A stretch of DNA of 64,000 nucleotides from Nitrososphaerota archaeon (GTDB lineage: Archaea > Thermoproteota > Bathyarchaeia > Bathyarchaeales > Bathycorpusculaceae): contig JAISPR010000087.1 in NCBI GenBank assembly GCA_031274765.1, positions 1 through 64,000 of the forward strand, in the 5' to 3' direction. The notes beneath the pieces are model-generated. The model saw only the letters and a program-made list of their open reading frames with translations. It was not told the DNA's origin and did not search any database. A program made the position numbers and the translations under genes. The first letter of the stretch is position 1. The number at the start of each line of letters is the position of its first letter. Positions 1 through 64,000 of the stretch are shown here, piece after piece.

Positions 1-310
1 AAGTGCCCAAACACTAAAACTGATGCTTGACAGGTTGCGGGCTTTGAATGTTAAGATTTTCTTCGCCGATAACTGGGAGGCGTATGCAGAGTTGATTTTG
101 CCTGAGTTGTTGGTTCAAATGAAGGCTCAGACGTATGGGGTGGAGCGGAATAATTTTTGTCAGCGGCATTGGTGTGGGCGGTTTCGTCGGAAGACTTGTG
201 TGGTTTTTTGGAGTTTGTTTATGGTTGATTTGACTGTTTTTTTGTTTGCTCGTTTTCATGTTAATGGTGTGCGTGAGGAGATCTGGGATCTTGTGCACAA
301 TCCTTTTTGA
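1..310 (+). mobile_element. IS1-family transposase, C-terminal fragment
   Basis: The frame is open from base 2 and cut by the window edge. The protein contains FFADNWEAYAELILPE, followed by a basic stretch (VERNNFCQRHWCGRFRRKT) typical of the last third of IS1 InsB-type transposases, where the final catalytic acidic residue and the R-x-N-L-like segment sit. The upstream part lies outside the window, so whether the element is complete cannot be decided. A separate IS1 N-terminal relic lies at 32240-32854 and does not continue this copy. Confidence 0.7.
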
Positions 311-461
311 AACACTCTCAATTTACTCTTTTGACAGTAGATTGTCTTGTACGGAATGTTTTATCCCGAAATAATTTCCCCTTTTGAAGACATATTACGA
401 CTCATCATTTCAACACAAACAACCTCAAAAAATACCACAATACACACATAAAAGATTTCAC

Positions 462-480
462 CGCCGGCGCTACGCCGGCG
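462..480. repeat. GC-rich double palindrome hairpin
   Basis: The 8-bp palindrome CGCCGGCG occurs twice, separated by CTA, so the two copies are both direct and inverted repeats and can fold into a very stable hairpin. It is strikingly GC-rich in an AT-rich intergenic stretch. No gene function is visible. Confidence 0.7.
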
Positions 481-524
481 CAAGAAAAACCACGAAAGCA
501 TATAATCCAGCCACACTTACTGTA

Positions 525-690
525 ATTACTTACATTCGGCAGTTTGACCTAAAACAGCCAAAAATTAAATCATGCTCAAAAAATATTCGAAAAAATAAGA
601 AAATCATTGTAAAAATAACCAAAAACATGCAACAACCAGTAATATAAACAATTCAAAATATTTTTTCCCAAACTGCCGAATGTAAGTAAT
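525..690. repeat. 166-bp element with perfect 22-bp terminal inverted repeats
   Basis: Bases 525-546 and 669-690 are exact reverse complements (start ATTACTTACATTCGGCAG), enclosing about 122 bp of AT-rich sequence without a gene. This has the form of a MITE. A weakly similar terminus (TTTCCCAAACTGCC) appears near 23000-23015. A nominal 87-codon frame across 384-647 is judged spurious. Confidence 0.7.
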
Positions 691-801
691 AAGGTTATAC
701 TATGCAGCTTTTACTTTCACTCACCCCTCCACTGTCTAATAACGTCGTTTGTAGGTCTAACTTAAAAGCGGTTTTTGTTGATTAGACAGCGGAGAGAATA
801 T

Positions 802-1140
802 ATGCTTAAGATTAACAGTGGGAAACTGATAGTTTATGCGTCAGTGGGAGTTTCAGGTGAAGAACGCCTTAAATCTGTACAGAAAGCCGCTAAGGAAACA
901 GCAAAACAGCTAAATCTCGATTTTGAGCTGGTACAATTTAAACGGTCAATCTTGCCCATCTATGTCTATTATGAAAAAAATAGTGACGGAGACCCAATCC
1001 CACTTTATTGTGATGAAGGAAAAATTTCAGGATTAGAAGAAATATGCAACGCCATACGAAATATGATGTTTGTGTTATCTTTTCACCCAAAGCATCCATC
1101 GCTGGCGCAAATGCGAAACGTGTTGCTTAAACTTTCCTAA
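802..1140 (+). CDS. hypothetical protein, 112 aa
   Basis: I do not recognise this protein. The ATG at 802 is chosen over an in-frame TTG at 775 because GGAGAG lies 7 bases upstream. The product is soluble, with no signal peptide or membrane segment, and mixed alpha/beta in character: a GKLIVYASVGVSG strand, a lysine-rich helix, then an IPLYCDEGKISGLEEICNAIRNMM segment. It converges on and overlaps the 3' end of the next gene by 14 bp. Confidence 0.6.
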   Translation: MLKINSGKLIVYASVGVSGEERLKSVQKAAKETAKQLNLDFELVQFKRSILPIYVYYEKNSDGDPIPLYCDEGKISGLEEICNAIRNMMFVLSFHPKHPSLAQMRNVLLKLS

Positions 1141-1450
1141 ACCTTATCGCCTGGTTTTCGAGCCCGACCTCGTAGATTTGGTTAACATCAAAGATTATGC
1201 CTAAACTGTCGTATTCATGTTCGGTTAAGAACAAGATAATTTTAGGGGTAGCCATCTGATTACGCTGGGGCAAAAACGGCATCTGTGTTTGAAGGGCCTG
1301 CATAATATCTTGCGCCATCTTGGCATCGTCGGACTGTGGCCGTACGATATAAGGATTGACTTCGCGTTCTTCGAGTAATTCAATTCGTTTTCCTAGGTTA
1401 CCGTCTAAGTCACGGGTAGATTCGATTTTATTGACTCTTACACGGAACAA
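1127..1450 (-). CDS. conserved archaeal-type hypothetical protein, 107 aa
   Basis: Small soluble protein of unknown function starting at a TTG (1450). It begins FRVRVNKIESTRD, has a central LEEREVNPYIVRPQSDDAK segment and ends with LTEHEYDSLGIIFDVNQIYEV. Its charge pattern and length look like a conserved archaeal family, but I cannot name it. It is on the same strand as topoisomerase VI, but a 333-bp gap containing repeat D1 separates them, so co-transcription is doubtful. Confidence 0.6.
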   Translation of the reverse strand: MFRVRVNKIESTRDLDGNLGKRIELLEEREVNPYIVRPQSDDAKMAQDIMQALQTQMPFLPQRNQMATPKIILFLTEHEYDSLGIIFDVNQIYEVGLENQAIRFRKV

Positions 1451-1672
1451 ACTTTTTCACACTCCGCTTAAGGATAGGAACACTTGGATTTAAACTATTT
1501 AGGCACCGACATAGCGATTACTGTTTTTACACCGCGGGTGGTTGTTTGGAGCTAAAAAGCTACCAATCGGAGTTTTCATTTTTTGTACTATACCCCCCTG
1601 TGGGGCAATTTTCTTCAAAAGCCGTCCGCCTACGCACAACCTCTGACCACATGACAAACGCATGAAAACTTT

Positions 1673-1784
1673 GGCCTTTCGCTATTTTAGGCTGCTTTAA
1701 ACTTGCTTATGTTCTCCACTAGTTCCATACAACCATATACCGCAACGAAACATTGGCTCTACCCACCTGATTTGACGCATAACC
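1673..1784. repeat. repeat family D copy 1 (MITE-like)
   Basis: Runs from GGCCTTTCGCTATTTTAGG to the reverse complement of GGTTATGCGTCAAATCAGG. Related copies are at 25709-25833, 32966-33097 and 40356-40487. This copy ends exactly at the last base of the top6A stop codon. The rest of the gap 1451-1672 holds no gene that I can see. Confidence 0.7.
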
Positions 1785-2899
1785 TATTTTTTCTTAGTGC
1801 CCTTGCCGGCTTTAGCTTTCTGCTCTAGCTTGGTAGGAAGATATTCATCAACGATGTAGGTTAAACCGTATCTGCTAAAAGCTTCAAGTTCGGTTTTGCG
1901 TTTAATTTTTAGAAATACCTTAATTTCGCGTTGCCAGACTGGATCATTTTGGTATCTTGGGTCCCTTTGCAGTTCATAGAGCCGTTTAATGTCCACCTCA
2001 TCGAGAGGATCAGTTGGCAGCTTGTATTCGATAATGTCACTTGCCCAAACACCGCTCCAAACAGCGTCAGGAGTGTTTAGGTCGCGTAAATGGGCAGCAT
2101 TAGCTGAGCCACTGATGATAACCTGTGCAATGTGCATGCCCCAGGGGTCACCGTCGGTTAAAATATAGACAGGCAGGCCTAATTCGTCATGAAGACGTCG
2201 AAGAAAACTACGTGTCTGCCGAGGTGCCTGACCACCGCAGGAAACTAGAAGTGATTTGTGTTTATTGTGGACTCTTTCTTCGATGAATCTAGTGAATAGT
2301 GCGCCTTTCTCGATGGCAATAACTTTGTCTGCACTGGTTTTTATGAACTCTGCAGATGTGATGGCGGGACCTATTAGGACACCATCAGGATGACTTGTTA
2401 AATTCACAGTTTTACCTTCATACCCAGGCACTGTGTAACCGACGTCGATGTCACCAAATATTGCACTACGTTCCTCGGGGAAAATGCTAAAATCTTCACG
2501 TGCAAAACCGGTTAAAGTTTCAAGATCGGTAATGATGTTATTTGATTCTTGTTGATCCTGAAAAGTCATTTCATATGCTTGTGCCGAGTAGTAGACGTCT
2601 CTTAGTGTACTGGTTTTACGCTGACTAGTTAGTTCATTACTAAATAACGCCACCCAAGCTAATTGTGTGAAAGGTTTGATGTGGCGAATATTTCGGGTAC
2701 TTCGGCCAACACTTTTTTCACCTAAAACGTATTGACGTACGTTTTCGTCGTAGGCAATGTTCTCAGTGCTTCTACTTGGCATAGTGACTGAGGGGAACTC
2801 GCCTTGCTCAAGCTGATTGTAGATGGTTTTACCAAATGTTTGGAGCTTAGTTAGAACTTCTTGTTTTTTTTCTGTTACCTTAGCCTTCTTCTGCGCCAT
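1784..2899 (-). CDS. top6A: DNA topoisomerase VI subunit A
   Basis: Type IIB topoisomerase catalytic subunit (Spo11/Top6A family), which breaks and rejoins duplex DNA. At 371 aa it has normal length. The winged-helix CAP domain carries the active tyrosine in RDVYY (Y103/Y104). The Toprim domain follows, with the acidic residue in IEKGA (E197) and the DGDPWG motif at 249-254. The start is an ATG at 2899, inside the end of top6B (20-bp overlap), so the two are translated from one message. The C-terminus is lysine-rich. A family D repeat abuts the stop codon. Confidence 0.97.
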   Translation of the reverse strand: MAQKKAKVTEKKQEVLTKLQTFGKTIYNQLEQGEFPSVTMPSRSTENIAYDENVRQYVLGEKSVGRSTRNIRHIKPFTQLAWVALFSNELTSQRKTSTLRDVYYSAQAYEMTFQDQQESNNIITDLETLTGFAREDFSIFPEERSAIFGDIDVGYTVPGYEGKTVNLTSHPDGVLIGPAITSAEFIKTSADKVIAIEKGALFTRFIEERVHNKHKSLLVSCGGQAPRQTRSFLRRLHDELGLPVYILTDGDPWGMHIAQVIISGSANAAHLRDLNTPDAVWSGVWASDIIEYKLPTDPLDEVDIKRLYELQRDPRYQNDPVWQREIKVFLKIKRKTELEAFSRYGLTYIVDEYLPTKLEQKAKAGKGTKKK

Positions 2900-4406
2900 A
2901 TTTCTGTACGCTCTTTAGCAGTTTTTCTATGTCGGGTTTTTTTGTTTCGCCTGCCAGAGTTGTTGAGAACTCGGCAATTTTAGGCAGATATTTACTAAAT
3001 ATACCTAAGCGTTTTTTCTCGTTATGTACATGTTCCTGTCGAGCAAGAAAATGTTGGAGTTGCCTAGCAACTTCACGAATCGCATTGGCTTCTTCTCGTC
3101 TGACTTCAGGACGGTCAGAAATGAATTCTTTTCCCACAGTTTTGTAGGGCACTTTTGTGCTACAAATATGTACCACTATAGCGACGGGCATGTCAGGTTG
3201 GACTTTGTAGCGTTTCCAATTCATGCTAGAAATTACGCGGTAAGCTACATCGCTTGCTTCATCATAGAGCAGGGGGATTTTGTTAGCGTAGCGGTAAATG
3301 ACAAAATTATTACGTTTGGGTACGTTACCACCATACGCCATAGCCATCTCTACTATAAAAGGATGACCAGCATAAGTACTGGGTTTGCGCTGGTGTACCA
3401 CGAGGTATTCGGGGTTAAGTTCTTTTGTGACACCTGCTTTGAGAAGTTCTTCGCCCAGGGGAGAAAGGCAACCTGCGTCAGGGGGTAAAAAGTCTTTGTA
3501 TTTTTTGAGGTTCTGCATTAATCGTACGATTTCTTCATGACTAAGTTTTTTGGGGTTCTTGTTAGCAGGAATACCAGCAAATTCTAAAAATTTCTGTGCG
3601 GTTATTTCGCCGACACGATGGAAATGCCCACGTAAAAATGTGGACATATTAATGAATTCAGTGATTTGGATAAGTCTTTGCAAAAGCTCCACGTCTACGC
3701 CGTAGGGGTGTGGCATTGTTTCTTTAGGCGGCTCTGGCATGATAGTGGTTGCTCGCATAAACTTGTAGAGCCGGCCTTTGGGATCTACAAAGGTAAGATT
3801 GGCGTAAGGATTAACCATAGCAGTTTGTTTAAAGTATTCGATAATTTTTGGCATTGCACGAAGATAATCGCCTTCTAGTGTGAATTCGATTATAGTGCCA
3901 CGCCAGTTATCGTTGTTGATGAGGACTTTGCGGTCTAGAATTATGGGTTTGTTACGTTGGATATCTATCATTAATTTAAAAATGTAAATCTTTTCTTGTC
4001 CAGTGCTTGAGGTTACAGTAACTGGTTGATGAGTTGTAATTTGTCCGTAGAGAACAGCCATTTTACCGCCGAGACCAAAGGTGCCGCGGGCTTGTTTTAA
4101 TTTGTATTTGCTTCCGTAGAGCACTTGACCAAAAGCTGAGGGGATGAAACGTGGGGGGATACCGCAACCGTTATCCTCGACTCGGAGTTTGTAGACTTGG
4201 GTTTCTTTTGTTGCTTCGGATTCGAAGGATAAACGTACGTAGATATCGGGGGGGATTTTTTGGCTTTCAGCCGCATCTAGACTGTTTTCTACAGCTTCGC
4301 GAATAGCGACAAATATGCTTCTGGAGGGGTTTGATAAGCCTGCAATATCTCTGTTACGGTAGAAAAAGTCAGATGCACTCATCTCTTCAAAGGTTGCTTG
4401 AGCCAC
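2880..4406 (-). CDS. top6B: DNA topoisomerase VI subunit B
   Basis: ATPase subunit of topoisomerase VI; ATP-driven dimerisation controls strand passage by the A subunit. The 508-aa protein shows the GHKL ATPase motifs: the N-box EAVENSLDAAE near 37-47, DNGCGIP at 78-84 and the glycine-rich lid GTFGLGGKMAVLYG at 108-121. The transducer domain follows, with the switch lysine expected in its second half. The gene is first in a two-gene operon with top6A. About 530 bp upstream (4407-4940) contain no gene; a possible hairpin (ACCCC...GGGGT) lies at 4763-4799. Confidence 0.97.
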   Translation of the reverse strand: MAQATFEEMSASDFFYRNRDIAGLSNPSRSIFVAIREAVENSLDAAESQKIPPDIYVRLSFESEATKETQVYKLRVEDNGCGIPPRFIPSAFGQVLYGSKYKLKQARGTFGLGGKMAVLYGQITTHQPVTVTSSTGQEKIYIFKLMIDIQRNKPIILDRKVLINNDNWRGTIIEFTLEGDYLRAMPKIIEYFKQTAMVNPYANLTFVDPKGRLYKFMRATTIMPEPPKETMPHPYGVDVELLQRLIQITEFINMSTFLRGHFHRVGEITAQKFLEFAGIPANKNPKKLSHEEIVRLMQNLKKYKDFLPPDAGCLSPLGEELLKAGVTKELNPEYLVVHQRKPSTYAGHPFIVEMAMAYGGNVPKRNNFVIYRYANKIPLLYDEASDVAYRVISSMNWKRYKVQPDMPVAIVVHICSTKVPYKTVGKEFISDRPEVRREEANAIREVARQLQHFLARQEHVHNEKKRLGIFSKYLPKIAEFSTTLAGETKKPDIEKLLKSVQKYGAEEG

Positions 4407-4940
4407 TTGTTGCTTACACCACTTTCCCCATTTTTAACATGTGAGTCGTTAGTATACTTGTTGCTTGTTCTTTAAGTTAACTGCATCCGGCATATAAAGC
4501 GTCAGTTCTAAAAAGCAACTAGCTGTATGAAGTAATGAAAATTTTTGCCGCAAAAATATCAAATAAGCAGATTACATAGGTGTACGAAAAACAATTCATC
4601 TTCAATCTCTTAACATTTCGGTAAACAGGATAATCACAACCAACCAAAACATACAAAAATTTTCACCCAAAGAAAAATAGAACCCCGTCTAAAATTTAAA
4701 AGACACCAACATAAACAAATCTTACCACCGTTAAAAATATGAATTTTTCAATTTTTCTACTATACCCCATTTTTGATGGACTTTTCGAGAAAAGGGGTTA
4801 TTCAGAGTAGTGTTTTACCATAAATAATTATTTTTTGTGCGGGTGATTTTTGGAGTTTTAATTTGAATACTTTTTCTATTTTAGGCATTGTGTATAGTTT
4901 GAAAAATATACGTGACTTGAATTTTGGCAGTTCAAACTGA

Positions 4941-5065
4941 ATATCAGACTGCGCAAAAAGTCAGAAAACAACATCGCTAAACACTGCAGATAGCGTACGC
5001 CCCTCCCTATTGCTGTATGTAGTAGCCTTGGTGAATTTTATCAGAGTTTTTGCGCAATCTGATAT
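4941..5065. repeat. repeat family A copy 1 (MITE-like)
   Basis: Ends in ATATCAGACTGCGCAAAAAG and its near-complement (GTTTTTGCGCAATCTGATAT), about 125 bp. The interior motif TGTATGTAGT...CCTTGGTGAATTTTATCAGAG is shared with copies at 7313, 13468, 18814 and (inverted) 51299. No coding capacity. Confidence 0.8.
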
Positions 5066-5072
5066 ATAGTAG

Positions 5073-5168
5073 GCGATCTCCGAAAACCCATATTTTTCCA
5101 AAAATTGTCTACTAAAAACCGCACAAATATGTTACTTGGTTTTCTGAAAGGATGTTTTCGGAGGTTAC
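5073..5168. repeat. repeat family B copy 1 (MITE-like)
   Basis: About 96 bp with termini of the form RACCTCCGAAAAC and their complement. The interior CCATATTTTTCCAAAAA and GGTTTTCTGAAA is shared with copies at 25940 and 33775. It lies between A1 and E1, forming a cluster of three unrelated small elements. Confidence 0.75.
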
Positions 5169-5313
5169 TATATTCTTACAGGTTATCCAATCCATAAATT
5201 GCCCATCGGTAAAAGCACTCAAAAATAAAAATAAATTAAAATAAAACATTAACCGTACAATAATAAACAACCAAAAATACAAAAACCACACCAAATACGA
5301 TCAAAGATTTTTG

Positions 5314-5479
5314 CGGCAGTGCACCAATTAAAATAGTTAATTTGACGCAAAATCAAATTCGTATTGACTCCACACCAGATTGGCAAATTTTACAAATCTT
5401 AAAGAGAAAAGATACATTTAATCCATAGACAACACATAAAGCGCCCACCAATAAAAAACCACCCTATGTTGGCACATCG
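5314..5479. repeat. repeat family E copy 1, overlaps the end of cimA
   Basis: This stretch aligns over its whole length with the reverse complement of 7500-7671. Both share CAGTGCACCA-like outer ends, AATAGTTAATTTGRCG and AATCAAATTCGTATTGAC. The terminal repeat reaches base 5479, so the last codons and stop codon (5464) of the citramalate synthase gene lie inside the element. Confidence 0.65.
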
Positions 5480-7008
5480 TCAGTTTTGCATTTATCATTA
5501 TAATCCACTTTAAGCACATTCATACCAGTTATGACGGCTTCCATACTAGCTTTAACGATGTCCTCACGGAGCCCCATAGCAGTAACGGTCCGATTCCCTT
5601 TACGCATGTGCACAACAACCTCAACCATGGCATCAGTACCACCCGTAATAGCCTTAACATTATACTGTTCCAAAGTTATAGGTTCAGTTTCAACTATGGC
5701 AACTTTGACAGCATTTATAGCCGCATCAACAGGACCAACACCAATAGCACTACCCCACACATCTCTACCATAAACCTTCAGACGCACCGAAGCAGTTGAA
5801 GTAACTTTGTTACCACCAACAAACGTCAGTTCCGCAAGCTTGATAGGTTTGTCCTCATCTAACCCCATAACAGTTTCAGCTATAGCCAAAACATCAGCAT
5901 CCATAACCACCTTACCCTTATCACCCAAATCCTTTAAACGCTGCATAATATCACGAAACTGATCCTCAGTCGGTTTCAAACCCATATTGGCAAGATCAGC
6001 ACGTATAGCATTAGAACCGCTGTGCTTACCAGGAGCTATACGACGGGTACAACCCACCAACTCTGGCGCAATGGGTTCATAAGTCAAGGGATTAGCTAAA
6101 ACACCCTGAGTGTGAATACCTGACTCATGAGTAAAAGCGTTTTCACCAACAACCGCTTTATTGGGTTGAGTGTGAACCCCCGTTAAACGACTAACCAACT
6201 GGCTAGTACTGTAGAGTAACTGTGTTTTGATGTTTAAATCCAAGTTATATAGACCTCTCAGAGTAACAACGATTTCTTCAATCGCTGCATTACCTGCCCG
6301 CTCGCCTAAGCCGTTTACAGTCGCATGTACTTCCTGTGCGCCAGCGCCTAAGGCAGCAATAGTACTAGCAACAGCCATACCAAAATCGTTATGACAATGT
6401 ACACCAACAGGAATTTTGATTTTATCAACAAGTTTACTAAAGAAGTCAAAGCTACGTTCAGGCGTTAAGATACCAACCGTATCACAGGGCGTCACTCGAT
6501 CTACACCAACATCAATTGCTGTTTGAAACACTTTGAGCAGGTAGTCAAAGTCTGAACGCGTCGCATCTTCAGCAAGCAAATCTACCGTTAGACCATGTTC
6601 TTTAGCATAGCCGACACAGTCTTCAGTAGCTTTTAGTACCTGTTCACGAGTTTTGCGGAGTTTACATTCTATATGAAGGTCTGAAGTAGGTATAATCATA
6701 CTTATAGTTGAAGCACCGCATTTTAGCACCGCATCGATGTCACCTCGAGTACCTCGTCCAGCGCTACTGATTTCCGCACGCAACCCCTGTTTAGCGATTA
6801 AGCGCACAGCCTCCATTTCGCCTTCTGAAACTGAGGCAAACCCGGCTTCAATAACATCCACACCAAGTTCATCGAGTTTTTGAGCTATACGTAATTTGTT
6901 TTCAGCTACAAGTGATACACCAGGTGTCTGTTCACCATCACGTAGAGTGGTATCTAAAAATTTTATAGATTTAGGGAAGCGGTTGAATAAAGCAATACCC
7001 CATTTAAA
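5464..7008 (-). CDS. cimA: (R)-citramalate synthase / LeuA-family protein, start codon unclear
   Basis: Condenses pyruvate and acetyl-CoA to citramalate, opening the threonine-independent isoleucine route. The conserved start [16 protein letters not shown] and the metal-site VHCHNDFG are present, followed by HESGIHTQG, GKHSGSNAI and a C-terminal regulatory domain with GVGPVDAAINAV. The segments LLAEDATRSD and PCDTVGILTPERS resemble characterised CimA more than isopropylmalate synthase. The listed range is the open frame after an in-frame TGA (7009-7011); no ATG, GTG or TTG lies between that stop and 6861. A GTG at 6861 would delete the catalytic LRDG motif. The true start is therefore non-standard, shifted, or the gene is damaged. 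The C-terminal residues come from repeat E1. Confidence 0.85.
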   Translation of the reverse strand, partial: FKWGIALFNRFPKSIKFLDTTLRDGEQTPGVSLVAENKLRIAQKLDELGVDVIEAGFASVSEGEMEAVRLIAKQGLRAEISSAGRGTRGDIDAVLKCGASTISMIIPTSDLHIECKLRKTREQVLKATEDCVGYAKEHGLTVDLLAEDATRSDFDYLLKVFQTAIDVGVDRVTPCDTVGILTPERSFDFFSKLVDKIKIPVGVHCHNDFGMAVASTIAALGAGAQEVHATVNGLGERAGNAAIEEIVVTLRGLYNLDLNIKTQLLYSTSQLVSRLTGVHTQPNKAVVGENAFTHESGIHTQGVLANPLTYEPIAPELVGCTRRIAPGKHSGSNAIRADLANMGLKPTEDQFRDIMQRLKDLGDKGKVVMDADVLAIAETVMGLDEDKPIKLAELTFVGGNKVTSTASVRLKVYGRDVWGSAIGVGPVDAAINAVKVAIVETEPITLEQYNVKAITGGTDAMVEVVVHMRKGNRTVTAMGLREDIVKASMEAVITGMNVLKVDYNDKCKTDDVPT

Positions 7009-7010
7009 TC
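6968..7010 (-). promoter_or_regulatory. putative attenuator-like hairpin between leader ORF and cimA
   Basis: Read on the minus strand, GATTTA (7010-7005) pairs with TAAATC (6973-6968), and GGG with CCC inside it, giving an imperfect hairpin. The 5' arm begins within the leader TGA codon, and the 3' arm ends just before the first conserved cimA codons, followed by a T5 run. Pairing was judged by eye; no folding energy was computed. Confidence 0.4.
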
Positions 7011-7065
7011 ACATCACCAATTTTACAGGTAAGCAAAGATATAAAATTATTGGTACCAAAAGCAT
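7009..7065 (-). CDS. putative branched-chain leader peptide, 18 aa
   Basis: The ORF reads MLLVPIILYLCLPVKLVM and then TGA. Eleven of 18 residues are Leu (6), Val (3) or Ile (2), the composition of ilv/leu leader peptides in enterobacteria. It sits directly before cimA, whose pathway makes isoleucine, and 70 bases after tRNA-Val. It is in the same frame as cimA, so an alternative reading is an N-terminal extension of cimA broken by TGA. A possible TATA-like CTTTATT lies near 7106. Leu/Ile/Val codons are also favoured by AT-rich DNA, so function is inferred. Confidence 0.5.
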   Translation of the reverse strand: MLLVPIILYLCLPVKLVM

Positions 7066-7135
7066 TGGAACAAAAGTTGTTTGAGCTATTCCTTAGCTTG
7101 TTTCTGAATAAAGGTTCTCATTGCCAGGGGTTGTT

Positions 7136-7213
7136 TGGTGGGCCGAGCCGGACTTGAACCGGCGACCTTTGGCTCGTAAAGCCAACGTCCTAACCAGGCT
7201 AGACGACCGGCCC
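7136..7213 (-). tRNA. tRNA-Val (anticodon TAC)
   Basis: The cloverleaf is complete on the minus strand. The acceptor GGGCCGG pairs with TCGGCCC, the anticodon stem TTGGC/GCCAA encloses the loop TTTACGA (anticodon TAC), and the T arm is GCCGG-TTCAAGT-CCGGC. The discriminator is A (7139), and CCA is encoded at 7138-7136. No intron. It is the nearest gene upstream of the cimA leader and could share its transcript. Confidence 0.95.
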
Positions 7214-7312
7214 ACACACTAAACATAGAAATTGCAAACGGTTAATATTAGAATTATGTTTTCCTATCCAACAATTACCATTATAACTAAACATAACGGT
7301 TATAACAAATTG

Positions 7313-7425
7313 CAGACAGCACAAAAAATCAAAAACAATACTAAACACTACAGACAGCGCATACTCCTCATCTATTGCTATATGTAGTTACCTTGGTGAA
7401 TTTTATCAGAGTTTTGCGCAGTCTG
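7313..7425. repeat. repeat family A copy 2
   Basis: About 113 bp, same orientation as copy 1, with ends CAGACAGCACAAAAAATC and GTTTTGCGCAGTCTG and the shared CCTTGGTGAATTTTATCAGAG core. Confidence 0.8.
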
Positions 7426-7499
7426 ATTGTGTCAAACTCACCCACCAAACCATATTGAAATCTATGTCCCAATCCACAACAAAGGCGCATAAACAAATT

Positions 7500-7671
7500 T
7501 CGGTAGTGCACCATCATAGAATAGTTTTTTACCAACCAGATGTTTTATGTGCTACACATGAATTAAACATAATTTTTTTCTTTAAAATTTAGAAAATTTA
7601 CCAATCATATGTGACGTCAATACGAATTTGATTCTACGCCAAATTAACTATTTAAATTGACGCACCGCTGA
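7500..7671. repeat. repeat family E copy 2
   Basis: About 172 bp with inverted ends, CGGTAGTGCACCATCATAG and the complement of AGCGGTGCGTCAATTTAAAT. It is homologous in inverse orientation to 5314-5479. With repeat A2 it fills the gap between tRNA-Val and the aRF1 gene. Confidence 0.7.
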
Positions 7672-7752
7672 AAACCAAACAACACGTACAATTTTTAACA
7701 AAACACACCCGCAACAGTAACCAAACAGATAACATTTACGAAAATATTACAA

Positions 7753-9021
7753 TTAGTTTTGCACTTTAAAGCGCAACATAGCAGCTATACCACCAAAGGC
7801 GTTCTTGAGCATCTGACCTTCCTCAGTTTCGGTAGAGATAACTTCGACTTCTGTATTAGTGAGCTGAGAGAGATCTGCAAGATCATCAACAAGATCTTTT
7901 TTATCAACACACACTATAGAAGGCACTTTACAAGAGTTACAGAGTTTACCCACAAGACCTTTATCGAAATCCGCGAGATCTTTACCCTTGACGGTGTATT
8001 CTTCTTGAGTACCACATGCACTGCATTTCATTGTAACTCTAATCATATCTATATCTTCGGAGAGGAGAACTAACCGGATTGCACCCAAATTCATAAGACG
8101 CCGAACTTCTGCTTCGCCATAAGTGATAAATCCGCTGTCATGCCCAACTTCATAGAGAAATTTTTGCATGATTTCTTTTTCTTCGATGTAGCGGACTTTT
8201 TTCATGATTTCAGGAGCCTTATCCACCACTTCTTTGACACCCTGTTCTTCCACGTATGCAGTGTCAAGTATGTCTATAATTTTGTTTTTGAGTTGGTAAT
8301 TGAGATAATCACCTTTCTCGAAATCGTATTTAGTGGGTCCTGGACCCCCGACAATGATACCTTTGAGTGTGTCTATGGGTAAAAGAATCTCGTTTGCATG
8401 CTGCCCTACACGGCCAAAGTATTCGTTGAGTTGCATATCACGGAGACGCTCATACCGTCTCGCTGACTGACCACCAGCACGAGTTTTGCCTGCCACACCG
8501 GAATGCATTTGTCGTATGATATCGAGGCGTTTACCCTGTAAAGTTGCGATAGTAGCATCTGAGGCATCTATTAGTAGAATGCCATAAGTTTCTTTTTCAC
8601 GGAGCATCTCTTGAAGATATTCAGTGTGAAAACGGCTATCACAACGATACAAAAAGATCCTAATCGGCTCAGGTGGCACTATAACATAACTTTCCATACG
8701 TTCAGTACCAGGTCCACCGCCTTCTTGAGGCAGAGCACCAGTGAAGATGACAATACCTTTTTCGCCAGGATCTTTGAAGAGTTTAAGTTTTTGTTGGGCT
8801 TTGGTTATAGCGTCAAGTACATTCTTGCGGGTAACATTGGATTTTATGTTACTAGCAGTACCGTATTCGTTACGCAACAGATTAAGTGCATCACTGATTT
8901 GTTTATCAGGGGGTACATAGATGGTAATGAGTTCGGTGTGGCTTCCCTCTTTGCCAGCTAGGGCATTGATGGTTTTTCGTAACCTGAACAGTTCCAAAGA
9001 GCTTTTTTTGGGGGTACTCAA
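7753..9021 (-). CDS. prf1: peptide chain release factor aRF1
   Basis: Decodes all three stop codons and triggers peptide release on the archaeal ribosome. At 422 aa it has the family length. The NIKS stop-recognition motif is at about 58-61 in domain 1 and the GGQ hydrolysis motif at 183-185 (GKTRAGGQSARR). The C-terminal domain has a zinc-finger-like pair (CSACG and CNSCK), and the tail reads FGGIAAMLRF. The start is TTG (9021). It stands alone on the minus strand, with a T-poor gap to the Ftr gene. Confidence 0.97.
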   Translation of the reverse strand: MSTPKKSSLELFRLRKTINALAGKEGSHTELITIYVPPDKQISDALNLLRNEYGTASNIKSNVTRKNVLDAITKAQQKLKLFKDPGEKGIVIFTGALPQEGGGPGTERMESYVIVPPEPIRIFLYRCDSRFHTEYLQEMLREKETYGILLIDASDATIATLQGKRLDIIRQMHSGVAGKTRAGGQSARRYERLRDMQLNEYFGRVGQHANEILLPIDTLKGIIVGGPGPTKYDFEKGDYLNYQLKNKIIDILDTAYVEEQGVKEVVDKAPEIMKKVRYIEEKEIMQKFLYEVGHDSGFITYGEAEVRRLMNLGAIRLVLLSEDIDMIRVTMKCSACGTQEEYTVKGKDLADFDKGLVGKLCNSCKVPSIVCVDKKDLVDDLADLSQLTNTEVEVISTETEEGQMLKNAFGGIAAMLRFKVQN

Positions 9022-9099
9022 TTAATTTCACGAAAGGAGTAAATCAAATAGTTACGTTAAGATGAGGAAAATAAAAGTTCCGGACCCTGTAGGGAGGGT

Positions 9100-10116
9100 T
9101 TATGCTTTAGTTGTAGCAGAAGCCTCAACCGGGGGGGCAGGGGGCGCCACGGGAACGCCAATAGCGTCTTTGAGGTACGCTTTGAAGGGGCCGAGTTTAC
9201 CGCCATAATTACCTGCAGAGATTTTTACGATACCGGGACAGTTTATGGATGCGACAACACCTACCTGCATTGCTTTTTTTACAGCATCCAGTGTTAATCC
9301 GTTGATAACGATTTCAAAGACAGAGGTGACACCTTCTGGAACTACAGTATCAGGAACAATTTCGCGTAGTGTTGGGCAGTAGGTTTGGTTAGTGGATGCT
9401 TTGAGTTTGTATTTGAGTGAACCTGCTTTGCTTCCTGAGCGGCACACTCCACCGGGGAAGGGCATGATTACATCGGGAATTTGGGCGCGGATAGCGTCAA
9501 CGGCGGCTTCCGATGCTGCAAGGCATTCAGGCATGGTTTTTGCAAATATCATAAAATTGCCGCCTGCAACTGCCTCAGTAGCGCCAAACCCGTCTTCTAC
9601 CAAAAAGTTGCCTTCCATCACAGGTATTTTCCAACATTTACGTCCACCGATGAGAGCTTTTTTTTGGAACCCATCTCCGAAGTAACGAAGACTACTACCA
9701 ATAAGCAAAACACGTTTACCTAAAAGACCATTAAAAGCCGCAGTTGTGGGGCAGGTCATAGTGCATTGACCAATACGCCCCAAAAGAGAATGTTTGAGCT
9801 CAAAACGGTCTTTGTTGTATATTTGAATAAGTATGCCAGGTCTTTTATCGGGAGTCTCGCTTGCAGGCACAGTGCGTTCAACAGCAGCTTCCGCTGAGGC
9901 AGCAATGACACTTGTTGCATACCCGGTAGTTATAGATGCCGCAATTTCAGCCCATTTCTCGTTCTGAGCGGTTATAAGCACTCTTGCAGCCCAAAGCGGA
10001 AACATTTCTGCAAAAGTGTCCTCCACCTGAACCACACCATAAGCGGTTTTAACATAATACATCTGCTTTTTTTCATCATAACTTTGGATTTCAAGCGGAC
10101 TGTTATTTGATGACAT
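9100..10116 (-). CDS. ftr: formylmethanofuran:tetrahydromethanopterin formyltransferase
   Basis: Transfers the formyl group between methanofuran and tetrahydromethanopterin, a step of the H4MPT-linked C1 (methyl) branch. Family signatures are clear: VEDTFAEMFPLWAARVLITA, SETPDKRPGILIQIY, IGQCTMTCPTTAAFNGL, GGRKCWKIPVMEGNFL and the C-terminal KISAGNYGGKLGPFK. At 339 aa it exceeds the usual about 297, with about 25 extra N-terminal residues and a Pro/Ala-rich tail. ATG 10116 is preferred to TTG 10122. No other C1 gene is in the window; a decayed ferredoxin-type gene lies upstream. Confidence 0.93.
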   Translation of the reverse strand: MSSNNSPLEIQSYDEKKQMYYVKTAYGVVQVEDTFAEMFPLWAARVLITAQNEKWAEIAASITTGYATSVIAASAEAAVERTVPASETPDKRPGILIQIYNKDRFELKHSLLGRIGQCTMTCPTTAAFNGLLGKRVLLIGSSLRYFGDGFQKKALIGGRKCWKIPVMEGNFLVEDGFGATEAVAGGNFMIFAKTMPECLAASEAAVDAIRAQIPDVIMPFPGGVCRSGSKAGSLKYKLKASTNQTYCPTLREIVPDTVVPEGVTSVFEIVINGLTLDAVKKAMQVGVVASINCPGIVKISAGNYGGKLGPFKAYLKDAIGVPVAPPAPPVEASATTKA

Positions 10117-10247
10117 TGACAAGACCCTGACAGTTGAGTGAGCTTTTGTATAATTTAAGAGTTTTCATGATTTTTCAGGTTTCAACTTGGGTGATTTCTC
10201 AACATCAAACAACCACATTGGCCACAACAAAAAAACAATTTAACAGA

Positions 10248-10600
10248 TCAAAACTTTGACGATACAGAAGGCTTCATAACTAAACTGGATTTATTGGTAG
10301 TTGCAAGCTCATAGATGTCACTTGTTTGAACAGACTTTTTGGACAGTCTCACACATTGATAGTAAAACACACACTTCAAAAGATTAAGCTAAAGCCGCCA
10401 CTTACCCTCATTAAAGACCAGCTTGATGGCTTAGCGGGACAATCATTACTACACAACCCACAACCAATACAGGTAAAAAAATCAAACTGGGGCTGACCAC
10501 GATTGTATCAGGCAAATCCGGTTTTGCTCAGATATAATTCAGTTACAGGCTTTGCAAATATATTCTCAAAAACCAGCTTAAACACACCTGAAACACGAGA
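10248..10600 (-). pseudogene. decayed hydrogenase/complex-I type ferredoxin subunit (EchF/NuoI-like)
   Basis: Translating the minus strand across the gap gives VFENIFAKPVTELY, a stop, YNRGQPQFDFFTCIGCGLCSNDCPAK (split here by the 1-base shift after it), then IKLVFNEGKWRL, a stop, KCVFYYQCVRLSKKSVQTSD and ELATTNKSSLVMKP. The order (N-terminal KPxTxLY, RGxPxFD, CIGCGLCxxxCP, a second damaged cluster, ELATxxKSxLVxKP) matches the 2[4Fe-4S] subunit of Ech-type hydrogenases and NuoI-like proteins. I count two internal stops, one frameshift and loss of cysteines in the second cluster. It is a relic of an energy-converting complex. Confidence 0.7.
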
Positions 10601-10782
10601 CAGCTTAACCAAACAAGGTCACCACACATATAAGAAATAGAAGAATTCTTATGTTATGGACTTAAAAACACCGATTAAAACAAGTGTACAATCCCAATTA
10701 CCACCTCGACCAATACATCAACAACAGCACAACATCAACTATTATTATCAGCAACCGTGTATATAGAAACGAAGGTTAAACA

Positions 10783-11613
10783 ATGAACCCCCAACCCGAC
10801 TGGCAACATATCCTTGAAGAATGTAGAATTAACATTCAAAAAGCCATTCAACCCTGCCTTGAATCACTCAATGAACCCCAACCAAATTTAGGCATAGGTG
10901 CAGGCGGTGACCCCACAAAACCGGCAGATTTAGCAGCAGAAACCGCCATAGTAGAAATCCTCAAAAGTCACGATATATCCTGCACACTCATAAGCGAAGA
11001 AGCGGGCATCAAAAAATATGGAGCCGCAACCAAAAACTGCTACATCACTGTGGACCCCATCGATGGAACAACCAATCTAACCCGTAAATTACCTTTTTTC
11101 TGCACCTCAATTGCGGTATCCAATACACCCTATCTTGGAAATGTCTACGCAGGCATGATCGCAGACTTAGTTCACAATCAGACCTACACTGCCTTTGCCA
11201 ACAAAGGGGCCTTCTGCAATGGTGAGCCCATACACACCTCAAAAATCCAGAGCCTAGACAAAGCATGTATTGGTTTAGACCTCAATGCTTACAGGGCTAT
11301 CTTAAACATGGATTTTGTTGCAAAAATAATTAAAAACACTAGGCACACCAGGCATTTTGGCGCTAATGCATTAGAAGTCTGCTATGTTGCTTGTGGCCTA
11401 ACAGATGCTTTTATAGATTTGCGAACTAAAATCCGCACTACCGATATCGCGGCAGGATTTTTGATTGCTAAAGAGGCGGGGGCCATAATAACTGATGAGG
11501 CAAACCAATCAATAAATGTGTTTCTTGATCCCAAACAAACCCTTAATTTTGTTGCTTCAGCCAATATGTATATTCATAAACAAATTCTGAGTTTGATAAG
11601 TGTCGATTTATAG
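10783..11613 (+). CDS. inositol-monophosphatase family phosphatase
   Basis: Magnesium-dependent, lithium-sensitive-type phosphatase fold; archaeal members often act on both inositol monophosphate and fructose 1,6-bisphosphate. The 276-aa protein has the expected metal motifs: EEAG in the first third, DPIDGTTN from about residue 91, and TTDIAAGFLIAKEAG near the C-terminus, where the usual WDxAAG tryptophan is replaced by threonine. It stands alone with no obvious operon partner. Substrate cannot be fixed from sequence. Confidence 0.9.
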   Translation: MNPQPDWQHILEECRINIQKAIQPCLESLNEPQPNLGIGAGGDPTKPADLAAETAIVEILKSHDISCTLISEEAGIKKYGAATKNCYITVDPIDGTTNLTRKLPFFCTSIAVSNTPYLGNVYAGMIADLVHNQTYTAFANKGAFCNGEPIHTSKIQSLDKACIGLDLNAYRAILNMDFVAKIIKNTRHTRHFGANALEVCYVACGLTDAFIDLRTKIRTTDIAAGFLIAKEAGAIITDEANQSINVFLDPKQTLNFVASANMYIHKQILSLISVDL

Positions 11614-11832
11614 TTGGCTTTTGCCTTTTATCCTGTCACCATGATAAAAAACACAAAAGGTTACATTCAACAGGTATATAGTTAGCCTTCTTTTGCAAAC
11701 CACTACAGCAATAGCTTAGCATACAAAAATATGTCTGTAAAACAAACAAACAGATCAAAGCTATATACAAAATTTTTTGAGAACAACACACTTTCTATTA
11801 CATAAAAAGACTATCTTAAAAGTAGGCACGTT

Positions 11833-12078
11833 TTATTCATACTTTCCATACTGCCCGAATTTACCATATTTTAACTCATCTTGCAATATATCATAATTAT
11901 ACCCTGCGCTCTCACGATATAAGCCTGTCTTTACATCACAAATTTTCTTAAAAGTAGTCGAGTTATACACTATGTTTAATGCTTGTTCTATAGTTTTTTT
12001 CTGTTCCTCAACAAGAATGTTAGCCAAACCAACCGCTAAATGTTGTATCAATAAGTCTTGTTCCTTTGTTATTTCCAT
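11833..12078 (-). CDS. small protein of the DUF3990 cassette, 81 aa
   Basis: Last gene of a compact three-gene minus-strand unit, separated from the DUF3990 gene by one base. The protein begins MEITKEQDLLIQHLAVGLANILVEEQ and ends with a Tyr/Gly-rich tail (YGKFGQYGKYE). It may be an accessory or second antitoxin-like protein. I do not recognise a named domain with confidence. Confidence 0.6.
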   Translation of the reverse strand: MEITKEQDLLIQHLAVGLANILVEEQKKTIEQALNIVYNSTTFKKICDVKTGLYRESAGYNYDILQDELKYGKFGQYGKYE

Positions 12079-12079
12079 A

Positions 12080-12577
12080 TTACTCCACCGCCTTTAGATA
12101 CGCTATAGCTTTTTCGGAATGAAAAGAATATTGATTTGTCAGATTTTTAAATATAATTTGTCTAACCACATCATCTATACTCATAAAGCCGTCTCGAAAC
12201 AAATCAAACGTACCCACCAAGTCATCATTGGCAACCGCACCTATAACCACATCATATTTATTATCGCCATTATACAGCCTATTCTCAACATCACTAAAAC
12301 TTTTCTCTCTATTATTCATAACAAATAAAGCCCACTCCTTACTTGGGCTTTCAAATTTACGTATGCTTAAAACCTTATCATCAAAAATTTTGCTACTCAA
12401 CTCAAATGCATTTACGCAAGGACTTCCGCCAAATCTATCCGCCACCCTAACAGCCATTCTTTCAGCCTGTTCCTTAATTGTGGTTAAATAAAACCCTCGT
12501 CCAAAGTCTTTGAAAGGACGCACTTTTGATAAGTCTATATTTGTTATTTTGATGTTAGACCCATGATAGAGTATCAT
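12080..12577 (-). CDS. DUF3990 protein, ADP-ribosyltransferase-like (putative toxin)
   Basis: The N-terminus MILYHGSNIKITNIDLSKVRPFKDFGRGFYLTT is split here into its signals: an LYHGSN strand, and DFGRGFYLTT, the pattern of ART-fold enzymes (H-Y-x type). The middle holds YDVVIGAVANDDLVGTFDLF and the C-terminus NQYSFHSEKAIAYLKAVE, characteristic of DUF3990. The 165-aa protein starts 4 bp inside the end of the DUF3791 gene. DUF3990/DUF3791 pairs are common in gut bacteria and look like toxin-antitoxin modules; that role is inference here. Presence in an archaeon suggests transfer. Confidence 0.8.
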   Translation of the reverse strand: MILYHGSNIKITNIDLSKVRPFKDFGRGFYLTTIKEQAERMAVRVADRFGGSPCVNAFELSSKIFDDKVLSIRKFESPSKEWALFVMNNREKSFSDVENRLYNGDNKYDVVIGAVANDDLVGTFDLFRDGFMSIDDVVRQIIFKNLTNQYSFHSEKAIAYLKAVE

Positions 12578-12807
12578 ACTAACCCTCCATTTTTACGGCA
12601 AATATCCTGCATGTCTTCTATAGCGTCATTAATACTTAAGGTGTGTTCTATTTCATAATGATTTATAATAAACTGCAAACCGTCGTAATTTTCAAGATAC
12701 CGGTATGCTTCGATAAAGGATAAATTAAACGCGTCTGCGAATTTTTTAATACATAATACAACGTATGATAAGATTTTGTATGTCTTATTTTCGGCAGCTA
12801 CTCCCAC
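12574..12807 (-). CDS. DUF3791 protein (putative antitoxin), 77 aa
   Basis: First gene of the cassette, starting at GTG 12807 with a strong GAGGTGA ribosome site 6 bases upstream. The protein reads ILSYVVLCIKKFADAF, then FIEAYRYLENYDGLQFIINHY and ends IEDMQDICRKNGG, matching the small helical DUF3791 family. It overlaps the DUF3990 start by 4 bp, implying translational coupling. Antitoxin function is inferred from partnership only. Confidence 0.75.
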   Translation of the reverse strand: MGVAAENKTYKILSYVVLCIKKFADAFNLSFIEAYRYLENYDGLQFIINHYEIEHTLSINDAIEDMQDICRKNGGLV

Positions 12808-12936
12808 CGCTTCTCACCTCGTATAAACATTATATATCATCCACCTTAAAATTTCGGTACTGTCACTTAATTAGCTATCTTTTTATGAACTGAGTAAGCC
12901 CACTCTGATATCGCCAAATAACAAAGAGCGAAACCC

Positions 12937-14083
12937 ATGATCTCAACCCAAACACAAATAGAACCCAAAAGAGATTTAAATCTTACCAACATATCCCCCA
13001 AACTAAACCAAAACAACCAACCCAACAAAATCCTAAAAACAACCCTAACCAAACTACAAACCACACTAACCACAGACCTATGCGGCCCCCGCTACCAAAA
13101 AAACCCAGACAAACAATACAAACGAGCCAAAACCACAACAAGAACCCTCCAAACTCGTCACGGCAAAATAAAAATAAAACTCATCCGACTCTACAATAAA
13201 CAAACACGCACCTATATTAGCCCACTATTGTTATATTTGGGTATTTTAGCTAGGCAGCGTATGTGGATGATTTGGATTTTGAGTGTGCAGAAACAGCTAC
13301 GTATTTAACGTATCGAGATTCTAAAACACTTATAGAAAATCTCACACATGCAAAAGTTTCTAGGGGGAGGATTTTTAATTGTGTGCAAAAGGTCGGGGGA
13401 TTTATGAAGCAAGAACGTCAAAAATCTGAGAATTCATCTGAAAATCCAACAAAAAAAGAAGAAAAACCAGACTGTGCAAAAAGTCAAAAAACAATGGCAC
13501 TAAACGCTGCAGATAGCGCATATCGCCTCATTTATTGCTGTATGTAGTGGTCTTGGTGAATTTTATCGAGTTTTTACACAGTCTGAAACTCGAAATAAAC
13601 TTAAATTTAGGCGACAAAACAAAATGCCACGGCAAAAACAAAAAGAAAACAACATCAACATCATTTTAGGCAAAACCAAAAACAGACCAAAAACACTCCT
13701 AGCCGTGGAATAAACAAATCCTGGAAACAAACCACATAACCCAATTCAAAACCAAAGCCAAAGTCGCAGTCTCAGACAACAAACCCAACTACGCAAAGTC
13801 CTTCTAACAAAAGCAAAAACATTATGGCGCCTACAGCAGACATTGTTTGGGTAATATTAGTTATAAGCTCTGGGAAGCAAAAATGTCCCGTGCAGATCGA
13901 AAAACCATTGTGGGGGAAGTGGCATCTGTTTTACATATCCTGCATAATTTTGTTAAAAAGCACTTGTCAGATGAAAATTTTGACCGGTTGAAATGGAGGA
14001 TTGATTGGACTTTAACAGAGCTTTTATGGATTAGTAAAAAAGTAAGTGTGTGGGTTGGGGGGTGTGGCCTAGTTTATTTGTAA
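12937..14083 (+). pseudogene. ISH6/UPF0236-like transposase, degraded
   Basis: The N-terminal part reads CGPRYQKNPDKQYKRAKT, then TLQTRHGKIKIKLIRLYNKQTRTYISPLL (shown in parts), as in ISH6/ISLre2-type transposases. A one-base loss near 13260 shifts the frame into VDDLDFECAETATYLTYRDS. Repeat A3 interrupts it at 13468-13585. Farther on, two or more stops precede ISYKLWEAKMSRADRKTIV and LHNFVKKHL, which match the family C-terminal half. The element is certainly dead; family placement is by pattern. Confidence 0.7.
13468..13585. repeat. repeat family A copy 3, inside a dead transposase
   Basis: Ends CAGACTGTGCAAAAAGTC and TTTTTACACAGTCTG. Its insertion splits the ISH6-like transposase frame, so it moved or was copied after that IS arrived. 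Confidence 0.8.
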
Positions 14084-14290
14084 TTGTGCCAACAATCTGG
14101 TGAACTATGCGTGGTTAGCTATGTCTAATTTGGGGTTTCTTGAACTAATATATGGTTGAGTGGTTAATAGGGGAGATTTCTAAGTGGGTGGTGCATAAGT
14201 GGATGTATTGGTCTGTGGCTGGTTTTTGAATTTGTTCAATATTTTGTTGGTGCGGATTGTAGTGGGGAGAGGTTTGGGGTGTTAAAGGGG

Positions 14291-14396
14291 GAGACTGTCT
14301 AAAAACTAGATTTTTTGTGTTTTTGGTGTAAACTGACGGAGAAAATAGATTCTTTTCTTGTTTTTCTGGGATTTGTGTTAGTTTTTGGACAGTCTT
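14291..14396. repeat. repeat family C copy 1 (MITE-like)
   Basis: About 106 bp with ends AGACTGTCTAAAAACTAG and TTAGTTTTTGGACAGTCT and an internal GTGTTTTTGGTGTAAAC-GACGGAGAAAA core. A nearly identical copy is at 51872-51977. The surrounding gap 14084-14670 has no convincing gene; a Pro/Gln/Asn-rich frame across it is a by-product of G/T-rich DNA. Confidence 0.8.
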
Positions 14397-14480
14397 GGGG
14401 GTGTTTTTGGGTTCAATAGGGCTTTTGTTGCTGTAGTGGTTACATAGTGCGCTATTGTTTGTAGGGTTGCTTTGAGAGGG

Positions 14481-14519
14481 GGAGGGTTTTGTAGGAGGGT
14501 TTTGTAGGAGGGTTTTGTT
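14481..14519. repeat. three tandem 13-bp repeats
   Basis: GGAGGGTTTTGTA occurs three times in a row, the last copy ending in T. Too short and too few for a CRISPR array; probably slippage. Confidence 0.8.
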
Positions 14520-14672
14520 TTTTTGTGGATTCACGCCACCGCAGACTCAAGGCAAGGGTTGAGTCTTGCACTCCTTAATTTTTTGTGGGTAGGGGTGGTT
14601 TGTGGGGGTTGGAGGCAGAGTTCTTATGTTTAGTTGGGGTTATTTATAGTGGCGGTCGCATAGAAGTGAACA

Positions 14673-15284
14673 CTAGCTAATCAGAGGACACGACCCAACA
14701 TTTTCCTTTTTCTTCACATCAATAGAAAGAACAGAATTTCCTTGTTTAACTGCTGCCAGAGTTTCTTGATTTATATGTTCAAATTATATGTCACGAGCTG
14801 GATGAGAAGGTTTTACGTTAGAGTTTTTGTCTGCTTGTAGGCCATATCCAAGTTCTTTTAACATATGACGGATGGTATCTTTATTTGCGGTGTGACCTTT
14901 TTGTGCAAGAGCTTTCGATAGGTTGCGCAGGCTTTTGTTTGTCCATAGGAGCAGGTTTGTGGGGTCGCCTTTGGTGTGGGGTTGGAGCAGTTCTGTTAGG
15001 TCAGCTATGATTTTTGGGTTGTTTGTTGCAGTGGATTTGCGGCCGCCTCCTTTTTTGCGGCTTTTGCCGGGTTTGGGAGGTGTGGGGTTTGGGTTGTCTA
15101 GTTCTTTTATGCCGTTGGTTAGTGTTTGGCGGGATATGCCTGATAATTTACTTATGAGGGTTATGCCTCCGTGGCCAAGTGCTTTTGCTTCTGCTGCGAG
15201 GTATATTCTGCGTTGGTATTCGTTTAGTGTTGGTGTGATTTTGTTTATTCGTAGTTTTATTGCGTTTATGTCTGTGTTGTGCAT
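14673..15284 (-). pseudogene. ISAzo13-family transposase, N-terminal relic
   Basis: The intact part (166 codons, 14784-15284) reads YQRRIYLAAEAKALGHGG, ISRQTLTNGIKELDNP, KKGGGRKSTATNNPKI, HTKGDPTNLLLWTNKS and LKELGYGLQADK, the classic ISAzo13 N-terminal region. A TAA replaces the expected glutamine after HPARDI; the frame then continues FEHINQETLAAVKQGNSVLS and IDVKKKENVG, reaching the first catalytic aspartate before another stop at 14673. The catalytic core downstream is missing. Confidence 0.85.
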
Positions 15285-15306
15285 GTTTTTTATTAATGGT
15301 ATATAA

Positions 15307-15659
15307 GCATATAAACGTTAACTTTATTTACAGACGTTTCCTTAGACAATGGTATTGAGGTTTCATTTATTAGAAAGCAACGTGCTTTTGATTGCCCATA
15401 CTAGTAGCTGTATCAACATACCCACAGAATCGTTTCTACAGAACTCTTAGTTAACTGAGGAATTGTATGAAAATAACTTATGATAATAGTCGGGAATTAC
15501 ATGTATTTTCAACAAAAATATTTACGCATTATTTTTGTACAGTTCCTAATCAGGTAACCGGTCAAACAGGCTATTGCTCAGACAGGAAAATGCTGGAGCC
15601 AACTCTTATATCTGCCACATGTTATATGGCTAATATAGTTTAAAGGAGAAGTGAAGAAC
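15307..15659. other. intergenic region without recognised feature
   Basis: No gene, repeat family member or structural RNA recognised between the ISAzo13 relic and the RHH gene. The last 20 bases hold the ribosome site of that gene. Confidence 0.4.
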
Positions 15660-15815
15660 ATGAAACTTGTAACTGTCCTTTTACCAGAAGCTTATCTGGA
15701 AGGGTTAGATGAATTAGTAAGAGCAAATATGTATCCAAGTAGAAGCAGTGTCATCCGTAGCTCAGTGCGTGACCTGTTAAAAAAAGAACTCTGGGAAAAC
15801 AAACGTAGCAGGTAA
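15660..15815 (+). CDS. ribbon-helix-helix DNA-binding protein, 51 aa
   Basis: Short gene with a good ribosome site (GGAGAAGTGA upstream of ATG 15660). The protein begins MKLVTVLLPEAYLEGLDELV, with the beta strand and first helix of the RHH (CopG/MetJ) fold, then YPSRSSVIRSSVRDLLKKEL, where the S-R-S-x-x-I-R turn and second helix are typical. It likely binds DNA as a dimer. Target genes are not evident. It converges on pyrF with a 3-base gap. Confidence 0.8.
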   Translation: MKLVTVLLPEAYLEGLDELVRANMYPSRSSVIRSSVRDLLKKELWENKRSR

Positions 15816-15818
15816 AAG

Positions 15819-16592
15819 CTAAACCCACTTTACTGCAGCACACAACCGTTTGGCAACTTCAGCAGGATTCTCAGACAGAGTGATTTCTCGACCCACAATA
15901 AGGTAATTAGCACCTGCTTTAATAGCAACTTCCACGCCGCCACCCTGTACACCAACACCAGGCGAATAAATTGCAACTCGATCTCCAAGAATCTGTTTGA
16001 CTTCAACAATTTTATCAGGACAAGTTGCACCCACAACAACACCATCAGCACCCCATTGCAACGCCTTTTTAGCAAAAGCAACATACTGCGGCATCTGTTG
16101 TCCAGTAAAAGGGTCAACAATAATTTGTCCATAACCTTCTCCAGCGCCTTTATGACTCATATACGTTAAAAGAATAACCCCGCGATCGAGCCGTTTAGAA
16201 ACCGCAAAAAGCGATTTTAAACCATCTTCCCAACCCACAAAAGGATTAGCAATGATAGCATCAAAACCAACGGCGTAGTAATATTCAGCTATAACCTGAT
16301 TAGTAGCACCTATATCATTGACCTTAGCATCCATGATGGCAAGTAACCCTTGTCTGCGAATTTGCTCAACAAGAAACTGAACACCATCAAATGTACCCAA
16401 TGGGAGAGTGAGATGATGATTGATTTTTACTGCACAAATATAGGGGTGAACCGCCTCTAAAATTTTTTGAGCTTTAATCAAAATATTATTACGGTTTTCA
16501 GTAGCCATAAATGGGAAATCTAGTGCCAAAACTATCGGAGATTGTTTACCTTTTGCGGCTCCCTGCATCTTACCTTTAAACGACATAGGCAT
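15819..16592 (-). CDS. pyrF: orotidine 5'-phosphate decarboxylase
   Basis: Decarboxylates OMP to UMP, the last step of pyrimidine synthesis. The TIM-barrel active-site motif DAKVNDIGATN is at 88-98, with the Asp-Lys-Asp catalytic triad intact, and the phosphate-binding end ANYLIVGREIT is present. At 257 aa it is slightly longer than most archaeal PyrF, with a short basic N-terminal extension; ATG 16586 is an alternative start. Divergent from the aconitase gene with about 140 bp between. Confidence 0.93.
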   Translation of the reverse strand: MPMSFKGKMQGAAKGKQSPIVLALDFPFMATENRNNILIKAQKILEAVHPYICAVKINHHLTLPLGTFDGVQFLVEQIRRQGLLAIMDAKVNDIGATNQVIAEYYYAVGFDAIIANPFVGWEDGLKSLFAVSKRLDRGVILLTYMSHKGAGEGYGQIIVDPFTGQQMPQYVAFAKKALQWGADGVVVGATCPDKIVEVKQILGDRVAIYSPGVGVQGGGVEVAIKAGANYLIVGREITLSENPAEVAKRLCAAVKWV

Positions 16593-16733
16593 ACCTCACG
16601 TTAGAATCCTTGTCACTGCAATTTTAACCTCGATTTAGGATTTAAACCTTCAAGTAATATGCGAAGCTTAAAATCTGCCTCCACCCAATTTTGCGTATAA
16701 CACATAAATTTACACAGCTAAAGAGGAAAAAAC

Positions 16734-18668
16734 ATGTCCAACCATACCCTGGCCCAAAAGATTATCGCTAAACACATAGCCGAGGAAAAAATGACAACAA
16801 ACAAAGAAATCGCGCTCAAAATCGATTATACGCTCACACAAGATTCTACCGGCACCATGGCATATCTCGAATTTGAAGCCATGGGTATCCCCAAGATCAA
16901 AACCGAACTCAGTCTTAGTTTTGTAGACCACAACATGCTCCAAAATGATTACCGCAACGCTGATGACCACCGCTACCTCCAAGGCGTCGCCGCCAAATAC
17001 GGCATAATCTTTAGCCGCCCCGGTAACGGCATTTGCCATCAACTCTATCTCGAACGTTTCGCCCGCCCCGGCAAAACATTGCTGGGTAGCGACAGCCACA
17101 CCCCCACTGCAGGCGGCATGGGTATGATTGCAATTGGCGCAGGAGGCTTAGACGTAGCCGCAGCTATGGCGGGAGAACCGTTCTATATGGAGATGCCAAA
17201 AATCGTGGGTATAAAATTAATTGGTAGACTTCAACCATTTGTCTCAGCCAAAGACGTTATCCTCCAAATTCTCAAAAACTTGACGGTTAAAGGTGGCGTC
17301 AACAAAATTCTTGAGTACCACGGACCAGGGGTAGAAACTCTAAGTGTCCCAGAACGAGGAACCATCACTAACATGGGTGCCGAAACAGGAGCAACAACCT
17401 CTATTTTTCCGTCGGATAAAACAACCAAAGATTTTCTTGAAGCACAAGGTCGAGGCATGATGTGGACGGAGCTCAGAGCAGACCAGGATGCAATCTATGA
17501 TGAACACATCGAGATTAATCTCTCCGAGCTTGAACCCTTAATTGCTCTGCCCCACAGTCCAGACAATGTTAAAAAAGTCAGTGAACTTGAAGGCACATCA
17601 GTTGACCAAGTCTGCATTGGTAGTTGCACCAATTCGTCACTAAGAGACCTAAAAATCGTTTCCGCATTGTTGAGAGGTAAAAAAGTACATGAAAACACCA
17701 GCTTAACTGTTTCTGCGGGTTCACGACAAGTTATGGAGAACTTGGCAGTGACAGGGGAACTTGAACCGCTCATACAATCAGGCGCAAGAATGCTAGAAAA
17801 TGCTTGTGGTCCCTGCATAGGAATCGGCCAATCACCTCCAACCGGAGCGGTAGCATTACGCACGTTTAACCGTAATTTCAAAGGCCGATCGGGTACACAA
17901 GACGCAAAAGTTTATCTGGTTAGTCCAGAAACAGCCACTGCTGCGGCATTAAATGGAAAAATTGTTGACCCACGTAAACTTGGGGAATTTCCACAGATTG
18001 TTATGCCTGAGAAATTTATTTTAAACGACTCCATGTTTATTCAACCCAGTCAATGCTCAACCAGCGAGATTATCAGAGGGCCAAACATTAGGCCTCTGCC
18101 GGATTTTGCACCCCTACCCAAAAAATTGCAAGGAGAAGTTTTGTTAAAAACCGGTGATAATATTACAACCGACGATATCATCCCAGGCGGCTCGGAAATC
18201 ATGTCACTTCGAAGCAATATTCCTCAAATCAGCACGTATGCATTTTGTCATGTTGACAAAACTTTTGCCACACGGGCAGCGCAACGGAACGGTGGAATCA
18301 TTGTGGGTGGTGAAAACTATGGACAAGGTAGTAGTCGTGAACATGCCGCACTCGCACCCAAATATTTAGGTATAAAAATCATCATTGCCAAATCGTTTGC
18401 TCGCATTCATTTAGCAAATCTCATCAACTTTGGCATTTTACCCCTAACATTTGTGGATAAAAAAGATTATGATGAAATCGTGCTGGGAGATATTTTGGAA
18501 CTGGAGATTGAGAGTTTAAACGAACAGCTCACTATCATAAATAAGACTAAAGAGGCAAAGATAGAGGTCAACCTTAATCTGAGTGAGATAGATAAAAAAC
18601 AAATACAATCAGGCGGAAAATTGGCACTTATAAAAAAACTAAACGAAAATAACAGAGACACACCTTAG
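16734..18668 (+). CDS. acn: aconitate hydratase
   Basis: Isomerises citrate to isocitrate with a [4Fe-4S] cluster. The 644-aa single-chain form contains LLGSDSHTPTAGGMGMIAIG, cluster cysteines in CIGSCTNSS (about residue 293) and ACGPCIGIG (about 357), and the swivel-domain active-site segment GENYGQGSSREHAALAP. A ribosome site AAAGAGGAAAA precedes ATG 16734. It probably feeds 2-oxoglutarate and glutamate synthesis; no neighbouring TCA genes are visible. Confidence 0.95.
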   Translation: MSNHTLAQKIIAKHIAEEKMTTNKEIALKIDYTLTQDSTGTMAYLEFEAMGIPKIKTELSLSFVDHNMLQNDYRNADDHRYLQGVAAKYGIIFSRPGNGICHQLYLERFARPGKTLLGSDSHTPTAGGMGMIAIGAGGLDVAAAMAGEPFYMEMPKIVGIKLIGRLQPFVSAKDVILQILKNLTVKGGVNKILEYHGPGVETLSVPERGTITNMGAETGATTSIFPSDKTTKDFLEAQGRGMMWTELRADQDAIYDEHIEINLSELEPLIALPHSPDNVKKVSELEGTSVDQVCIGSCTNSSLRDLKIVSALLRGKKVHENTSLTVSAGSRQVMENLAVTGELEPLIQSGARMLENACGPCIGIGQSPPTGAVALRTFNRNFKGRSGTQDAKVYLVSPETATAAALNGKIVDPRKLGEFPQIVMPEKFILNDSMFIQPSQCSTSEIIRGPNIRPLPDFAPLPKKLQGEVLLKTGDNITTDDIIPGGSEIMSLRSNIPQISTYAFCHVDKTFATRAAQRNGGIIVGGENYGQGSSREHAALAPKYLGIKIIIAKSFARIHLANLINFGILPLTFVDKKDYDEIVLGDILELEIESLNEQLTIINKTKEAKIEVNLNLSEIDKKQIQSGGKLALIKKLNENNRDTP

Positions 18669-18813
18669 GGATTGTTACCAAATAACACATTATTTGGGAT
18701 TATTTGGTGAAATAATAGTTCCACTCACCATAAAAACTATCCCTAATTGACCTCATAGAATCAAACCCTTGACACAACCCAAATTCCACGAAACTGTTTA
18801 AAAGATAGAATTT

Positions 18814-18929
18814 CAGACTACACAAGAGTCAAAAAACAACAGCCCTAACACTACAGGTAGTACATACCCTTCATCGGTTACTGTATGTTGGGGTTTTTGG
18901 TGAATTTTAGGGCATTTTTGTGCAGTCTG
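18814..18929. repeat. repeat family A copy 4
   Basis: About 116 bp, ends CAGACTACACAAGAGTC and TTTTTGTGCAGTCTG; more diverged than copies 1-3. Its right end runs directly into a truncated family C repeat. Confidence 0.75.
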
Positions 18930-19006
18930 AATTTTCGCATTTTTGGCAAAAATAGACGGAGAAACCAGTTTGTTTTTCAAGAATTTTTGCTATTTTTCGG
19001 ACAGCC
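18930..19006. repeat. repeat family C copy 3, truncated
   Basis: Keeps the interior ATTTTTGGCAAAAATAGACGGAG-like core (written in part: AAATAGACGGAGAAACCAG) and the right end TATTTTTCGGACAG. The left end is lost where A4 begins, which suggests nesting of A4 into it. Confidence 0.6.
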
Positions 19007-19160
19007 GGGAGTTTGGTTGGGTTGTTTAGTTCTTTATACTGTTGGTTATGGTTTACGGGTGACTTCTGAAAGGTAACTGATTATACGGCTACACCACGAC
19101 TTATGATTTTGGCTTCGTGAACAGAGATATGCAACGTTGATATTTGTTTAGAATATGTTT
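19007..19160 (-). pseudogene. second ISAzo13 relic, highly decayed
   Basis: The DNA aligns by eye with 15085-15240 of the first ISAzo13 relic: TTGTTTAGTTCTTTATACTG versus TTGTCTAGTTCTTTTATGCC, then GGCTACACCACGACTTATGA versus a GGTTATGCCTCCGTGGCC-type stretch, and GAGATATGCAACGTTGATA versus GAGGTATATTCTGCGTTGG. No open frame remains. The region onward to 19500 holds no recognised gene. Confidence 0.6.
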
Positions 19161-19501
19161 TATGCGCGTTTGGAATGCATTTGGACCTCTTTACCCATAT
19201 CATGTAATGTATTGTCCACATATTTTATTTATATCGTAAATTCTCATAAAAATTATATGCGTATCCCTTGTATTTTTGTGTTTTCTGTATTAGTCAGTTA
19301 ATGTTTCGAGGGTTTGTGTTGTTTTTTTTGACAATAGTTTTGTTGGTGTGTTTTTTGTATCATCAGAAGTGTCAAGGCGGTTGTTTGAGGAAGTTTGAGG
19401 TTCAGATTGTTGTTGTAGTAGTAGTTTTTTTGGGGTCGCTTTTGTTTGTTTTATTTTTGATTGGTTGTTGGATGGTGTTTTTTGTGTGTGATTTGTTTAT
19501 T

Positions 19502-19537
19502 ATACACATATAAATTGGCCGTAATTTATATGTGTAT
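19502..19537. repeat. perfect 15-bp inverted repeat
   Basis: ATACACATATAAATT and its exact reverse complement flank the 6-base spacer GGCCGT. It could be a cruciform, an operator or a bidirectional terminator. The nearest gene ends at 19821. A partial similar sequence (ACACATATAATTTA) is near 19628. Confidence 0.65.
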
Positions 19538-19820
19538 CAATGGTTGTGTGTGATGTATTGGAATTTATATGATGTTTGGTTTTAGCGTAAGTAAATTTTA
19601 ATTTGTATCAAAAATTCGAAATTTTACACACATATAATTTACTGGGAATTTACGCCATATAGTTTGTTTAGCGACAATCACTTAATGAGCCACCAAATCC
19701 TGTAAATACTAATCAGACATTATTTCCAAACGTTTATACACACCCAATGTTAATGACAATGACAGATAATTTGGCGATGACAGATGATTGTTATAAAAAA
19801 GGTTTTGAACTTGTCAATCA

Positions 19821-20519
19821 CTAAACTTGCCAAACATTAGTATTGGTAAGCTTCCAAGTGATAACAAGGTTCATCTGTGGGCTATTATACTGTTGCACAT
19901 TTGTTAAGGTATCAAGCATACCGGTTTGTTTGTCGAAAAAGACATTGTTTGTTTCGGTACGTATACGACTACCACTTGGGTCGGTCATGTCAACAAATTG
20001 ATCCTGTAGGGACCAACCATTTCTAACACGCGTTCCACTAGCGTAGGTTACGGAGTCAACAACATCTACTTTGAGGTCGTCGTATCCGAATGGACGAAGT
20101 TTGTCGTTTAGGTTAAGATTTGCACCATAGATAGGCCAAAATCCATCAGTTTCTCGGGTTTTGTTTCCATTAGACAGATCTATCCATTCGTCTTGAAGAA
20201 TCTCTGTGCCGTTAATGAATCGCCAGGTTGTCGTAAGAGAGACAGAGCTACCATTCACATCAGTTATAGCAACTTTGAAGTAATCGGTTAGATTATATTG
20301 ACCAAACCCTTCGGGCTCAACAGCATCTTCGTCGCCAAGAACTGAACGGCCCTGTAATGAATAGTAGAAAACATCACCAGCTTTTACTCCAGCAATCGCC
20401 GGTTTTACAGGAACAGGTTGTAATAAATAGACCGCTACAGCACCAACAGCTAAAAGCACAATTATGAGGCCGGCTATAGCATATAGCCAGAAAGAGTTTT
20501 TCTTTTTATTATATGACAT
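19821..20519 (-). CDS. membrane-anchored extracellular protein, unknown function
   Basis: The 232-aa protein has a short lysine-rich cytoplasmic start (MSYNKKKNSFWLY), one strong transmembrane segment at about 13-34 (AIAGLIIVLLAVGAVAVYLL) and a soluble exterior domain rich in Asn, Thr and aromatic residues, probably beta-structured, with several N-x-S/T sites. The opening of the outer domain (GVKAGDVFYYSLQGRS) resembles repeated archaeal surface modules. I cannot name a family. Confidence 0.65.
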   Translation of the reverse strand: MSYNKKKNSFWLYAIAGLIIVLLAVGAVAVYLLQPVPVKPAIAGVKAGDVFYYSLQGRSVLGDEDAVEPEGFGQYNLTDYFKVAITDVNGSSVSLTTTWRFINGTEILQDEWIDLSNGNKTRETDGFWPIYGANLNLNDKLRPFGYDDLKVDVVDSVTYASGTRVRNGWSLQDQFVDMTDPSGSRIRTETNNVFFDKQTGMLDTLTNVQQYNSPQMNLVITWKLTNTNVWQV

Positions 20520-20887
20520 GCCTTATGATGTACCTGTCACCTATTTAGTTTTTTCCCAAAATCAATCAGATCTGATAATAAAATACCACCCAAGTGACAA
20601 GTGACTAAACCAAAAAAATCTAAACAACATAAAAATACGTCCCATAGAAACCAGACACACCAAATTACCCGGCCACTGAGTTAACACACAGACAACAAGT
20701 TTTCTTCATTAAACAAGACCGGTCACTGTTTGAGGTATTATTAATATCTGCTCAAACATTTCTGTAAACAATTTTTGACGCACACACAAATCGCAACCAT
20801 CCACAGGTCTTGTTTTGTCATCTTTACTACTTAAAAATTAAAAACAACCTCCAACATCAATTGAAAAGATGGAGAAAACAGATAAAA
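20520..20887. other. intergenic region without recognised feature
   Basis: AT-rich gap between two minus-strand membrane-protein genes. No gene, tRNA or family A-E repeat recognised; probably holds the promoter of the 19821-20519 gene. Confidence 0.4.
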
Positions 20888-22006
20888 CTAAAGCATTTTC
20901 TTAAAGTCTACCAAGATTTTCTCTAATTCCATAGCGGCATTAAAAGACAAATCATCACTGTCATATTCGATTTTTTTTAACCCCTTAAAATTTGGAGGCA
21001 ACTCTACTTTGCGCTCAACTAATAAAACAACCTGCGTGTTATATTTTAGATATGCCGCATTGATTTCAGAGGTAACGGTAGAATTTAAAATATATAAACC
21101 ACTGTAACGTCTCTCCTGCTCAGCAGCCGCAATGTTAATTATTGCGCAGTCACAATTTGTCATTAAACCAAATTTATTTTCAGAAATTGGAACCGCTGTT
21201 TCTTCTTTGCCACCCACAATATAGTCATAATGGAGAAAATCTAACATACGTTTCACTTGTTCAGCCACCTTGGTATCACTATTGGATATGAAAACGCGGG
21301 GTTTTAATTCGCTGTTTTGAGATTCAACTGGTGCACTTAGCATTTTCTCAAAAGTTGCGGTTCTATGCATCTGAGGCTCAGGTATGTATGCAGCTACAGC
21401 CGAAACATCGAAAGCAACCTTTGTACTTGCGATGTTTTTGAGCCTATTAGCAAACCGCTTATTTGTTAATTCACTTACGCGCAGCAATTGAAGGTCAATT
21501 TCATTGTCCATGGCATCTACTTTCCCCTCAATTGCATCATTATCAAAATTAAAAGCTACAATAGTACCCTTCTGTGCACGACCCTTCACCAATAATTTAA
21601 CAAAATCCTGCACTTCCGCCAAGCTAACATGATCAGATTGCACAATTAAAAGAGGCTGGCCACCTTCAGTAAACCCATTCAAATCCAAAGAGGGATCACC
21701 TGGTCGACCATTGAATTTTTTAATAATCCACTCCTCAAAGACACGTGAAGGAACTTTTCGGAGACTTTTCTCATTCACCTGCCGCTTCTTGTAGAGGGTA
21801 AATATGACCACTACAACAATGACCACCACAGCCACTATAATTCCCACAATAAGCAGAGGATCAAAACCGCCCGATAGAGGTTCTTCTGTCGGTAGCGGCT
21901 CTACTATAGTTGGCGCTATGGTTTGGCCGCAGACAATTGGTAAAATGTATACCACTGAAAAAGAGAAAAATATTATAAAGACCAATAAAAGCAGTTGTTT
22001 ATTCAT
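20888..22006 (-). CDS. membrane-anchored protein with C-terminal TIR-like domain
   Basis: ATG 22006 gives a clean signal sequence (MNKQLLLLVFIIFFSFS...); ATG 22024 is an alternative. A Pro/Glu linker is followed by a transmembrane helix (LIVGIIVAVVVIVVVVIFTL) and a cytoplasmic region. The middle (about 95-225) is a soluble alpha/beta region of unknown type, with RVFEEWIIKKFNGRPGDPS and QPLLIVQSDHVSLAEVQDF. The last about 130 residues begin KPRVFISNSDTKVAEQVKRM and contain CDCAIINIA, SEINAAYLKYNTQVVLLVE and a DFKKM end, resembling predicted TIR-like nucleotide-binding domains. NADase or signalling activity is unproven. Confidence 0.65.
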   Translation of the reverse strand: MNKQLLLLVFIIFFSFSVVYILPIVCGQTIAPTIVEPLPTEEPLSGGFDPLLIVGIIVAVVVIVVVVIFTLYKKRQVNEKSLRKVPSRVFEEWIIKKFNGRPGDPSLDLNGFTEGGQPLLIVQSDHVSLAEVQDFVKLLVKGRAQKGTIVAFNFDNDAIEGKVDAMDNEIDLQLLRVSELTNKRFANRLKNIASTKVAFDVSAVAAYIPEPQMHRTATFEKMLSAPVESQNSELKPRVFISNSDTKVAEQVKRMLDFLHYDYIVGGKEETAVPISENKFGLMTNCDCAIINIAAAEQERRYSGLYILNSTVTSEINAAYLKYNTQVVLLVERKVELPPNFKGLKKIEYDSDDLSFNAAMELEKILVDFKKML

Positions 22007-22024
22007 AGTTTCGCATCCTGACAT

Positions 22025-22436
22025 GACAAATTATTAACTCCCAACCATAGACAAAGGACGTACAGTGAATAGGAAGTTATTGGTTGTGTCACCTTAAATA
22101 ATTTGGGGAAGAATTTAGGCACAATCAAATAAAGTCTGATAAACATCCAAAGGGATCTTATAAAAATACAGATAAAGAAGAGTTCAACCTTTTTTGGCTG
22201 CAACCCATCCAAGTTAGTTAACATATAAAAACTCTTTTCCCATAATATAGTTACTGAACTAAACAACCTTTTATCTCAATGACGTTAATTTAAAGCCTAC
22301 CGACGTTGAAAACTGTAAACAACCAAAAAATCTATCGAATTAAACCAACCTGAACGCCGCTTTGATTGCAATAACAAAGACAACAGATCTCTTAGAGTAA
22401 AAATGCCTTTATCCAACATTAGACTACACAACACTT
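22025..22436. other. intergenic region without recognised feature
   Basis: Divergent gap between the TIR-like gene and the DUF5658-like gene; presumed promoters, nothing else recognised. Confidence 0.4.
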
Positions 22437-22856
22437 TTGCCACACTCCTGTTTAGTTCGCACAATAACACATAATAGTATTGTCGCGGAGGAAACAAAAT
22501 TTCAAGTTTTGACCAAATATATTGCAAGTTTGCTTCTGATTTTTATGGGTTCTATGGATTGTGCAACAACAGCAATTGGAACACATTATTTTGACACACA
22601 AGAACTTAACCCTCTACTAGCAAATCTTGTACATACAAATCTGCTTGCATTTGTGATAGTGAAACTATCGGTAACAGTTGCTGTAGGCATGATTTTTATG
22701 TTAGCTAAAAACACATTAATGAACAGCAAAAACAAAACAGACAAATCCTTCAAACTTGCCAACAACACACTAAAAGCCGCCTACATCACAATAACATTGT
22801 TTCTGACCATAGTGGTTACAAACAACATTGCAATCCTTTTGCTATTAACACAATAA
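22437..22856 (+). CDS. DUF5658-like membrane protein
   Basis: Small polytopic membrane protein with three predicted helices. The family pattern is MDCATTAIGTHYF followed by ELNPLLANLVHTNLLAFVIV, as in DUF5658 proteins (D-x-x-T-T ... ELNP). The listed start is a TTG; a GGAGG at 22487 suggests the true start could be the in-frame TTG at 22509, which would give about 116 aa starting just before the first helix. Function unknown. Confidence 0.65.
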   Translation: MPHSCLVRTITHNSIVAEETKFQVLTKYIASLLLIFMGSMDCATTAIGTHYFDTQELNPLLANLVHTNLLAFVIVKLSVTVAVGMIFMLAKNTLMNSKNKTDKSFKLANNTLKAAYITITLFLTIVVTNNIAILLLLTQ

Positions 22857-23150
22857 CACAAGATCTAACATTCAATAGGTTATACCTCTAAAACAGTACA
22901 AAAAGATTTTGTTCTCTCAAATATTCAAAAAACACACAAATGAACACTAAAACGATAAATCGGCACCACAAACAAACCGTATGAATAAGTCAACATGATT
23001 ATTTCCCAAACTGCCAAACACAAATAAAAACACACCAAGCCCATAATTAGCACCCACTACAACTAAGAAAACACCTCTGATTAGACGACTTGAGCCCAAA
23101 CATTTTAAAACATACACCCAACATACTTCTCTAAGTTAACAGTGGTATAC

Positions 23151-24209
23151 TTGAGTTTAAACTATCATTACATGCAATTACCCCGAGAAGTCATCATTGG
23201 AGAAAGCACACTTCACCGCATACCTGAAGTTGCATCACGTCTTGGACTTAAAGGAAAAGCACTAGTACTATCAGATACACAATGCTACAATCTAGCTGGA
23301 AAAACTGTGTCGGGTTTTCTTGAAGAAGCCGGACTGGCCCCAGATTTTTTTCTAGTTAAATCCATGAGTGTAGATGACCTCATAACTGTTGAGAAACAAC
23401 TAAAAGAACAAAAACCACGAGTTGTATTTGGGGTAGGTGGCGGAACAATTATCGATGCCGCAAAAATCAGTTCAGCCAGCCAAAATATTCCATTTATAAG
23501 TATACCCACCACTGTATCCCATGACGGTGTCGCAAGCCCACTTGCCTCCGTCAAAGGTTCAGATAAACCCTACACGGTCCTTGCACAAGCACCCATGGCA
23601 ATAATTGCTGATACCGAGGTCATATCCAAGGCACCTTGGCGGTTTATGTTCAGCGGTTGCGGCGATATCATCAGCAAATTCACTGCAGTAAAAGATTGGC
23701 GACTGGCTCATATAGAAAGGGGTGAATACTACGGCGGCTATGCCGCGAGTTTGGCACTGATGAGTGCTAAACTCGTCACAGCAAACGCTGATTTAATTGC
23801 CCATAAAAAAGAGGAGGGCTTACGTGTGCTACTGGAAGCTTTGATAAGCTGTGGAGTCGCTATGAGCATTGCAGGTAGCAGTCGGCCATGTAGTGGTTCT
23901 GAGCATCTTTTCAGCCATGCACTAGATATTATAAATACTCAACATGCCATGCATGGGGAACAATGTGGCGTGGGTGCTATCTTGACCTCATTTTTGCATG
24001 GTTCCAACTGGCAACAAATCAAGGTTGCACTTCAAAAAATTGGTGCACCTGTCACTGCTCATGAGTTAGGTGTCAAAGATATGGATATTGTGAAAGCTCT
24101 CCAGGTCGCCGCTCGAATTCGACCTGAGCGCTACACCATTTTGCATAAACTTAATTTAGGTTTTGATGCCTGCGAAACTGTGGCGCGGGCAACAGGCATA
24201 ATTAGTTGA
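23151..24209 (+). CDS. egsA: sn-glycerol-1-phosphate dehydrogenase
   Basis: Reduces dihydroxyacetone phosphate to sn-glycerol 1-phosphate, the stereochemical base of archaeal lipids. Diagnostic segments are QLPREVIIG, VFGVGGGTIIDAAK, IPTTVSHDGVASPLASV, SGSEHLFSHALD and HAMHGEQCGVG, which hold the NAD and zinc ligands. Full length. The start is a TTG at 23151 (alternatives GTG 23142, ATG 23172); homologues usually carry a few residues before QLPR. Monocistronic; it converges on the next gene with an 8-bp overlap. Confidence 0.95.
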   Translation: MSLNYHYMQLPREVIIGESTLHRIPEVASRLGLKGKALVLSDTQCYNLAGKTVSGFLEEAGLAPDFFLVKSMSVDDLITVEKQLKEQKPRVVFGVGGGTIIDAAKISSASQNIPFISIPTTVSHDGVASPLASVKGSDKPYTVLAQAPMAIIADTEVISKAPWRFMFSGCGDIISKFTAVKDWRLAHIERGEYYGGYAASLALMSAKLVTANADLIAHKKEEGLRVLLEALISCGVAMSIAGSSRPCSGSEHLFSHALDIINTQHAMHGEQCGVGAILTSFLHGSNWQQIKVALQKIGAPVTAHELGVKDMDIVKALQVAARIRPERYTILHKLNLGFDACETVARATGIIS

Positions 24210-24588
24210 CTTTAAGGGGTTCAAGCAGAGCAAATGCATTACCTTCAGGGTCTTCTGCAGCAGCAATCCAACCGATTTCGGGAACTTCTTGTTTGGGTTG
24301 TATGACTTTACCGCCTAATTTGACGATTTTTTCCAGAAAAACTGTTATAGATTCTACAGAGTAATAATTGATGGGTTTGCCTTCGTGCATTTGTCGCTTA
24401 TACATACCTCCGTTTATACCGGGACGTAACAGCATGCCTTTGCTGTCTGTGGGTACGGTTTGAATTATCCAGTATTCGATAGGGCCGATGGCTTGGATGA
24501 TCTTCCAACCGAAGATTTCTTCGTAGAACCGTTTGATTTTTTCAACGTTAGTTACAGGGATTTCAAAATGTACTATAGTGTGATCCAT
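24202..24588 (-). CDS. glyoxalase/VOC-fold protein
   Basis: The 128-aa protein is a single vicinal-oxygen-chelate domain: VHFEIPVTNVEKIKRFYEEIFGW at the start (metal-binding His, shown over two short motifs), and GWIAAAEDPEGNAFALLEPL at the end with the metal-binding Glu. Substrate is unknown; members range from glyoxalases to antibiotic-binding proteins. It has its own ribosome site (GGTGAAAATCC). Confidence 0.85.
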   Translation of the reverse strand: MDHTIVHFEIPVTNVEKIKRFYEEIFGWKIIQAIGPIEYWIIQTVPTDSKGMLLRPGINGGMYKRQMHEGKPINYYSVESITVFLEKIVKLGGKVIQPKQEVPEIGWIAAAEDPEGNAFALLEPLKVN

Positions 24589-24734
24589 TTTGGATTTTCA
24601 CCTCCAGATGCATTTGTAGATGTTGCTATAACGCATTAAATATTATAGCAACTACAGATTTAACTTTTTTTAGCCAAATAAATCGGTTGTATAATGGAGG
24701 GTTTAATAAAAATGAAATTAGAAGCAAAGAGAGC

Positions 24735-25547
24735 CTACTGGGGCTCTTCAGTTTTTGCTTCTTCAATTGGAGCAATATTTTCAACAGGAGCGATATCTTC
24801 AACAGAAGATGTATCTTCAACAGAAGATGTATCTTCAACTGGCATAACGTGTTCGGGTTTAGGCTCAGCCATGAAAGTTTCTACAAAGCGGATTGAGTTC
24901 AAGTCAGGGAGGAATTTTTGGATGTCTGTGACAATACCACGTTTAGCAACTTGTATACCTTCCACATAAAAGGTTTCCTCAGGCATATTGATGGTTAGGA
25001 TTTTGTCTTGAATAACCAGTTTAAAATTGCTTTCCTCAACGCCTGGAACTCTGCGGTGAATTAAGGCGCCGACTTTTTCTTCGTCAACATCTATTTTTTT
25101 GTTCACGATTAAATCGTATATAAGAGTGCGTCCAGCTAAAGCGGGGTTAAAGTCTAATAATACTCTGCCTGAGCCAATGGAACGAATAGTAGCGGTTCTA
25201 CCTTGAAATTCGATGCGTGCACCCACGACAGGGTTGATATCTTTGGCGTAGAGTTGTTTTAAGGGAACTCGACGGATTTTTTCAGGGTCACGGGGGCCAA
25301 ATGCTTTGTCAGCGGGTATCTCTACTGTTGTCTCTTTGTCGATTTCAGTGGTTAATAAGGTCTCGTCAAGGGCTTTTAAAACCCAACTTTCGCCTACTAC
25401 AACGAGTTTAGGTTCATAGGGTTCGTTTTCTTTGTAGACACGTTCTTTTTTTGCTACATCTACTTTAGTTGTGTCGAAAACTTCGTTTGTTTCCTTAACT
25501 TTTGCTACATAATCGATAAGAATGAAATCTCCTTTTTGTAGGGCCAT
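24735..25547 (-). CDS. FKBP-type peptidyl-prolyl cis-trans isomerase, long archaeal form
   Basis: Folding catalyst and chaperone. The FKBP core is split by an insert-in-flap domain as in SlyD (GDFILIDYVAKVKETNEVFDTT, then IPADKAFGPRDPEKIRRVP and FNPALAGRTLIYDLIV), followed by a C-terminal domain specific to longer archaeal FKBPs. The acidic tail has a short tandem repeat (SVEDTSSVEDTSSVED), visible in DNA as an 18-bp unit at 24790-24840. ATG 25547 is preferred over 25559. Confidence 0.92.
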   Translation of the reverse strand: MALQKGDFILIDYVAKVKETNEVFDTTKVDVAKKERVYKENEPYEPKLVVVGESWVLKALDETLLTTEIDKETTVEIPADKAFGPRDPEKIRRVPLKQLYAKDINPVVGARIEFQGRTATIRSIGSGRVLLDFNPALAGRTLIYDLIVNKKIDVDEEKVGALIHRRVPGVEESNFKLVIQDKILTINMPEETFYVEGIQVAKRGIVTDIQKFLPDLNSIRFVETFMAEPKPEHVMPVEDTSSVEDTSSVEDIAPVENIAPIEEAKTEEPQ

Positions 25548-25708
25548 CTTTTGAATCATCCTTTGTTATTCGAGAAGTGTAGAGTTTCAAAGCGGCATAA
25601 AAACTTTATCCAGCAAAAACAGCGTACCGTTCCGGCTACAACCATTTCAGCGGGCAGGTTAAAAATAAAACTAATTTATCAAGTAACAAAAAGAGGCGCC
25701 ATAAAATA

Positions 25709-25833
25709 AGTCGTTCGCTAGTTTAAGTGGGTACGCTCACCATTCCTTCTCTAAACCTGTATTGTCCTTATGCCCCATACCACCATACCGTAGTGAAACT
25801 TATTGACCTACCCACCTAATTTGACGAAGACCC
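25709..25833. repeat. repeat family D copy 2, diverged
   Basis: Matches the family at both ends (TTCGCTAGTTTAAGTGGGT and CCCACCTAATTTGACG) and in CCGTAGTGAAACTTATTGAC, with many differences. Confidence 0.65.
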
Positions 25834-26270
25834 ATTTATTGGTTAGGTAGGTAGCTGTTACAGTAGAATTGTAGACAAAAGAGAACCAAAGTTGGTACTC
25901 GCAAATAACACAAACCAAGGTTTCATAAATGAAATAAAGGTGACCTCCGAAAACCCATATTTTTCCAAAAAATCGTCTGCTAAAAACAGTACAACTATGT
26001 TGTTTGGTTTTCTGAAATGGAGTTTTTGGAGGTTGCCCAAAGTAGTAGGGATACATTTTGCGTCTTTGTAATAGATGGTTTGCCGGTTTGCTTGTCATAC
26101 CAGGGTGGAGGCGGGGCAGAATTCCATGGCTGAGAAAATATGAACTATGCCGGGGTGGGTTTTTCTTTGTTTTAGGGTTTCTTTTAGTTTGTCTTCTTTT
26201 TGAGGGGCGCGTTTGGATTAGATTAGTCTATTTCTATGTTGTTGTCTTTAACTGTTGTTTTGCGTTTGTG
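25834..26270 (-). pseudogene. decayed conserved protein gene split by repeat B2
   Basis: On the minus strand, 26036-26270 translates to LKETLKQRKTHPGIVHIFSA then MEFCPASTLV, a stop and QANRQTIYYKDAKC. On the other side of repeat B2 the frame resumes LYFIYETLVCVICEYQLWFS and FVYNSTVTATYLTNK. The pattern (HPGxVHIFSAME..., YFIxExLxLCYxRVPTWxPF, LxNK) matches a widespread protein family I know only as mobile-element-associated or uncharacterised. Stops and frameshifts show it is dead, and D2 cuts its end. Confidence 0.55.
25940..26036. repeat. repeat family B copy 2
   Basis: About 97 bp, ends GTGACCTCCGAAAACCC and GTTTTTGGAGGTTGCC; closest to copy 1, inserted inside a decayed gene. Confidence 0.75.
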
Positions 26271-26380
26271 TGGATTTGGTTGCGTAGGGGTTTTTGTATT
26301 TGGGGTAGTCAAATATGATGGTGTTTTTGGTTAGATGTTGAGATACTTTAGGCAATATCCTGATTAGGGTTCCTGATATG

Positions 26381-26398
26381 ATGATGCGATCGCATCAT
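26381..26398. repeat. perfect 18-bp palindrome
   Basis: ATGATGCGATCGCATCAT is identical to its reverse complement and has no spacer. It lies in a gap with no gene, about 170 bp past the end of the helicase gene. A dimeric regulator site or chance are both possible. Confidence 0.6.
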
Positions 26399-26565
26399 GT
26401 TGGGGTGTTTTCTATTTGTTGGTCGTATTTTTTGGTGATGATTATTATGGGAGTTCTTCTTTGTTGTTAAGGAAGTGTGTGTTTTATTTTTTTCTTCCAG
26501 AATTGGTTTTGTTTCGGCTCAGCCGGCTTATGAGAACAGTGAATCGTTAAAAATAAAGAGAAGAA

Positions 26566-27723
26566 TTAGAAGAACCCCTGGATAGGAGAAGAGTCTTTTT
26601 GTGAAGTCGTGTCGTTTTTGATTTCTTCGATTCGGGTTTTAGTCAGAGCACGGATATTATTAAAGTTGGATATTTCGCCATAGTTTACTAAAGTAATAGC
26701 TGTACCGTCTTCGCCTTTACGCGCCGTTCTTCCGATGCGATGGAAATATACGGGCGGATCTGCTGGAACATCATAGTTGAATATGTGTGTGATATCAGGT
26801 ATATCGAGTCCTCTTGCAGCAACATCAGTTGCTACTAAGAGATTACGTCTACCATGACGAAACTCGTTGATTGAGCGGTCGCGTTGAGCCTGAGTAAAAC
26901 CTGCGTGAAGCACCTGAGTGCGAAAACCCCGTTTATAAAGTTGATCGGCTAAGCGGCTGGTTTCATGACGGGTTCTGCAGAAAATTATGGCTTTTTCGAC
27001 GCGGTCATCTTTGAGAAGGTCGCAAAGAGCGTTTAGTTTGCCACCTTGATTGACGACGAGATAGTATTGTTTCATTTGTGTTAGTGCGATTTCGTCTTTG
27101 CTTACAAAGATTTTTTGGGGGTTGCGCATGTATTTGTTTGTTAAGCGCATGACGTTTTCGTCCATGGTTGCGCTAAAGAGACCGGTTTGGCGGTCACGGG
27201 GGGTTCTTGAGAGGATGAATTCCATATCTTCGATAAAGCCCATATCGAGCATGCGGTCAGCTTCGTCGAGTACAACAAAGCGAATGGTACTCAAGTTTAA
27301 TACTCTGCGTTCCATGAGGTCAATTATTCTGCCAGGTGTACCTACAACAATTTGGACGCCGCTGGCTAATGAGTGGATTTGTTTATTAATTGATTCCCCA
27401 CCGTAAACTGCTAGGACTTTAATTCGTGAGTATTTGCCGAATTTAGATAGATTGTCGGCGACTTGTACGGCTAATTCGCGGGTGGGAACTAAAACGAGAC
27501 CTTGGACTCCGCGGATATCACGGTTTAGGCCCTGTATCATGGGGACGCCGAATGCGGCGGTTTTGCCGGTTCCAGTTTGGGCTTGTCCAACGACGTCTTT
27601 ACCTTCGAACAGAGGGATTATTGCTTGAGCTTGAATCGGAAAAAGGGTGGTGAACCCAAGTTCGGTTATGCTCCTGAGGATCTCTGGGTTTAATGGTAGA
27701 TCCTTAAATGTTTGAATTTGCAT
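26566..27723 (-). CDS. DEAD-box RNA helicase
   Basis: ATP-dependent RNA unwinding, likely in ribosome assembly or cold adaptation. All family motifs are present in order: Q motif (FTTLFPIQAQAI), AQTGTGKT, PTRELAVQ, TPGRIIDL, DEAD, SAT, IIFCRTRHE, ATDVAARGLDIPD and HRIGRTARKGEDG. ATG 27723 starts the canonical MQIQTFKDLPLN; the frame is open 44 codons further (27855), but that part is not conserved-looking. Short C-terminus without an RNA-binding tail. It stands alone. Confidence 0.93.
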   Translation of the reverse strand: MQIQTFKDLPLNPEILRSITELGFTTLFPIQAQAIIPLFEGKDVVGQAQTGTGKTAAFGVPMIQGLNRDIRGVQGLVLVPTRELAVQVADNLSKFGKYSRIKVLAVYGGESINKQIHSLASGVQIVVGTPGRIIDLMERRVLNLSTIRFVVLDEADRMLDMGFIEDMEFILSRTPRDRQTGLFSATMDENVMRLTNKYMRNPQKIFVSKDEIALTQMKQYYLVVNQGGKLNALCDLLKDDRVEKAIIFCRTRHETSRLADQLYKRGFRTQVLHAGFTQAQRDRSINEFRHGRRNLLVATDVAARGLDIPDITHIFNYDVPADPPVYFHRIGRTARKGEDGTAITLVNYGEISNFNNIRALTKTRIEEIKNDTTSQKDSSPIQGFF

Positions 27724-27859
27724 TATGTTTTTCTTCTGCCACAACTGTTTTTTCATGATGTCTCTAAAAGCCTTAGTAGCTTTAATACATGAGTTAATGT
27801 GACGATTTTCAATTGGGCTGACGCGTATAAAAACTTTTAGCAAAAATTCAGGCAAACCT

Positions 27860-28790
27860 AACGGTTAAGAAACTATAAACCATCAAGGTGTTGTAGGGTT
27901 TAGGTGTGGTTTTTTGGTCAGCGATGATTGACGAGCTCTCACAGCCCTGGGCTCGAAGCCGTCGCCTCACATCATCCCAGTGTTACATGTATCAAGGGAA
28001 TTTATTTATTTTGTATCTTTTGTCGGTGTTTGTATTTTGTGGGGATATATGGTTACAGTAGGTCTGAGAGGTTGTTTGGGGAATTATTTGTCAGTTAATG
28101 GCTTGATGCTTAGCTGTATTTTATGGGGAGGTAGATGGCGTTTGCAATAGGAGGGGCGATATTTGTTTAGTAAGGGTAATTATTTGTGCTCGATCGGTCG
28201 AGTAGCGGGTGGATGCGTGCTCGCGGTTGGCGGTTTGAGAAACTGTTGAATTGTTTGGGGTAGATTGTGTTGAGAATTTGGTTTGTTGTGTTTTAGTTTA
28301 TCCTGATTTCTCGGCATTTTTGTACTATACACGTATGTGGATTGATTTTAACTTGATTTTGCGAATAATATTTCAATTAAAGTATTGGTGATGGTTGTCA
28401 CTATTTTTTACAACACGTATTTTTGTTGTGGGTGTAATTATACTATACATTGCGCATAAAAATTATGATACAGTCATCATATAAAAAACAAGAGTTAATA
28501 CACAAAAAACGAATATAATGTGACATAATAAATAATGCGTACTGAAAAACGACAAATAATTTTCAACCGTGTATATCACAACTTTGACAAGAATTCAGGG
28601 TTTATCTAATTTTGGATTTTGGAGTTATAATTTGATTTTGATTGTTATGTATCAAATTAGGATTTTTGATAGATATAGTTGATAAAGGGTTGTTGGGATA
28701 TAAAGAGAGAGGGGTGGGAGGTTTGTAGCAAACCATTATCCGTGTAATCATACAAACTATCATTTAGATAGCAAGGAAAGTTTAATTTGA
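27860..28790. other. 930-bp intergenic region, no gene recognised
   Basis: No frame longer than 60 codons and no family A-E repeat. At 27925-27990, GATGAT and ATCATC flank a GC-richer core containing CGAGC/GCTCG and GGCTCGAAGCC hairpins, so a small structured RNA is possible. GC content is locally higher near 28195-28245. Nothing else recognised. Confidence 0.35.
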
Positions 28791-29126
28791 TTATTCGGAT
28801 AATTCATCAAAGAATGCAAGTAGCAATTTTGCGATGTTTTCGCCTAGTTCGGTTTTTGTGTAGTATTTTTTGAGCGGGTCGATGCGTTCACTTTTTGCTA
28901 AGCCCAAGGATTCGATCTCAACCATTCGTGCTCTAAAGGTGCCGTCGCTTAGGGTTAATTTGTTTTCTTGCATGAAACCTCTTGCGTCTTTCCATTTTCC
29001 GCGGTCGACGTAGAGTAGGAGCAGACAATCGATTGCGTGGTCTTTTTCTAGCATTGTTTTAATTGAGGCGAGTCTGGGTTCTGTGAGCACTCGTTTTATT
29101 TTCTCTTCATTCATATTTTTTACCAT
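28791..29126 (-). CDS. winged-helix transcriptional regulator, 111 aa
   Basis: Helix-rich single-domain protein. KDHAIDCLLLLYVDRGKWKD gives the first helices, NKLTLSDGTFRARMVEIESLGL the recognition helix region, and RIDPLKKYYTKTELGENIAKLL the wing and last helix (xxKxYxLTxxG is typical of archaeal HTH proteins). Target unknown. Divergent from the phosphoribosyltransferase operon. Confidence 0.75.
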   Translation of the reverse strand: MVKNMNEEKIKRVLTEPRLASIKTMLEKDHAIDCLLLLYVDRGKWKDARGFMQENKLTLSDGTFRARMVEIESLGLAKSERIDPLKKYYTKTELGENIAKLLLAFFDELSE

Positions 29127-29429
29127 CGGTGGTTTTCTCCTTTCATTTTTGTGATGTGTTAGGCATCAATACATTTGAACCATATTACAAACCACGACAT
29201 ATATCTCCAGACGCCTATCTCCCCCGAATAGATCAACACCGACAACAACACACAAACACCCGCACCCACACAACCCTTGAAAGATCAACAAACAAAACAA
29301 CACCACTCAAACAAAGAATCAAAAACAAAAACAAAACAAAAAAACAACCACAACAACACCACCACAAACACAAATAACCACCATAAAGACTTAACAACCC
29401 CTTTAATATACAACCCAGAGAGAACCCCC

Positions 29430-30035
29430 ATGGCAAACAACACCCAATACGAAATTCCAACATGGAACCAAATCTATAACCAACTATACAACCAAGCACA
29501 AAAAATTCGAACCACCCACTACCAACCAAACATCATAATAGGCATCGCACGCGGCGGATTAATCCCCTCACGCATCTTAGCAGACCTCCTCGAAATTCAC
29601 CCGTTTGCAACCATACAAACAGAATTTTACATCGACATAGCCAAAACCAAACAAGAACCCACAATAAAACAAACCCTAACCACCCCAATAAAGGACAAAA
29701 AAATCCTCTTAGTCGATGACGTCATCGACACCGGAAAAACACATAAACTCATCCAATCACACCTCCAAACCCAAGGAGCAACAGAAATCAAAACCGCAGT
29801 CCTATACCACAAACCCCAAGCCATAACCACACCGGACTTTTACGAAAAACAAACCACCCACTGGATCATCTTCCCCTGGGACACTAAAGAAACACTAAAA
29901 AAAATACTTCAACAACCAGACAAACAACAAAGCAAAAACGAAATTAAAAAAATAGTAAAAGCAGGCTTACCAAAACAATTAACCAAAACACTCCTAAAAG
30001 ACATACAACAGGAACAACAACATGCAACACTATAA
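29430..30035 (+). CDS. phosphoribosyltransferase family protein
   Basis: Type I PRTase fold: IIIGIARGGLIPSRILADLL near the start and the PRPP loop ILLVDDVIDTGKTHKL at about 90-105. ATG 29430 is chosen; the frame extends 51 codons upstream but only as Asn/Lys/Thr-rich low-complexity sequence. Likely purine (hypoxanthine/guanine/xanthine) salvage, though the base cannot be told. The C-terminus is long and lysine-rich. It overlaps cgi121 by 14 bp, so the two are co-expressed. Confidence 0.85.
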   Translation: MANNTQYEIPTWNQIYNQLYNQAQKIRTTHYQPNIIIGIARGGLIPSRILADLLEIHPFATIQTEFYIDIAKTKQEPTIKQTLTTPIKDKKILLVDDVIDTGKTHKLIQSHLQTQGATEIKTAVLYHKPQAITTPDFYEKQTTHWIIFPWDTKETLKKILQQPDKQQSKNEIKKIVKAGLPKQLTKTLLKDIQQEQQHATL

Positions 30036-30579
30036 CAAAGAATACAACAAATACATAGAAATCACAGGCTACAAAAACATAACATTCAAAACAGCAGAAA
30101 CCTTCCTAAAAACCCAACGAGAACAAACCACCCACCAAACCGACATCCAAATCTTTGACGCACAACTCATCGCCTCATCAGAACACCTCCATTTCGCAAC
30201 CCTAAACGCCCTACAAGCATTTAAAAACAAAACCAACATCTCCAAAAACATCGCAATAGAAACTCTACTCTACGCCGCAACCAAAAAACAAATACAAAAA
30301 GCCATAGACCACATTGGAATAAAACCCCAAACCAAAACCATAGCAGTAGTCATCATAAGCAAAACCCCAAAACAAATAGAAACACTACTCAAAACACTAA
30401 GCGAATACCTCGGCACAAATCCAGACGAAACAGTCTTGGAAATAACAAAAGAAAAAGAAACAAAAATCCACCACGCCTTCCAAATCACCCCCACAGAATT
30501 AAAAACCATCATAAACAACAAAACAAAAACAATTGACCTGGTAATTGAGCGCATTGCTCTGCTGGCCACCCAACTCTAA
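30022..30579 (+). CDS. cgi121: KEOPS complex subunit Cgi121
   Basis: Cgi121 binds the tRNA 3' end and works with Kae1-Bud32-Pcc1 in t6A37 modification. Family segments are IQIFDAQLIASSEHLHFATLN, split here as IFDAQLIASSEHL and HFATLNALQAF; SKNIAIETLLYAATKKQIQKAI; and the C-terminal LVIERIALLATQL. The 185-aa length is normal. The other KEOPS genes are not in the window. It converges with the THUMP gene (4-bp overlap). Confidence 0.9.
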   Translation: MQHYNKEYNKYIEITGYKNITFKTAETFLKTQREQTTHQTDIQIFDAQLIASSEHLHFATLNALQAFKNKTNISKNIAIETLLYAATKKQIQKAIDHIGIKPQTKTIAVVIISKTPKQIETLLKTLSEYLGTNPDETVLEITKEKETKIHHAFQITPTELKTIINNKTKTIDLVIERIALLATQL

Positions 30580-31103
30580 AGCATTTTTTCTCGAACAACC
30601 GCCAAAATATCACCGGGTTTTATCAAAGAAACACCCGTTTGAGCACCTAAAACTTCAACCTGCAAAATCAAATCCGGATTATGAAGATCAACCCGACACT
30701 TAATGTCACCTACCGCCGCTTGAATAATATCTTTAGAATGCAACTCCGTAAAACGCTTCTCAATAGTAACCCGAAAAGTTTGATGCGCACCAATTTTTAC
30801 CGCTAACATCCCAGCAGCAGCTTTTATTTCATCCAAATTTGTCGACACCACACACTGTATGGGCACAATACGCAAAGCATAACGAAACTCGTATGGCCGC
30901 TCAATAAGAATAGCACGAAACTTTGCTATAACCTCAACTGGATCAAGAGATGTTTTTGCAACAATTAAACCACGAATCTTAGTCCTAACAGCCTGTGCTT
31001 GAACATCACCTAACTCGTCTTTGAGAAGGTACAAAATTTCGTTGACCATAGCACGCTCGTTACCACGAGAGGTCGTAGCCAAAAGAGTAAAATCGCTAAT
31101 CAT
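30576..31103 (-). CDS. THUMP domain RNA-binding protein (Tan1-like)
   Basis: The 175-aa protein opens with FTLLATTSRGNERAMVNEILY and ends with a THUMP domain (FRVTIEKRFTELHSKDIIQA, then VDLHNPDLILQVEVLG). Small archaeal proteins of this form are related to Tan1, the partner for tRNA ac4C12 formation; role in tRNA modification is inferred. Next to cgi121, also a tRNA-modification gene, but on the opposite strand. Confidence 0.85.
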   Translation of the reverse strand: MISDFTLLATTSRGNERAMVNEILYLLKDELGDVQAQAVRTKIRGLIVAKTSLDPVEVIAKFRAILIERPYEFRYALRIVPIQCVVSTNLDEIKAAAGMLAVKIGAHQTFRVTIEKRFTELHSKDIIQAAVGDIKCRVDLHNPDLILQVEVLGAQTGVSLIKPGDILAVVREKML

Positions 31104-31241
31104 ATCAATCCTACAAAAAATACAGGAGGACCATTATTTGCTTTATGCACAACAATAACAAATATCGCCCTGAACTTGTAAAAGCAGAAACATTTTAAAA
31201 AGACAAACAGAAAAATGCAGTTACAACACAAACCCAAACAT

Positions 31242-31340
31242 CCCGACGGTCCAAAAAATAGCAACACCTAAAACAAAAAACCGATTTTCTGTCCGTTTAC
31301 GTTAAAAACACTAAAAAATATAGTTTTCAGACAGGCCCCC
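31242..31340. repeat. repeat family C copy 4 (inverted)
   Basis: Reverse orientation: its complement keeps GTCTGAAAACTATATTTTTTAG-like left end (in part CTGAAAACTA), GTAAACGGACAGAAAA and GCTATTTTTTGGACCGTC. More diverged than copies 1 and 2. The rest of 31104-31564 holds no recognised gene. Confidence 0.65.
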
Positions 31341-31564
31341 ATCCACAAAAATATGTCGAACTGCCACTCACTTGATTGTATCAATAGAATACTTAAGATA
31401 TGAACAACCACTCAAAGTTTGACAGTGCCAAAATCAACAATAATGCAAAAAACTCTACCACCCACATGCACAGAGTAAGTAAGATATGCCGATAGGAACT
31501 TTAAAGGTTTAAATGAAGGTAAATAAACTAAAATGGCAATGGCATAAAATCGAGAGACACAAGT

Positions 31565-31672
31565 GCCGGGGTAGCCTAGCCTGGCTAGGGCGCCAGACTC
31601 ATAATCTGGAGAACAAGGTGGCCAAACGCCCATGTCCAGAAGTCGCGGGCTCGAATCCCGCTCCCGGCACCA
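31565..31672 (+). tRNA. tRNA-Met (CAT) with 30-nt intron in the variable loop
   Basis: The acceptor GCCGGGG/TCCCGGC, the anticodon stem CCAGA/TCTGG with loop CTCATAA (anticodon CAT at 31600-31602), the T arm GCGGG/CCCGC and an encoded CCA (31670-31672) are intact. Between the anticodon stem and T stem there are 35 nt instead of 5. Removing 31612-31641 leaves AGGTC, the normal archaeal tRNA-Met variable loop. CTGG/CCAG forms a 4-bp central helix with 3-nt bulges AGA and AAG, a bulge-helix-bulge motif, and cutting after the second base of each bulge gives exactly this intron (position 45/46). Sequence features fit elongator Met; tRNA-Ile2 is less likely. Confidence 0.92.
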
Positions 31673-32239
31673 CCTATCCGCGTATGGTTCCTTTTCTCAA
31701 GTTTTTAAATTCCAGAAAAATAATAAAAACATGACAATTGATGAGCCTATCCACGACTGTGAACAACACCTTGTAAGAGCCCGCCGCACCATCAAGTAGC
31801 TACCAAACGAGATGTATCCTAAATTCTGCGACTTTTTGACACATACAGACTTGTGTATCAAAGCTATAACAAGATTTTAATTTTGTAAAACAATTATTTA
31901 ATTTATGCAATTTATAAATATTAAAAATTATGCATCACATATTTTTAAGAGCACTTGCCCATAGCACATATACTATAATTGACACATACACAAAACAAAA
32001 TCCACGAAAAACCGACACATTTATAATAAAAACCCCGCATGTGCAAAAAAATACACAGATTTCAGAATTTATTTCTGCAATTTATAGCTCACCTATTGTT
32101 CTGGGCCTCTCACTTAGCGCAGACACCCACATAATTCTCTTCCCCCCATCCACACCCACCCCTTCTCTTCAAACTTAATCAACTACTATAATCAACCATA
32201 TTTAATGCAAAACATTGCAGCAAAACATACATATAATCA
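31673..32239. other. intergenic region after tRNA-Met, possible coding relic
   Basis: No intact gene. From 31740 a frame reads DEPIHDCEQHLVRARRTIK, a stop, then LPNEMYPKFCDFLTHTDLCI, faintly like an integrase N-terminal domain next to a tRNA, but too short to call. An 82-codon frame at 31930-32178 looks spurious. Confidence 0.3.
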
Positions 32240-32854
32240 TCATGTCATCGGTAAATAGTTCCAAAGGACATACAAAGAAGGCAACTTTAGGGCTTTAACA
32301 AATTTTCGAATCATAATTAACCGGTTTATTGACCATTTACCTGCAGAGAAAGCAACAAAGAGGTTAAAAGTGACGTTTTACGGCTGCGATGTATGCGTCA
32401 CCGCATTCAGATTCATTTTCGCCTTTTCACTTAAGTGTTTTTTCTTTCTTTTAATATGATCCCAGATTTCGTCGCATTCATATTGAGAAAACCCCAGATT
32501 TTTTATTAAATATTCGTTTACAATTTGGGCGTGTTCGGCCATATCTTCAAGCAGATTACATATAGTATCTCGGTGGTGGCCAGTTAGGCGCTCGATGCTT
32601 CGGATGCCATTTTTTTCGACCAGGTGTTTGCATATGGTTATTATTTGTTGTTCGGTTAGGTGTTTTTTGTATAGAGGGGTGCCTTTGGTTTCCATGAAGT
32701 AGGTTTTGCAATACATGCATTGGTAGCGTTGGTGATTGGTTGTTTTGTATTTGCCTTTTTTTACGATGTGTTTGCCTTGTTGTTCTTGGTAGTGAGTACA
32801 TTTTGGGTTTTGACAAACTACGGTGGTTTGGCTTTGGGGTCTTCCTTTGGGCAT
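32240..32854 (-). pseudogene. IS1-family transposase relic
   Basis: ATG 32854 starts MPKGRPQSQTTVVCQNPKC, with a zinc-ribbon (CQNPKCTHY, CMYCKTYF), a helix-turn-helix (IRSIERLTGHHRDTICNLL) and the start of the DDE core (YECDEIWDHIKRKKKH). A TAA interrupts at 32378; the same frame then resumes LFVAFSAGKWSINRLIMIRK and FVKALKLPS, matching IS1 (FSAGKW motif), before decay at 32240. The C-terminal third is missing. Confidence 0.85.
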
Positions 32855-32965
32855 ATTGTTCACATATAACACTAGACAGATGAACCATATAAAGATATCA
32901 TATATTAGGACCTTGTCAAAAAATACACCAAAAAACCAAACACATACCAACCCCAAATACACAAT

Positions 32966-33097
32966 GGCCTTTCGCTATTTTAGGTGGGTGCACCCATTCC
33001 CCCTTCTTCAAACTTGCTATGTTCTCCCTTATACTCCATACAACATTATACCGCAACAAAACTTATTGACTCCACCCACCTGATTTGACAAATAACC
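32966..33097. repeat. repeat family D copy 3
   Basis: About 132 bp from GGCCTTTCGCTATTTTAGGT to the complement of GGTTATTTGTCAAATCAGG. Copies 3 and 4 are the best preserved and define the family. Confidence 0.8.
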
Positions 33098-33321
33098 TAC
33101 ACAATTAGGACACCACCCAAATTTGACTTAGACATTCAAGTTCCATCAGACCAAAAAACGTCACTCCAACATACCTCATACCTACAAACACGCATCAATC
33201 CAACCAAACCCCATACCCTGCACCAAAAAAACAAACCAAAATTCACAAACAACACATTAAAATGCAGGACACCAATAGAAGAATTGAAAACAAACCCTAT
33301 GTAGCTTTAGGTGAAAAAAAT

Positions 33322-33756
33322 ATGAAATGTCCAAAATGTGAGAACCCCCTTCTTGATGATCCGAAATTCTGCTCCAAATGCAAAACCCCGATTACAGAAA
33401 CACCTACATTCATTATAGTAACAACCCCAACAATCGCAGGCTACAAAATCAAAAGAGTCTTAGGCATCGTAACAGGGCTAACACCCCGTACCAGAGGTGT
33501 CTTTGGTCAATTTATGGGAGGATTAGAATCCCTTATTGGCGGCGAAATCACAGCTTTTTCGTCTGAGATGGAAAAGGCACGTTGGGAAGCCATAGACCGC
33601 GCCAAAGCCCGTGCGATAACTTTGGGTGCAAACGCTATCATAGGGTTAGATGTAGAGACATCAAGTATTGGACAGTCTAGCATCGTATTGTTCTCAGCAA
33701 CTGGAACTGCGGTTTTGATTGAACCAGAAAGTTTTGATGAAACCAACCTCATTTGA
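33322..33756 (+). CDS. zinc-ribbon plus YbjQ-like (DUF74) protein
   Basis: The N-terminal zinc ribbon has CPKCENPLL and FCSKCKTP (first about 30 residues). The rest is a YbjQ/UPF0145 domain, with TTPTIAGYKIKRVLGIVTG, then MEKARWEAIDRAKARAITLG and ANAIIGLDVETS. YbjQ proteins form pentamers; function is unclear. ATG 33322 begins MKCPKCENP; the frame is open to 33262 without a clear reason to start there. Confidence 0.85.
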   Translation: MKCPKCENPLLDDPKFCSKCKTPITETPTFIIVTTPTIAGYKIKRVLGIVTGLTPRTRGVFGQFMGGLESLIGGEITAFSSEMEKARWEAIDRAKARAITLGANAIIGLDVETSSIGQSSIVLFSATGTAVLIEPESFDETNLI

Positions 33757-33774
33757 AGATAAATAATAGCATAA

Positions 33775-33869
33775 GCAACCTCCGAAAACCCCATTTCAGA
33801 AAACCAAACAACACAATTACACGGTTTCCAGCAAAGCTCTTTGGAAAATATAGATTTTTGGAGGTCGCC
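33775..33869. repeat. repeat family B copy 3 (inverted)
   Basis: Reverse orientation to copies 1 and 2; ends GCAACCTCCGAAAACCCC and TTTTTGGAGGTCGCC. It sits at the 3' end of the broken hicB gene. Confidence 0.75.
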
Positions 33870-34069
33870 ATAAATCTGCACCATCTCAGCAGAGACTGGA
33901 ACGCCGTCTTTTTTTAGAGCTTCAAGATATACGTCTATTTCTTCTTCTACATTTATCATTAAATCTTCTCTATTTTTCCCTTCAGTAGCGCGCATCCAGG
34001 CAAATCTGGAACTCTATCAACCAAGATACCGTCTTCATCTTGTTCTATTATTATTCTTTAATTTACCAT
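33870..34069 (-). pseudogene. broken HicB-family antitoxin gene
   Basis: From ATG 34069 the frame reads MVN, TAA, then RIIIEQDEDGILVDRVPDLP, GCALLKGKNREDLMINVEEE and IDVYLEALKKDGVPVSAEM. This is an almost complete HicB N-terminal domain (xxIIEQDEDGxxVxxVPDLPGC, E-x-x-x-x-YLExLKxDGxPV), stopped at codon 4, where a tyrosine or similar residue is expected. The 3' end runs into repeat B3. No hicA toxin gene is visible nearby. Confidence 0.75.
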
Positions 34070-34224
34070 AAAAATGTCTATAGCACAAAAATTTTTAAGG
34101 TTTATTTTTAATTGAACTCTTCAATTCCTCGCATATGCAGTTCACATGGATTCTTGACAGAATTAATGGACACATCAAATGAGCCTATCTACTTTTTACC
34201 AAGTGCGAAATATATACATTGATT

Positions 34225-35889
34225 ATGAAGGGTATATACGACGAATCCGAGAAATATTATAGCATTATAGACGGGGTAGAAAGCAAAGTGAGAAAAACAT
34301 TTGCGACAAACCATATAACGTATTCAGGGGTTTCGCTTCAAAAATTGCTTGAGGTGAATGCACAAAAAGCGTTAGAGGATGCCGTTTTTGTTTTTGGCAA
34401 CAGATGTATTTCTTATTTGGAATTGGATTTATTGTGTAATCAATTTGCAAATGGTTTATTGAGTTTAGGCGTGGCAAAAAATGACCGCGTGGCACTCTAT
34501 TTGCCAAATATTCCCCAGTTTGTCATTGCTTATTTTGGCGCTCTTAGAGCAGGTGCAATTGTGACAACAATAAGCCCACTATGGCGCGAGCAGGAAAGCC
34601 AGCGTCAACTCTACATAACAGGAGCCCAAACTATAGTGACGTTGGATACACTCTACCCCATTGTGGAAACAATTTTGGAAAAAACTTTTCTTGAAAATGT
34701 TATAGTCACAGAAGTAGGAGAATATGGAAATAGTACAGTTAGTAGAGAGAGAATTGCCGGTACAATTAATTTTGGGACGCTCATGGCTTTGGCTTCTGAG
34801 TCTATACCAGATATCACCGTTGATTCCAAAAAGAATTTAGCAGTGCTCCAGTTTACAGGCGGCACTACTGGCACCGCTAAAGCAGCCATGTTGACCCATC
34901 ATAATCTTGTTTCAAATGCACTATCATTTGCCACCGTTATAGGTGCAACACAAAGAGATATTTTTCTCTCAGCCCTACCGCTTTTCCACAGCTATGGCAT
35001 GACTACCGGCCTTGTTGTTCCAATCAGTTTGGGTGCTAAAATAGTGTTACTTCCCAAGTTTGAAACCGATAAAGTCGGAGAAATCATCCAACGGCATCAT
35101 ATCACCGTTTTTTGCGGGGTTCCAACTATGTATCAAAGGCTCCTTGCAGACGCTACATTTACCAGTTATGATTTATCGTCGTTGCGTGTGTGCATTTCAG
35201 GGGCTTGCGCTCTTCCGTTACAAGTACAAAAACACTTCAAGGATGTTACAGGCAAATCTTTAGTGGAAGGATATGGGTTAACAGAAGCATCGCCGATAAC
35301 ACACTGTACCCCAATGGAGGGTACACGAGATTTGCGTATGGGTTCGATTGGTCTACCCTTGCCCGATACAGAAGCAAAAATAGTGGATTGGCAAACTGGA
35401 GAAAAAACGCTCGCACCCATGGAAATCGGAGAGTTAACTGTGAGAGGCCCACAAGTTATGGCAGGGTACTGGCATCAGCCCGATGAAACAAATCGGGTGC
35501 TTTGCAACGGCTGGCTTCTCACAGGTGACCTTGCATACATGGACAATGACGGATATTACTACATTGTAGACCGTAAAAAAGATCTCATCAAATACAAAGG
35601 CACAAGTATCTATCCCCGTGAACTCGAAGAGGTTCTCTATACACATCCAGCTGTGGAACTCTGTTCAATAGTGGGAGTTTCTGATGTTAGTTCAGGTGAA
35701 ATTCCAAAGGCGTATGTAGTACTTAGAGAAGCAGTTTATGTATCAGAACAAGATCTAAAAGAATTTGTTAATACCCAAGTGGCCAGCTACAAAGCCCTAA
35801 ACGAAATCGAGATTGTAGATAGTTTACCACAGAGCCCCGCTGGAAAAGTGCTTAAACGATGCTTAACCGCTAAAACATACGAACAATAA
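34225..35889 (+). CDS. AMP-binding acyl-CoA synthetase
   Basis: Activates a carboxylic acid to acyl-AMP and then acyl-CoA. The 555-aa protein has the P-loop LQFTGGTTGTAKAAMLTH, the core motif VEGYGLTEASPITHCTP, LTGDLAYMDNDGYYYIVDRK and a catalytic lysine in SPAGKVLKR near the C-terminus. Closest in appearance to medium/long-chain fatty acid CoA ligases; the substrate in an isoprenoid-lipid archaeon is uncertain. ATG 34225 preferred over TTG 34219. Monocistronic, followed 76 bp later by the homocysteine cluster. Confidence 0.92.
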   Translation: MKGIYDESEKYYSIIDGVESKVRKTFATNHITYSGVSLQKLLEVNAQKALEDAVFVFGNRCISYLELDLLCNQFANGLLSLGVAKNDRVALYLPNIPQFVIAYFGALRAGAIVTTISPLWREQESQRQLYITGAQTIVTLDTLYPIVETILEKTFLENVIVTEVGEYGNSTVSRERIAGTINFGTLMALASESIPDITVDSKKNLAVLQFTGGTTGTAKAAMLTHHNLVSNALSFATVIGATQRDIFLSALPLFHSYGMTTGLVVPISLGAKIVLLPKFETDKVGEIIQRHHITVFCGVPTMYQRLLADATFTSYDLSSLRVCISGACALPLQVQKHFKDVTGKSLVEGYGLTEASPITHCTPMEGTRDLRMGSIGLPLPDTEAKIVDWQTGEKTLAPMEIGELTVRGPQVMAGYWHQPDETNRVLCNGWLLTGDLAYMDNDGYYYIVDRKKDLIKYKGTSIYPRELEEVLYTHPAVELCSIVGVSDVSSGEIPKAYVVLREAVYVSEQDLKEFVNTQVASYKALNEIEIVDSLPQSPAGKVLKRCLTAKTYEQ

Positions 35890-35965
35890 CAAACGACTTT
35901 TAGGCTGAGTTTGCGTAAATATTATATGCGCGCTTTGCTTTTCGATTGCTTTAAGGGTAAAACTT

Positions 35966-37468
35966 TTGACCAACCAAGGCAAAACGCGAACAGTTGAAGA
36001 GATTAACCAGAAAATTCTCAAAGGCGACGTTCAAGTCTTAACCGCCCAAGAAATGAAAAAACTTGTTGAAAGTAGCGGAGTTGAAGTTGCCTTCAAAGAA
36101 GTTGATGTCGTCACCACAGGCACCTTTGGCGCCATGTGCTCTTCGGGTGCAGTCATAAATCTGGGACATGCTGATCCACCCATCAAAATTGACCGCGCAT
36201 GGTTAAATGACGTAGAAGTCTGCCACCCTGGAGCCGCGGCAGACCTTTTCATCGGAGCCACCAACATGTCAGAGAAAGAAAACTTTGAGTACGGCGGCGG
36301 ACATGTCATCGAAGACCTTGTCGCAGGCAAAGAAATTGAATTACGCGCCATAGGCTATGGCACCGATTGCTATCCCCGAACCGCCATCAAAACCAATCTG
36401 ACCAAAGACAACCTCAACCAATTCGTATTACTCAACTTTCGCAACTGCTATCAACGCTACAACTGCGCTGTCAACAGCAGCGACGAAGTCATCTACACCT
36501 ACATGAGTAAACTTTTACCCCGCTTTCGAAACGCTACTTTTAGCGGTGCAGGCGAACTCAACCCACTCATGAACGACCCAGACTATGAAACTATAGGTAT
36601 GGGTACACGCATTTTTCTTGGCGGCGGACAAGGCTATATCATTGGCGAAGGCACCCAACACAGTCCCAAAAACCAAGATGGCACCCTCATGGTTAAAGGC
36701 GACGCAAAAAAAATGACCCCTGAATTTCTACAGGGCGCCAGCTTCACTAAATATGGCACCAGCATGTATGTAGGATTGGGAATTCCAATCCCCATACTAA
36801 ACGAGGGCTTAGCTAAGAAAACCGCCATCCAAGACAGTGAAATTTTTACAGATATAATCGATTACAGCGTACCCCGACGCACCCGACCCAACTTGGGCAA
36901 AATCAGTTACAAAGAACTCAAATCCGGAAACATAATAATCAAAGATAAAAAAGTACGGGTAAGCTCACTCTCCAGCCTCAAAATGGCAAAAAAAGTCTCT
37001 GAAACCCTCAAAACCTGGATTACCGAAGGCACATTCACATTAACTACACCCATAGAACACTTACCCACCGACACAGTATTTAAGCCAATGCGACAAACCG
37101 AAGAAATTCCCTTTGTTACAAATGTCATGCATCCCGCAATAACCTGCACCGAAGAAGAAGAAATCCGCGCCATCGCTGAACGTATAGTCACCAAATCAGT
37201 CAACCACATCGTCGTAGTAAGCAACGACAATAAACTCAGGGGTATTGTTACTTCATGGGACATCACCCGTGCCATGGCAGAAGGTAAAAAAGCACTAGTT
37301 GACATCGAATCACGCAACGTCATCACTGCCAAACCCGATGAACCCCTAGAAATCGCCTCCAAACGTATGGCACAACACAACATTTCTGCCCTACCAGTCA
37401 TAGATATGGAACACAAAGTTATGGGCATAGTCACCTCAGAAGACGTGTCCAAGCTATTGGGGAGATAA
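35966..37468 (+). CDS. DUF39/COG1900 homocysteine biosynthesis protein with CBS domains
   Basis: Converts aspartate semialdehyde plus sulfide-derived sulfur to homocysteine, as for Methanosarcina MA1821. The DUF39 part covers about 1-375 (VTTGTFGAMCSSGAVINLGH, YGTDCYPRT, NCYQRYNCAVNSS, with conserved cysteines). Two CBS domains follow (PAITCTEEEEIRAIAERIV, then RNVITAKPDEPLEIASKRM), suggesting adenosine-ligand control. Start TTG 35966. First gene of a tight three-gene operon. It ties to aspartate kinase 4 kb downstream, which provides its precursor. Confidence 0.9.
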   Translation: MTNQGKTRTVEEINQKILKGDVQVLTAQEMKKLVESSGVEVAFKEVDVVTTGTFGAMCSSGAVINLGHADPPIKIDRAWLNDVEVCHPGAAADLFIGATNMSEKENFEYGGGHVIEDLVAGKEIELRAIGYGTDCYPRTAIKTNLTKDNLNQFVLLNFRNCYQRYNCAVNSSDEVIYTYMSKLLPRFRNATFSGAGELNPLMNDPDYETIGMGTRIFLGGGQGYIIGEGTQHSPKNQDGTLMVKGDAKKMTPEFLQGASFTKYGTSMYVGLGIPIPILNEGLAKKTAIQDSEIFTDIIDYSVPRRTRPNLGKISYKELKSGNIIIKDKKVRVSSLSSLKMAKKVSETLKTWITEGTFTLTTPIEHLPTDTVFKPMRQTEEIPFVTNVMHPAITCTEEEEIRAIAERIVTKSVNHIVVVSNDNKLRGIVTSWDITRAMAEGKKALVDIESRNVITAKPDEPLEIASKRMAQHNISALPVIDMEHKVMGIVTSEDVSKLLGR

Positions 37469-37470
37469 AC

Positions 37471-37899
37471 ATGGGAAGATTACTTATCCGAGTTAACGAA
37501 GAACAAGCGTCTAAACCCATAGCCGCTCAAATTATAATCGAACACAAAGTGCACATGGCAATCCTGTCAGCACATATCAACAATAAAGGCGGCGAAATCT
37601 TAGTCGAAATCCCCGATGACATAGAAACCAAAATCGCTGAAGCCTTCCGTCGTCGAGGCGTCATCGTAACGGTTCCCAAACTTATCCAAATCAACACCGA
37701 AAAATGTTTCAGTTGTAGCACCTGTACAGCGCTCTGTCCAGTGGAAGCCATAAACATCGACAAAGAAGACACGGTCCAGTTTGACAAAGAAAAATGCCTT
37801 GGTAACACCTGTGGCATCTGTGTCGATGCCTGTCCCGTCCGCGCGATAAAATTTTTAAGAACCAACAATAGAGACCAAAACAAGGAAAGGGAATCTTGA
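37471..37899 (+). CDS. NIL domain and 2[4Fe-4S] ferredoxin, homocysteine synthesis
   Basis: Partner of the DUF39 protein (MA1822-like). The N-terminal NIL domain (KPIAAQIIIEHKVHMAIL, IEDIET-like region EIPDDIETKIAEAF) is followed by two clusters: CFSCSTCTALCPVEAI and CGICVDACPVRAI, the second with CLGNTCGIC. It supplies electrons and perhaps handles the sulfur atom. The start codon is 3 bases after the upstream stop, with GGGGAG as ribosome site. Confidence 0.92.
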   Translation: MGRLLIRVNEEQASKPIAAQIIIEHKVHMAILSAHINNKGGEILVEIPDDIETKIAEAFRRRGVIVTVPKLIQINTEKCFSCSTCTALCPVEAINIDKEDTVQFDKEKCLGNTCGICVDACPVRAIKFLRTNNRDQNKERES

Positions 37900-38606
37900 C
37901 AACTATACTTATCAAAGAAAGCTTTAACCTCAAAGACTCCCAATGCACCCTCATTTCTGAAAGCCCAAAAGCCATAGAAGCCGCAAAAACATCCATCCGA
38001 CGCAATCGCTTCGAGCTTGAACTCTACATCCGAGCAAACCCTAAATATCTCTACACGCTAACACCCATTCCTGTACCTGAAAAACCACTTGTTGCAAAAA
38101 TAATGGCTGAAGCCGCAAAAAAAGCAGACGTTGGACCTATGGCGGCAGTTGCGGGAGCCATTGCAGACCTTGCTATAATGGATATGAAGCAAACAGGTTG
38201 TAGAGTAGCGGTGGTAGAAAACGGAGGAGAGATTATGGCAGACTCAGATCGACCAATAGATGTGGCAGTTATCGCAGGAGAGGAAGCCCTATCTAGGCGG
38301 TTTGGTTTTCGACTAACAGAGTTTCCCATAGCTGTTGCAACGAGTTCGGGCCGATTTAGTCATGCATTGAGTTTTGGCGATGCAGAGGCAGCAACCGTTT
38401 TTGCCAATAGTGCCACTTTAGCAGATGCGGCAGCAACTGCAGTGGGCAATGTAGTGAAAGGGGAAGATGCCAAAGCGAGTATCCAAGCAGGTATAGAGCA
38501 GGGACTATCGATTGAGAAAATCCAGGGGGTTATGATTATTTACAAAGGTCAAGTTGGAACCGGCGGAAAAATTCCTCAAATCATCAAAATCGCTCAGTCA
38601 CACTGA
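37896..38606 (+). CDS. UPF0280 (ApbE-like) protein, sulfide assimilation
   Basis: COG2122 family; the Methanosarcina homologue MA1715 aids sulfide assimilation into homocysteine. The protein contains NRFELELYIRANPKYLYTLT, GPMAAVAGAIADLA and VAVVENGGEIMADSD, a cofactor-binding pattern reminiscent of ApbE flavin transferases, and ends GGKIPQIIKI. TTG start overlapping the upstream TGA (TTGA). Third gene of the operon; all three genes together make a complete sulfur-insertion module. Confidence 0.9.
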   Translation: MTTILIKESFNLKDSQCTLISESPKAIEAAKTSIRRNRFELELYIRANPKYLYTLTPIPVPEKPLVAKIMAEAAKKADVGPMAAVAGAIADLAIMDMKQTGCRVAVVENGGEIMADSDRPIDVAVIAGEEALSRRFGFRLTEFPIAVATSSGRFSHALSFGDAEAATVFANSATLADAAATAVGNVVKGEDAKASIQAGIEQGLSIEKIQGVMIIYKGQVGTGGKIPQIIKIAQSH

Positions 38607-38755
38607 TAGATTAAATATTGCACCAATCGAAATGCCCAAGAAAGATATATGTAAATATGTATCGGGTTTAAATATCGGCAAAAACACCAGCAAGAAAACA
38701 AGGGTCGGGTAGTATTTTTCTGAAAGTTCCCTAAATTAATTTTTTGCAACACAAA

Positions 38756-38780
38756 GTAATTATAATACTATTATAATTAC
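38756..38780. promoter_or_regulatory. 25-bp palindrome upstream of transposase gene
   Basis: GTAATTATAATA, a central C, then its exact complement TATTATAATTAC. It ends 21 bp before the transposase ATG and could be an operator, the promoter TATA region or a transposase-binding site. Confidence 0.5.
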
Positions 38781-38801
38781 AATCAGGGAGCGATACTGAA
38801 C

Positions 38802-40316
38802 ATGTATATTGGATACGACATAAAAAATGGAATCAAATACGCCAAAATCTGCAAATCCCAACGCATCAACGGCAAAGTCAAAACCACCCAAACAAGCCTG
38901 GGCAGAGTAATTGACGAAAAAAACAACATCTACCAAAATCGTAAACAAGGAATCTTTACCTACGACATAAACACAGGAATCTATAGCACACTTGACCCCA
39001 CAACAATAACACCGACTATAAAAAGAAAAAATACCCAAGAAAAACAAATACTAGACTTTGGCGACGCATTCTTTGTAGACTGCTACATCAACAAAATCGG
39101 CTTAACCTCCGCCATCAAAACCCTAAAATACGCCAACCAAGACTCCATAAAAACCCTACTCACATTCTACATACTATGCAACATGACAAACTATAACGCA
39201 ATGGAATGGTACAACGGAAACTATGCCCACCTACTCTACCCCAAAGCAAACATAGAAAACCAACACATCAACGAACTGCTCACCGCCATAGGGAACGAAA
39301 CATCTCATTACGCATTCTTCAATGAATACTCAAAACTCCTCACACACAAAGAAGAAGACATTAACGTATTAATTGACTACACTGGACTCCCAAACAGTAT
39401 CCACTTCCCTCTAACCGCAGTCAGTGAGCAGAGCGGACAAATCAGTAACGAAATCAGATTGGTTTATGCTGTACAACAGGGCACTAATCTCCCGCTGTAC
39501 TTTCGATACGCGACAGAAAACATCACAGATAACTCCACGTTAACTAACCCCCTATTGGAATTAAAAGCCCTAAATATCGGAACCAAATTTGCCATTCTTA
39601 ATGCGGAATACCTCACAGAAAAAAATGTTAAAGAAACGCTTGATTCAAACATCTCTTTTGTGAGCCGGTTACGTTCAAACCAGACCCTACATAGAGAAAT
39701 TGTTGCCAAGCATCTGCCCACACTGAAATGTAAGGAAAACTTTGTCTACTATAATACGAGATATGCCTATATCAAACGGGTGGATTGTGAGATTGTACCT
39801 GGCCATTGGGGCTATGCTTATTTGGGACTTGACTTGACCTGGTCTTCAATGGGAGCTCCCAAGCTTTTTGAGCGTGCAAAACGTAAAAATCTGAGTACTA
39901 TTGATGTGCACAGACAAATAAGTACACATGGCGTATTTGTTTTTGTCTCTACAAGTCCTATTGATATAGATAAAATTTTGCCCCTATACTATATTCGTCA
40001 GCAGATTTTTCAGGTGTTTGATGTGCGTAAAAATAATATCAACTTTTTGCCGCTTCGTATTCAGTCCGAGGATGCGCTTCGGGGGCATCTGCTTTTGGCT
40101 TTTATTGCGGCAGTTTTTTTTCGACGGCTTCAAGAGGATCTGGGGGATTTGGAGTGTACTGCTGAGGGAGCTTTGTTGGCTTTGCGTAATCAGAAGTGTA
40201 AGGTTTTTGATGGTTATGTGCTTACAATGGAGGCGACTAAGCAAGCTAATGATATATACAAGCGTTTTAAAATCAAGGTAGACGACTTGTATGTGCAAAA
40301 TACATTTTGTAATTAG
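38802..40316 (+). CDS. IS1634-like (IS4 group) transposase, catalytic residues apparently lost
   Basis: Full-length 504-aa frame: the N-terminal YAKICKSQRINGKVKTTQTS segment, LIDYTGLPNSIHF (first catalytic Asp), AILNAEYLTEKNV, where related enzymes have an Asp in the D-A/R-G position, and YYIRQQIFQVFDVRKN with LRGHLLLAFIAAVFF, where the family has RQDIEQ. The second Asp (now Asn) and the Glu (now Phe) thus seem replaced. Possible ends are near 38722 (TTCCCTAAATT) and 40510 (complement of AATTTAGGAAATT), with repeat D4 inside the 3' part. Probably inactive or repurposed. Confidence 0.8.
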   Translation: MYIGYDIKNGIKYAKICKSQRINGKVKTTQTSLGRVIDEKNNIYQNRKQGIFTYDINTGIYSTLDPTTITPTIKRKNTQEKQILDFGDAFFVDCYINKIGLTSAIKTLKYANQDSIKTLLTFYILCNMTNYNAMEWYNGNYAHLLYPKANIENQHINELLTAIGNETSHYAFFNEYSKLLTHKEEDINVLIDYTGLPNSIHFPLTAVSEQSGQISNEIRLVYAVQQGTNLPLYFRYATENITDNSTLTNPLLELKALNIGTKFAILNAEYLTEKNVKETLDSNISFVSRLRSNQTLHREIVAKHLPTLKCKENFVYYNTRYAYIKRVDCEIVPGHWGYAYLGLDLTWSSMGAPKLFERAKRKNLSTIDVHRQISTHGVFVFVSTSPIDIDKILPLYYIRQQIFQVFDVRKNNINFLPLRIQSEDALRGHLLLAFIAAVFFRRLQEDLGDLECTAEGALLALRNQKCKVFDGYVLTMEATKQANDIYKRFKIKVDDLYVQNTFCN

Positions 40317-40355
40317 AAAATTAACAAAAGTATTTTTAGGCTCTTATTAAATTCA

Positions 40356-40487
40356 GGTTATTCGTCAAATCAGGTGGGTAGAGCCAATAAGTTTCGTTAT
40401 GATATAATGTTATATGGGACATGTGGGAGAACATAGCAAGCTTGAAGAAGGAAGAATGAGCGCACCCACCTAAAATAGCGAAAGGCC
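40356..40487. repeat. repeat family D copy 4 (inverted)
   Basis: Complete copy, ends GGTTATTCGTCAAATCAGG and CCTAAAATAGCGAAAGGCC. Very close to copy 3. The stretch 40488-40856 shows nothing else recognisable. Confidence 0.8.
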
Positions 40488-40856
40488 ATAAATTTTGCGG
40501 GAATTTAGGAAATTCGTAACATAGAAAAACAGAAAAAAGTTGCCAAACACGACCATAGAACACTAGAATTGTACCAACAACACAAAAACCCTACACATTT
40601 GAGAATTTCAGCTAGACGTTTGTTTTTCGGTGAAATTAGGTTTTTACAGCATTTTTGTTCAACAAACAGAATTAAATATACATGATTGTACAAATTCATC
40701 TTATATGAAACAATACTTTCCCAAGAACTAAATACATACAAAAATCAAACCCGCACAACAATGCCACATAAACAAAATAAAACACCACCCAAAACCAAAC
40801 ACTGCATAAAAATATTACATACCTGACCAAAACAACCCTACAAAAGCAAACCCAGC

Positions 40857-40880
40857 TCCGAAACGCTTATATTTTTATGC
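40857..40880 (+). promoter_or_regulatory. predicted BRE/TATA promoter of the aromatic operon
   Basis: CCGAAACG followed by CTTATATTTTTA fits the archaeal BRE plus TATA pattern. Initiation about 25 bases downstream would fall at about 40895, only about 12 bases before the leader ORF ATG at 40908. Confidence 0.55.
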
Positions 40881-40907
40881 CCCTGACTGATTGAACAGGT
40901 TCGAAGC

Positions 40908-40994
40908 ATGACTAACACGAACATAAAGAACAACAGGAGCATAATACAATTATGCAGCTTCGACTACGGCTTTTATCATAGTTATTTTCATTAA
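40908..40994 (+). CDS. putative aromatic leader peptide, 28 aa
   Basis: The ORF starts at ATG 40908 with AGGT 7 bases upstream and ends with TAA 40992-40994. Residues 17-28 are SFDYGFYHSYFH: three Phe and three Tyr within ten residues (18-27), after an Asn/Ile-rich start. It precedes the eleven-gene operon for chorismate and tyrosine by 59 bases. This is the composition of Phe/Tyr attenuation leaders in bacteria. The TAA touches the first base of a strong hairpin. Codons are TTC, TAC, TTT, TAT, TAT, TTT. Confidence 0.55.
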   Translation: MTNTNIKNNRSIIQLCSFDYGFYHSYFH

Positions 40995-41032
40995 GCCCAG
41001 AGCGGCCAGTTTTTTTGAGAGCCGGTCTGGGC
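40995..41032 (+). promoter_or_regulatory. leader hairpin with T7 loop before aspartate kinase
   Basis: GCCCAGA (40995-41001) pairs with TCTGGGC (41026-41032), and CGGC with GCCG inside, separated by one G-G mismatch: 11 base pairs. The loop holds seven T (41010-41016); archaeal RNA polymerase can terminate at such T runs. The hairpin begins directly after the leader stop codon and ends 21 bases before the aspartate kinase ATG. Confidence 0.55.
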
Positions 41033-41053
41033 AAACCACGGGCGGCAACATAG

Positions 41054-42298
41054 ATGACAAAACAACCTAAAGAACATAGAATTGTTGTTAAATTCGGCGG
41101 CTCCAGCCTATCAGATAACGAGCGACTCCTCAAAGCGGTCAACTCAGTCGTTAACGAAACAAAAAAAGGTACTAAAATCGCAGTCGTAGTTTCCGCCATG
41201 GGCAAAACCACTGATGTTCTATTAACAACAGCAAAAAACACATCAAATGGAAAGTTAACAAAACACGATTTAGACGATATCCTCTCCATGGGTGAACGGA
41301 CCAGTGCACGTATATTTGCCGCCGCCCTACGCAACAACGGCGCAAACGCACACTACTTTGACCCCACAGACAACCAATGGCCAATCATAACCGACGACGC
41401 TCACCAAAACGCCAACCCCAACCCCAAAGAATGCCAAAAAAACATCCAAAAATATATCCAACCCCTCGTAGAAGAAGGCACAATTCCAGTCATCCCGGGC
41501 TTTGTTGGCAAAACCAAAGAATGTCAAATAACCACCCTTGGACGAGGCGGAAGTGACACCACTGCATTCATACTAGCAAAGGGATTAGGTGCAGACCAGA
41601 TAGTACTTGTTACCGATGCAGAAGGCATCATGTCAAGTGACCCCAAAATCATCCAAACCCCTACCCTGTTATCAACCATTGAAGTAAACACACTAGTTGG
41701 ATTAGCAGACAGTGGGGCCAAATTCATCCACAGTAAAGCCCTCAAATATAAACCTCAAAATATCGATGTTAAAGTCATCAGCAATCAATATGGTGACCTC
41801 AGTAGACAAGGCACCCTAATCACAGGTAGCCTAACCACTGAGCTCAACGCAGAAATCGCTGACCCCACACCCGTAGCAGAAATCACTGTCATCGGCAACG
41901 GCCTATCGGCCAACCCCCAAGTCATCACAGAGGTAATTGAAAAAGTCAAAGAAAACACCACACTGCTTGGCATGTCAATGAATACCAACTCTATTATCCT
42001 CTATGTACAACAAACTCAAAACATCACCAAACTTTTTGACCAAATCCACCAAATCACCATTAACAACAAAGAAACTATAGCCATGGCAATCAAAAAGGAC
42101 TTGGTCTTCATCAAAACCAGCGGCATTGGATTAGAAGAAACTCATGGCATAATCGGCAAAATAAGCGAAGATCTCCGCGTTAACGGCATAAATATCAGCG
42201 GTATTTTGACTATTACATCAAGTATTCTACTATTTGTAGATTGGAATGAGCAAGAAAAAGCATTAAAGTTAATTAAAACTGCTCTAAAAACACATTAA
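41054..42298 (+). CDS. lysC: aspartate kinase
   Basis: Phosphorylates aspartate, leading to aspartate semialdehyde, which archaea use here both for the aspartate-family amino acids and as substrate of ADH synthase. The 414-aa protein has VKFGGSSLSDNERL at the start, TLGRGGSDTTAF and a C-terminal tandem ACT region (VAEITVIGNGLS onward) for feedback control. First gene of the operon, directly under the predicted leader and hairpin. Aspartate-semialdehyde dehydrogenase is not in the window. Confidence 0.94.
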   Translation: MTKQPKEHRIVVKFGGSSLSDNERLLKAVNSVVNETKKGTKIAVVVSAMGKTTDVLLTTAKNTSNGKLTKHDLDDILSMGERTSARIFAAALRNNGANAHYFDPTDNQWPIITDDAHQNANPNPKECQKNIQKYIQPLVEEGTIPVIPGFVGKTKECQITTLGRGGSDTTAFILAKGLGADQIVLVTDAEGIMSSDPKIIQTPTLLSTIEVNTLVGLADSGAKFIHSKALKYKPQNIDVKVISNQYGDLSRQGTLITGSLTTELNAEIADPTPVAEITVIGNGLSANPQVITEVIEKVKENTTLLGMSMNTNSIILYVQQTQNITKLFDQIHQITINNKETIAMAIKKDLVFIKTSGIGLEETHGIIGKISEDLRVNGINISGILTITSSILLFVDWNEQEKALKLIKTALKTH

Positions 42299-42309
42299 GG
42301 TGAAAAAAA

Positions 42310-43101
42310 TTGAACGTTGGCAAAACCCGCAGACTTAAAAAAATTTTGCAAAAAGACGCACGCACCGTCATTGTCCCCATGGATCACGGGGTTACCATTG
42401 GACCCATACAAGGCATAGGTAACATGCAAACAATAACCAACCAGCTAGTCAAGGGAAAAGCTGATGCCATATTGGTGCATAAAGGTATCGCCAAACGCAT
42501 CGACACTGACAATGCAGGCTTAATTGTTATGTTAAGCGGTGCATCAAATCTGGGGCCCAATCCCAATGGTAAAGTTCAAGTCTGCAGTGTTGGAGAGGCT
42601 CTTCGTCTTGGTGCTGATGCGGTTAGTGTGCACGTAAACATAGGGGCCCAAGATGAAGACAAGATGCTTGCAAATTTAGGCAAGGTTAGTGAAGAATGTG
42701 AACACTATGGATTGCCCCTGTTAGCTATGATGTACCCAAGAGGGCCCAAAATTCTAAATGAGCATGATGTTAATGTTGTTGCACATGCCACTCGCATCGG
42801 TGCAGAACTGGGTGCAGATATCATCAAAACCAACTATACGGGCAGTATAGATACTTTTAGGATGGTAACTGAGAGTTGTCCGGCATCAGTTGTTATAGCG
42901 GGGGGTCCAAAATGTGAGTCGCCCAACGAAATTTTACAGACCACCTATGATGCACTCCAAGGCGGCGCGGCGGGACTCTCCATTGGACGTAATGTGTTTC
43001 AATGCGAAAACCCTACCGCAGTTACTAGAGCACTTTGGGCAATTGTACACGAGGGTGTTTTGGTGACAGAGGCACAAAAAATTCTGGGTGAAAAAGTTTG
43101 A
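42310..43101 (+). CDS. aroA': 2-amino-3,7-dideoxy-D-threo-hept-6-ulosonate (ADH) synthase
   Basis: First committed step of the archaeal shikimate route: aspartate semialdehyde plus 6-deoxy-5-ketofructose 1-phosphate. Class I aldolase-like barrel with [35 protein letters not shown] (Schiff-base lysine) and [12 protein letters not shown] start with AAGGTGA ribosome site overlapping the upstream stop. At 263 aa, normal length. Confidence 0.93.
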
Positions 43102-44102
43102 AAGAATTCTGGCTGGATGTAACAGGCAAAGTATCCTTGCAGGTGCCTCAGGATGTTGATGTAGTCATCAAGGATGCTAAGGCCTTCTTTTTAGCAGATA
43201 ATCAAGAGAGCAACATATTAACACTAAATCACGAGACAGATATTTGGAAAAATAAAGTAAAAATCATACGCATATGTATCAAAGATAAAACGTCTGAGGA
43301 TTTGATTGTTAAAGTTGCCCAGGCAGGCGCAGATTACTTAATAATCAGTACAGAAAACTGGCGCATAATCCCCCTAGAAAACCTTATCGCCCGCACAAGG
43401 GGCAAAAGTAAACTAATCGCCGAAGTCACCAACGCCGAAGAGGCAAAAATTGCAATAGAAACCCTTGAACTGGGCACAGATGGGATACTACTCAAAACCT
43501 CTGATACACAAGAACTCCTAAAAACCCTCGCCGTCATCAAACCTGAAACCTTAAAACTACAAATGACACCCGCCAAAATTGTTTCCATCAAACCCATTAA
43601 CACAGGCGCAAGAGTCTGCGTAGACACCTGTGACTTGATGACACCAGGCGAGGGCATACTATCGGGCAGTCAAAGTGCAGGGCTTTTCTTAGTGGAAGCT
43701 GAAGTTAACGAAAACCCCTACGTCAACTCACGACCATTCCGGGTAAATGCCGGCTCCTGCTCTATGTACACCCTTGGCAACCTCCAAACCACCCGCTACC
43801 TCCAAGAATTCAAAGCCGGAGATGAAATCATAATCATAAACCGGGAAGGTAAACCCCGCAAAACCAACGTAGGCCGAATAAAAATAGAAATCCGCCCGCT
43901 CATCCTAATAGAAGCAGAAGCGGAAAACAAAACAATCAAAGTTATTCTGCAAAACGCTGAAACCATTCGCATCGTCACTCCTAAAAGCTCCAAACCCGTC
44001 ACTGAACTAAAAGCAGGTGATGAGGTGATGGTACATTTAGCAGCAAAAGGCGGCAGACATTTTGGCATCTCGGTGCCAGATGAAACGGTGATCGAAAAAT
44101 GA
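43098..44102 (+). CDS. aroB': 3-dehydroquinate synthase II
   Basis: NAD-dependent oxidative deamination and cyclisation of ADH to 3-dehydroquinate, replacing bacterial AroB. The N-terminus reads [15 protein letters not shown]; the conserved region contains GARVCVDTCDLMTPGEGILSG (in parts CVDTCDLMTPGEG) and SRPFRVNAGSCSMYTLG. At 334 aa, slightly shorter than many. TTGA overlap with the ADH synthase stop. Confidence 0.93.
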   Translation: MKEFWLDVTGKVSLQVPQDVDVVIKDAKAFFLADNQESNILTLNHETDIWKNKVKIIRICIKDKTSEDLIVKVAQAGADYLIISTENWRIIPLENLIARTRGKSKLIAEVTNAEEAKIAIETLELGTDGILLKTSDTQELLKTLAVIKPETLKLQMTPAKIVSIKPINTGARVCVDTCDLMTPGEGILSGSQSAGLFLVEAEVNENPYVNSRPFRVNAGSCSMYTLGNLQTTRYLQEFKAGDEIIIINREGKPRKTNVGRIKIEIRPLILIEAEAENKTIKVILQNAETIRIVTPKSSKPVTELKAGDEVMVHLAAKGGRHFGISVPDETVIEK

Positions 44103-44785
44103 ACCCCAGAATCTGTGCCTCAATTCGCCCTCAAACCATCAGTGAAGCACAAGATTTAATCAAAAAAGCAGAACAATCCCAAGCAGACCTTATCGAAATT
44201 CGACTAGACCACTTAGAACAAACAAAAAATCTCACAGCCCTCACCAAGAACACAACCCTCCCACTAATAGCAACCAACAAACTTGACACTCTAACCACAA
44301 AAAACCCAAACATAGAAATAGAAAAACAACAAACCCTGCTAAACGCGGCCAAAGCAGGCTTTCAATATGTAGATATTGACTTTTTTGACCCAACCCGTGA
44401 CAAAACCATTACCAAACTCAAACAACTAGGCACTAACCCCATAGTATCCTACCACAAATTCGACGGCATCCTGGGTGTTTCTGCACTTGGAGAAATACTT
44501 GACAAACAAATAGCAGTTGGCGCGGCAGTTTGTAAAATTGTGTTAACCGCCAAACATATAGAGGATAACTTGTCGGTTCTTAGTTTCATCGCATTTGCCT
44601 CGGTTAGAACAAAATTGGTGTGTTTTTGCATGGGTGAAGCAGGCAAAACTTCACGTCTGCTCGCACCAGCATTTGGGGCTTACTTTACATTTGCAGCTCT
44701 TCAACAAGGTAATGAAACAGCACCCGGACAAATGACTATTGCAGATATGCGTTTAGCCTACAAACTGTTGGGGTTAATGCCATGA
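44099..44785 (+). CDS. aroD: 3-dehydroquinate dehydratase, type I
   Basis: Dehydrates 3-dehydroquinate through a Schiff base. The strand-1 motif DLIEIRLDHLEQ, the His in ILGVSALGE's preceding SYHKFDG (SYH...), and the catalytic Lys in AVCKIVLTAK are present, ending FTFAALQQGNETAPGQMTI. 228 aa. Start ATG overlaps the previous stop by 4 bp. Confidence 0.93.
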   Translation: MNPRICASIRPQTISEAQDLIKKAEQSQADLIEIRLDHLEQTKNLTALTKNTTLPLIATNKLDTLTTKNPNIEIEKQQTLLNAAKAGFQYVDIDFFDPTRDKTITKLKQLGTNPIVSYHKFDGILGVSALGEILDKQIAVGAAVCKIVLTAKHIEDNLSVLSFIAFASVRTKLVCFCMGEAGKTSRLLAPAFGAYFTFAALQQGNETAPGQMTIADMRLAYKLLGLMP

Positions 44786-45651
44786 CTATTTCAGGTAAAA
44801 CCCGCATATGCGGCATCATTGGTGACCCCATTGAGCATTCCCTTAGTCCAATTATGCATAATGCCGCCTTTGAAGCATCAGGATTGGATTATACATATTT
44901 AGCCTTTAAAGTAAAACCCGCCGGTATTGCTAACGCCGTTGAGGGCATGAGGGCCCTAAACATCCGCGGCTTAAACGTTACCATGCCGCATAAAAACACC
45001 GTTATGGCAAATCTTGACCGTATTGATCTCTCGGCACAGATCATAAACTCGGTAAACACAATACTAAACAAAGAAAATCTACTGTTAGGTTTTAATACCG
45101 ATGGGATTGGTGCAGTTAAGGCCTTAAAAGAAAATGGTGCTGAACTAAAGGGCAGAAAAGTTTTGTTACTAGGCTCAGGCGGTGCAGCAAGAGCTATTGC
45201 CCATTCGGTTGTCAAAGAAGCCGATGAGTTAGCTGTGCTCAATCGAACAGTTAAGCATGCTCAGGCACTGGCTAAACTACTTGAAAGGTCGGTTAATAAA
45301 AAAATTGCGGTTGGCTCTCTATCGCCAAGTGACATTCAACAAAATCTTCAAGATTCAGATATTCTCATAAATGCCACATCTATAGGCATGAAGCCGCACC
45401 CAGACATAAGCCCCATTCCACCAAAATTGCTCCGGTCTAATCTCTCAGTTATGGATATAGTGTATAATCCCTTAGAAACTAAACTATCAAAAGATGCGAA
45501 AAATGCAGGTGCAAAAATAATTAGTGGGGTGGAGATGCTTATCTATCAGGGGGCGGTTGCTTTTGAGATTTGGACGGGAAAAACGGCACCTGTTGAAATT
45601 ATGCGACAAACAATATTTAGTCATCTGCAACGGAAGGCACAAGGAAATTGA
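44782..45651 (+). CDS. aroE: shikimate dehydrogenase
   Basis: NADP-dependent reduction of 3-dehydroshikimate. Substrate-site residues in IEHSLSPIMHNAAF (Ser-Leu-Ser-Pro), catalytic Lys-Asp in TMPHKNTV and FNTDGIGAV, and the Rossmann loop LLGSGGAARAIAHSV are intact. 289 aa. ATGA overlap with aroD. Confidence 0.95.
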   Translation: MTISGKTRICGIIGDPIEHSLSPIMHNAAFEASGLDYTYLAFKVKPAGIANAVEGMRALNIRGLNVTMPHKNTVMANLDRIDLSAQIINSVNTILNKENLLLGFNTDGIGAVKALKENGAELKGRKVLLLGSGGAARAIAHSVVKEADELAVLNRTVKHAQALAKLLERSVNKKIAVGSLSPSDIQQNLQDSDILINATSIGMKPHPDISPIPPKLLRSNLSVMDIVYNPLETKLSKDAKNAGAKIISGVEMLIYQGAVAFEIWTGKTAPVEIMRQTIFSHLQRKAQGN

Positions 45652-46517
45652 GCAATAGAGCTTTAGCGGTGGCACATGGTGCGGTAACGATTGTTAATGC
45701 AATTGCGTTGGGCAGGGGAGCGGCGTTTGGGGTGGATTTGTGGACTAAAGCAGAGGTTAAATTAACCAGTGAGGCGGGCATAGTTGAAGTGGAAATATTA
45801 TCTGATGTTGAAGAATGTCCACAGCTTGTCAAAAAAACTGCACTGGGAGTTATGAAACGGTTTGGTTTAGAGAAAAGTTTTGGGGCTCAGATAAGAACAC
45901 AATCAAATATTCCCATCGCTAGGGGTCTAAAGAGCAGCAGTACCGCGGCAAATGCAACAGCCCTTGCCACGGTGGCAGCGTTGGGTAAGCACCTTGATGA
46001 TTTAGAGGTTATAAAAATCGGTGTACAGGCAGCATTTGATGCTCAGGTCACACTCACGGGGGCCTTTGATGATGCATGTGCCTCGTATTTTGGGGGGGTA
46101 GTCATAACGGATAATTTAAATCAAAAAATTCTAAAACAGATGACTTTACCCCAAGAGTTAGCTGTGTTGTTCTATGTACCTTCACAGAAAGCCTACACTA
46201 TCAATGCAGATACCACTCGGCTCAAAACCGTGAAGCCGCTGGTTGAAATCGCGTTTGAAAAGGCGATGCAGGGTGAGATTTGGGATGCGTTGACATTAAA
46301 CGGTTTAGCATACTCGGCAGCATCTAATCAGGACATGACCATTGCCATTGATGCGTTAGCGGCAGGGGCAACAGCTGCGGGATTGTGTGGCAAAGGTCCA
46401 GCAATAGCAGCTATCACATCCAGTGATGCCATCGACAAAGTAAGAGTTAGCTTACAAAAATATGAAGGGGAAATCATACTAGCCTATCCCAACAGCAAAA
46501 AAGCTACGGTGATCTAA
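45648..46517 (+). CDS. aroK: shikimate kinase, archaeal GHMP type
   Basis: GHMP-superfamily kinase unrelated to bacterial AroK. It begins ALAVAHGAVTIVNAIALGRG, the ATP site is IPIARGLKSSSTAANATALA, and the C-terminal GHMP motif AAGLCGKGPAIAAI is present. 289 aa. TTGA overlap with aroE. Presence here completes the archaeal-type pathway. Confidence 0.95.
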   Translation: MSNRALAVAHGAVTIVNAIALGRGAAFGVDLWTKAEVKLTSEAGIVEVEILSDVEECPQLVKKTALGVMKRFGLEKSFGAQIRTQSNIPIARGLKSSSTAANATALATVAALGKHLDDLEVIKIGVQAAFDAQVTLTGAFDDACASYFGGVVITDNLNQKILKQMTLPQELAVLFYVPSQKAYTINADTTRLKTVKPLVEIAFEKAMQGEIWDALTLNGLAYSAASNQDMTIAIDALAAGATAAGLCGKGPAIAAITSSDAIDKVRVSLQKYEGEIILAYPNSKKATVI

Positions 46518-47812
46518 TGGTTGATGTTGTTGTTAAAAAAACATCTCAGCTATATGGAGAAATTTTTGCTCCGCCCTCGAAGTCATATACTCAGCGCATG
46601 GTCATAGCCGCGGCATTATCACAGGGGGTTTCAAAGGTTTGGCAGCCTCTTTTTGCCCAAGACACTAAAGCCGCTCTAAGAGCAGTGAGTGCTTTTGGCG
46701 CAAAAGTCCAATTTGACAAGGATTGTTGGATAATTCACGGAGCTAAGCGGCTCAAAGCGCCAGAGGGGCCTGTGGACTGTGGAGAATCGGGGGCAACCCT
46801 GCGCTTTATAGTGCCCATTGCAACACTTGCAGAGGGTCCCTCGACGTTGTTGTTTAGAGGTTCAATTGAGCGGCGTCCTGTAGAACCCCTCATAGGAGCT
46901 CTAGAAGCTCTTGGTGCAAATGTTTGTGTGGGCAAATATGATAATTTAGATGCAGTTTTTGTGGAAGGCTTGGGTTTAGCGGGGGGTAAAACAGCCATTG
47001 CAGGCGATATAAGCTCTCAGTTCATCTCAGGCTTAATGTTTGCCTGCCCTTTGGCCGGTTTAGAAACTGAAATCGCTCTAACTTCACATTTAGAATCCAC
47101 CGATTACATAAAGATGACAAAGACAGTTCTTTCCAATCACGCCATAACAGTAAACCTCAACCCCACCAGCATCACAGTTCCTGGCAATCAAACATATAAG
47201 CCAACAGAGACTAAAGTGCCAGGAGATTTTTCTTCAGCGGCCTTTCTCTTAGCCGCCTCAGCAATAGTTCGCTCACATATTACCATCAACAATTTAGATC
47301 ATGAAATGATACAAGGTGACAGGGCCATCATAGTTGTGCTCCAGAAAATGGGGGTTAAAATTAAAGTCTGTCCCCTGGGGGTTGAAATTCAAAGTACCGG
47401 CAACCCGCTAATACCCATCGATGTAGATGTAAAAGACATCCCAGATCTCGTTCCAGTAATTGCTGTTCTAGCCTGCTATGCTAAGGGTACATCACATATT
47501 TTGGGTGCAAAAAGACTCCGATTCAAAGAATCCGACCGATTGCAATCCATCTATGCGGAACTAAACAAAATGGGGGCAGAAATTGTTCTAACTGAGGAGG
47601 GGTTGAGCATAACAGGTGCGCCCCTTCAGGGTGCAGTCATTAACACCCACAACGACCATCGAATCGCCATGGCGGCCTCTGTTGCGGCATTGCATGCAGA
47701 AGGCAAGACCACCATTCAAGATGCTGAATGTATCAGAAAGTCTTATCCACAATTCTATATTCATCTAAAGCAAATAGGAGCAGATATCATTGGCGGGGAA
47801 TTTGATAGGTAG
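46517..47812 (+). CDS. aroA: 3-phosphoshikimate 1-carboxyvinyltransferase (EPSP synthase)
   Basis: Adds enolpyruvate to shikimate 3-phosphate. Signatures: FAPPSKSYTQRMVIAAAL, CGESGATLRFIVPIA, GDISSQFISGLMFA, VPGDFSSAAFLLAA, RFKESDRL and NTHNDHRIAMA. 431 aa, full length. The start shares one base with the aroK stop (TAATG). Confidence 0.96.
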   Translation: MVDVVVKKTSQLYGEIFAPPSKSYTQRMVIAAALSQGVSKVWQPLFAQDTKAALRAVSAFGAKVQFDKDCWIIHGAKRLKAPEGPVDCGESGATLRFIVPIATLAEGPSTLLFRGSIERRPVEPLIGALEALGANVCVGKYDNLDAVFVEGLGLAGGKTAIAGDISSQFISGLMFACPLAGLETEIALTSHLESTDYIKMTKTVLSNHAITVNLNPTSITVPGNQTYKPTETKVPGDFSSAAFLLAASAIVRSHITINNLDHEMIQGDRAIIVVLQKMGVKIKVCPLGVEIQSTGNPLIPIDVDVKDIPDLVPVIAVLACYAKGTSHILGAKRLRFKESDRLQSIYAELNKMGAEIVLTEEGLSITGAPLQGAVINTHNDHRIAMAASVAALHAEGKTTIQDAECIRKSYPQFYIHLKQIGADIIGGEFDR

Positions 47813-48893
47813 AGAATTCACCATAACAACGTTTGGCGAGAGTCATGGTAAAGTCGTGGGGGTATTAATTGATGGTTGCCCGGCGGGTTTAGGGCTCTCA
47901 GAAACAGATTTTGAAGAAGAACTCAAAGAGCGGATTCCGGATAATCCAAAAATTGTTTCAGCACGTATAGAAAAAGATGTGCCCCAAATTTTGAGCGGGG
48001 TCTTTAACGGCTACACAACTGGTGCACCGCTTGTTATAATTGTTGAGAACAGAGAAGTCCAATCCGGCGACTATGAGGTTATTAAAAATCTACCGCGTCC
48101 ATCCCATAGTGACTACCCTGCGCGCATTCGATACGGAGGCTTTAATGACTACCGGGGTAGTGGACGGTTCTCAGGTCGCATGACAGTCGCACTTATTATA
48201 GCAGGGGTTGTTGCTAAAAAATTACTCGCACACTACGATATTGAGGTTTTAGCCTACACTCAAGCTATTGGGTTAATTAAGAGTGACAAAGAAGTCTCTT
48301 TGTTTGAGTGTAGAAAAAACCGTAATGCCACAACTACTAGGTGTTTGGATGTGGCATGTGCAGAAAAAATGGAGGCTGCCATTGTTGCGGCTAAAGAATC
48401 AGGGGATAGTCTTGGCGGTGTTATCGAATGTGTTACATTCAATATGCCAGCAGGTATCGGTGAGCCGCTCTTTGATACCTTAGATGGGGATTTGGCTAAG
48501 GCGCTCTTTAGCATACCGGCAGTAAAAGGTGTTGAATTCGGCAGGGGTTTTAGGGTTGCAGAATTGAGGGGAACAGAAAACAATGATGCTTTTTGCATAC
48601 AGGAGGGTAGAGTAGTAACTGTGACCAAAAACGCTGGCGGCATATTGGGCGGGCTATCTAATGGTATGCCCATTGTTATTCGAGTGGCCATTAAACCCAC
48701 ACCCTCAATTGTCAAAGAACAACAAACCGTTAATTTGTTGACCTATGAGAACACTCAGATTAGCATCAAAGGTAGACATGATCCATGTATTGTTCCAAAG
48801 GCTGTGCCTGCTGTGGAAGCCGCTGTTGCCATAACATTAGTGGATCATCTGATGCGTTCAGGAAATATTTCAAAAATTCTTAAGAGGCCATGA
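47790..48893 (+). CDS. aroC: chorismate synthase
   Basis: FMN-dependent elimination of phosphate from EPSP to chorismate. TTFGESHGKVVGVLIDGCP at the start, RPSHSDYPARIRYG, RGSGRFSGRMTVALI and the C-terminal GRHDPCIVPKAVPAVEA are all conserved. TTG 47790 gives MAGNLIGREF, overlapping aroA by 23 bp. 367 aa. Confidence 0.96.
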   Translation: MAGNLIGREFTITTFGESHGKVVGVLIDGCPAGLGLSETDFEEELKERIPDNPKIVSARIEKDVPQILSGVFNGYTTGAPLVIIVENREVQSGDYEVIKNLPRPSHSDYPARIRYGGFNDYRGSGRFSGRMTVALIIAGVVAKKLLAHYDIEVLAYTQAIGLIKSDKEVSLFECRKNRNATTTRCLDVACAEKMEAAIVAAKESGDSLGGVIECVTFNMPAGIGEPLFDTLDGDLAKALFSIPAVKGVEFGRGFRVAELRGTENNDAFCIQEGRVVTVTKNAGGILGGLSNGMPIVIRVAIKPTPSIVKEQQTVNLLTYENTQISIKGRHDPCIVPKAVPAVEAAVAITLVDHLMRSGNISKILKRP

Positions 48894-49156
48894 AATTGGA
48901 TAAAATAGAGGTATTGCGTGGAAAAATAGATGTAATTGATGAGCAAATTCTGCAGGCTATAGAACAGCGAATGGAGATATGCCGCGCCATTGGAGAACTC
49001 AAAAAACAACAAGACAAACCAATATATGACAATTTACGGGAAGCAAAAGTTTTTCGCAGAGTCAAAAACCACGCAGAACAACTCAAACTAGATCCACTTC
49101 AAATTGAGCGGATTTACCGCGAAATAGTTAATATGTGCAGTAGCGTTCAACAATAG
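48890..49156 (+). CDS. chorismate mutase, AroQ type
   Basis: Converts chorismate to prephenate. The 88-aa all-helical protein has LRGKIDVIDEQILQAIEQRM, EICRAIGELKKQQDKPIYD, and the basic RVKNHAEQLKLDPLQIERIYRE helix with the expected Arg/Lys active-site residues. ATGA overlap with aroC. Confidence 0.92.
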   Translation: MKLDKIEVLRGKIDVIDEQILQAIEQRMEICRAIGELKKQQDKPIYDNLREAKVFRRVKNHAEQLKLDPLQIERIYREIVNMCSSVQQ

Positions 49157-49182
49157 AGGACTCTAAACGGAGAGGCACCAGT

Positions 49183-50262
49183 ATGCTTTATGAAATAAAC
49201 GAAAAAGCCCTAAAACTTGAAAGCGAAGGAAAAAAGATCATCCGACTAAACCTTGGCGACCCAGACATGGCTACACCCCCCGAAATTGTGGAAGCGGCGT
49301 ATGCATCAATAAAGGCGGGCAAAACCAAATATTCCTCCTCTTATGGCGAATTACGTCTGCGGCAGAAAATCGCAGAAATACATGGCGTCAAAGCCGAAAA
49401 CATAGTTATCACGCCTGGCTCAAAATGGGGCGTTTTTGCCTCAATGTTTCTAACACTCAAAGGCGACAGCAACGTCATCATTCCAACACCGTACTGGACA
49501 GCCTATGATTTGATTGCTAAAAGCTTAGGTGTCAAAACCAAACTGTTGCGCACTGAAATGGAAACTGGCTGGAAAGTAGACCTTGCAGAACTTGAAAAAC
49601 TCATCGATACAAACACCAAAATGATTATCCTAAACAACCCCAATAATCCCACCAGTAAAACCATGGATCCCCAAACACTAGAGGGTATTGTTAAGATATC
49701 CAACAGTAGAGGCATCATTGTTCTCTCCGATGAGGTGTATAGTGCCATCAGCTTCACCCCGACCAAGAGTATTCTTGACTATGGCACAGACAGCCCGCAT
49801 ATTTTAAGCAACGGATTTAGCAAAACCTTTACTATGACGGGGTGGCGCATTGGCTATCTTGTTGCTAACAAACTCTTCATAGACAACATCACCAAGCTCA
49901 ATCAAATCACCATAAACAATGTGCCTGGCTTTATCCAGGATGCAGCACTAAAGGGCTTAGAGCACCGAGCCGAAATCACAGGAAGCATCAAAGCCAAATA
50001 CAAACAACGCGCTGACCTTGCATCTAAAAAACTCTCCGTTGCGGGCTTCAAATTTACTCAACCAGATGCCCCATTCTATCTGTTTCCCAAACGTGACGGC
50101 TTAGATGGCGAAAAATTCACGTTAAATCTGCTGGATAGCGGTGTTGCAGTTGCCCCGGGCACAAGTTTTGGTGACTACCAAGAACACTTCCGCATCAGTC
50201 TAACCGCTCCAGATGAACAAATCGCTACAGCCTTAGATAAAATCTGCGAGGTAACCGTTTGA
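49183..50262 (+). CDS. class I aminotransferase (aspartate/aromatic)
   Basis: PLP-dependent transaminase; position between chorismate mutase and prephenate dehydrogenase suggests it converts hydroxyphenylpyruvate/phenylpyruvate or prephenate. Motifs: RLNLGDPDMATPPEIV, NNPNNPTSKTMDP, SDEVYSAISF, the PLP lysine in SNGFSKTFTMTGWRIGY and FRISLTAPDEQ. ATG 49183 follows GGAGAGG; the N-terminus is slightly shorter than in many homologues. Confidence 0.92.
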   Translation: MLYEINEKALKLESEGKKIIRLNLGDPDMATPPEIVEAAYASIKAGKTKYSSSYGELRLRQKIAEIHGVKAENIVITPGSKWGVFASMFLTLKGDSNVIIPTPYWTAYDLIAKSLGVKTKLLRTEMETGWKVDLAELEKLIDTNTKMIILNNPNNPTSKTMDPQTLEGIVKISNSRGIIVLSDEVYSAISFTPTKSILDYGTDSPHILSNGFSKTFTMTGWRIGYLVANKLFIDNITKLNQITINNVPGFIQDAALKGLEHRAEITGSIKAKYKQRADLASKKLSVAGFKFTQPDAPFYLFPKRDGLDGEKFTLNLLDSGVAVAPGTSFGDYQEHFRISLTAPDEQIATALDKICEVTV

Positions 50263-51131
50263 GAACAGCCGTTCTTGGCGCAGGAAAAATGGGCATCTGG
50301 TTTGCGAAATATTGCAAATCCAGAGGTGACACGGTAGTTCTTGCGGACAGGAACGTCGAAAAACTTGCGAAGCTAAAAGAAGAGCTGGGTGTTGAAACAG
50401 CAGATTTTGCAGTTGCCGTTTGGGGTGCTGATCGGGTACTCATCTGTGTATCCATTTCTAGTTTTGAGGAGATTGTTAAAAAAATCAGTCCTGCGATTCA
50501 TGTGGGACAGCCAGTTATGGATATCTGTTCGATAAAAGAGTATCCGGTCAATATTATGCATCAGTATTTAAAGAAAGCTCTGGTTTTGGGGACACACCCC
50601 GTGTTTGGGCCAGGCAGTAGTGGGGTAGCTCACAAGGCCTATGTTTTAACCCCCACTAATTCAGAGGAACATGCCTACGCAGAAAAATTCAAGGAGTGGC
50701 TCATAGAAGAAGAGGCGCATGTTTTTGTTATGACCCCACAGAAGCATGATGAATTAATGGGGATTGTTTTGGGTTTTCCGCATTTTCTGGGGTTAGCGGC
50801 CTGTGAAACTCTTCTTGAGCAACCGAGTTTTATGGAATCTAAAAAGTTAGCGGGTACCACGTATCGGATGTTGTTTACGTTAGCCGAAGCGGTTGCCATG
50901 GAAACCCCTGATCTTTACGCCAACATTCAGACTAAACTCGCTGATTTAGATAATATGGAGGAGCAGTTTATCGCAAATGCTAAACAGTGGTTGGATTTGA
51001 TGAAGAAAAAAGATGTCCCGGCTCTAATGGAACGGGTGACACAGTTGCGAACAAAATTGGAGAAAGCAGACAGTGAATACACCAAAAGCTATGAAATCAT
51101 GTACAAGATGCTCCAGTCAACTGAAGGTTAA
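50259..51131 (+). CDS. tyrA: prephenate dehydrogenase
   Basis: Oxidative decarboxylation of prephenate to hydroxyphenylpyruvate for tyrosine. Rossmann motif AVLGAGKMGIWFAKYCKSRG at the start, DICSIKEYPVNIM, LGTHPVFGPG and the helical dimer domain with GFPHFLGLAACETLL. 290 aa, TTGA overlap with the aminotransferase gene. Last gene of the operon; pheA lies in the convergent operon. Confidence 0.93.
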   Translation: MRTAVLGAGKMGIWFAKYCKSRGDTVVLADRNVEKLAKLKEELGVETADFAVAVWGADRVLICVSISSFEEIVKKISPAIHVGQPVMDICSIKEYPVNIMHQYLKKALVLGTHPVFGPGSSGVAHKAYVLTPTNSEEHAYAEKFKEWLIEEEAHVFVMTPQKHDELMGIVLGFPHFLGLAACETLLEQPSFMESKKLAGTTYRMLFTLAEAVAMETPDLYANIQTKLADLDNMEEQFIANAKQWLDLMKKKDVPALMERVTQLRTKLEKADSEYTKSYEIMYKMLQSTEG

Positions 51132-51298
51132 ATATTGAAAGATTTTACGTAGATAGATAACGCCATTTTTTTGTAATTTTATCGCTTCGACCAACGTTTT
51201 TGGCTATCAAATTTCGAGTTTTCCATACTTTTCACCTCTTCGTTACCCTGACGAGATAAGGCTTAATCTCTATTAGAAATGCACATATTTTTCAAATC

Positions 51299-51412
51299 CA
51301 GATTGTGCAAAAACTCCGATAAAATTCACCAACCCCCAACATACAGAAACAGATGAAGCGGATACATTACCGGTAATGTTTAGTGATATTGTTTTGACTT
51401 TTGCGCAGTCTG
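51299..51412. repeat. repeat family A copy 5 (inverted)
   Basis: Opposite orientation to copies 1-4; ends CAGATTGTGCAAAAACTC and GACTTTTGCGCAGTCTG, with the complementary core CCGATAAAATTCACC. Lies about 170 bp after the aromatic operon. Bases 51413-51871 hold no recognised gene. Confidence 0.8.
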
Positions 51413-51871
51413 AATCTCCAAAGTTCATTGTAGACCATCATGGAGGGGTAAATAAGATTTGTCTACTATGGATCTGGATAGGTGACATAGAATGCAGGCA
51501 AACTACTTTTGTCCTAAGTAGCATCCGGGGTTTATTTGGGGAAGTTTTTTATCACGGTTATAGCCCTTTTGCTCCTGTTATGTTGGTGGAGTAGGTAAAA
51601 AAGGAGGTAACGCTGTGGGTAGTTTTGTCTTTTGGGTTGGTAGGTGAGTTAGGCTTTGAAAGAGGTAGTGTTCTTGGGTTATGGTTGTGAAGTGGTTAGC
51701 TGGTTTGGGAGGTGAATGGAGTTGTTTAGGGTGTTGGTTTGGCACTATGTTTGGATGTGTTCTGGGATGTTGTCTTGGGATGTATTTGGCGATGGTTATT
51801 ATGGTTGGGTTTTTGGGTTCGAGGGGTTGTTAGTATGTTGGTGATTTGGAGTCTATTGTTTTCTATGAGGG

Positions 51872-51977
51872 GAGACTGTCTAAAAACTAGAATTTTTTGT
51901 GTTTTTGGTGTAAACGGACGGAGAAAAACAGTTCTTCTATTGTTTTTCTGGGATTTTTGCTAGTTTTTGGACAGTCT
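51872..51977. repeat. repeat family C copy 2
   Basis: Nearly identical to copy 1 at 14291: AGACTGTCTAAAAACTAG, GTGTTTTTGGTGTAAACG, GACGGAGAAAAACAG and TAGTTTTTGGACAGTCT. It adjoins a transposase relic. Confidence 0.85.
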
Positions 51978-52280
51978 GGGGGGTTTGTCTATGGTTGATA
52001 CTGTAGGAGTGTTTAGGGTTGTTGCTTGGGTGTCTGTTGTTGTTTGGGTGTTTATTATTGTGGGGGTGGTGTTTGGGTAGTGTTGCCAGTAGGTGTTGTT
52101 TGGGATTAGCATGTTAGTTTGGGGGTCTAGTTTACCTATGAGGGTGCGGGTGTTGGTGGGTTGGTTGTTTTGGTTTCGGTAGGTTTTTAGGACTTTGTAG
52201 ACGTATTGGTGTTTGGTTGTTTTTCGTGTGATTATGCCTTTTTGTGGTAGTGGGACTTGGAATTTTTTGCATAGTACCAT
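51978..52280 (-). pseudogene. transposase N-terminal relic (IS1634/IS4-like)
   Basis: ATG 52280 starts MVLCKKFQVPLPQKGIITRK, followed by QYVYKVLKTYRNQNNQPTNT and RTLIGKLDPQTNMLIPNNTY. This is the typical start of IS4-group transposases (YVYK...R..IGKLD..TG.MIPN). The frame turns into Thr/Pro-rich sequence and runs into repeat C2; no catalytic core follows. Confidence 0.6.
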
Positions 52281-52524
52281 GGGTGACGCCTTTCTTTGTA
52301 TATGCTCATTGTTACATATACACATAAGGTTTTCGGTTCAAAATAAAGCGTGTTTGTTAAAATAGCTTCAGAAAGCAACAGGTACAAAAAAGTCATTAGA
52401 TTAGGCTAAAACACGAAATATACAGAACACCAAGAGTGAAATTTTAAACAGTCAAATAATTCATGACAAAATTTAGATTTATCACTAGCCAAGAAACAGA
52501 GAAGGGAAACAAAATAGTATACAG

Positions 52525-53337
52525 TTAGATAACACGAGGATAACTGCCTAAAATTTTTACAAAAGTTGCATATGTTTCCAGTGCAACAATAGCCTCAGCG
52601 CAACGTCTCTCGATGCGATGTCCTTCAAAGTCTAAATAAAAATTGTATTGCCACGCAGTTGTTTTGGTTGGACGAGACTCAATACGGGTAAGATTGATGT
52701 TTCGGGACGCAAATTCACCCAATGCATAATAAAGTGTCCCAGGTGCATGTTTAGCACTAAAAATAATACTAGTTTTGTCATCACCGGTTGGCTCTGCATC
52801 TTGGTTACTCAACACTAAGAATCGAGTATAATTAGAAGGGTTATCAGCAATGTCACGCGCAAGGAGTTTCATACTGTAGATGTCGGCAGCTTTCTCAGAT
52901 GCAATAGCAGCAGCGTCTGTAAGATTTTGCTCTTTAATGAGTTTAACAGCTCCGGCAGTGTCATAAGCGGGGATGATTTCCCATTTGTGTTCTTCAAGAT
53001 AGAGTCGACACTGCGCTAACGCTTGGGGGTGGGAGTAAACGGTATTTATGTCTTCGAGTTTTGTGTCGGGTTTACTTATAAGAACATGAGCGAGTTTAAC
53101 AGCGACTTCGCCGCAGACTTTTAAGTCATAATTTAAGAAGAGATCATAGTTCTGATTGACACTGCCCTCAATTGAGTTTTCAATGGGAACTACACCATGG
53201 GGAACAGCACCAGATTTGACCGATTCAAAGATACTACGAAAATCCTTACAGGGTACAGGCTCTGCTTTGTTACCGAAAAATTTGAAGACCGCCATCTCAC
53301 TGTATGCACCAGGTTCTCCCTGGTAGGTTACCATCAT
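52525..53337 (-). CDS. pheA: prephenate dehydratase
   Basis: Converts prephenate to phenylpyruvate for phenylalanine. TYQGEPGAYSEMAVFKFFG, GVVPIENSIEGSVNQNYDLF, the catalytic Thr region NYTRFLVLSNQD and a C-terminal ACT domain (KTSIIFSAKHAPGTLYYALG, RPTKTTAWQYNFYLDFEG) for phenylalanine feedback are all present. 270 aa. Last gene of the ilv-leu operon, overlapping leuA by 4 bp, linking Phe to branched-chain synthesis in one transcript. Confidence 0.95.
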   Translation of the reverse strand: MMVTYQGEPGAYSEMAVFKFFGNKAEPVPCKDFRSIFESVKSGAVPHGVVPIENSIEGSVNQNYDLFLNYDLKVCGEVAVKLAHVLISKPDTKLEDINTVYSHPQALAQCRLYLEEHKWEIIPAYDTAGAVKLIKEQNLTDAAAIASEKAADIYSMKLLARDIADNPSNYTRFLVLSNQDAEPTGDDKTSIIFSAKHAPGTLYYALGEFASRNINLTRIESRPTKTTAWQYNFYLDFEGHRIERRCAEAIVALETYATFVKILGSYPRVI

Positions 53338-54860
53338 GGTTTAATTCCTTGTTTTCCACTTCGGGTCTTTAGCAGACACTTGTTTATACCATTTATCATT
53401 GCCTCAACAGAGGCCATAACGATGTCTTCGCGTGCTGCACGAGCGCTAACAATGTTACCTTTTTCGTCTTCAACTTTTATAACAACTTCGGCAACTGCGT
53501 TAGAACCCCCGGTTATAGCTTCAAGTCTATATTCGCTTAGACGGATCTTTTCAAGATTACTGGTTAGTTTCTGAATAGCTTTGAGCACTGCATCAACGGG
53601 TCCAACACCCGTTTCTGCTGCGACGTACTCTCTGCCATCTAAGGTTAGACGAACAGATGCTGTGGGGATGACTTTTATACCTGTTACTACGGCCATGTCG
53701 CATAAATCAACGATTTTTTGCTCACCAATAACTTCACCCATAACCGCAGATGTAAGCGCAAATAAATCAGCATCCGTGACTAACTTGCCTTTGTCACCTA
53801 AGTCTTTGACACGCTTTACAATTTCTACTAACTGGGCTTCATTTGGGGTAATGCCGATTTCCGATAGCTCAGCTTGTATGCCACGTGTACCAGCTAGTTT
53901 ACCGGCAACGAGTTTACGTGTTCGACCAACCAACTCAGGACTTATGGGCTCAAAAGTTAGGGGCTGCTCAGTTACACCACGGGTGTGAATACCGGATTCG
54001 TGGGCAAACGCATTTTCGCCCACTATAGCTTTGTTAGCCTGCACCGGAATACCGGTTAGCGATGCAACTAGACGACTGGTACTATAGAGCAGACGGGTGT
54101 TAACATTTGTCTGGTATTTGTAGACCACATGTAGAGTAGTTACGACTTCTTCTAGAGCCGCATTGCCTGCGCGCTCACCTAGCCCGTTAACTGCAGTGTG
54201 GACTTGTGAAGCCCCTGCTTCCACGGCAGCTAAACTGTTAGCAACCGCTAAGCCAAAATCATCATGGCAGTGAATACTTAGAGGGACAGAGACAATGTTT
54301 TTTAGCTCATTTATTAGCTGGGTAATGGTTTTAGGTATCATTATACCCACAGTATCAGGTACATTTAAGCTGTCCATACCTGCGTCTTGTGCGGCATGAC
54401 AAATTTGTTTAATAAAGGTTAACTCAGACCGAGTGATGTCCATGGGGGAGAATTCGCATTTAACGCCATGCTTTTTTACGTATTCGATGCTGTCTACTGC
54501 AGAGGCCAATACTTGTTCAGGTGTTAAGTTAACAGCGTATTTCATCTGTATTGGTGAAGTTGGTATAAAAACATGAATTAAGTCCACATCGCAATCCAGG
54601 GCTGCATCAATATCGGAACGTTTAGCGCGTGACAATGCACAGATTTTTGATGTTAAGCCCAATTTGGCGATGTTTTTTACGACTTTTTTTTCACCCTCAG
54701 AACTACTGGGAAAACCCGCTTCGATGATGTCAACGCCTAGTTTGTTTAGTTGTTGGGCGATCTCGATTTTATCGTCTGAGGTTAAGGAGACACCGGGGGT
54801 TTGTTCGCCATCCCTTAAGGTGGTGTCCAATATGTGGATAGTTCGGGGTTGGGTTGTCAT
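53334..54860 (-). CDS. leuA: 2-isopropylmalate synthase
   Basis: Condenses 2-oxoisovalerate and acetyl-CoA, first step of leucine synthesis. [54 protein letters not shown] and [10 protein letters not shown] are present, and NVPDTVGIM fits isopropylmalate synthases better than citramalate synthases. The C-terminal regulatory domain ([15 protein letters not shown]) is complete. ATG 54860 has GGTGA 5 bases upstream; GTG 54869 is an alternative. Located with leuBCD, which supports LeuA over CimA. Confidence 0.9.
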
Positions 54861-54878
54861 GGGTTTCACCGGTTGTTG

Positions 54879-55901
54879 TTATAGGGCATAAGCGATAGCT
54901 TCTGCCATGGTTTTGGTTGTTGCTTTGCCACCTAAATCTGGAACGACTTGGTCGCTGGCTAAGGTTTTAACTACGGCGGTTTCTATGGCGTTGGCTGCCT
55001 GTAGGCATTGGGTATCGTTGTATCGTTCGCCCAGCCAATCAAGCATCATTTTTGCGGAGAGTATCATTGAGATGGGGTTGGCTATGTGTTTTCCTGCGAT
55101 GTCAGGTGCGCAACCGTGGATAGGTTCAAACAGTGCAAAGTCGTCGCCGACATTTGCACCTGGGGCCATGCCTAAGCCGCCGATTAGCTGTGCGGCTTCA
55201 TCGCTTAATATGTCGCCAAACATGTTGCAGGTACATAATACATCGAAGTCTTCAGGTTTGCGTATTAGGTGCATTGATGCTGAGTCAACATACATATCGG
55301 TATATTGAATGTCGGGATATTTTTGGGCGGTTTCAGCACATATTTTTTTGAACATACCATCGGTGATACGCATGACATTGGCTTTGTGGATGGCGGTTAC
55401 TTTTTTCTTACCATTACGTAAGCGAGCTGTTTCGAATGCTTTTTTGGCTATGCGTTCACAGTTTTTGCGTGTGATAACTCTTAGGCACAGGGTGGTGTCG
55501 TTGCCTATGGTGAATTCTAAACCCTTGTAGACGTCCTCAGTGTTTTCTCTGACAAAGACCATATCGATATTTGGACTAGTGGCGGGTGCGTGGGGGTAGG
55601 CTTTTAGGGGGCGTATGTTTGCATATAAATCAAATATTTGGCGCAGTTTAATGATGACATCGGCGGCGGTTTCTCCAACAGGACCTTTTAGGCAAGCATG
55701 GGAGGTCTTAATTGTTTGCAAACTGTCGGCAGGTAGAGCGATGCCCTGCTGTTCAAATACCATATCGCCTGCATCAGCGGTAGCCATATTTAATTTTATA
55801 TCGAATTTTGTTTGAATAACTGTTAAGACTGTTAGGGTTGCTTGGGTTAATTCGGGACCTATGCCATCGCCGGGCATTAGAGCGATTGTGTATTTAGTCA
55901 T
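54879..55901 (-). CDS. leuB: 3-isopropylmalate dehydrogenase
   Basis: NAD-dependent oxidative decarboxylation in leucine synthesis, and the equivalent step for citramalate-derived methylmalate. MPGDGIGPELTQATL at the start, FVRENTEDVYKGLEF, DMYVDSASMHLIRKPEDFD and GLGMAPGANVGDDFALFEPI. The R-E-N-T-E-D-V-Y segment also occurs in isocitrate dehydrogenase-type paralogues, so promiscuity is possible. 340 aa, overlaps leuD by 4 bp. Confidence 0.9.
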   Translation of the reverse strand: MTKYTIALMPGDGIGPELTQATLTVLTVIQTKFDIKLNMATADAGDMVFEQQGIALPADSLQTIKTSHACLKGPVGETAADVIIKLRQIFDLYANIRPLKAYPHAPATSPNIDMVFVRENTEDVYKGLEFTIGNDTTLCLRVITRKNCERIAKKAFETARLRNGKKKVTAIHKANVMRITDGMFKKICAETAQKYPDIQYTDMYVDSASMHLIRKPEDFDVLCTCNMFGDILSDEAAQLIGGLGMAPGANVGDDFALFEPIHGCAPDIAGKHIANPISMILSAKMMLDWLGERYNDTQCLQAANAIETAVVKTLASDQVVPDLGGKATTKTMAEAIAYAL

Positions 55902-56401
55902 TTTTTGTTCAGCCTCTTGCGTAGGTTTTCGATTAACCCGCCATCAGCCAAGATTTCCATGATAAAGAGCGGCAACGTTGTTCCCTGTAGTATCTGTATG
56001 TTCGTGTAGTTTTGGATTTTACCTGATTCTAAATTCACAGATAATACATCGCCTGAGGCCACAACAGCAGATATGCCTTTGCATTCCATAACCGGCAAGC
56101 CAATATTTATACTATTACGATAGAATATACGTGCGAATGATTCCGCAATGACACATTTAACCCCAGCATGCTTGAGCGCTAAAGGCGCCTGCTCACGACT
56201 AGAACCGCACCCAAAATTTTTACCCCCAACCAATATAGCACCAACTTTAGCCTTATTAACAAAATCTGCATCCAAACCCTCCAAAGCATGTTTTCCCAAC
56301 TCATGGGGATCAACCAAAATTAAATACCTGCCAGGCAAAATAACATCAGTGTCAATATTGTCACCAAACACTACAGCATTAGCTTTGATTTCATTCACCA
56401 T
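55898..56401 (-). CDS. leuD: isopropylmalate isomerase small subunit
   Basis: Swivel domain of the LeuCD hydro-lyase. It shows VFGDNIDTDVILPGRYLIL, VGGKNFGCGSSREQAPLALK and SFARIFYRNSINIGLPV. 167 aa, typical of the archaeal/HACN-type small subunit. The start ATG shares one base with leuC. LeuCD may also serve the citramalate route. Confidence 0.94.
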   Translation of the reverse strand: MVNEIKANAVVFGDNIDTDVILPGRYLILVDPHELGKHALEGLDADFVNKAKVGAILVGGKNFGCGSSREQAPLALKHAGVKCVIAESFARIFYRNSINIGLPVMECKGISAVVASGDVLSVNLESGKIQNYTNIQILQGTTLPLFIMEILADGGLIENLRKRLNKK

Positions 56402-57663
56402 TATAAATCAACCTCCAGAGGACTAACGATTCTACCAACTATAGCCGAAGCCGCCACCGTTGCAGGCGAAGCCAAATAAACATTAGCTTGAGTACTACCC
56501 ATCCGACCAATAAAGTTACGATTGCTTGAGGCCACGCAAGTCTCACCAGCAGCCAACAGACCAATGTGTCCACCCAAACAGGGCCCACATGCACTACCAC
56601 AAACAATAGCACCTGCTTCAGTAAAGATTTTAAGCAACCCTTCTTCGTCAGCTTGTTTCCAGATTTCCTGCGAAGCAGGGATGATAAGCGCACGAACCCC
56701 TGCTTTGACTTTTTTGTTCTTCATAATCTGTGCAGCTATTTGCAAATCTTCTAATCGCCCATTAGTGCAACTACCAATAAAAGCTTGGTTTATAGGTATG
56801 TTACCGGCTTCAGATAGGGGTTTGACATTATCCACTGAACTGGGGCATGCAATTTGGGGTTCCAGTTTAGAAACATCAAATTCGACGATGCGCTCATATT
56901 TTGCATCTGGATCGCTTTGCAGACCTTTTATCTCAGGTGTTTTTCCAGTTCGACTAAATAGGTACTCAGCAGTGGTTTGATCGGGTACAATTATACCGTT
57001 TTTGGCACCCATCTCAACAGCCATGTTACATAGCGTCATTCGGCCAGCCATACTCATAGCTTTGATTGTTGAGCCAGTGAATTCGGTGGCATAATAAATC
57101 GCACCATCTACGCCCAAGGTACCAATCATGTTTAAAATAAGGTCTTTTGAGTAGACATGTTTTTTGAATTTGCCTTTGATGCTAATTTTGATAGAAGGAG
57201 GAACTTTGAACCAGATTTTACCTGTGGCCATAACAGTAGCAGCTTCAGTGCTACCTATACCTGTTGCAAATGCACCAAACGCACCATAGGTGCATGTATG
57301 ACTATCTGAACCAACGATGACTGCACCTGGAACAACGTGGCCTTGCTCAGGCATAACCTGATGACAAATACCGCCTCTGCCCACATCATAGAAAATAAGA
57401 TTTTGCTCGCTAACAAAAGTGCGCATTGTTTTGTGGAGTTCTGCAGCTTTCACAGATTCCGCAGGAACCTGATGATCCAAAATCACAACTACCTTTTTGT
57501 TGTCCCACACTTTTTGACAGCCTATTTTTTTGAAGGCCTCCACAGCTAAGGGACCGGTTAGGTCGTGCATCATGACCATATCGACGTTAGCATCGACGAT
57601 TTCGCCTTGATACACGGCTTTTTTTCCCGAAGCCTTTGCCAAGATTTTTTCAGTTATGTTCAT
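56401..57663 (-). CDS. leuC: isopropylmalate isomerase large subunit
   Basis: [4Fe-4S] hydro-lyase. HDLTGPLAVEAFKKIGC, GSDSHTCTYGAFGAFATGIG, FIGSCTNGRLEDLQIAA and GSACGPCLGGHIGLLAAGE supply the cluster cysteines; NRNFIGRMGS ends the core. 420 aa, archaeal type. A 90-bp gap with a hairpin separates it from ilvH. Confidence 0.95.
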   Translation of the reverse strand: MNITEKILAKASGKKAVYQGEIVDANVDMVMMHDLTGPLAVEAFKKIGCQKVWDNKKVVVILDHQVPAESVKAAELHKTMRTFVSEQNLIFYDVGRGGICHQVMPEQGHVVPGAVIVGSDSHTCTYGAFGAFATGIGSTEAATVMATGKIWFKVPPSIKISIKGKFKKHVYSKDLILNMIGTLGVDGAIYYATEFTGSTIKAMSMAGRMTLCNMAVEMGAKNGIIVPDQTTAEYLFSRTGKTPEIKGLQSDPDAKYERIVEFDVSKLEPQIACPSSVDNVKPLSEAGNIPINQAFIGSCTNGRLEDLQIAAQIMKNKKVKAGVRALIIPASQEIWKQADEEGLLKIFTEAGAIVCGSACGPCLGGHIGLLAAGETCVASSNRNFIGRMGSTQANVYLASPATVAASAIVGRIVSPLEVDL

Positions 57664-57705
57664 TTTCCTTCATTCCTTAAATTAGACAGTAAACAGGGAT
57701 TGGGC

Positions 57706-57727
57706 AATTGCCTAAGAACCGGCAATT
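57706..57727 (-). promoter_or_regulatory. intercistronic hairpin between ilvH and leuC
   Basis: AATTGCC and GGCAATT flank an 8-base loop, a perfect 7-bp stem in the only sizeable gap of the operon. Could adjust leu versus ilv expression by processing, partial termination or RNA stability. Confidence 0.4.
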
Positions 57728-57753
57728 AAGCCTTTCCACAGCACTAAATATGT

Positions 57754-58266
57754 TTACTCGTTGATTCTTATCGATTTTGTGCCCCTCCCCAACGCTGTTA
57801 TACCTGTTCGAGCAAGTTCGAGGATATCAAACGTTTTCATGACATTTAGAAAAGCATCGATTTTGTCAGGAGTTCCTGTGATCTCCACAATTAAACTATC
57901 AGTAGAGACATCAACAATTCGGCCGCGAAAAACCTCCACAAAATTAATGATATCACTGCGCTCTTTAGCGTCCTTAACCGCCACTTTGATTAAAGAAAGC
58001 TCACGCATAACAAGACCACCATATTCGAGTTCAACCACCTTGAGCACATCAATTTGTTTAGCAACTTGTTTAACGACCTGATCAAGCGTTTTGTCATCAC
58101 CTTTAACAGTTATAGTCATACGAGAACTATCCGGCTCCACACTTGGACCCACAGTTATACTTTCGATGTTAAAATTACGACGTCGAAACAAGTTTGCAAT
58201 CATATGTAAAACACCAGGCTTATTTTCAACCAAAACAGATATGACTTTAGTTTTCCCTGCTTCCAT
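57754..58266 (-). CDS. ilvH: acetolactate synthase regulatory subunit
   Basis: ACT-domain partner of IlvB conferring valine feedback. VISVLVENKPGVLHMIANLF, RRRNFNIESITVGPS and the second domain ELSLIKVAVKDAKERSDII, then GRIVDVSTDSLIVEITG. 170 aa. Start overlaps the ilvB stop by one base. Confidence 0.95.
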   Translation of the reverse strand: MEAGKTKVISVLVENKPGVLHMIANLFRRRNFNIESITVGPSVEPDSSRMTITVKGDDKTLDQVVKQVAKQIDVLKVVELEYGGLVMRELSLIKVAVKDAKERSDIINFVEVFRGRIVDVSTDSLIVEITGTPDKIDAFLNVMKTFDILELARTGITALGRGTKSIRINE

Positions 58267-59972
58267 TAGTAATCACCTCGCTGCTGGGGTAATCCACAAC
58301 CCGGCGGCACAAACGGAACCACATCTGTCTCAGAGCCAATGGGTACATCAATAACAGTTGTAACGTTACCCTTCAAAGCCTGCTTAACAGCATTTTTAAA
58401 CGCCTCCATGCTCTGAACACGGATTCCTTGTGCACCATAAGCCTCGGCAAGTTTAACCATATCAGGAGTTTTACCCAAATTGACTGCCATATAACGCCTA
58501 TTATATAGGGCCCTTTGCCACTGAGCCACCATACCCAACACACTGTTATTTAAAACGATAACAACCACAGGAATATTTTCGCTGACACTACAAGCCAACT
58601 CCTGTTCAGACATTATAAAACTACCGTCACCTGCAATGTCCACAACAGGACGCTCAGGACAAGCCACTTTGGCGCCTATGGCCGCAGGAAACCCAAACCC
58701 CATAGTTCCAAGTCCACCACTACTAATAAAAGTACGGGGTTTTAGGGCCCTAAAATATAGCGCTGACCACATCTGGTTCTGCCCCACCTCGGTAGTAACA
58801 ATGCCGTTTTCGGGCAACAACTCACGCAACGCCATTAGCAAATGTTTGGGCACAACATCACAAGGGTTATCCTTTAGCAGAGGGCTTAACTGCTCTTTGG
58901 CTTCCTTGACCCGTTTAGTCCATACAATACCGTCCCCCCTAGCCAGTTTAGTTTTAGTGGCAACCAACAGTGCCTGCAGGGTTTTCTTAGCATCTGCAAC
59001 GATGGGCACATCAACCTCGATATTTTTGTTGATTTCTGCATTATCAATTTCAATGTGGATTTTCTTAGCATCGGGCGCAAATGTACTAAGACTAGCAGTT
59101 GCACGGTCACTAAACCTTGTGCCTACAGCCAAGAGCACATCAGCCTCATCTATTAGCTTATTTGCCGCAGGATTACCATGCATACCAATACTACCCAAAG
59201 AAAGCGGATGACCTTCGGGGAATACCCCCTTACCCATAAAAGTGGTTGCAACCGGAGCCATCAACAAATCCGACATTGCCACCAATTCATCAGATGCACC
59301 AGCACTTATAGCCCCGCCGCCGGCTAAAATTATGGGCCGCTCTGCTTTTGCCAACAATTCGGATGCTTGATTAATTTTACTGGGTTTAGGTTCAGTTATG
59401 GGGTTGTAACCACGGAGGTTAATTTTATTGGTGTATTCTATATCGTCAACCCCTGTCTGAATGTTTTTGGGTAAATCAATTAAAACAGGACCGGGCCTGC
59501 CAGTAGATGCTAAATAAAAAGCGTTGTTAACCATCTCGGGAATTTCAGCAAGACTACGAGGCTGATAACTATATTTGGTAACAGCCGTAACAATACCAAT
59601 TATGTCAGCTTCCTGAAAAGCATCGCGACCAATCATGTAACTGGTATTAACACCTGAAGTGGGAACCTGACCAGTTAATGCGACAAGCGGGATAGAGTCC
59701 ATGTAGGCGTCTGCTAAGCCAGTTACCAGATTGGTAGCGCCAGGTCCACTGGTTGCCATGCATACACCAACACGGCCACTGGCTTTAGCGTATCCTTCGG
59801 CTTCGTGAGCGGCACATTGTTCATGTCGGGCAAGTATATGACGGATTTGGGGATGGCTGTAGAGTTCGTCATATACTGGAAGGATAGCGCCGCCCAGGAT
59901 TCCAAAGATGGTATCAACTTTATGTTTTTCAAGGGATTCTAGTAGTGCTCTTGCACCGCTGATTTTAGTCAT
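58266..59972 (-). CDS. ilvB: acetolactate synthase catalytic subunit
   Basis: Thiamine-diphosphate enzyme making acetolactate or acetohydroxybutyrate for Val, Leu and Ile. FGILGGAILPVYDELY, catalytic Glu in LARHEQCAAHEAEGYA, TSGPGATNLVTGLADAYMDS, the ThDP motif GDGSFIMSEQELA ending in VLNNSVLGMV. 568 aa, full length. First gene of the operon; a structured 220-bp leader with short ORFs lies upstream. No ilvC or ilvD in the window. Confidence 0.96.
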   Translation of the reverse strand: MTKISGARALLESLEKHKVDTIFGILGGAILPVYDELYSHPQIRHILARHEQCAAHEAEGYAKASGRVGVCMATSGPGATNLVTGLADAYMDSIPLVALTGQVPTSGVNTSYMIGRDAFQEADIIGIVTAVTKYSYQPRSLAEIPEMVNNAFYLASTGRPGPVLIDLPKNIQTGVDDIEYTNKINLRGYNPITEPKPSKINQASELLAKAERPIILAGGGAISAGASDELVAMSDLLMAPVATTFMGKGVFPEGHPLSLGSIGMHGNPAANKLIDEADVLLAVGTRFSDRATASLSTFAPDAKKIHIEIDNAEINKNIEVDVPIVADAKKTLQALLVATKTKLARGDGIVWTKRVKEAKEQLSPLLKDNPCDVVPKHLLMALRELLPENGIVTTEVGQNQMWSALYFRALKPRTFISSGGLGTMGFGFPAAIGAKVACPERPVVDIAGDGSFIMSEQELACSVSENIPVVVIVLNNSVLGMVAQWQRALYNRRYMAVNLGKTPDMVKLAEAYGAQGIRVQSMEAFKNAVKQALKGNVTTVIDVPIGSETDVVPFVPPGCGLPQQRGDY

Positions 59973-59984
59973 ATTTACACGTAG

Positions 59985-60132
59985 TCTCCTGTATGTTGGG
60001 TTTATTCTCTTGTCTTAGAGAAAAAATTTGTGTTGAAAATTCTGATGATTTAGAGGACTTGCTGGGTGATTCAGTAGAGTTGTACCCAACGATCCCAGCT
60101 ATTGAGGTGACGATCCCTCATATTCATACCTC
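59985..60132 (-). promoter_or_regulatory. structured leader upstream of ilvB
   Basis: Read on the minus strand, GAGGT (60132-60128) pairs with ACCTC (60108-60104), and GCTGGG (60099-60094) with CCCAGC (60066-60061). GTTGGG (60090-60085), inside the second loop, can alternatively pair with CCCAAC (60000-59995), next to the AGGAG ribosome site. A second short ORF (60127-60071, MNMRDRHLNSWDRWVQLY) overlaps the first leader stop. GGGATCGT occurs twice. No known riboswitch class recognised; pairing judged by eye. Confidence 0.45.
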
Positions 60133-60195
60133 TATGTCTCCAGTTGGTAAGACGTACAGGAAGTTAACATAAAAAGATTTTGGTGTACAATACAT
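60124..60195 (-). CDS. putative leader peptide of the ilv-leu-pheA operon, 23 aa
   Basis: ATG 60195 to TGA 60124. Residues 7-16 are SFYVNFLYVL, and the peptide ends GDIEV. Val (3), Leu (2), Ile (1), Phe (2) and Tyr (3) make up almost half of it, matching the operon products (Val, Leu, Ile, Phe). Its stop overlaps the 5' arm of the first leader hairpin. No clear ribosome site; the start would lie about 20 bases after the predicted transcription start. Confidence 0.4.
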   Translation of the reverse strand: MYCTPKSFYVNFLYVLPTGDIEV

Positions 60196-60235
60196 GATAG
60201 CGGTGAGCAATAAATGGGCAGCCTCAAAAACAGGG

Positions 60236-60247
60236 CATATAATAGAA
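60236..60247 (-). promoter_or_regulatory. possible TATA box of the ilv-leu-pheA operon
   Basis: TTCTATTATATG on the minus strand, about 43 bases before the leader ORF ATG. A + strand frame at 59993-60172 across this leader is considered non-coding. Confidence 0.4.
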
Positions 60248-60394
60248 TTAGATCAAAGGAACTGTTAAAACACGACCACTATCAACCCATTTAAGTTCAG
60301 AGTATGTATTTTCCACAATTTATCAAAAACACATAAGAAATAACCAAATAAAACAAGAAACAAACAACAAGTGCCGTATCTAATTAATTTTTCG

Positions 60395-60904
60395 TTACCA
60401 TCTGTTTTTCTGATACAATTTTTTGATAAACAGTTTAAGGTTTTTAGATGACCCATAAACGACCAATCGGCCATCAGTTTGCGACTCTACCCACAGATCT
60501 TGTTCTTTGGATAACTGCTTTATCTGGTCTGCACTCAAGGCACCTACAGGTTCAATGCGAAACCAATGCATGTCTTTGGGCACCCCTGCCACAAATGTGG
60601 TCTTAACCGTCTCAGACACCAAACGAGTTTCTGAATTAGCCACCTCAAGACGTCTAAGCCAGCAATCAACCCGTTGCGCATCAAATCGCTTCTGGCTCTC
60701 AGTGACCAAATAACTCTCCACAGCACTAAAAAGCCCTACAGTTTTCGCTATAACATCATCACTACACCGCATACATGCCAACCCAGTCATCGATTTGATA
60801 GTTCTTAGGTCATCAATCACTTTGGGAGGAATAATGGCCCCTGATTTTTTAAGTTCAAGCATCAATTCTTCGAGAAGTTTCCAAGACGCCCAACTACAGT
60901 TCAT
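60395..60904 (-). CDS. DUF2096 protein
   Basis: Archaea-specific family of unknown function. The 169-aa protein has a helical N-terminal half (SWKLLEELMLELKKSGAIIP, LRTIKSMTGLACMRCSD) and the diagnostic C-terminal half FVAGVPKDMHWFRIEPVGAL with DGRLVVYGSSKNLKLFIKKL. ATG 60904. It precedes the ilvB leader on the same strand, but a promoter-like sequence intervenes. Confidence 0.8.
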   Translation of the reverse strand: MNCSWASWKLLEELMLELKKSGAIIPPKVIDDLRTIKSMTGLACMRCSDDVIAKTVGLFSAVESYLVTESQKRFDAQRVDCWLRRLEVANSETRLVSETVKTTFVAGVPKDMHWFRIEPVGALSADQIKQLSKEQDLWVESQTDGRLVVYGSSKNLKLFIKKLYQKNRW

Positions 60905-61152
60905 ACCCTGTAACTCTGTAAATTATAACACAAACAGTATTAAGGATTAACTATTAAAATAGTTAACTATTAAAATAGATAAAAGTCCAAACATAACCAC
61001 AAAAACATCATCATAATAAAATTCATTACATTAAACACCACATTTTTTGAAAATAACCAGAGCAAACAAAACTCAAAACAACAGTCGGTCAAAACATAAA
61101 CACAACAAAACATAACTACCACTAAATTAACCAAAATACCCGGAGAAAAAAA

Positions 61153-61887
61153 TTAGATAGACGAGTTAGACAAAGGCTTTAGGGTCTTTGCCATTCTCAG
61201 ATTTTTTGCGTTGTCCACCGGCTCTAATAGTTTTTGCACAAGACCATATTGCCGCTGATAAATATGACAATTTTTTGAGTGAAAAATCAGTTTACCTGGT
61301 TTCAAAGATAGCCCCCCGCGTTCATTTATTTCTGATACGAATTCTTCGTTAAAAAGCTGTAAACCGGCAATATTAGCAGGTAAACCACCATATGCATCCC
61401 AACTACGGAAGTAACAGGTAAGGTGCATCTGACCATCAAGTATTTCAGTATCAATCAAACTTAGGCAAGGCGGTTCACTTTTATTACCCTTTACATCATA
61501 CTTTTCGATATCTACAGGACGCCTAATGACTAAAGTGACTTGACGATCCTGTGGCTCCTGCATATAACGTTTGATAGCTTCTTCAACTTGGTTGATGGGT
61601 TGGTTTAAACGGCTACCATAAGTATAGGTTTCATCGTCCTGTTTTTCACCACACCAAAGATATTCTAATGCATAACCCTGCACATATTTGAAGTCACAAG
61701 GAGCTTTATCGCTGACTATGGGACGAGTTTCGGGATGAGCAATTTCAAGGGTTAGGTTAAGTTTTTTGGTTTCAGTTTCTTCTGAGCCAAACCCAACTCG
61801 GAATATATCACCTTCTTTCCAGATAGCACTTAGGGCTTTAAACCATGCATCAGGACAGTCAAAGGCAGTTATCTTTAGGTGTTTCAA
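61153..61887 (-). CDS. thyA: thymidylate synthase, archaeal ThyA type
   Basis: Makes dTMP from dUMP with a folate/pterin C1 donor. Sequence core is SEPPCLSLIDTEILDG with the catalytic Cys, MHLTCYFRSWDAYGGLPANI (Arg-x-x-Asp, Asn for dUMP) and GKLIFHSKNCHIYQRQ. At 244 aa it is the short archaeal form. ATG 61887. Fits an H4MPT-based C1 pool, as for Ftr. Monocistronic. Confidence 0.9.
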   Translation of the reverse strand: MKHLKITAFDCPDAWFKALSAIWKEGDIFRVGFGSEETETKKLNLTLEIAHPETRPIVSDKAPCDFKYVQGYALEYLWCGEKQDDETYTYGSRLNQPINQVEEAIKRYMQEPQDRQVTLVIRRPVDIEKYDVKGNKSEPPCLSLIDTEILDGQMHLTCYFRSWDAYGGLPANIAGLQLFNEEFVSEINERGGLSLKPGKLIFHSKNCHIYQRQYGLVQKLLEPVDNAKNLRMAKTLKPLSNSSI

Positions 61888-62183
61888 TGAACTCCCCGAG
61901 ATGTTACTTAGGGTTATGCTTTAATTGTTTTTGGTTAACCCACCCCTCAAACAGATTAAGAAAACAACATTTTCTCCACCAACAACCACAAACAACAAAA
62001 AAGATAATTATAAGCAACAGATCAACAATTGTCCAGTTTAGAACAAAACTTAGCGTTCACATTAAAAAATAAGACTATTTAACGGACCAAAACGCGACAG
62101 ATAATTAACATATAAAATTGAGTGTATCAAAACTTTTGTGAAAAAAGCTAACAACCGAGGTATACAAAGAAAAGAAGAACGGA

Positions 62184-63842
62184 TTAGTATGGCATACCGC
62201 CCATACCACCCATACCACCCATACCACCAGGGGGCATTGGAGGTGCTTTACCACCAGTACCTTTGATGCTAATTAAGTCATCGATTTTAAGTATCATATT
62301 AGTAGCTTCAGTAGCTGATTTAAGGACTTGCTGTTTAACACGAAGCGGCTCCACTATCATTTTGGGTACCATATCCACAATTTTACCTGTGTCGACATCT
62401 ATACCAAAGGTTTTACTGTCAGCTTTTTCATGTTGAGCACGCAAAGCAACCATAATGTCTATGGGATCAAGACCTGCATTCTCTGCGAGAGTAAGAGGGA
62501 TTTCTTCGATGGCTTCAGCGAAAGCTTCTACTGCTAACTGCTCTCTTCCGCCAACTTTAACTGCAAAAGCTTTGAGGCCTTTTGAAAGTTCAGCTTCGGG
62601 CGCACCACCACCTGCAACGATTTTGCAGTCTTCGATGACATTTCGAACAACACAAAGACCATCATGGAGACTACGCTCAGCTTCGTCAATAACATGGTTA
62701 GATGCCCCACGGATGACAATAGTTACAGCTTTGGGATTTTTGGCATCGCGAACATAGAGGAGTTTATCGTCACCAATTTTAACTTCTTCGACACGTCTAG
62801 CTTTACCCAACACATCTGCTGAAAGTTCTTTAACGGAGGCAACAATTTGGGCACCTGTGGCTTTGGCAAGTTTTTCCATGTCGCTACTACTAACACTTTT
62901 AACTGCGATTACACCAGCTTTTCCAAGAAAGTGTAGGGCCATGTCATCGATGCCTTTTTCGCAAAAGATAACGTTTGCACTGGATTTGGTAACAGCAGTC
63001 ACCATATCTTTTAGCATCCGTTCTTCTTCGTCAAGGAACAGTTTCATCTGCTCAGGACTTTCAATGTTGATTTTTGCGTCAAATTCTGTTTTTTCAATTT
63101 CGAGTTTGGCGTTAAGCAAAGCGATTTTTGCACCATCAACGAGTTTAGGCATGCCGCTACTGGCGATTTCTTTATCTAAAACCATACCTTTGACGAGTTC
63201 GGTTTCGTTGAGACTTTGACCGTGTTTTTTAATAATTTTAACAAGGTCAATATCGGCAGTGTATTTGTCACCGACCTTTTCAGAAACTTGTTTTACAGAG
63301 TCTACGATAATTTTTGCGAAGTGTGTTACTGCAACGTTTATACTCTTACTTGATATGCTAGTGGTTGCGACTTCTTTGAGGGCTTTTTCGTCTTCAAACG
63401 CTATGGGCATTGCGATGGTTTGGAGAATCTCTTGAGCTTTTTCGCTTGCTTTTTTGTAACCCTCAATGATGACTGTTGGGTGAATGTTTTTATCAAGAAG
63501 CGCTTCGGCTTTTGCGAGCAACTCACCAGAAAGGATGACAGCAGTTGTTGTTCCGTCGCCAACTTCTTTATCCTGTGCCTTGGCGACTTCAACAAGCATT
63601 TTTGCTGCGGGGTGCTGTACATCAAGTTCTTTCATGATAGTTGCTCCATCGTTGGTTATAGCAACGTCGCCCATGCCACTGACAAGCATTTTATCCATGC
63701 CGCAGGGTCCAAGGGTGGTTTTCACTGCTTCAGCAACGATTTTAGCAGCCATGATGTTATTTTTCTGTGCTTCGCGGCCAGTGCTTCTGCCTGTGCCTTC
63801 TTTTAATACTAGAACGGGTATGTTTCCGCCACCTTGTGACAT
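62184..63842 (-). CDS. thsA: thermosome (group II chaperonin) subunit
   Basis: ATP-driven double-ring folding chamber. [20 protein letters not shown] and [19 protein letters not shown] at the start, [15 protein letters not shown] for ATP binding, and [13 protein letters not shown] in the equatorial domain. The tail is GGM-repeat-rich ([14 protein letters not shown]), projecting into the cavity. 552 aa. GGTGA precedes the ATG. Only one subunit gene in the window. Confidence 0.97.
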
Positions 63843-63900
63843 AAATTTTTCACCAATTTTCCAGCTTTTTTAGCAATAAACTGGGAATCAAAATCAAATC

Positions 63901-63914
63901 TTTAAATATAAATT
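63901..63914 (-). promoter_or_regulatory. predicted TATA/BRE promoter of the thermosome gene
   Basis: GGAAAAATTTATATTTA on the minus strand matches BRE plus TATA, centred about 65 bases before the ATG, giving a 5' leader of roughly 40 bases. Confidence 0.55.
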
Positions 63915-64000
63915 TTTCCCAGCGTAGAAGCCTTCTGAACAAATAGTTTTTTAAATGTTAAAGAGCGAAACAGGGTTAATGTGTATACTTGTGCTCGGAA

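Follow-up and report, generated by a model that had tools for sequence, protein, structure and literature searches.

A conserved Phe/Tyr-codon leader with two RNA helices before the aromatic amino acid operon of Bathyarchaeia: a probable ribosome-mediated attenuator in archaea

The leader and the aromatic operon

The window, i.e., the whole stretch of DNA that was analysed, comprises 64,000 nucleotides of contig JAISPR010000087.1 from a Nitrososphaerota archaeon of the Bathyarchaeia. Among named genomes, those of 'Candidatus Bathyarchaeota' hold the closest relatives of its aspartokinase. The plus strand of the window carries an aspartate kinase gene, lysC, followed by the genes for 2-amino-3,7-dideoxy-D-threo-hept-6-ulosonate (ADH) synthase, DHQ synthase II, aroD, aroE, archaeal shikimate kinase, aroA, aroC, chorismate mutase, an aminotransferase and prephenate dehydrogenase. 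This operon is the archaeal route to chorismate and then to Phe and Tyr, and the gene-by-gene annotation, from aspartokinase to prephenate dehydrogenase, shows that the first-pass annotation of this DNA was right in assigning it to aromatic amino acid synthesis. A cluster resembling ilvB-ilvN-leuC-leuD-leuB-leuA is found on the minus strand at 52525-59972 and has prephenate dehydratase (pheA) as its last gene. Phe synthesis is, therefore, divided between the aromatic operon and these minus-strand genes. A DDE transposase gene (PF01609, 38802-40316) lies directly 5' of the promoter that precedes lysC. The features of the segment are the following:

40858-40876, plus strand: BRE/TATA-like promoter core CCGAAACGCTTATATTTTT, read directly and kept across the genus and the family
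40896-40899, plus strand: putative transcription start, placed from the TATA spacing
40901-40907, plus strand: 5' arm of helix P1, TCGAAGC, at the 5' end of the transcript (RNAalifold and pair counts, 44 sequences)
40908-40994, plus strand: leader ORF of 28 amino acids, MTNTNIKNNRSIIQLCSFDYGFYHSYFH, with ATG at 40908 and stop codon TAA at 40992-40994
40956-40991, plus strand: Phe/Tyr codon cluster SFDYGFYHSYFH
40957-40963, plus strand: 3' arm of P1, GCTTCGA, overlapping Ser-Phe-Asp codons
40995-41032, plus strand: hairpin P2 (7 bp, G.G mismatch, 4 bp), with covariation
41039-41046, plus strand: Shine-Dalgarno (SD)-like CGGGCGGC of lysC, weak in the window, GGGTG in most relatives
41054-42298, plus strand: lysC, aspartate kinase, first gene of the aromatic operon (NF005159, above cut-off)
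42310-51131, plus strand: remaining aromatic operon (10 genes, ADH synthase to prephenate dehydrogenase)

Direct reading of the sequence confirmed the TATA-like promoter, the 28-residue ORF and the presence of three Phe and three Tyr within ten residues (FDYGFYHSYF), all of which had been described previously, although the peptide quoted for these ten residues, SFDYGFYHSYFH, is actually 12 residues long. This 12-residue peptide also contains two His, which are not kept in relatives. Given the position of the putative transcription start, the untranslated 5' part of the leader would be only about 10 nt long. The first base of P2 (40995) is the base directly 3' of the leader stop codon, and its stem pairs 40995-41006 with 41021-41032, closing a loop that contains a T7 run at 41010-41016. 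Of the hairpin as first described, the contact with the stop codon and the T7 loop stand, and the 11-bp stem contains one internal mismatch. The distance of 21 nt between the end of P2 (41032) and the ATG of lysC (41054) had been given correctly. The folding energy of P2 is -23.4 kcal/mol (z = -4.96), and 0 of 200 shuffled sequences were equally stable. Because the downstream genes make chorismate and then Phe and Tyr, the control codons of the leader correspond to the amino acids that the operon produces.

Conservation of the leader within the genus

The genus set consisted of the loci of 30 members found by an aspartokinase search, the genome of the window included. The same leader layout was found in 30/30 genus members that have an aromatic-pathway lysC with an available start; the leader ORF and the stem are thus conserved in close relatives, contrary to what would have refuted the first-pass reading. 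This layout runs from the TATA element through GGTTCGAAGC, the start codon, a variable N-terminal part, a Phe/Tyr cluster of the type SF(D/E)YGFYYFGYFP, the stop codon and GCCCAGAAC...GTTCTGGGC to the SD and lysC. The leader ORF is 25-29 codons long and keeps its start and stop codons, and its N-terminal part varies freely with the frame preserved, given that the gaps within the ORF in the alignment are multiples of three. The distance from the TATA element to the 5' arm of P1 is 29-32 bp in 39 of the 40 genus and family leaders in which both were located.

A covariance model built on the leader (R1) was used to search 22 genus genomes, and matched 21 of them, with one match each that is always 5' of lysC. 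The sole genome without a match (G012) also has no aromatic-pathway lysC, while the leader of G005, MSNCKNKKENSASQFLSFDYYFYYYFY, was matched though absent from the model-building set. The matches occur only before lysC, with none at other operons of these genomes. The P1 motif followed by ATG is found once in the genome, and a regulon defined by this motif was ruled out by its uniqueness.

RNA structure of the leader

RNAalifold applied to 44 aligned leaders of family f1 returned exactly two helices, P1 and P2. P2 had been recognized in the first-pass annotation; P1 (40901-40907 with 40957-40963), in which TCGAAGC by the putative transcript start is paired with GCTTCGA in the Ser-Phe-Asp codons, had been overlooked. 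Pair counts made on the 44 leaders without structure prediction show standard pairs in 95.5% of the cells, a value that drops to 22-50% in controls with slid alignments. Compensatory changes, which had been named as a check of the stem, are present there as pair-preserving changes. In the counts, both partners of the pair have changed in 12 cells, compared with 2.8 in shuffled data, and 0/500 shuffles reach the observed values. For the seven inner pairs of P1, 307 of 308 cells hold standard pairs. On the strength of these alignments P1 appears well supported, short of proof because most of its changes are one-sided and wobble-keeping.

A search of all column pairs of the f1 alignment gave no helix longer than 5 bp except P1 and P2, and no conserved antiterminator-like or competing alternative helix was found in the clade of the window. 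The two helices are compatible and not mutually exclusive; since they are compatible and no conserved helix competes with them, the textbook mutually exclusive switch is missing in this clade, and a switch of the trp type is not supported. Competing helices are predicted in single leaders of other families (e.g., L257 and L279). A comparison with the Rfam covariance models, among them those of T-boxes, amino acid leaders and riboswitches, gave nothing above the gathering cut-off, with two weak matches that lie far below it and are implausible.

The position of P2 is closely defined across families. Its start relative to the leader stop codon has a median of 0 nt, its end lies at medians of 2-6 nt from the SD in most of the main class families, and 73 of the 93 leaders reach z <= -2 between stop codon and SD. 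The same anatomy is built from unrelated sequences in the other families, as seen in L295 and L292, where helices between the 5' UTR and the codons are combined with hairpins at the stop codon. In L295, the 5' UTR sequence GCTCCAGAGGC pairs with GCCTCTGGAGC in the codons, and a perfect hairpin, GCCCTGGC-ATGA-GCCAGGGC, stands at the stop codon. In f50 members, the start region pairs with the Tyr codons and also with a C-rich stretch before the SD.

Leaders in other families

In a survey of the class, aspartokinase was found at E <= 1e-90 in 102/257 genomes, and the upstream stretches were taken for 60 of those 102, in addition to earlier ones; families are named here by labels, and leaders at contig ends were lost. 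Eight class families (f1, f5, f6, f9, f12, f13, f14 and f19) have aromatic leader ORFs, which end about 45-80 nt upstream of lysC. The peptides share little beyond Phe and Tyr, as illustrated by MFYSFSYYFYN, FFTYFSGYYTTF, PYYYYYYYCFF and PFFGRFGYFGY, each followed by its stop codon.

All 93 leaders have at least two Phe and at least two Tyr in the last 13 codons (means of 3.75 Tyr and 3.55 Phe), a count that has to be read with the selection rule, which demanded a total aromatic count of at least 5. Given that leaders were selected in this way, the enrichment was rated by dinucleotide shuffles. In its aromatic score, the ORF end exceeds the shuffles (p <= 0.05) in 30/30 leaders of the genus, 21/21 of the rest of f1, 12/14 of f6, 6/6 of f9 and 2/3 of f5, and in the one or two members each of f12, f13, f14 and f19. 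The three misses in f5 and f6 correspond to two truncated contigs and one misplaced start. Lysine-type lysC paralogues have a leader in 0/10 cases, with aromatic scores of 0-3. An aromatic leader before lysC was found in 0/5 members of f15 and is essentially absent from f10 (1/7).

The same kind of leader was found outside the class in members of four families, f34, f35, f43 and f50; in f50 and part of f35 it precedes another gene ahead of ADH synthase and not lysC. Many further members of these four families were examined, and no leader was found in them. Two candidate aromatic leaders, each a single sequence, were seen in a Thaumarchaeota MAG (L056, MRGGSVYRWPLFGFKR, about 100-160 nt 5' of lysC) and in a Jordarchaeia MAG (L057, MWMDYFFMHN, about 90-125 nt 5' of lysC), both running up to a stop codon.

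Other leader-like elements in these genomes

Upstream of ilvB (minus strand of the window, about 60126-60060; L130-L159), 23 genus genomes carry the near-invariant sequence ATGAGGGAT[CT]GTCACCTCAATAGCTGGGATCGTCGGGTA with a good SD. The ORF of this element begins MRDRHLNSWDRRV. The element takes a rearranged form, GTGAGGGATAGCCGGGTACGGAGGAATCGTTTCATCC, in order-level relatives; in the RNAalifold prediction, the SD is paired with CCTCT further downstream. Upstream of hisG (24 genus loci, L193-L217, e.g., G000:C49 near 43060), the sequence GTATGATGAGGGATTGCGTTCATACAAGGCGATTGCCTTCATT is almost invariant, with GATTG repeated in tandem at a spacing of about 19-20 nt and the ORF MRDCVHTRRLPS, and it resembles the ilvB element.

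In f10 and f15, a conserved MG(D/G)x(L/V)(F/Y).. element (GGTGATnnnnTTTTCGGTGATGGCGTTTAC) stands before the same lysC in place of the Phe/Tyr leader (L246, L247, L250-L253, L256, L259, L261, L265-L268 and L270-L275). It follows an SD, has interchangeable ATG, GTG or TTG starts and resembles the hisG and ilvB elements. It may represent another kind of leader device.

The trpE promoter is preceded by a conserved palindrome, TGTACATTTATGTACA (TGTACA palindrome; L160-L188), which resembles the methanogen TRP box of TrpY. By this analogy, trp seems to be repressor-controlled in the same genomes.

A mechanism for the leader and its alternatives

Comparison of the leaders establishes the conserved ORF, the Phe/Tyr codons, P1 and P2, and their one-to-one association with the aromatic operon, with both helices at fixed positions relative to the first aromatic codon, the stop codon and the SD. 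Control by the ribosome through charged Phe/Tyr-tRNA is argued chiefly from the recurrence of this positional logic, with new sequences, in many families. The segment is, therefore, likely to be a ribosome-mediated (leader-peptide) attenuator of the aromatic amino acid operon that senses charged Phe- and Tyr-tRNA. The fact that f10 and f15 control the same lysC without a Phe/Tyr leader is a counter-point to this reading.

In the mechanism that we propose, a ribosome would initiate on the leader ORF close to the 5' end of the transcript, at most about 10 nt from it. Under a shortage of charged Phe-tRNA or Tyr-tRNA, the ribosome would stall on the codon cluster and cover the 3' arm of P1, and P2, placed between the leader stop codon and the SD of lysC, would be able to form. 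When both charged tRNAs are ample, the ribosome would reach the stop codon with its footprint over the 5' arm of P2, and P1 would be free to close behind it. Which of these two states is occupied would decide the expression of lysC and of the remaining operon. We infer the translation of the leader, the sensing of charged tRNA and the direction of control, the last from feedback logic, according to which starvation most plausibly turns the operon on.

One conceivable readout is translational attenuation, in which the freed 3' arm of P2 would pair with the SD of lysC, with P2 as the on state and the anti-SD pairing as the off state. Such pairing is clear in single leaders (L263, and L278 with CUCC-UUUU-GGAG), and blocking P2 lowers the accessibility of the SD in f12 and in several f6 leaders. 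In folding tests with simple ribosome footprints and in-silico energies, however, the effect in the genus is no larger than that of pair-shuffled stems (mean percentile 0.62), it is near chance in f5, f6 and f9, and a three-state folding model divides the genus members 10:11 between the stalled and the terminating state, with no consistent difference. Occlusion of the SD by the 3' arm of P2, which had been suggested by L263, L264 and L278, was rejected for the genus on the shuffled-stem and three-state tests, and this form of attenuation is considered unlikely.

A second use of P2 in translation would be to bridge the leader stop codon and the SD, so that ribosomes re-initiate on lysC and the supply of Phe and Tyr acts positively. 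P2 almost exactly fills the interval between stop codon and SD in most families, and archaeal termination-reinitiation is known at short distances (PMC12548453). Such coupling would nonetheless run opposite to feedback control and would not need Phe/Tyr codons, and the linear distance of 40-60 nt from stop to start is larger than the effective range reported for Haloferax (PMC12548453), which makes this explanation improbable.

Classical attenuation by an intrinsic terminator, as put forward in the first-pass annotation, would have the archaeal RNA polymerase stop at a T-run in or after P2 unless a ribosome prevents it. U-tracts are known stop sites of this polymerase (PMC8116511), the loop of P2 in the window contains the T7 run, and T4-T5 directly follows the hairpin in several other families. 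The T-runs are, however, not conserved: runs of T >= 5 between stop codon and SD occur in just 16/30 leaders of the genus and 20/63 of the others, and are missing from the three nearest relatives (L002-L004). Within the genus, the T-runs are those of the loop (16/30), and 0/30 leaders have T >= 5 within the last 14 nt upstream of the SD. P2 acting as a terminator would, moreover, turn the operon off upon starvation, when the ribosome is stalled upstream of it. T-run termination is thereby ruled out as a general readout, and as the readout of this leader it is quite unlikely. Of the attenuator reading as first formulated, the Phe/Tyr leader ORF, the hairpin and the tie to the operon are retained and the termination at the T-run is not.

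The constancy of P1 could also reflect a DNA operator, with GGTTCGAAGC at the transcription start bound by a repressor and the leader ORF secondary. A fixed distance of 29-32 bp from the TATA and a strongly conserved sequence would suit an operator, but the changes in P1 preserve its base pairing with the codons, other families keep the same pairing with a different P1 sequence, and the motif before ATG is unique in the genome. Since an operator also leaves the Phe/Tyr codons and P2 unexplained, this explanation is likewise quite unlikely. It is least probable that the leader is a TnaC-like arrest peptide, with the nascent chain itself sensing free Phe or Tyr, given that the conserved C-terminal SF(D/E)YxFYY is confined to f1 and that peptides outside f1 share aromatic content alone, with last residues that vary freely.

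For the leader-peptide attenuator that we favor, two readouts remain, namely, premature factor-dependent termination of the FttA type or a direct effect of P2 on the initiation of lysC. In the literature, FttA termination and the coupled ribosome have been proposed as competitors (PMC8116511, PMC11616081, PMC12548453). The leader would work in the manner of a leader-peptide attenuator, but we do not place it in the classical kind in the strict sense, given that the tests for an intrinsic terminator and for helices that exclude each other were both negative.

Relation to known systems and significance

To our knowledge, leader-peptide attenuation of amino acid operons has been shown in bacteria only. 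The pheL/pheST, trpL and hisL attenuators of E. coli share with the present leader a short ORF rich in codons for the product, placed between the promoter and the first gene, a stop codon that abuts an RNA hairpin, and a helix that involves the control codons. The present leader differs from them in its archaeal host, in having no conserved hairpin and U-tract terminator, in having P1 and P2 that, in the clade of the window, are not mutually exclusive, and in that P1 has its 5' arm in the 5' UTR. The ermC and cat translational attenuators have a leader ORF, a hairpin and a downstream SD and make a terminator unnecessary; here, in contrast, the SD lies outside P2, and its occlusion in one state is unsupported by the folding tests. 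Methanothermobacter TrpY and its TRP box likewise control aromatic amino acid genes in an archaeon, but through a DNA-binding repressor without a leader peptide that acts on trp and not on this operon.

Leader peptides combined with RNA structure before amino acid operons are also described for actinobacterial elements (PMC1262725) and for the three-hairpin attenuator of C. glutamicum ilvBNC (PMC11857589); these systems are bacterial, unlike the leader studied here. Ribosome-mediated attenuation in archaea was not found in the full-text literature searched, where absence is not proof, and a 2021 review of archaeal coupling mentions neither attenuation nor leader peptides.

Taken across families, it appears on balance that ribosome-mediated attenuation exists and is widespread in archaea, in many Bathyarchaeia and in other lineages of the phylum, with Phe/Tyr leaders and a terminator-independent readout. 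Given a readout without an intrinsic terminator, the archaeal output would differ, for example by FttA termination or by ribosome access to the first gene. A conserved archaeal case in several families would show that archaea make regulatory use of the progress of a ribosome along a leader. With mutational predictions at hand for the Phe/Tyr codons, P1 and P2, the leader would offer an anatomically defined system for studying how the position of the ribosome is read out in archaea without Rho or terminators of the bacterial hairpin and U-tract type.
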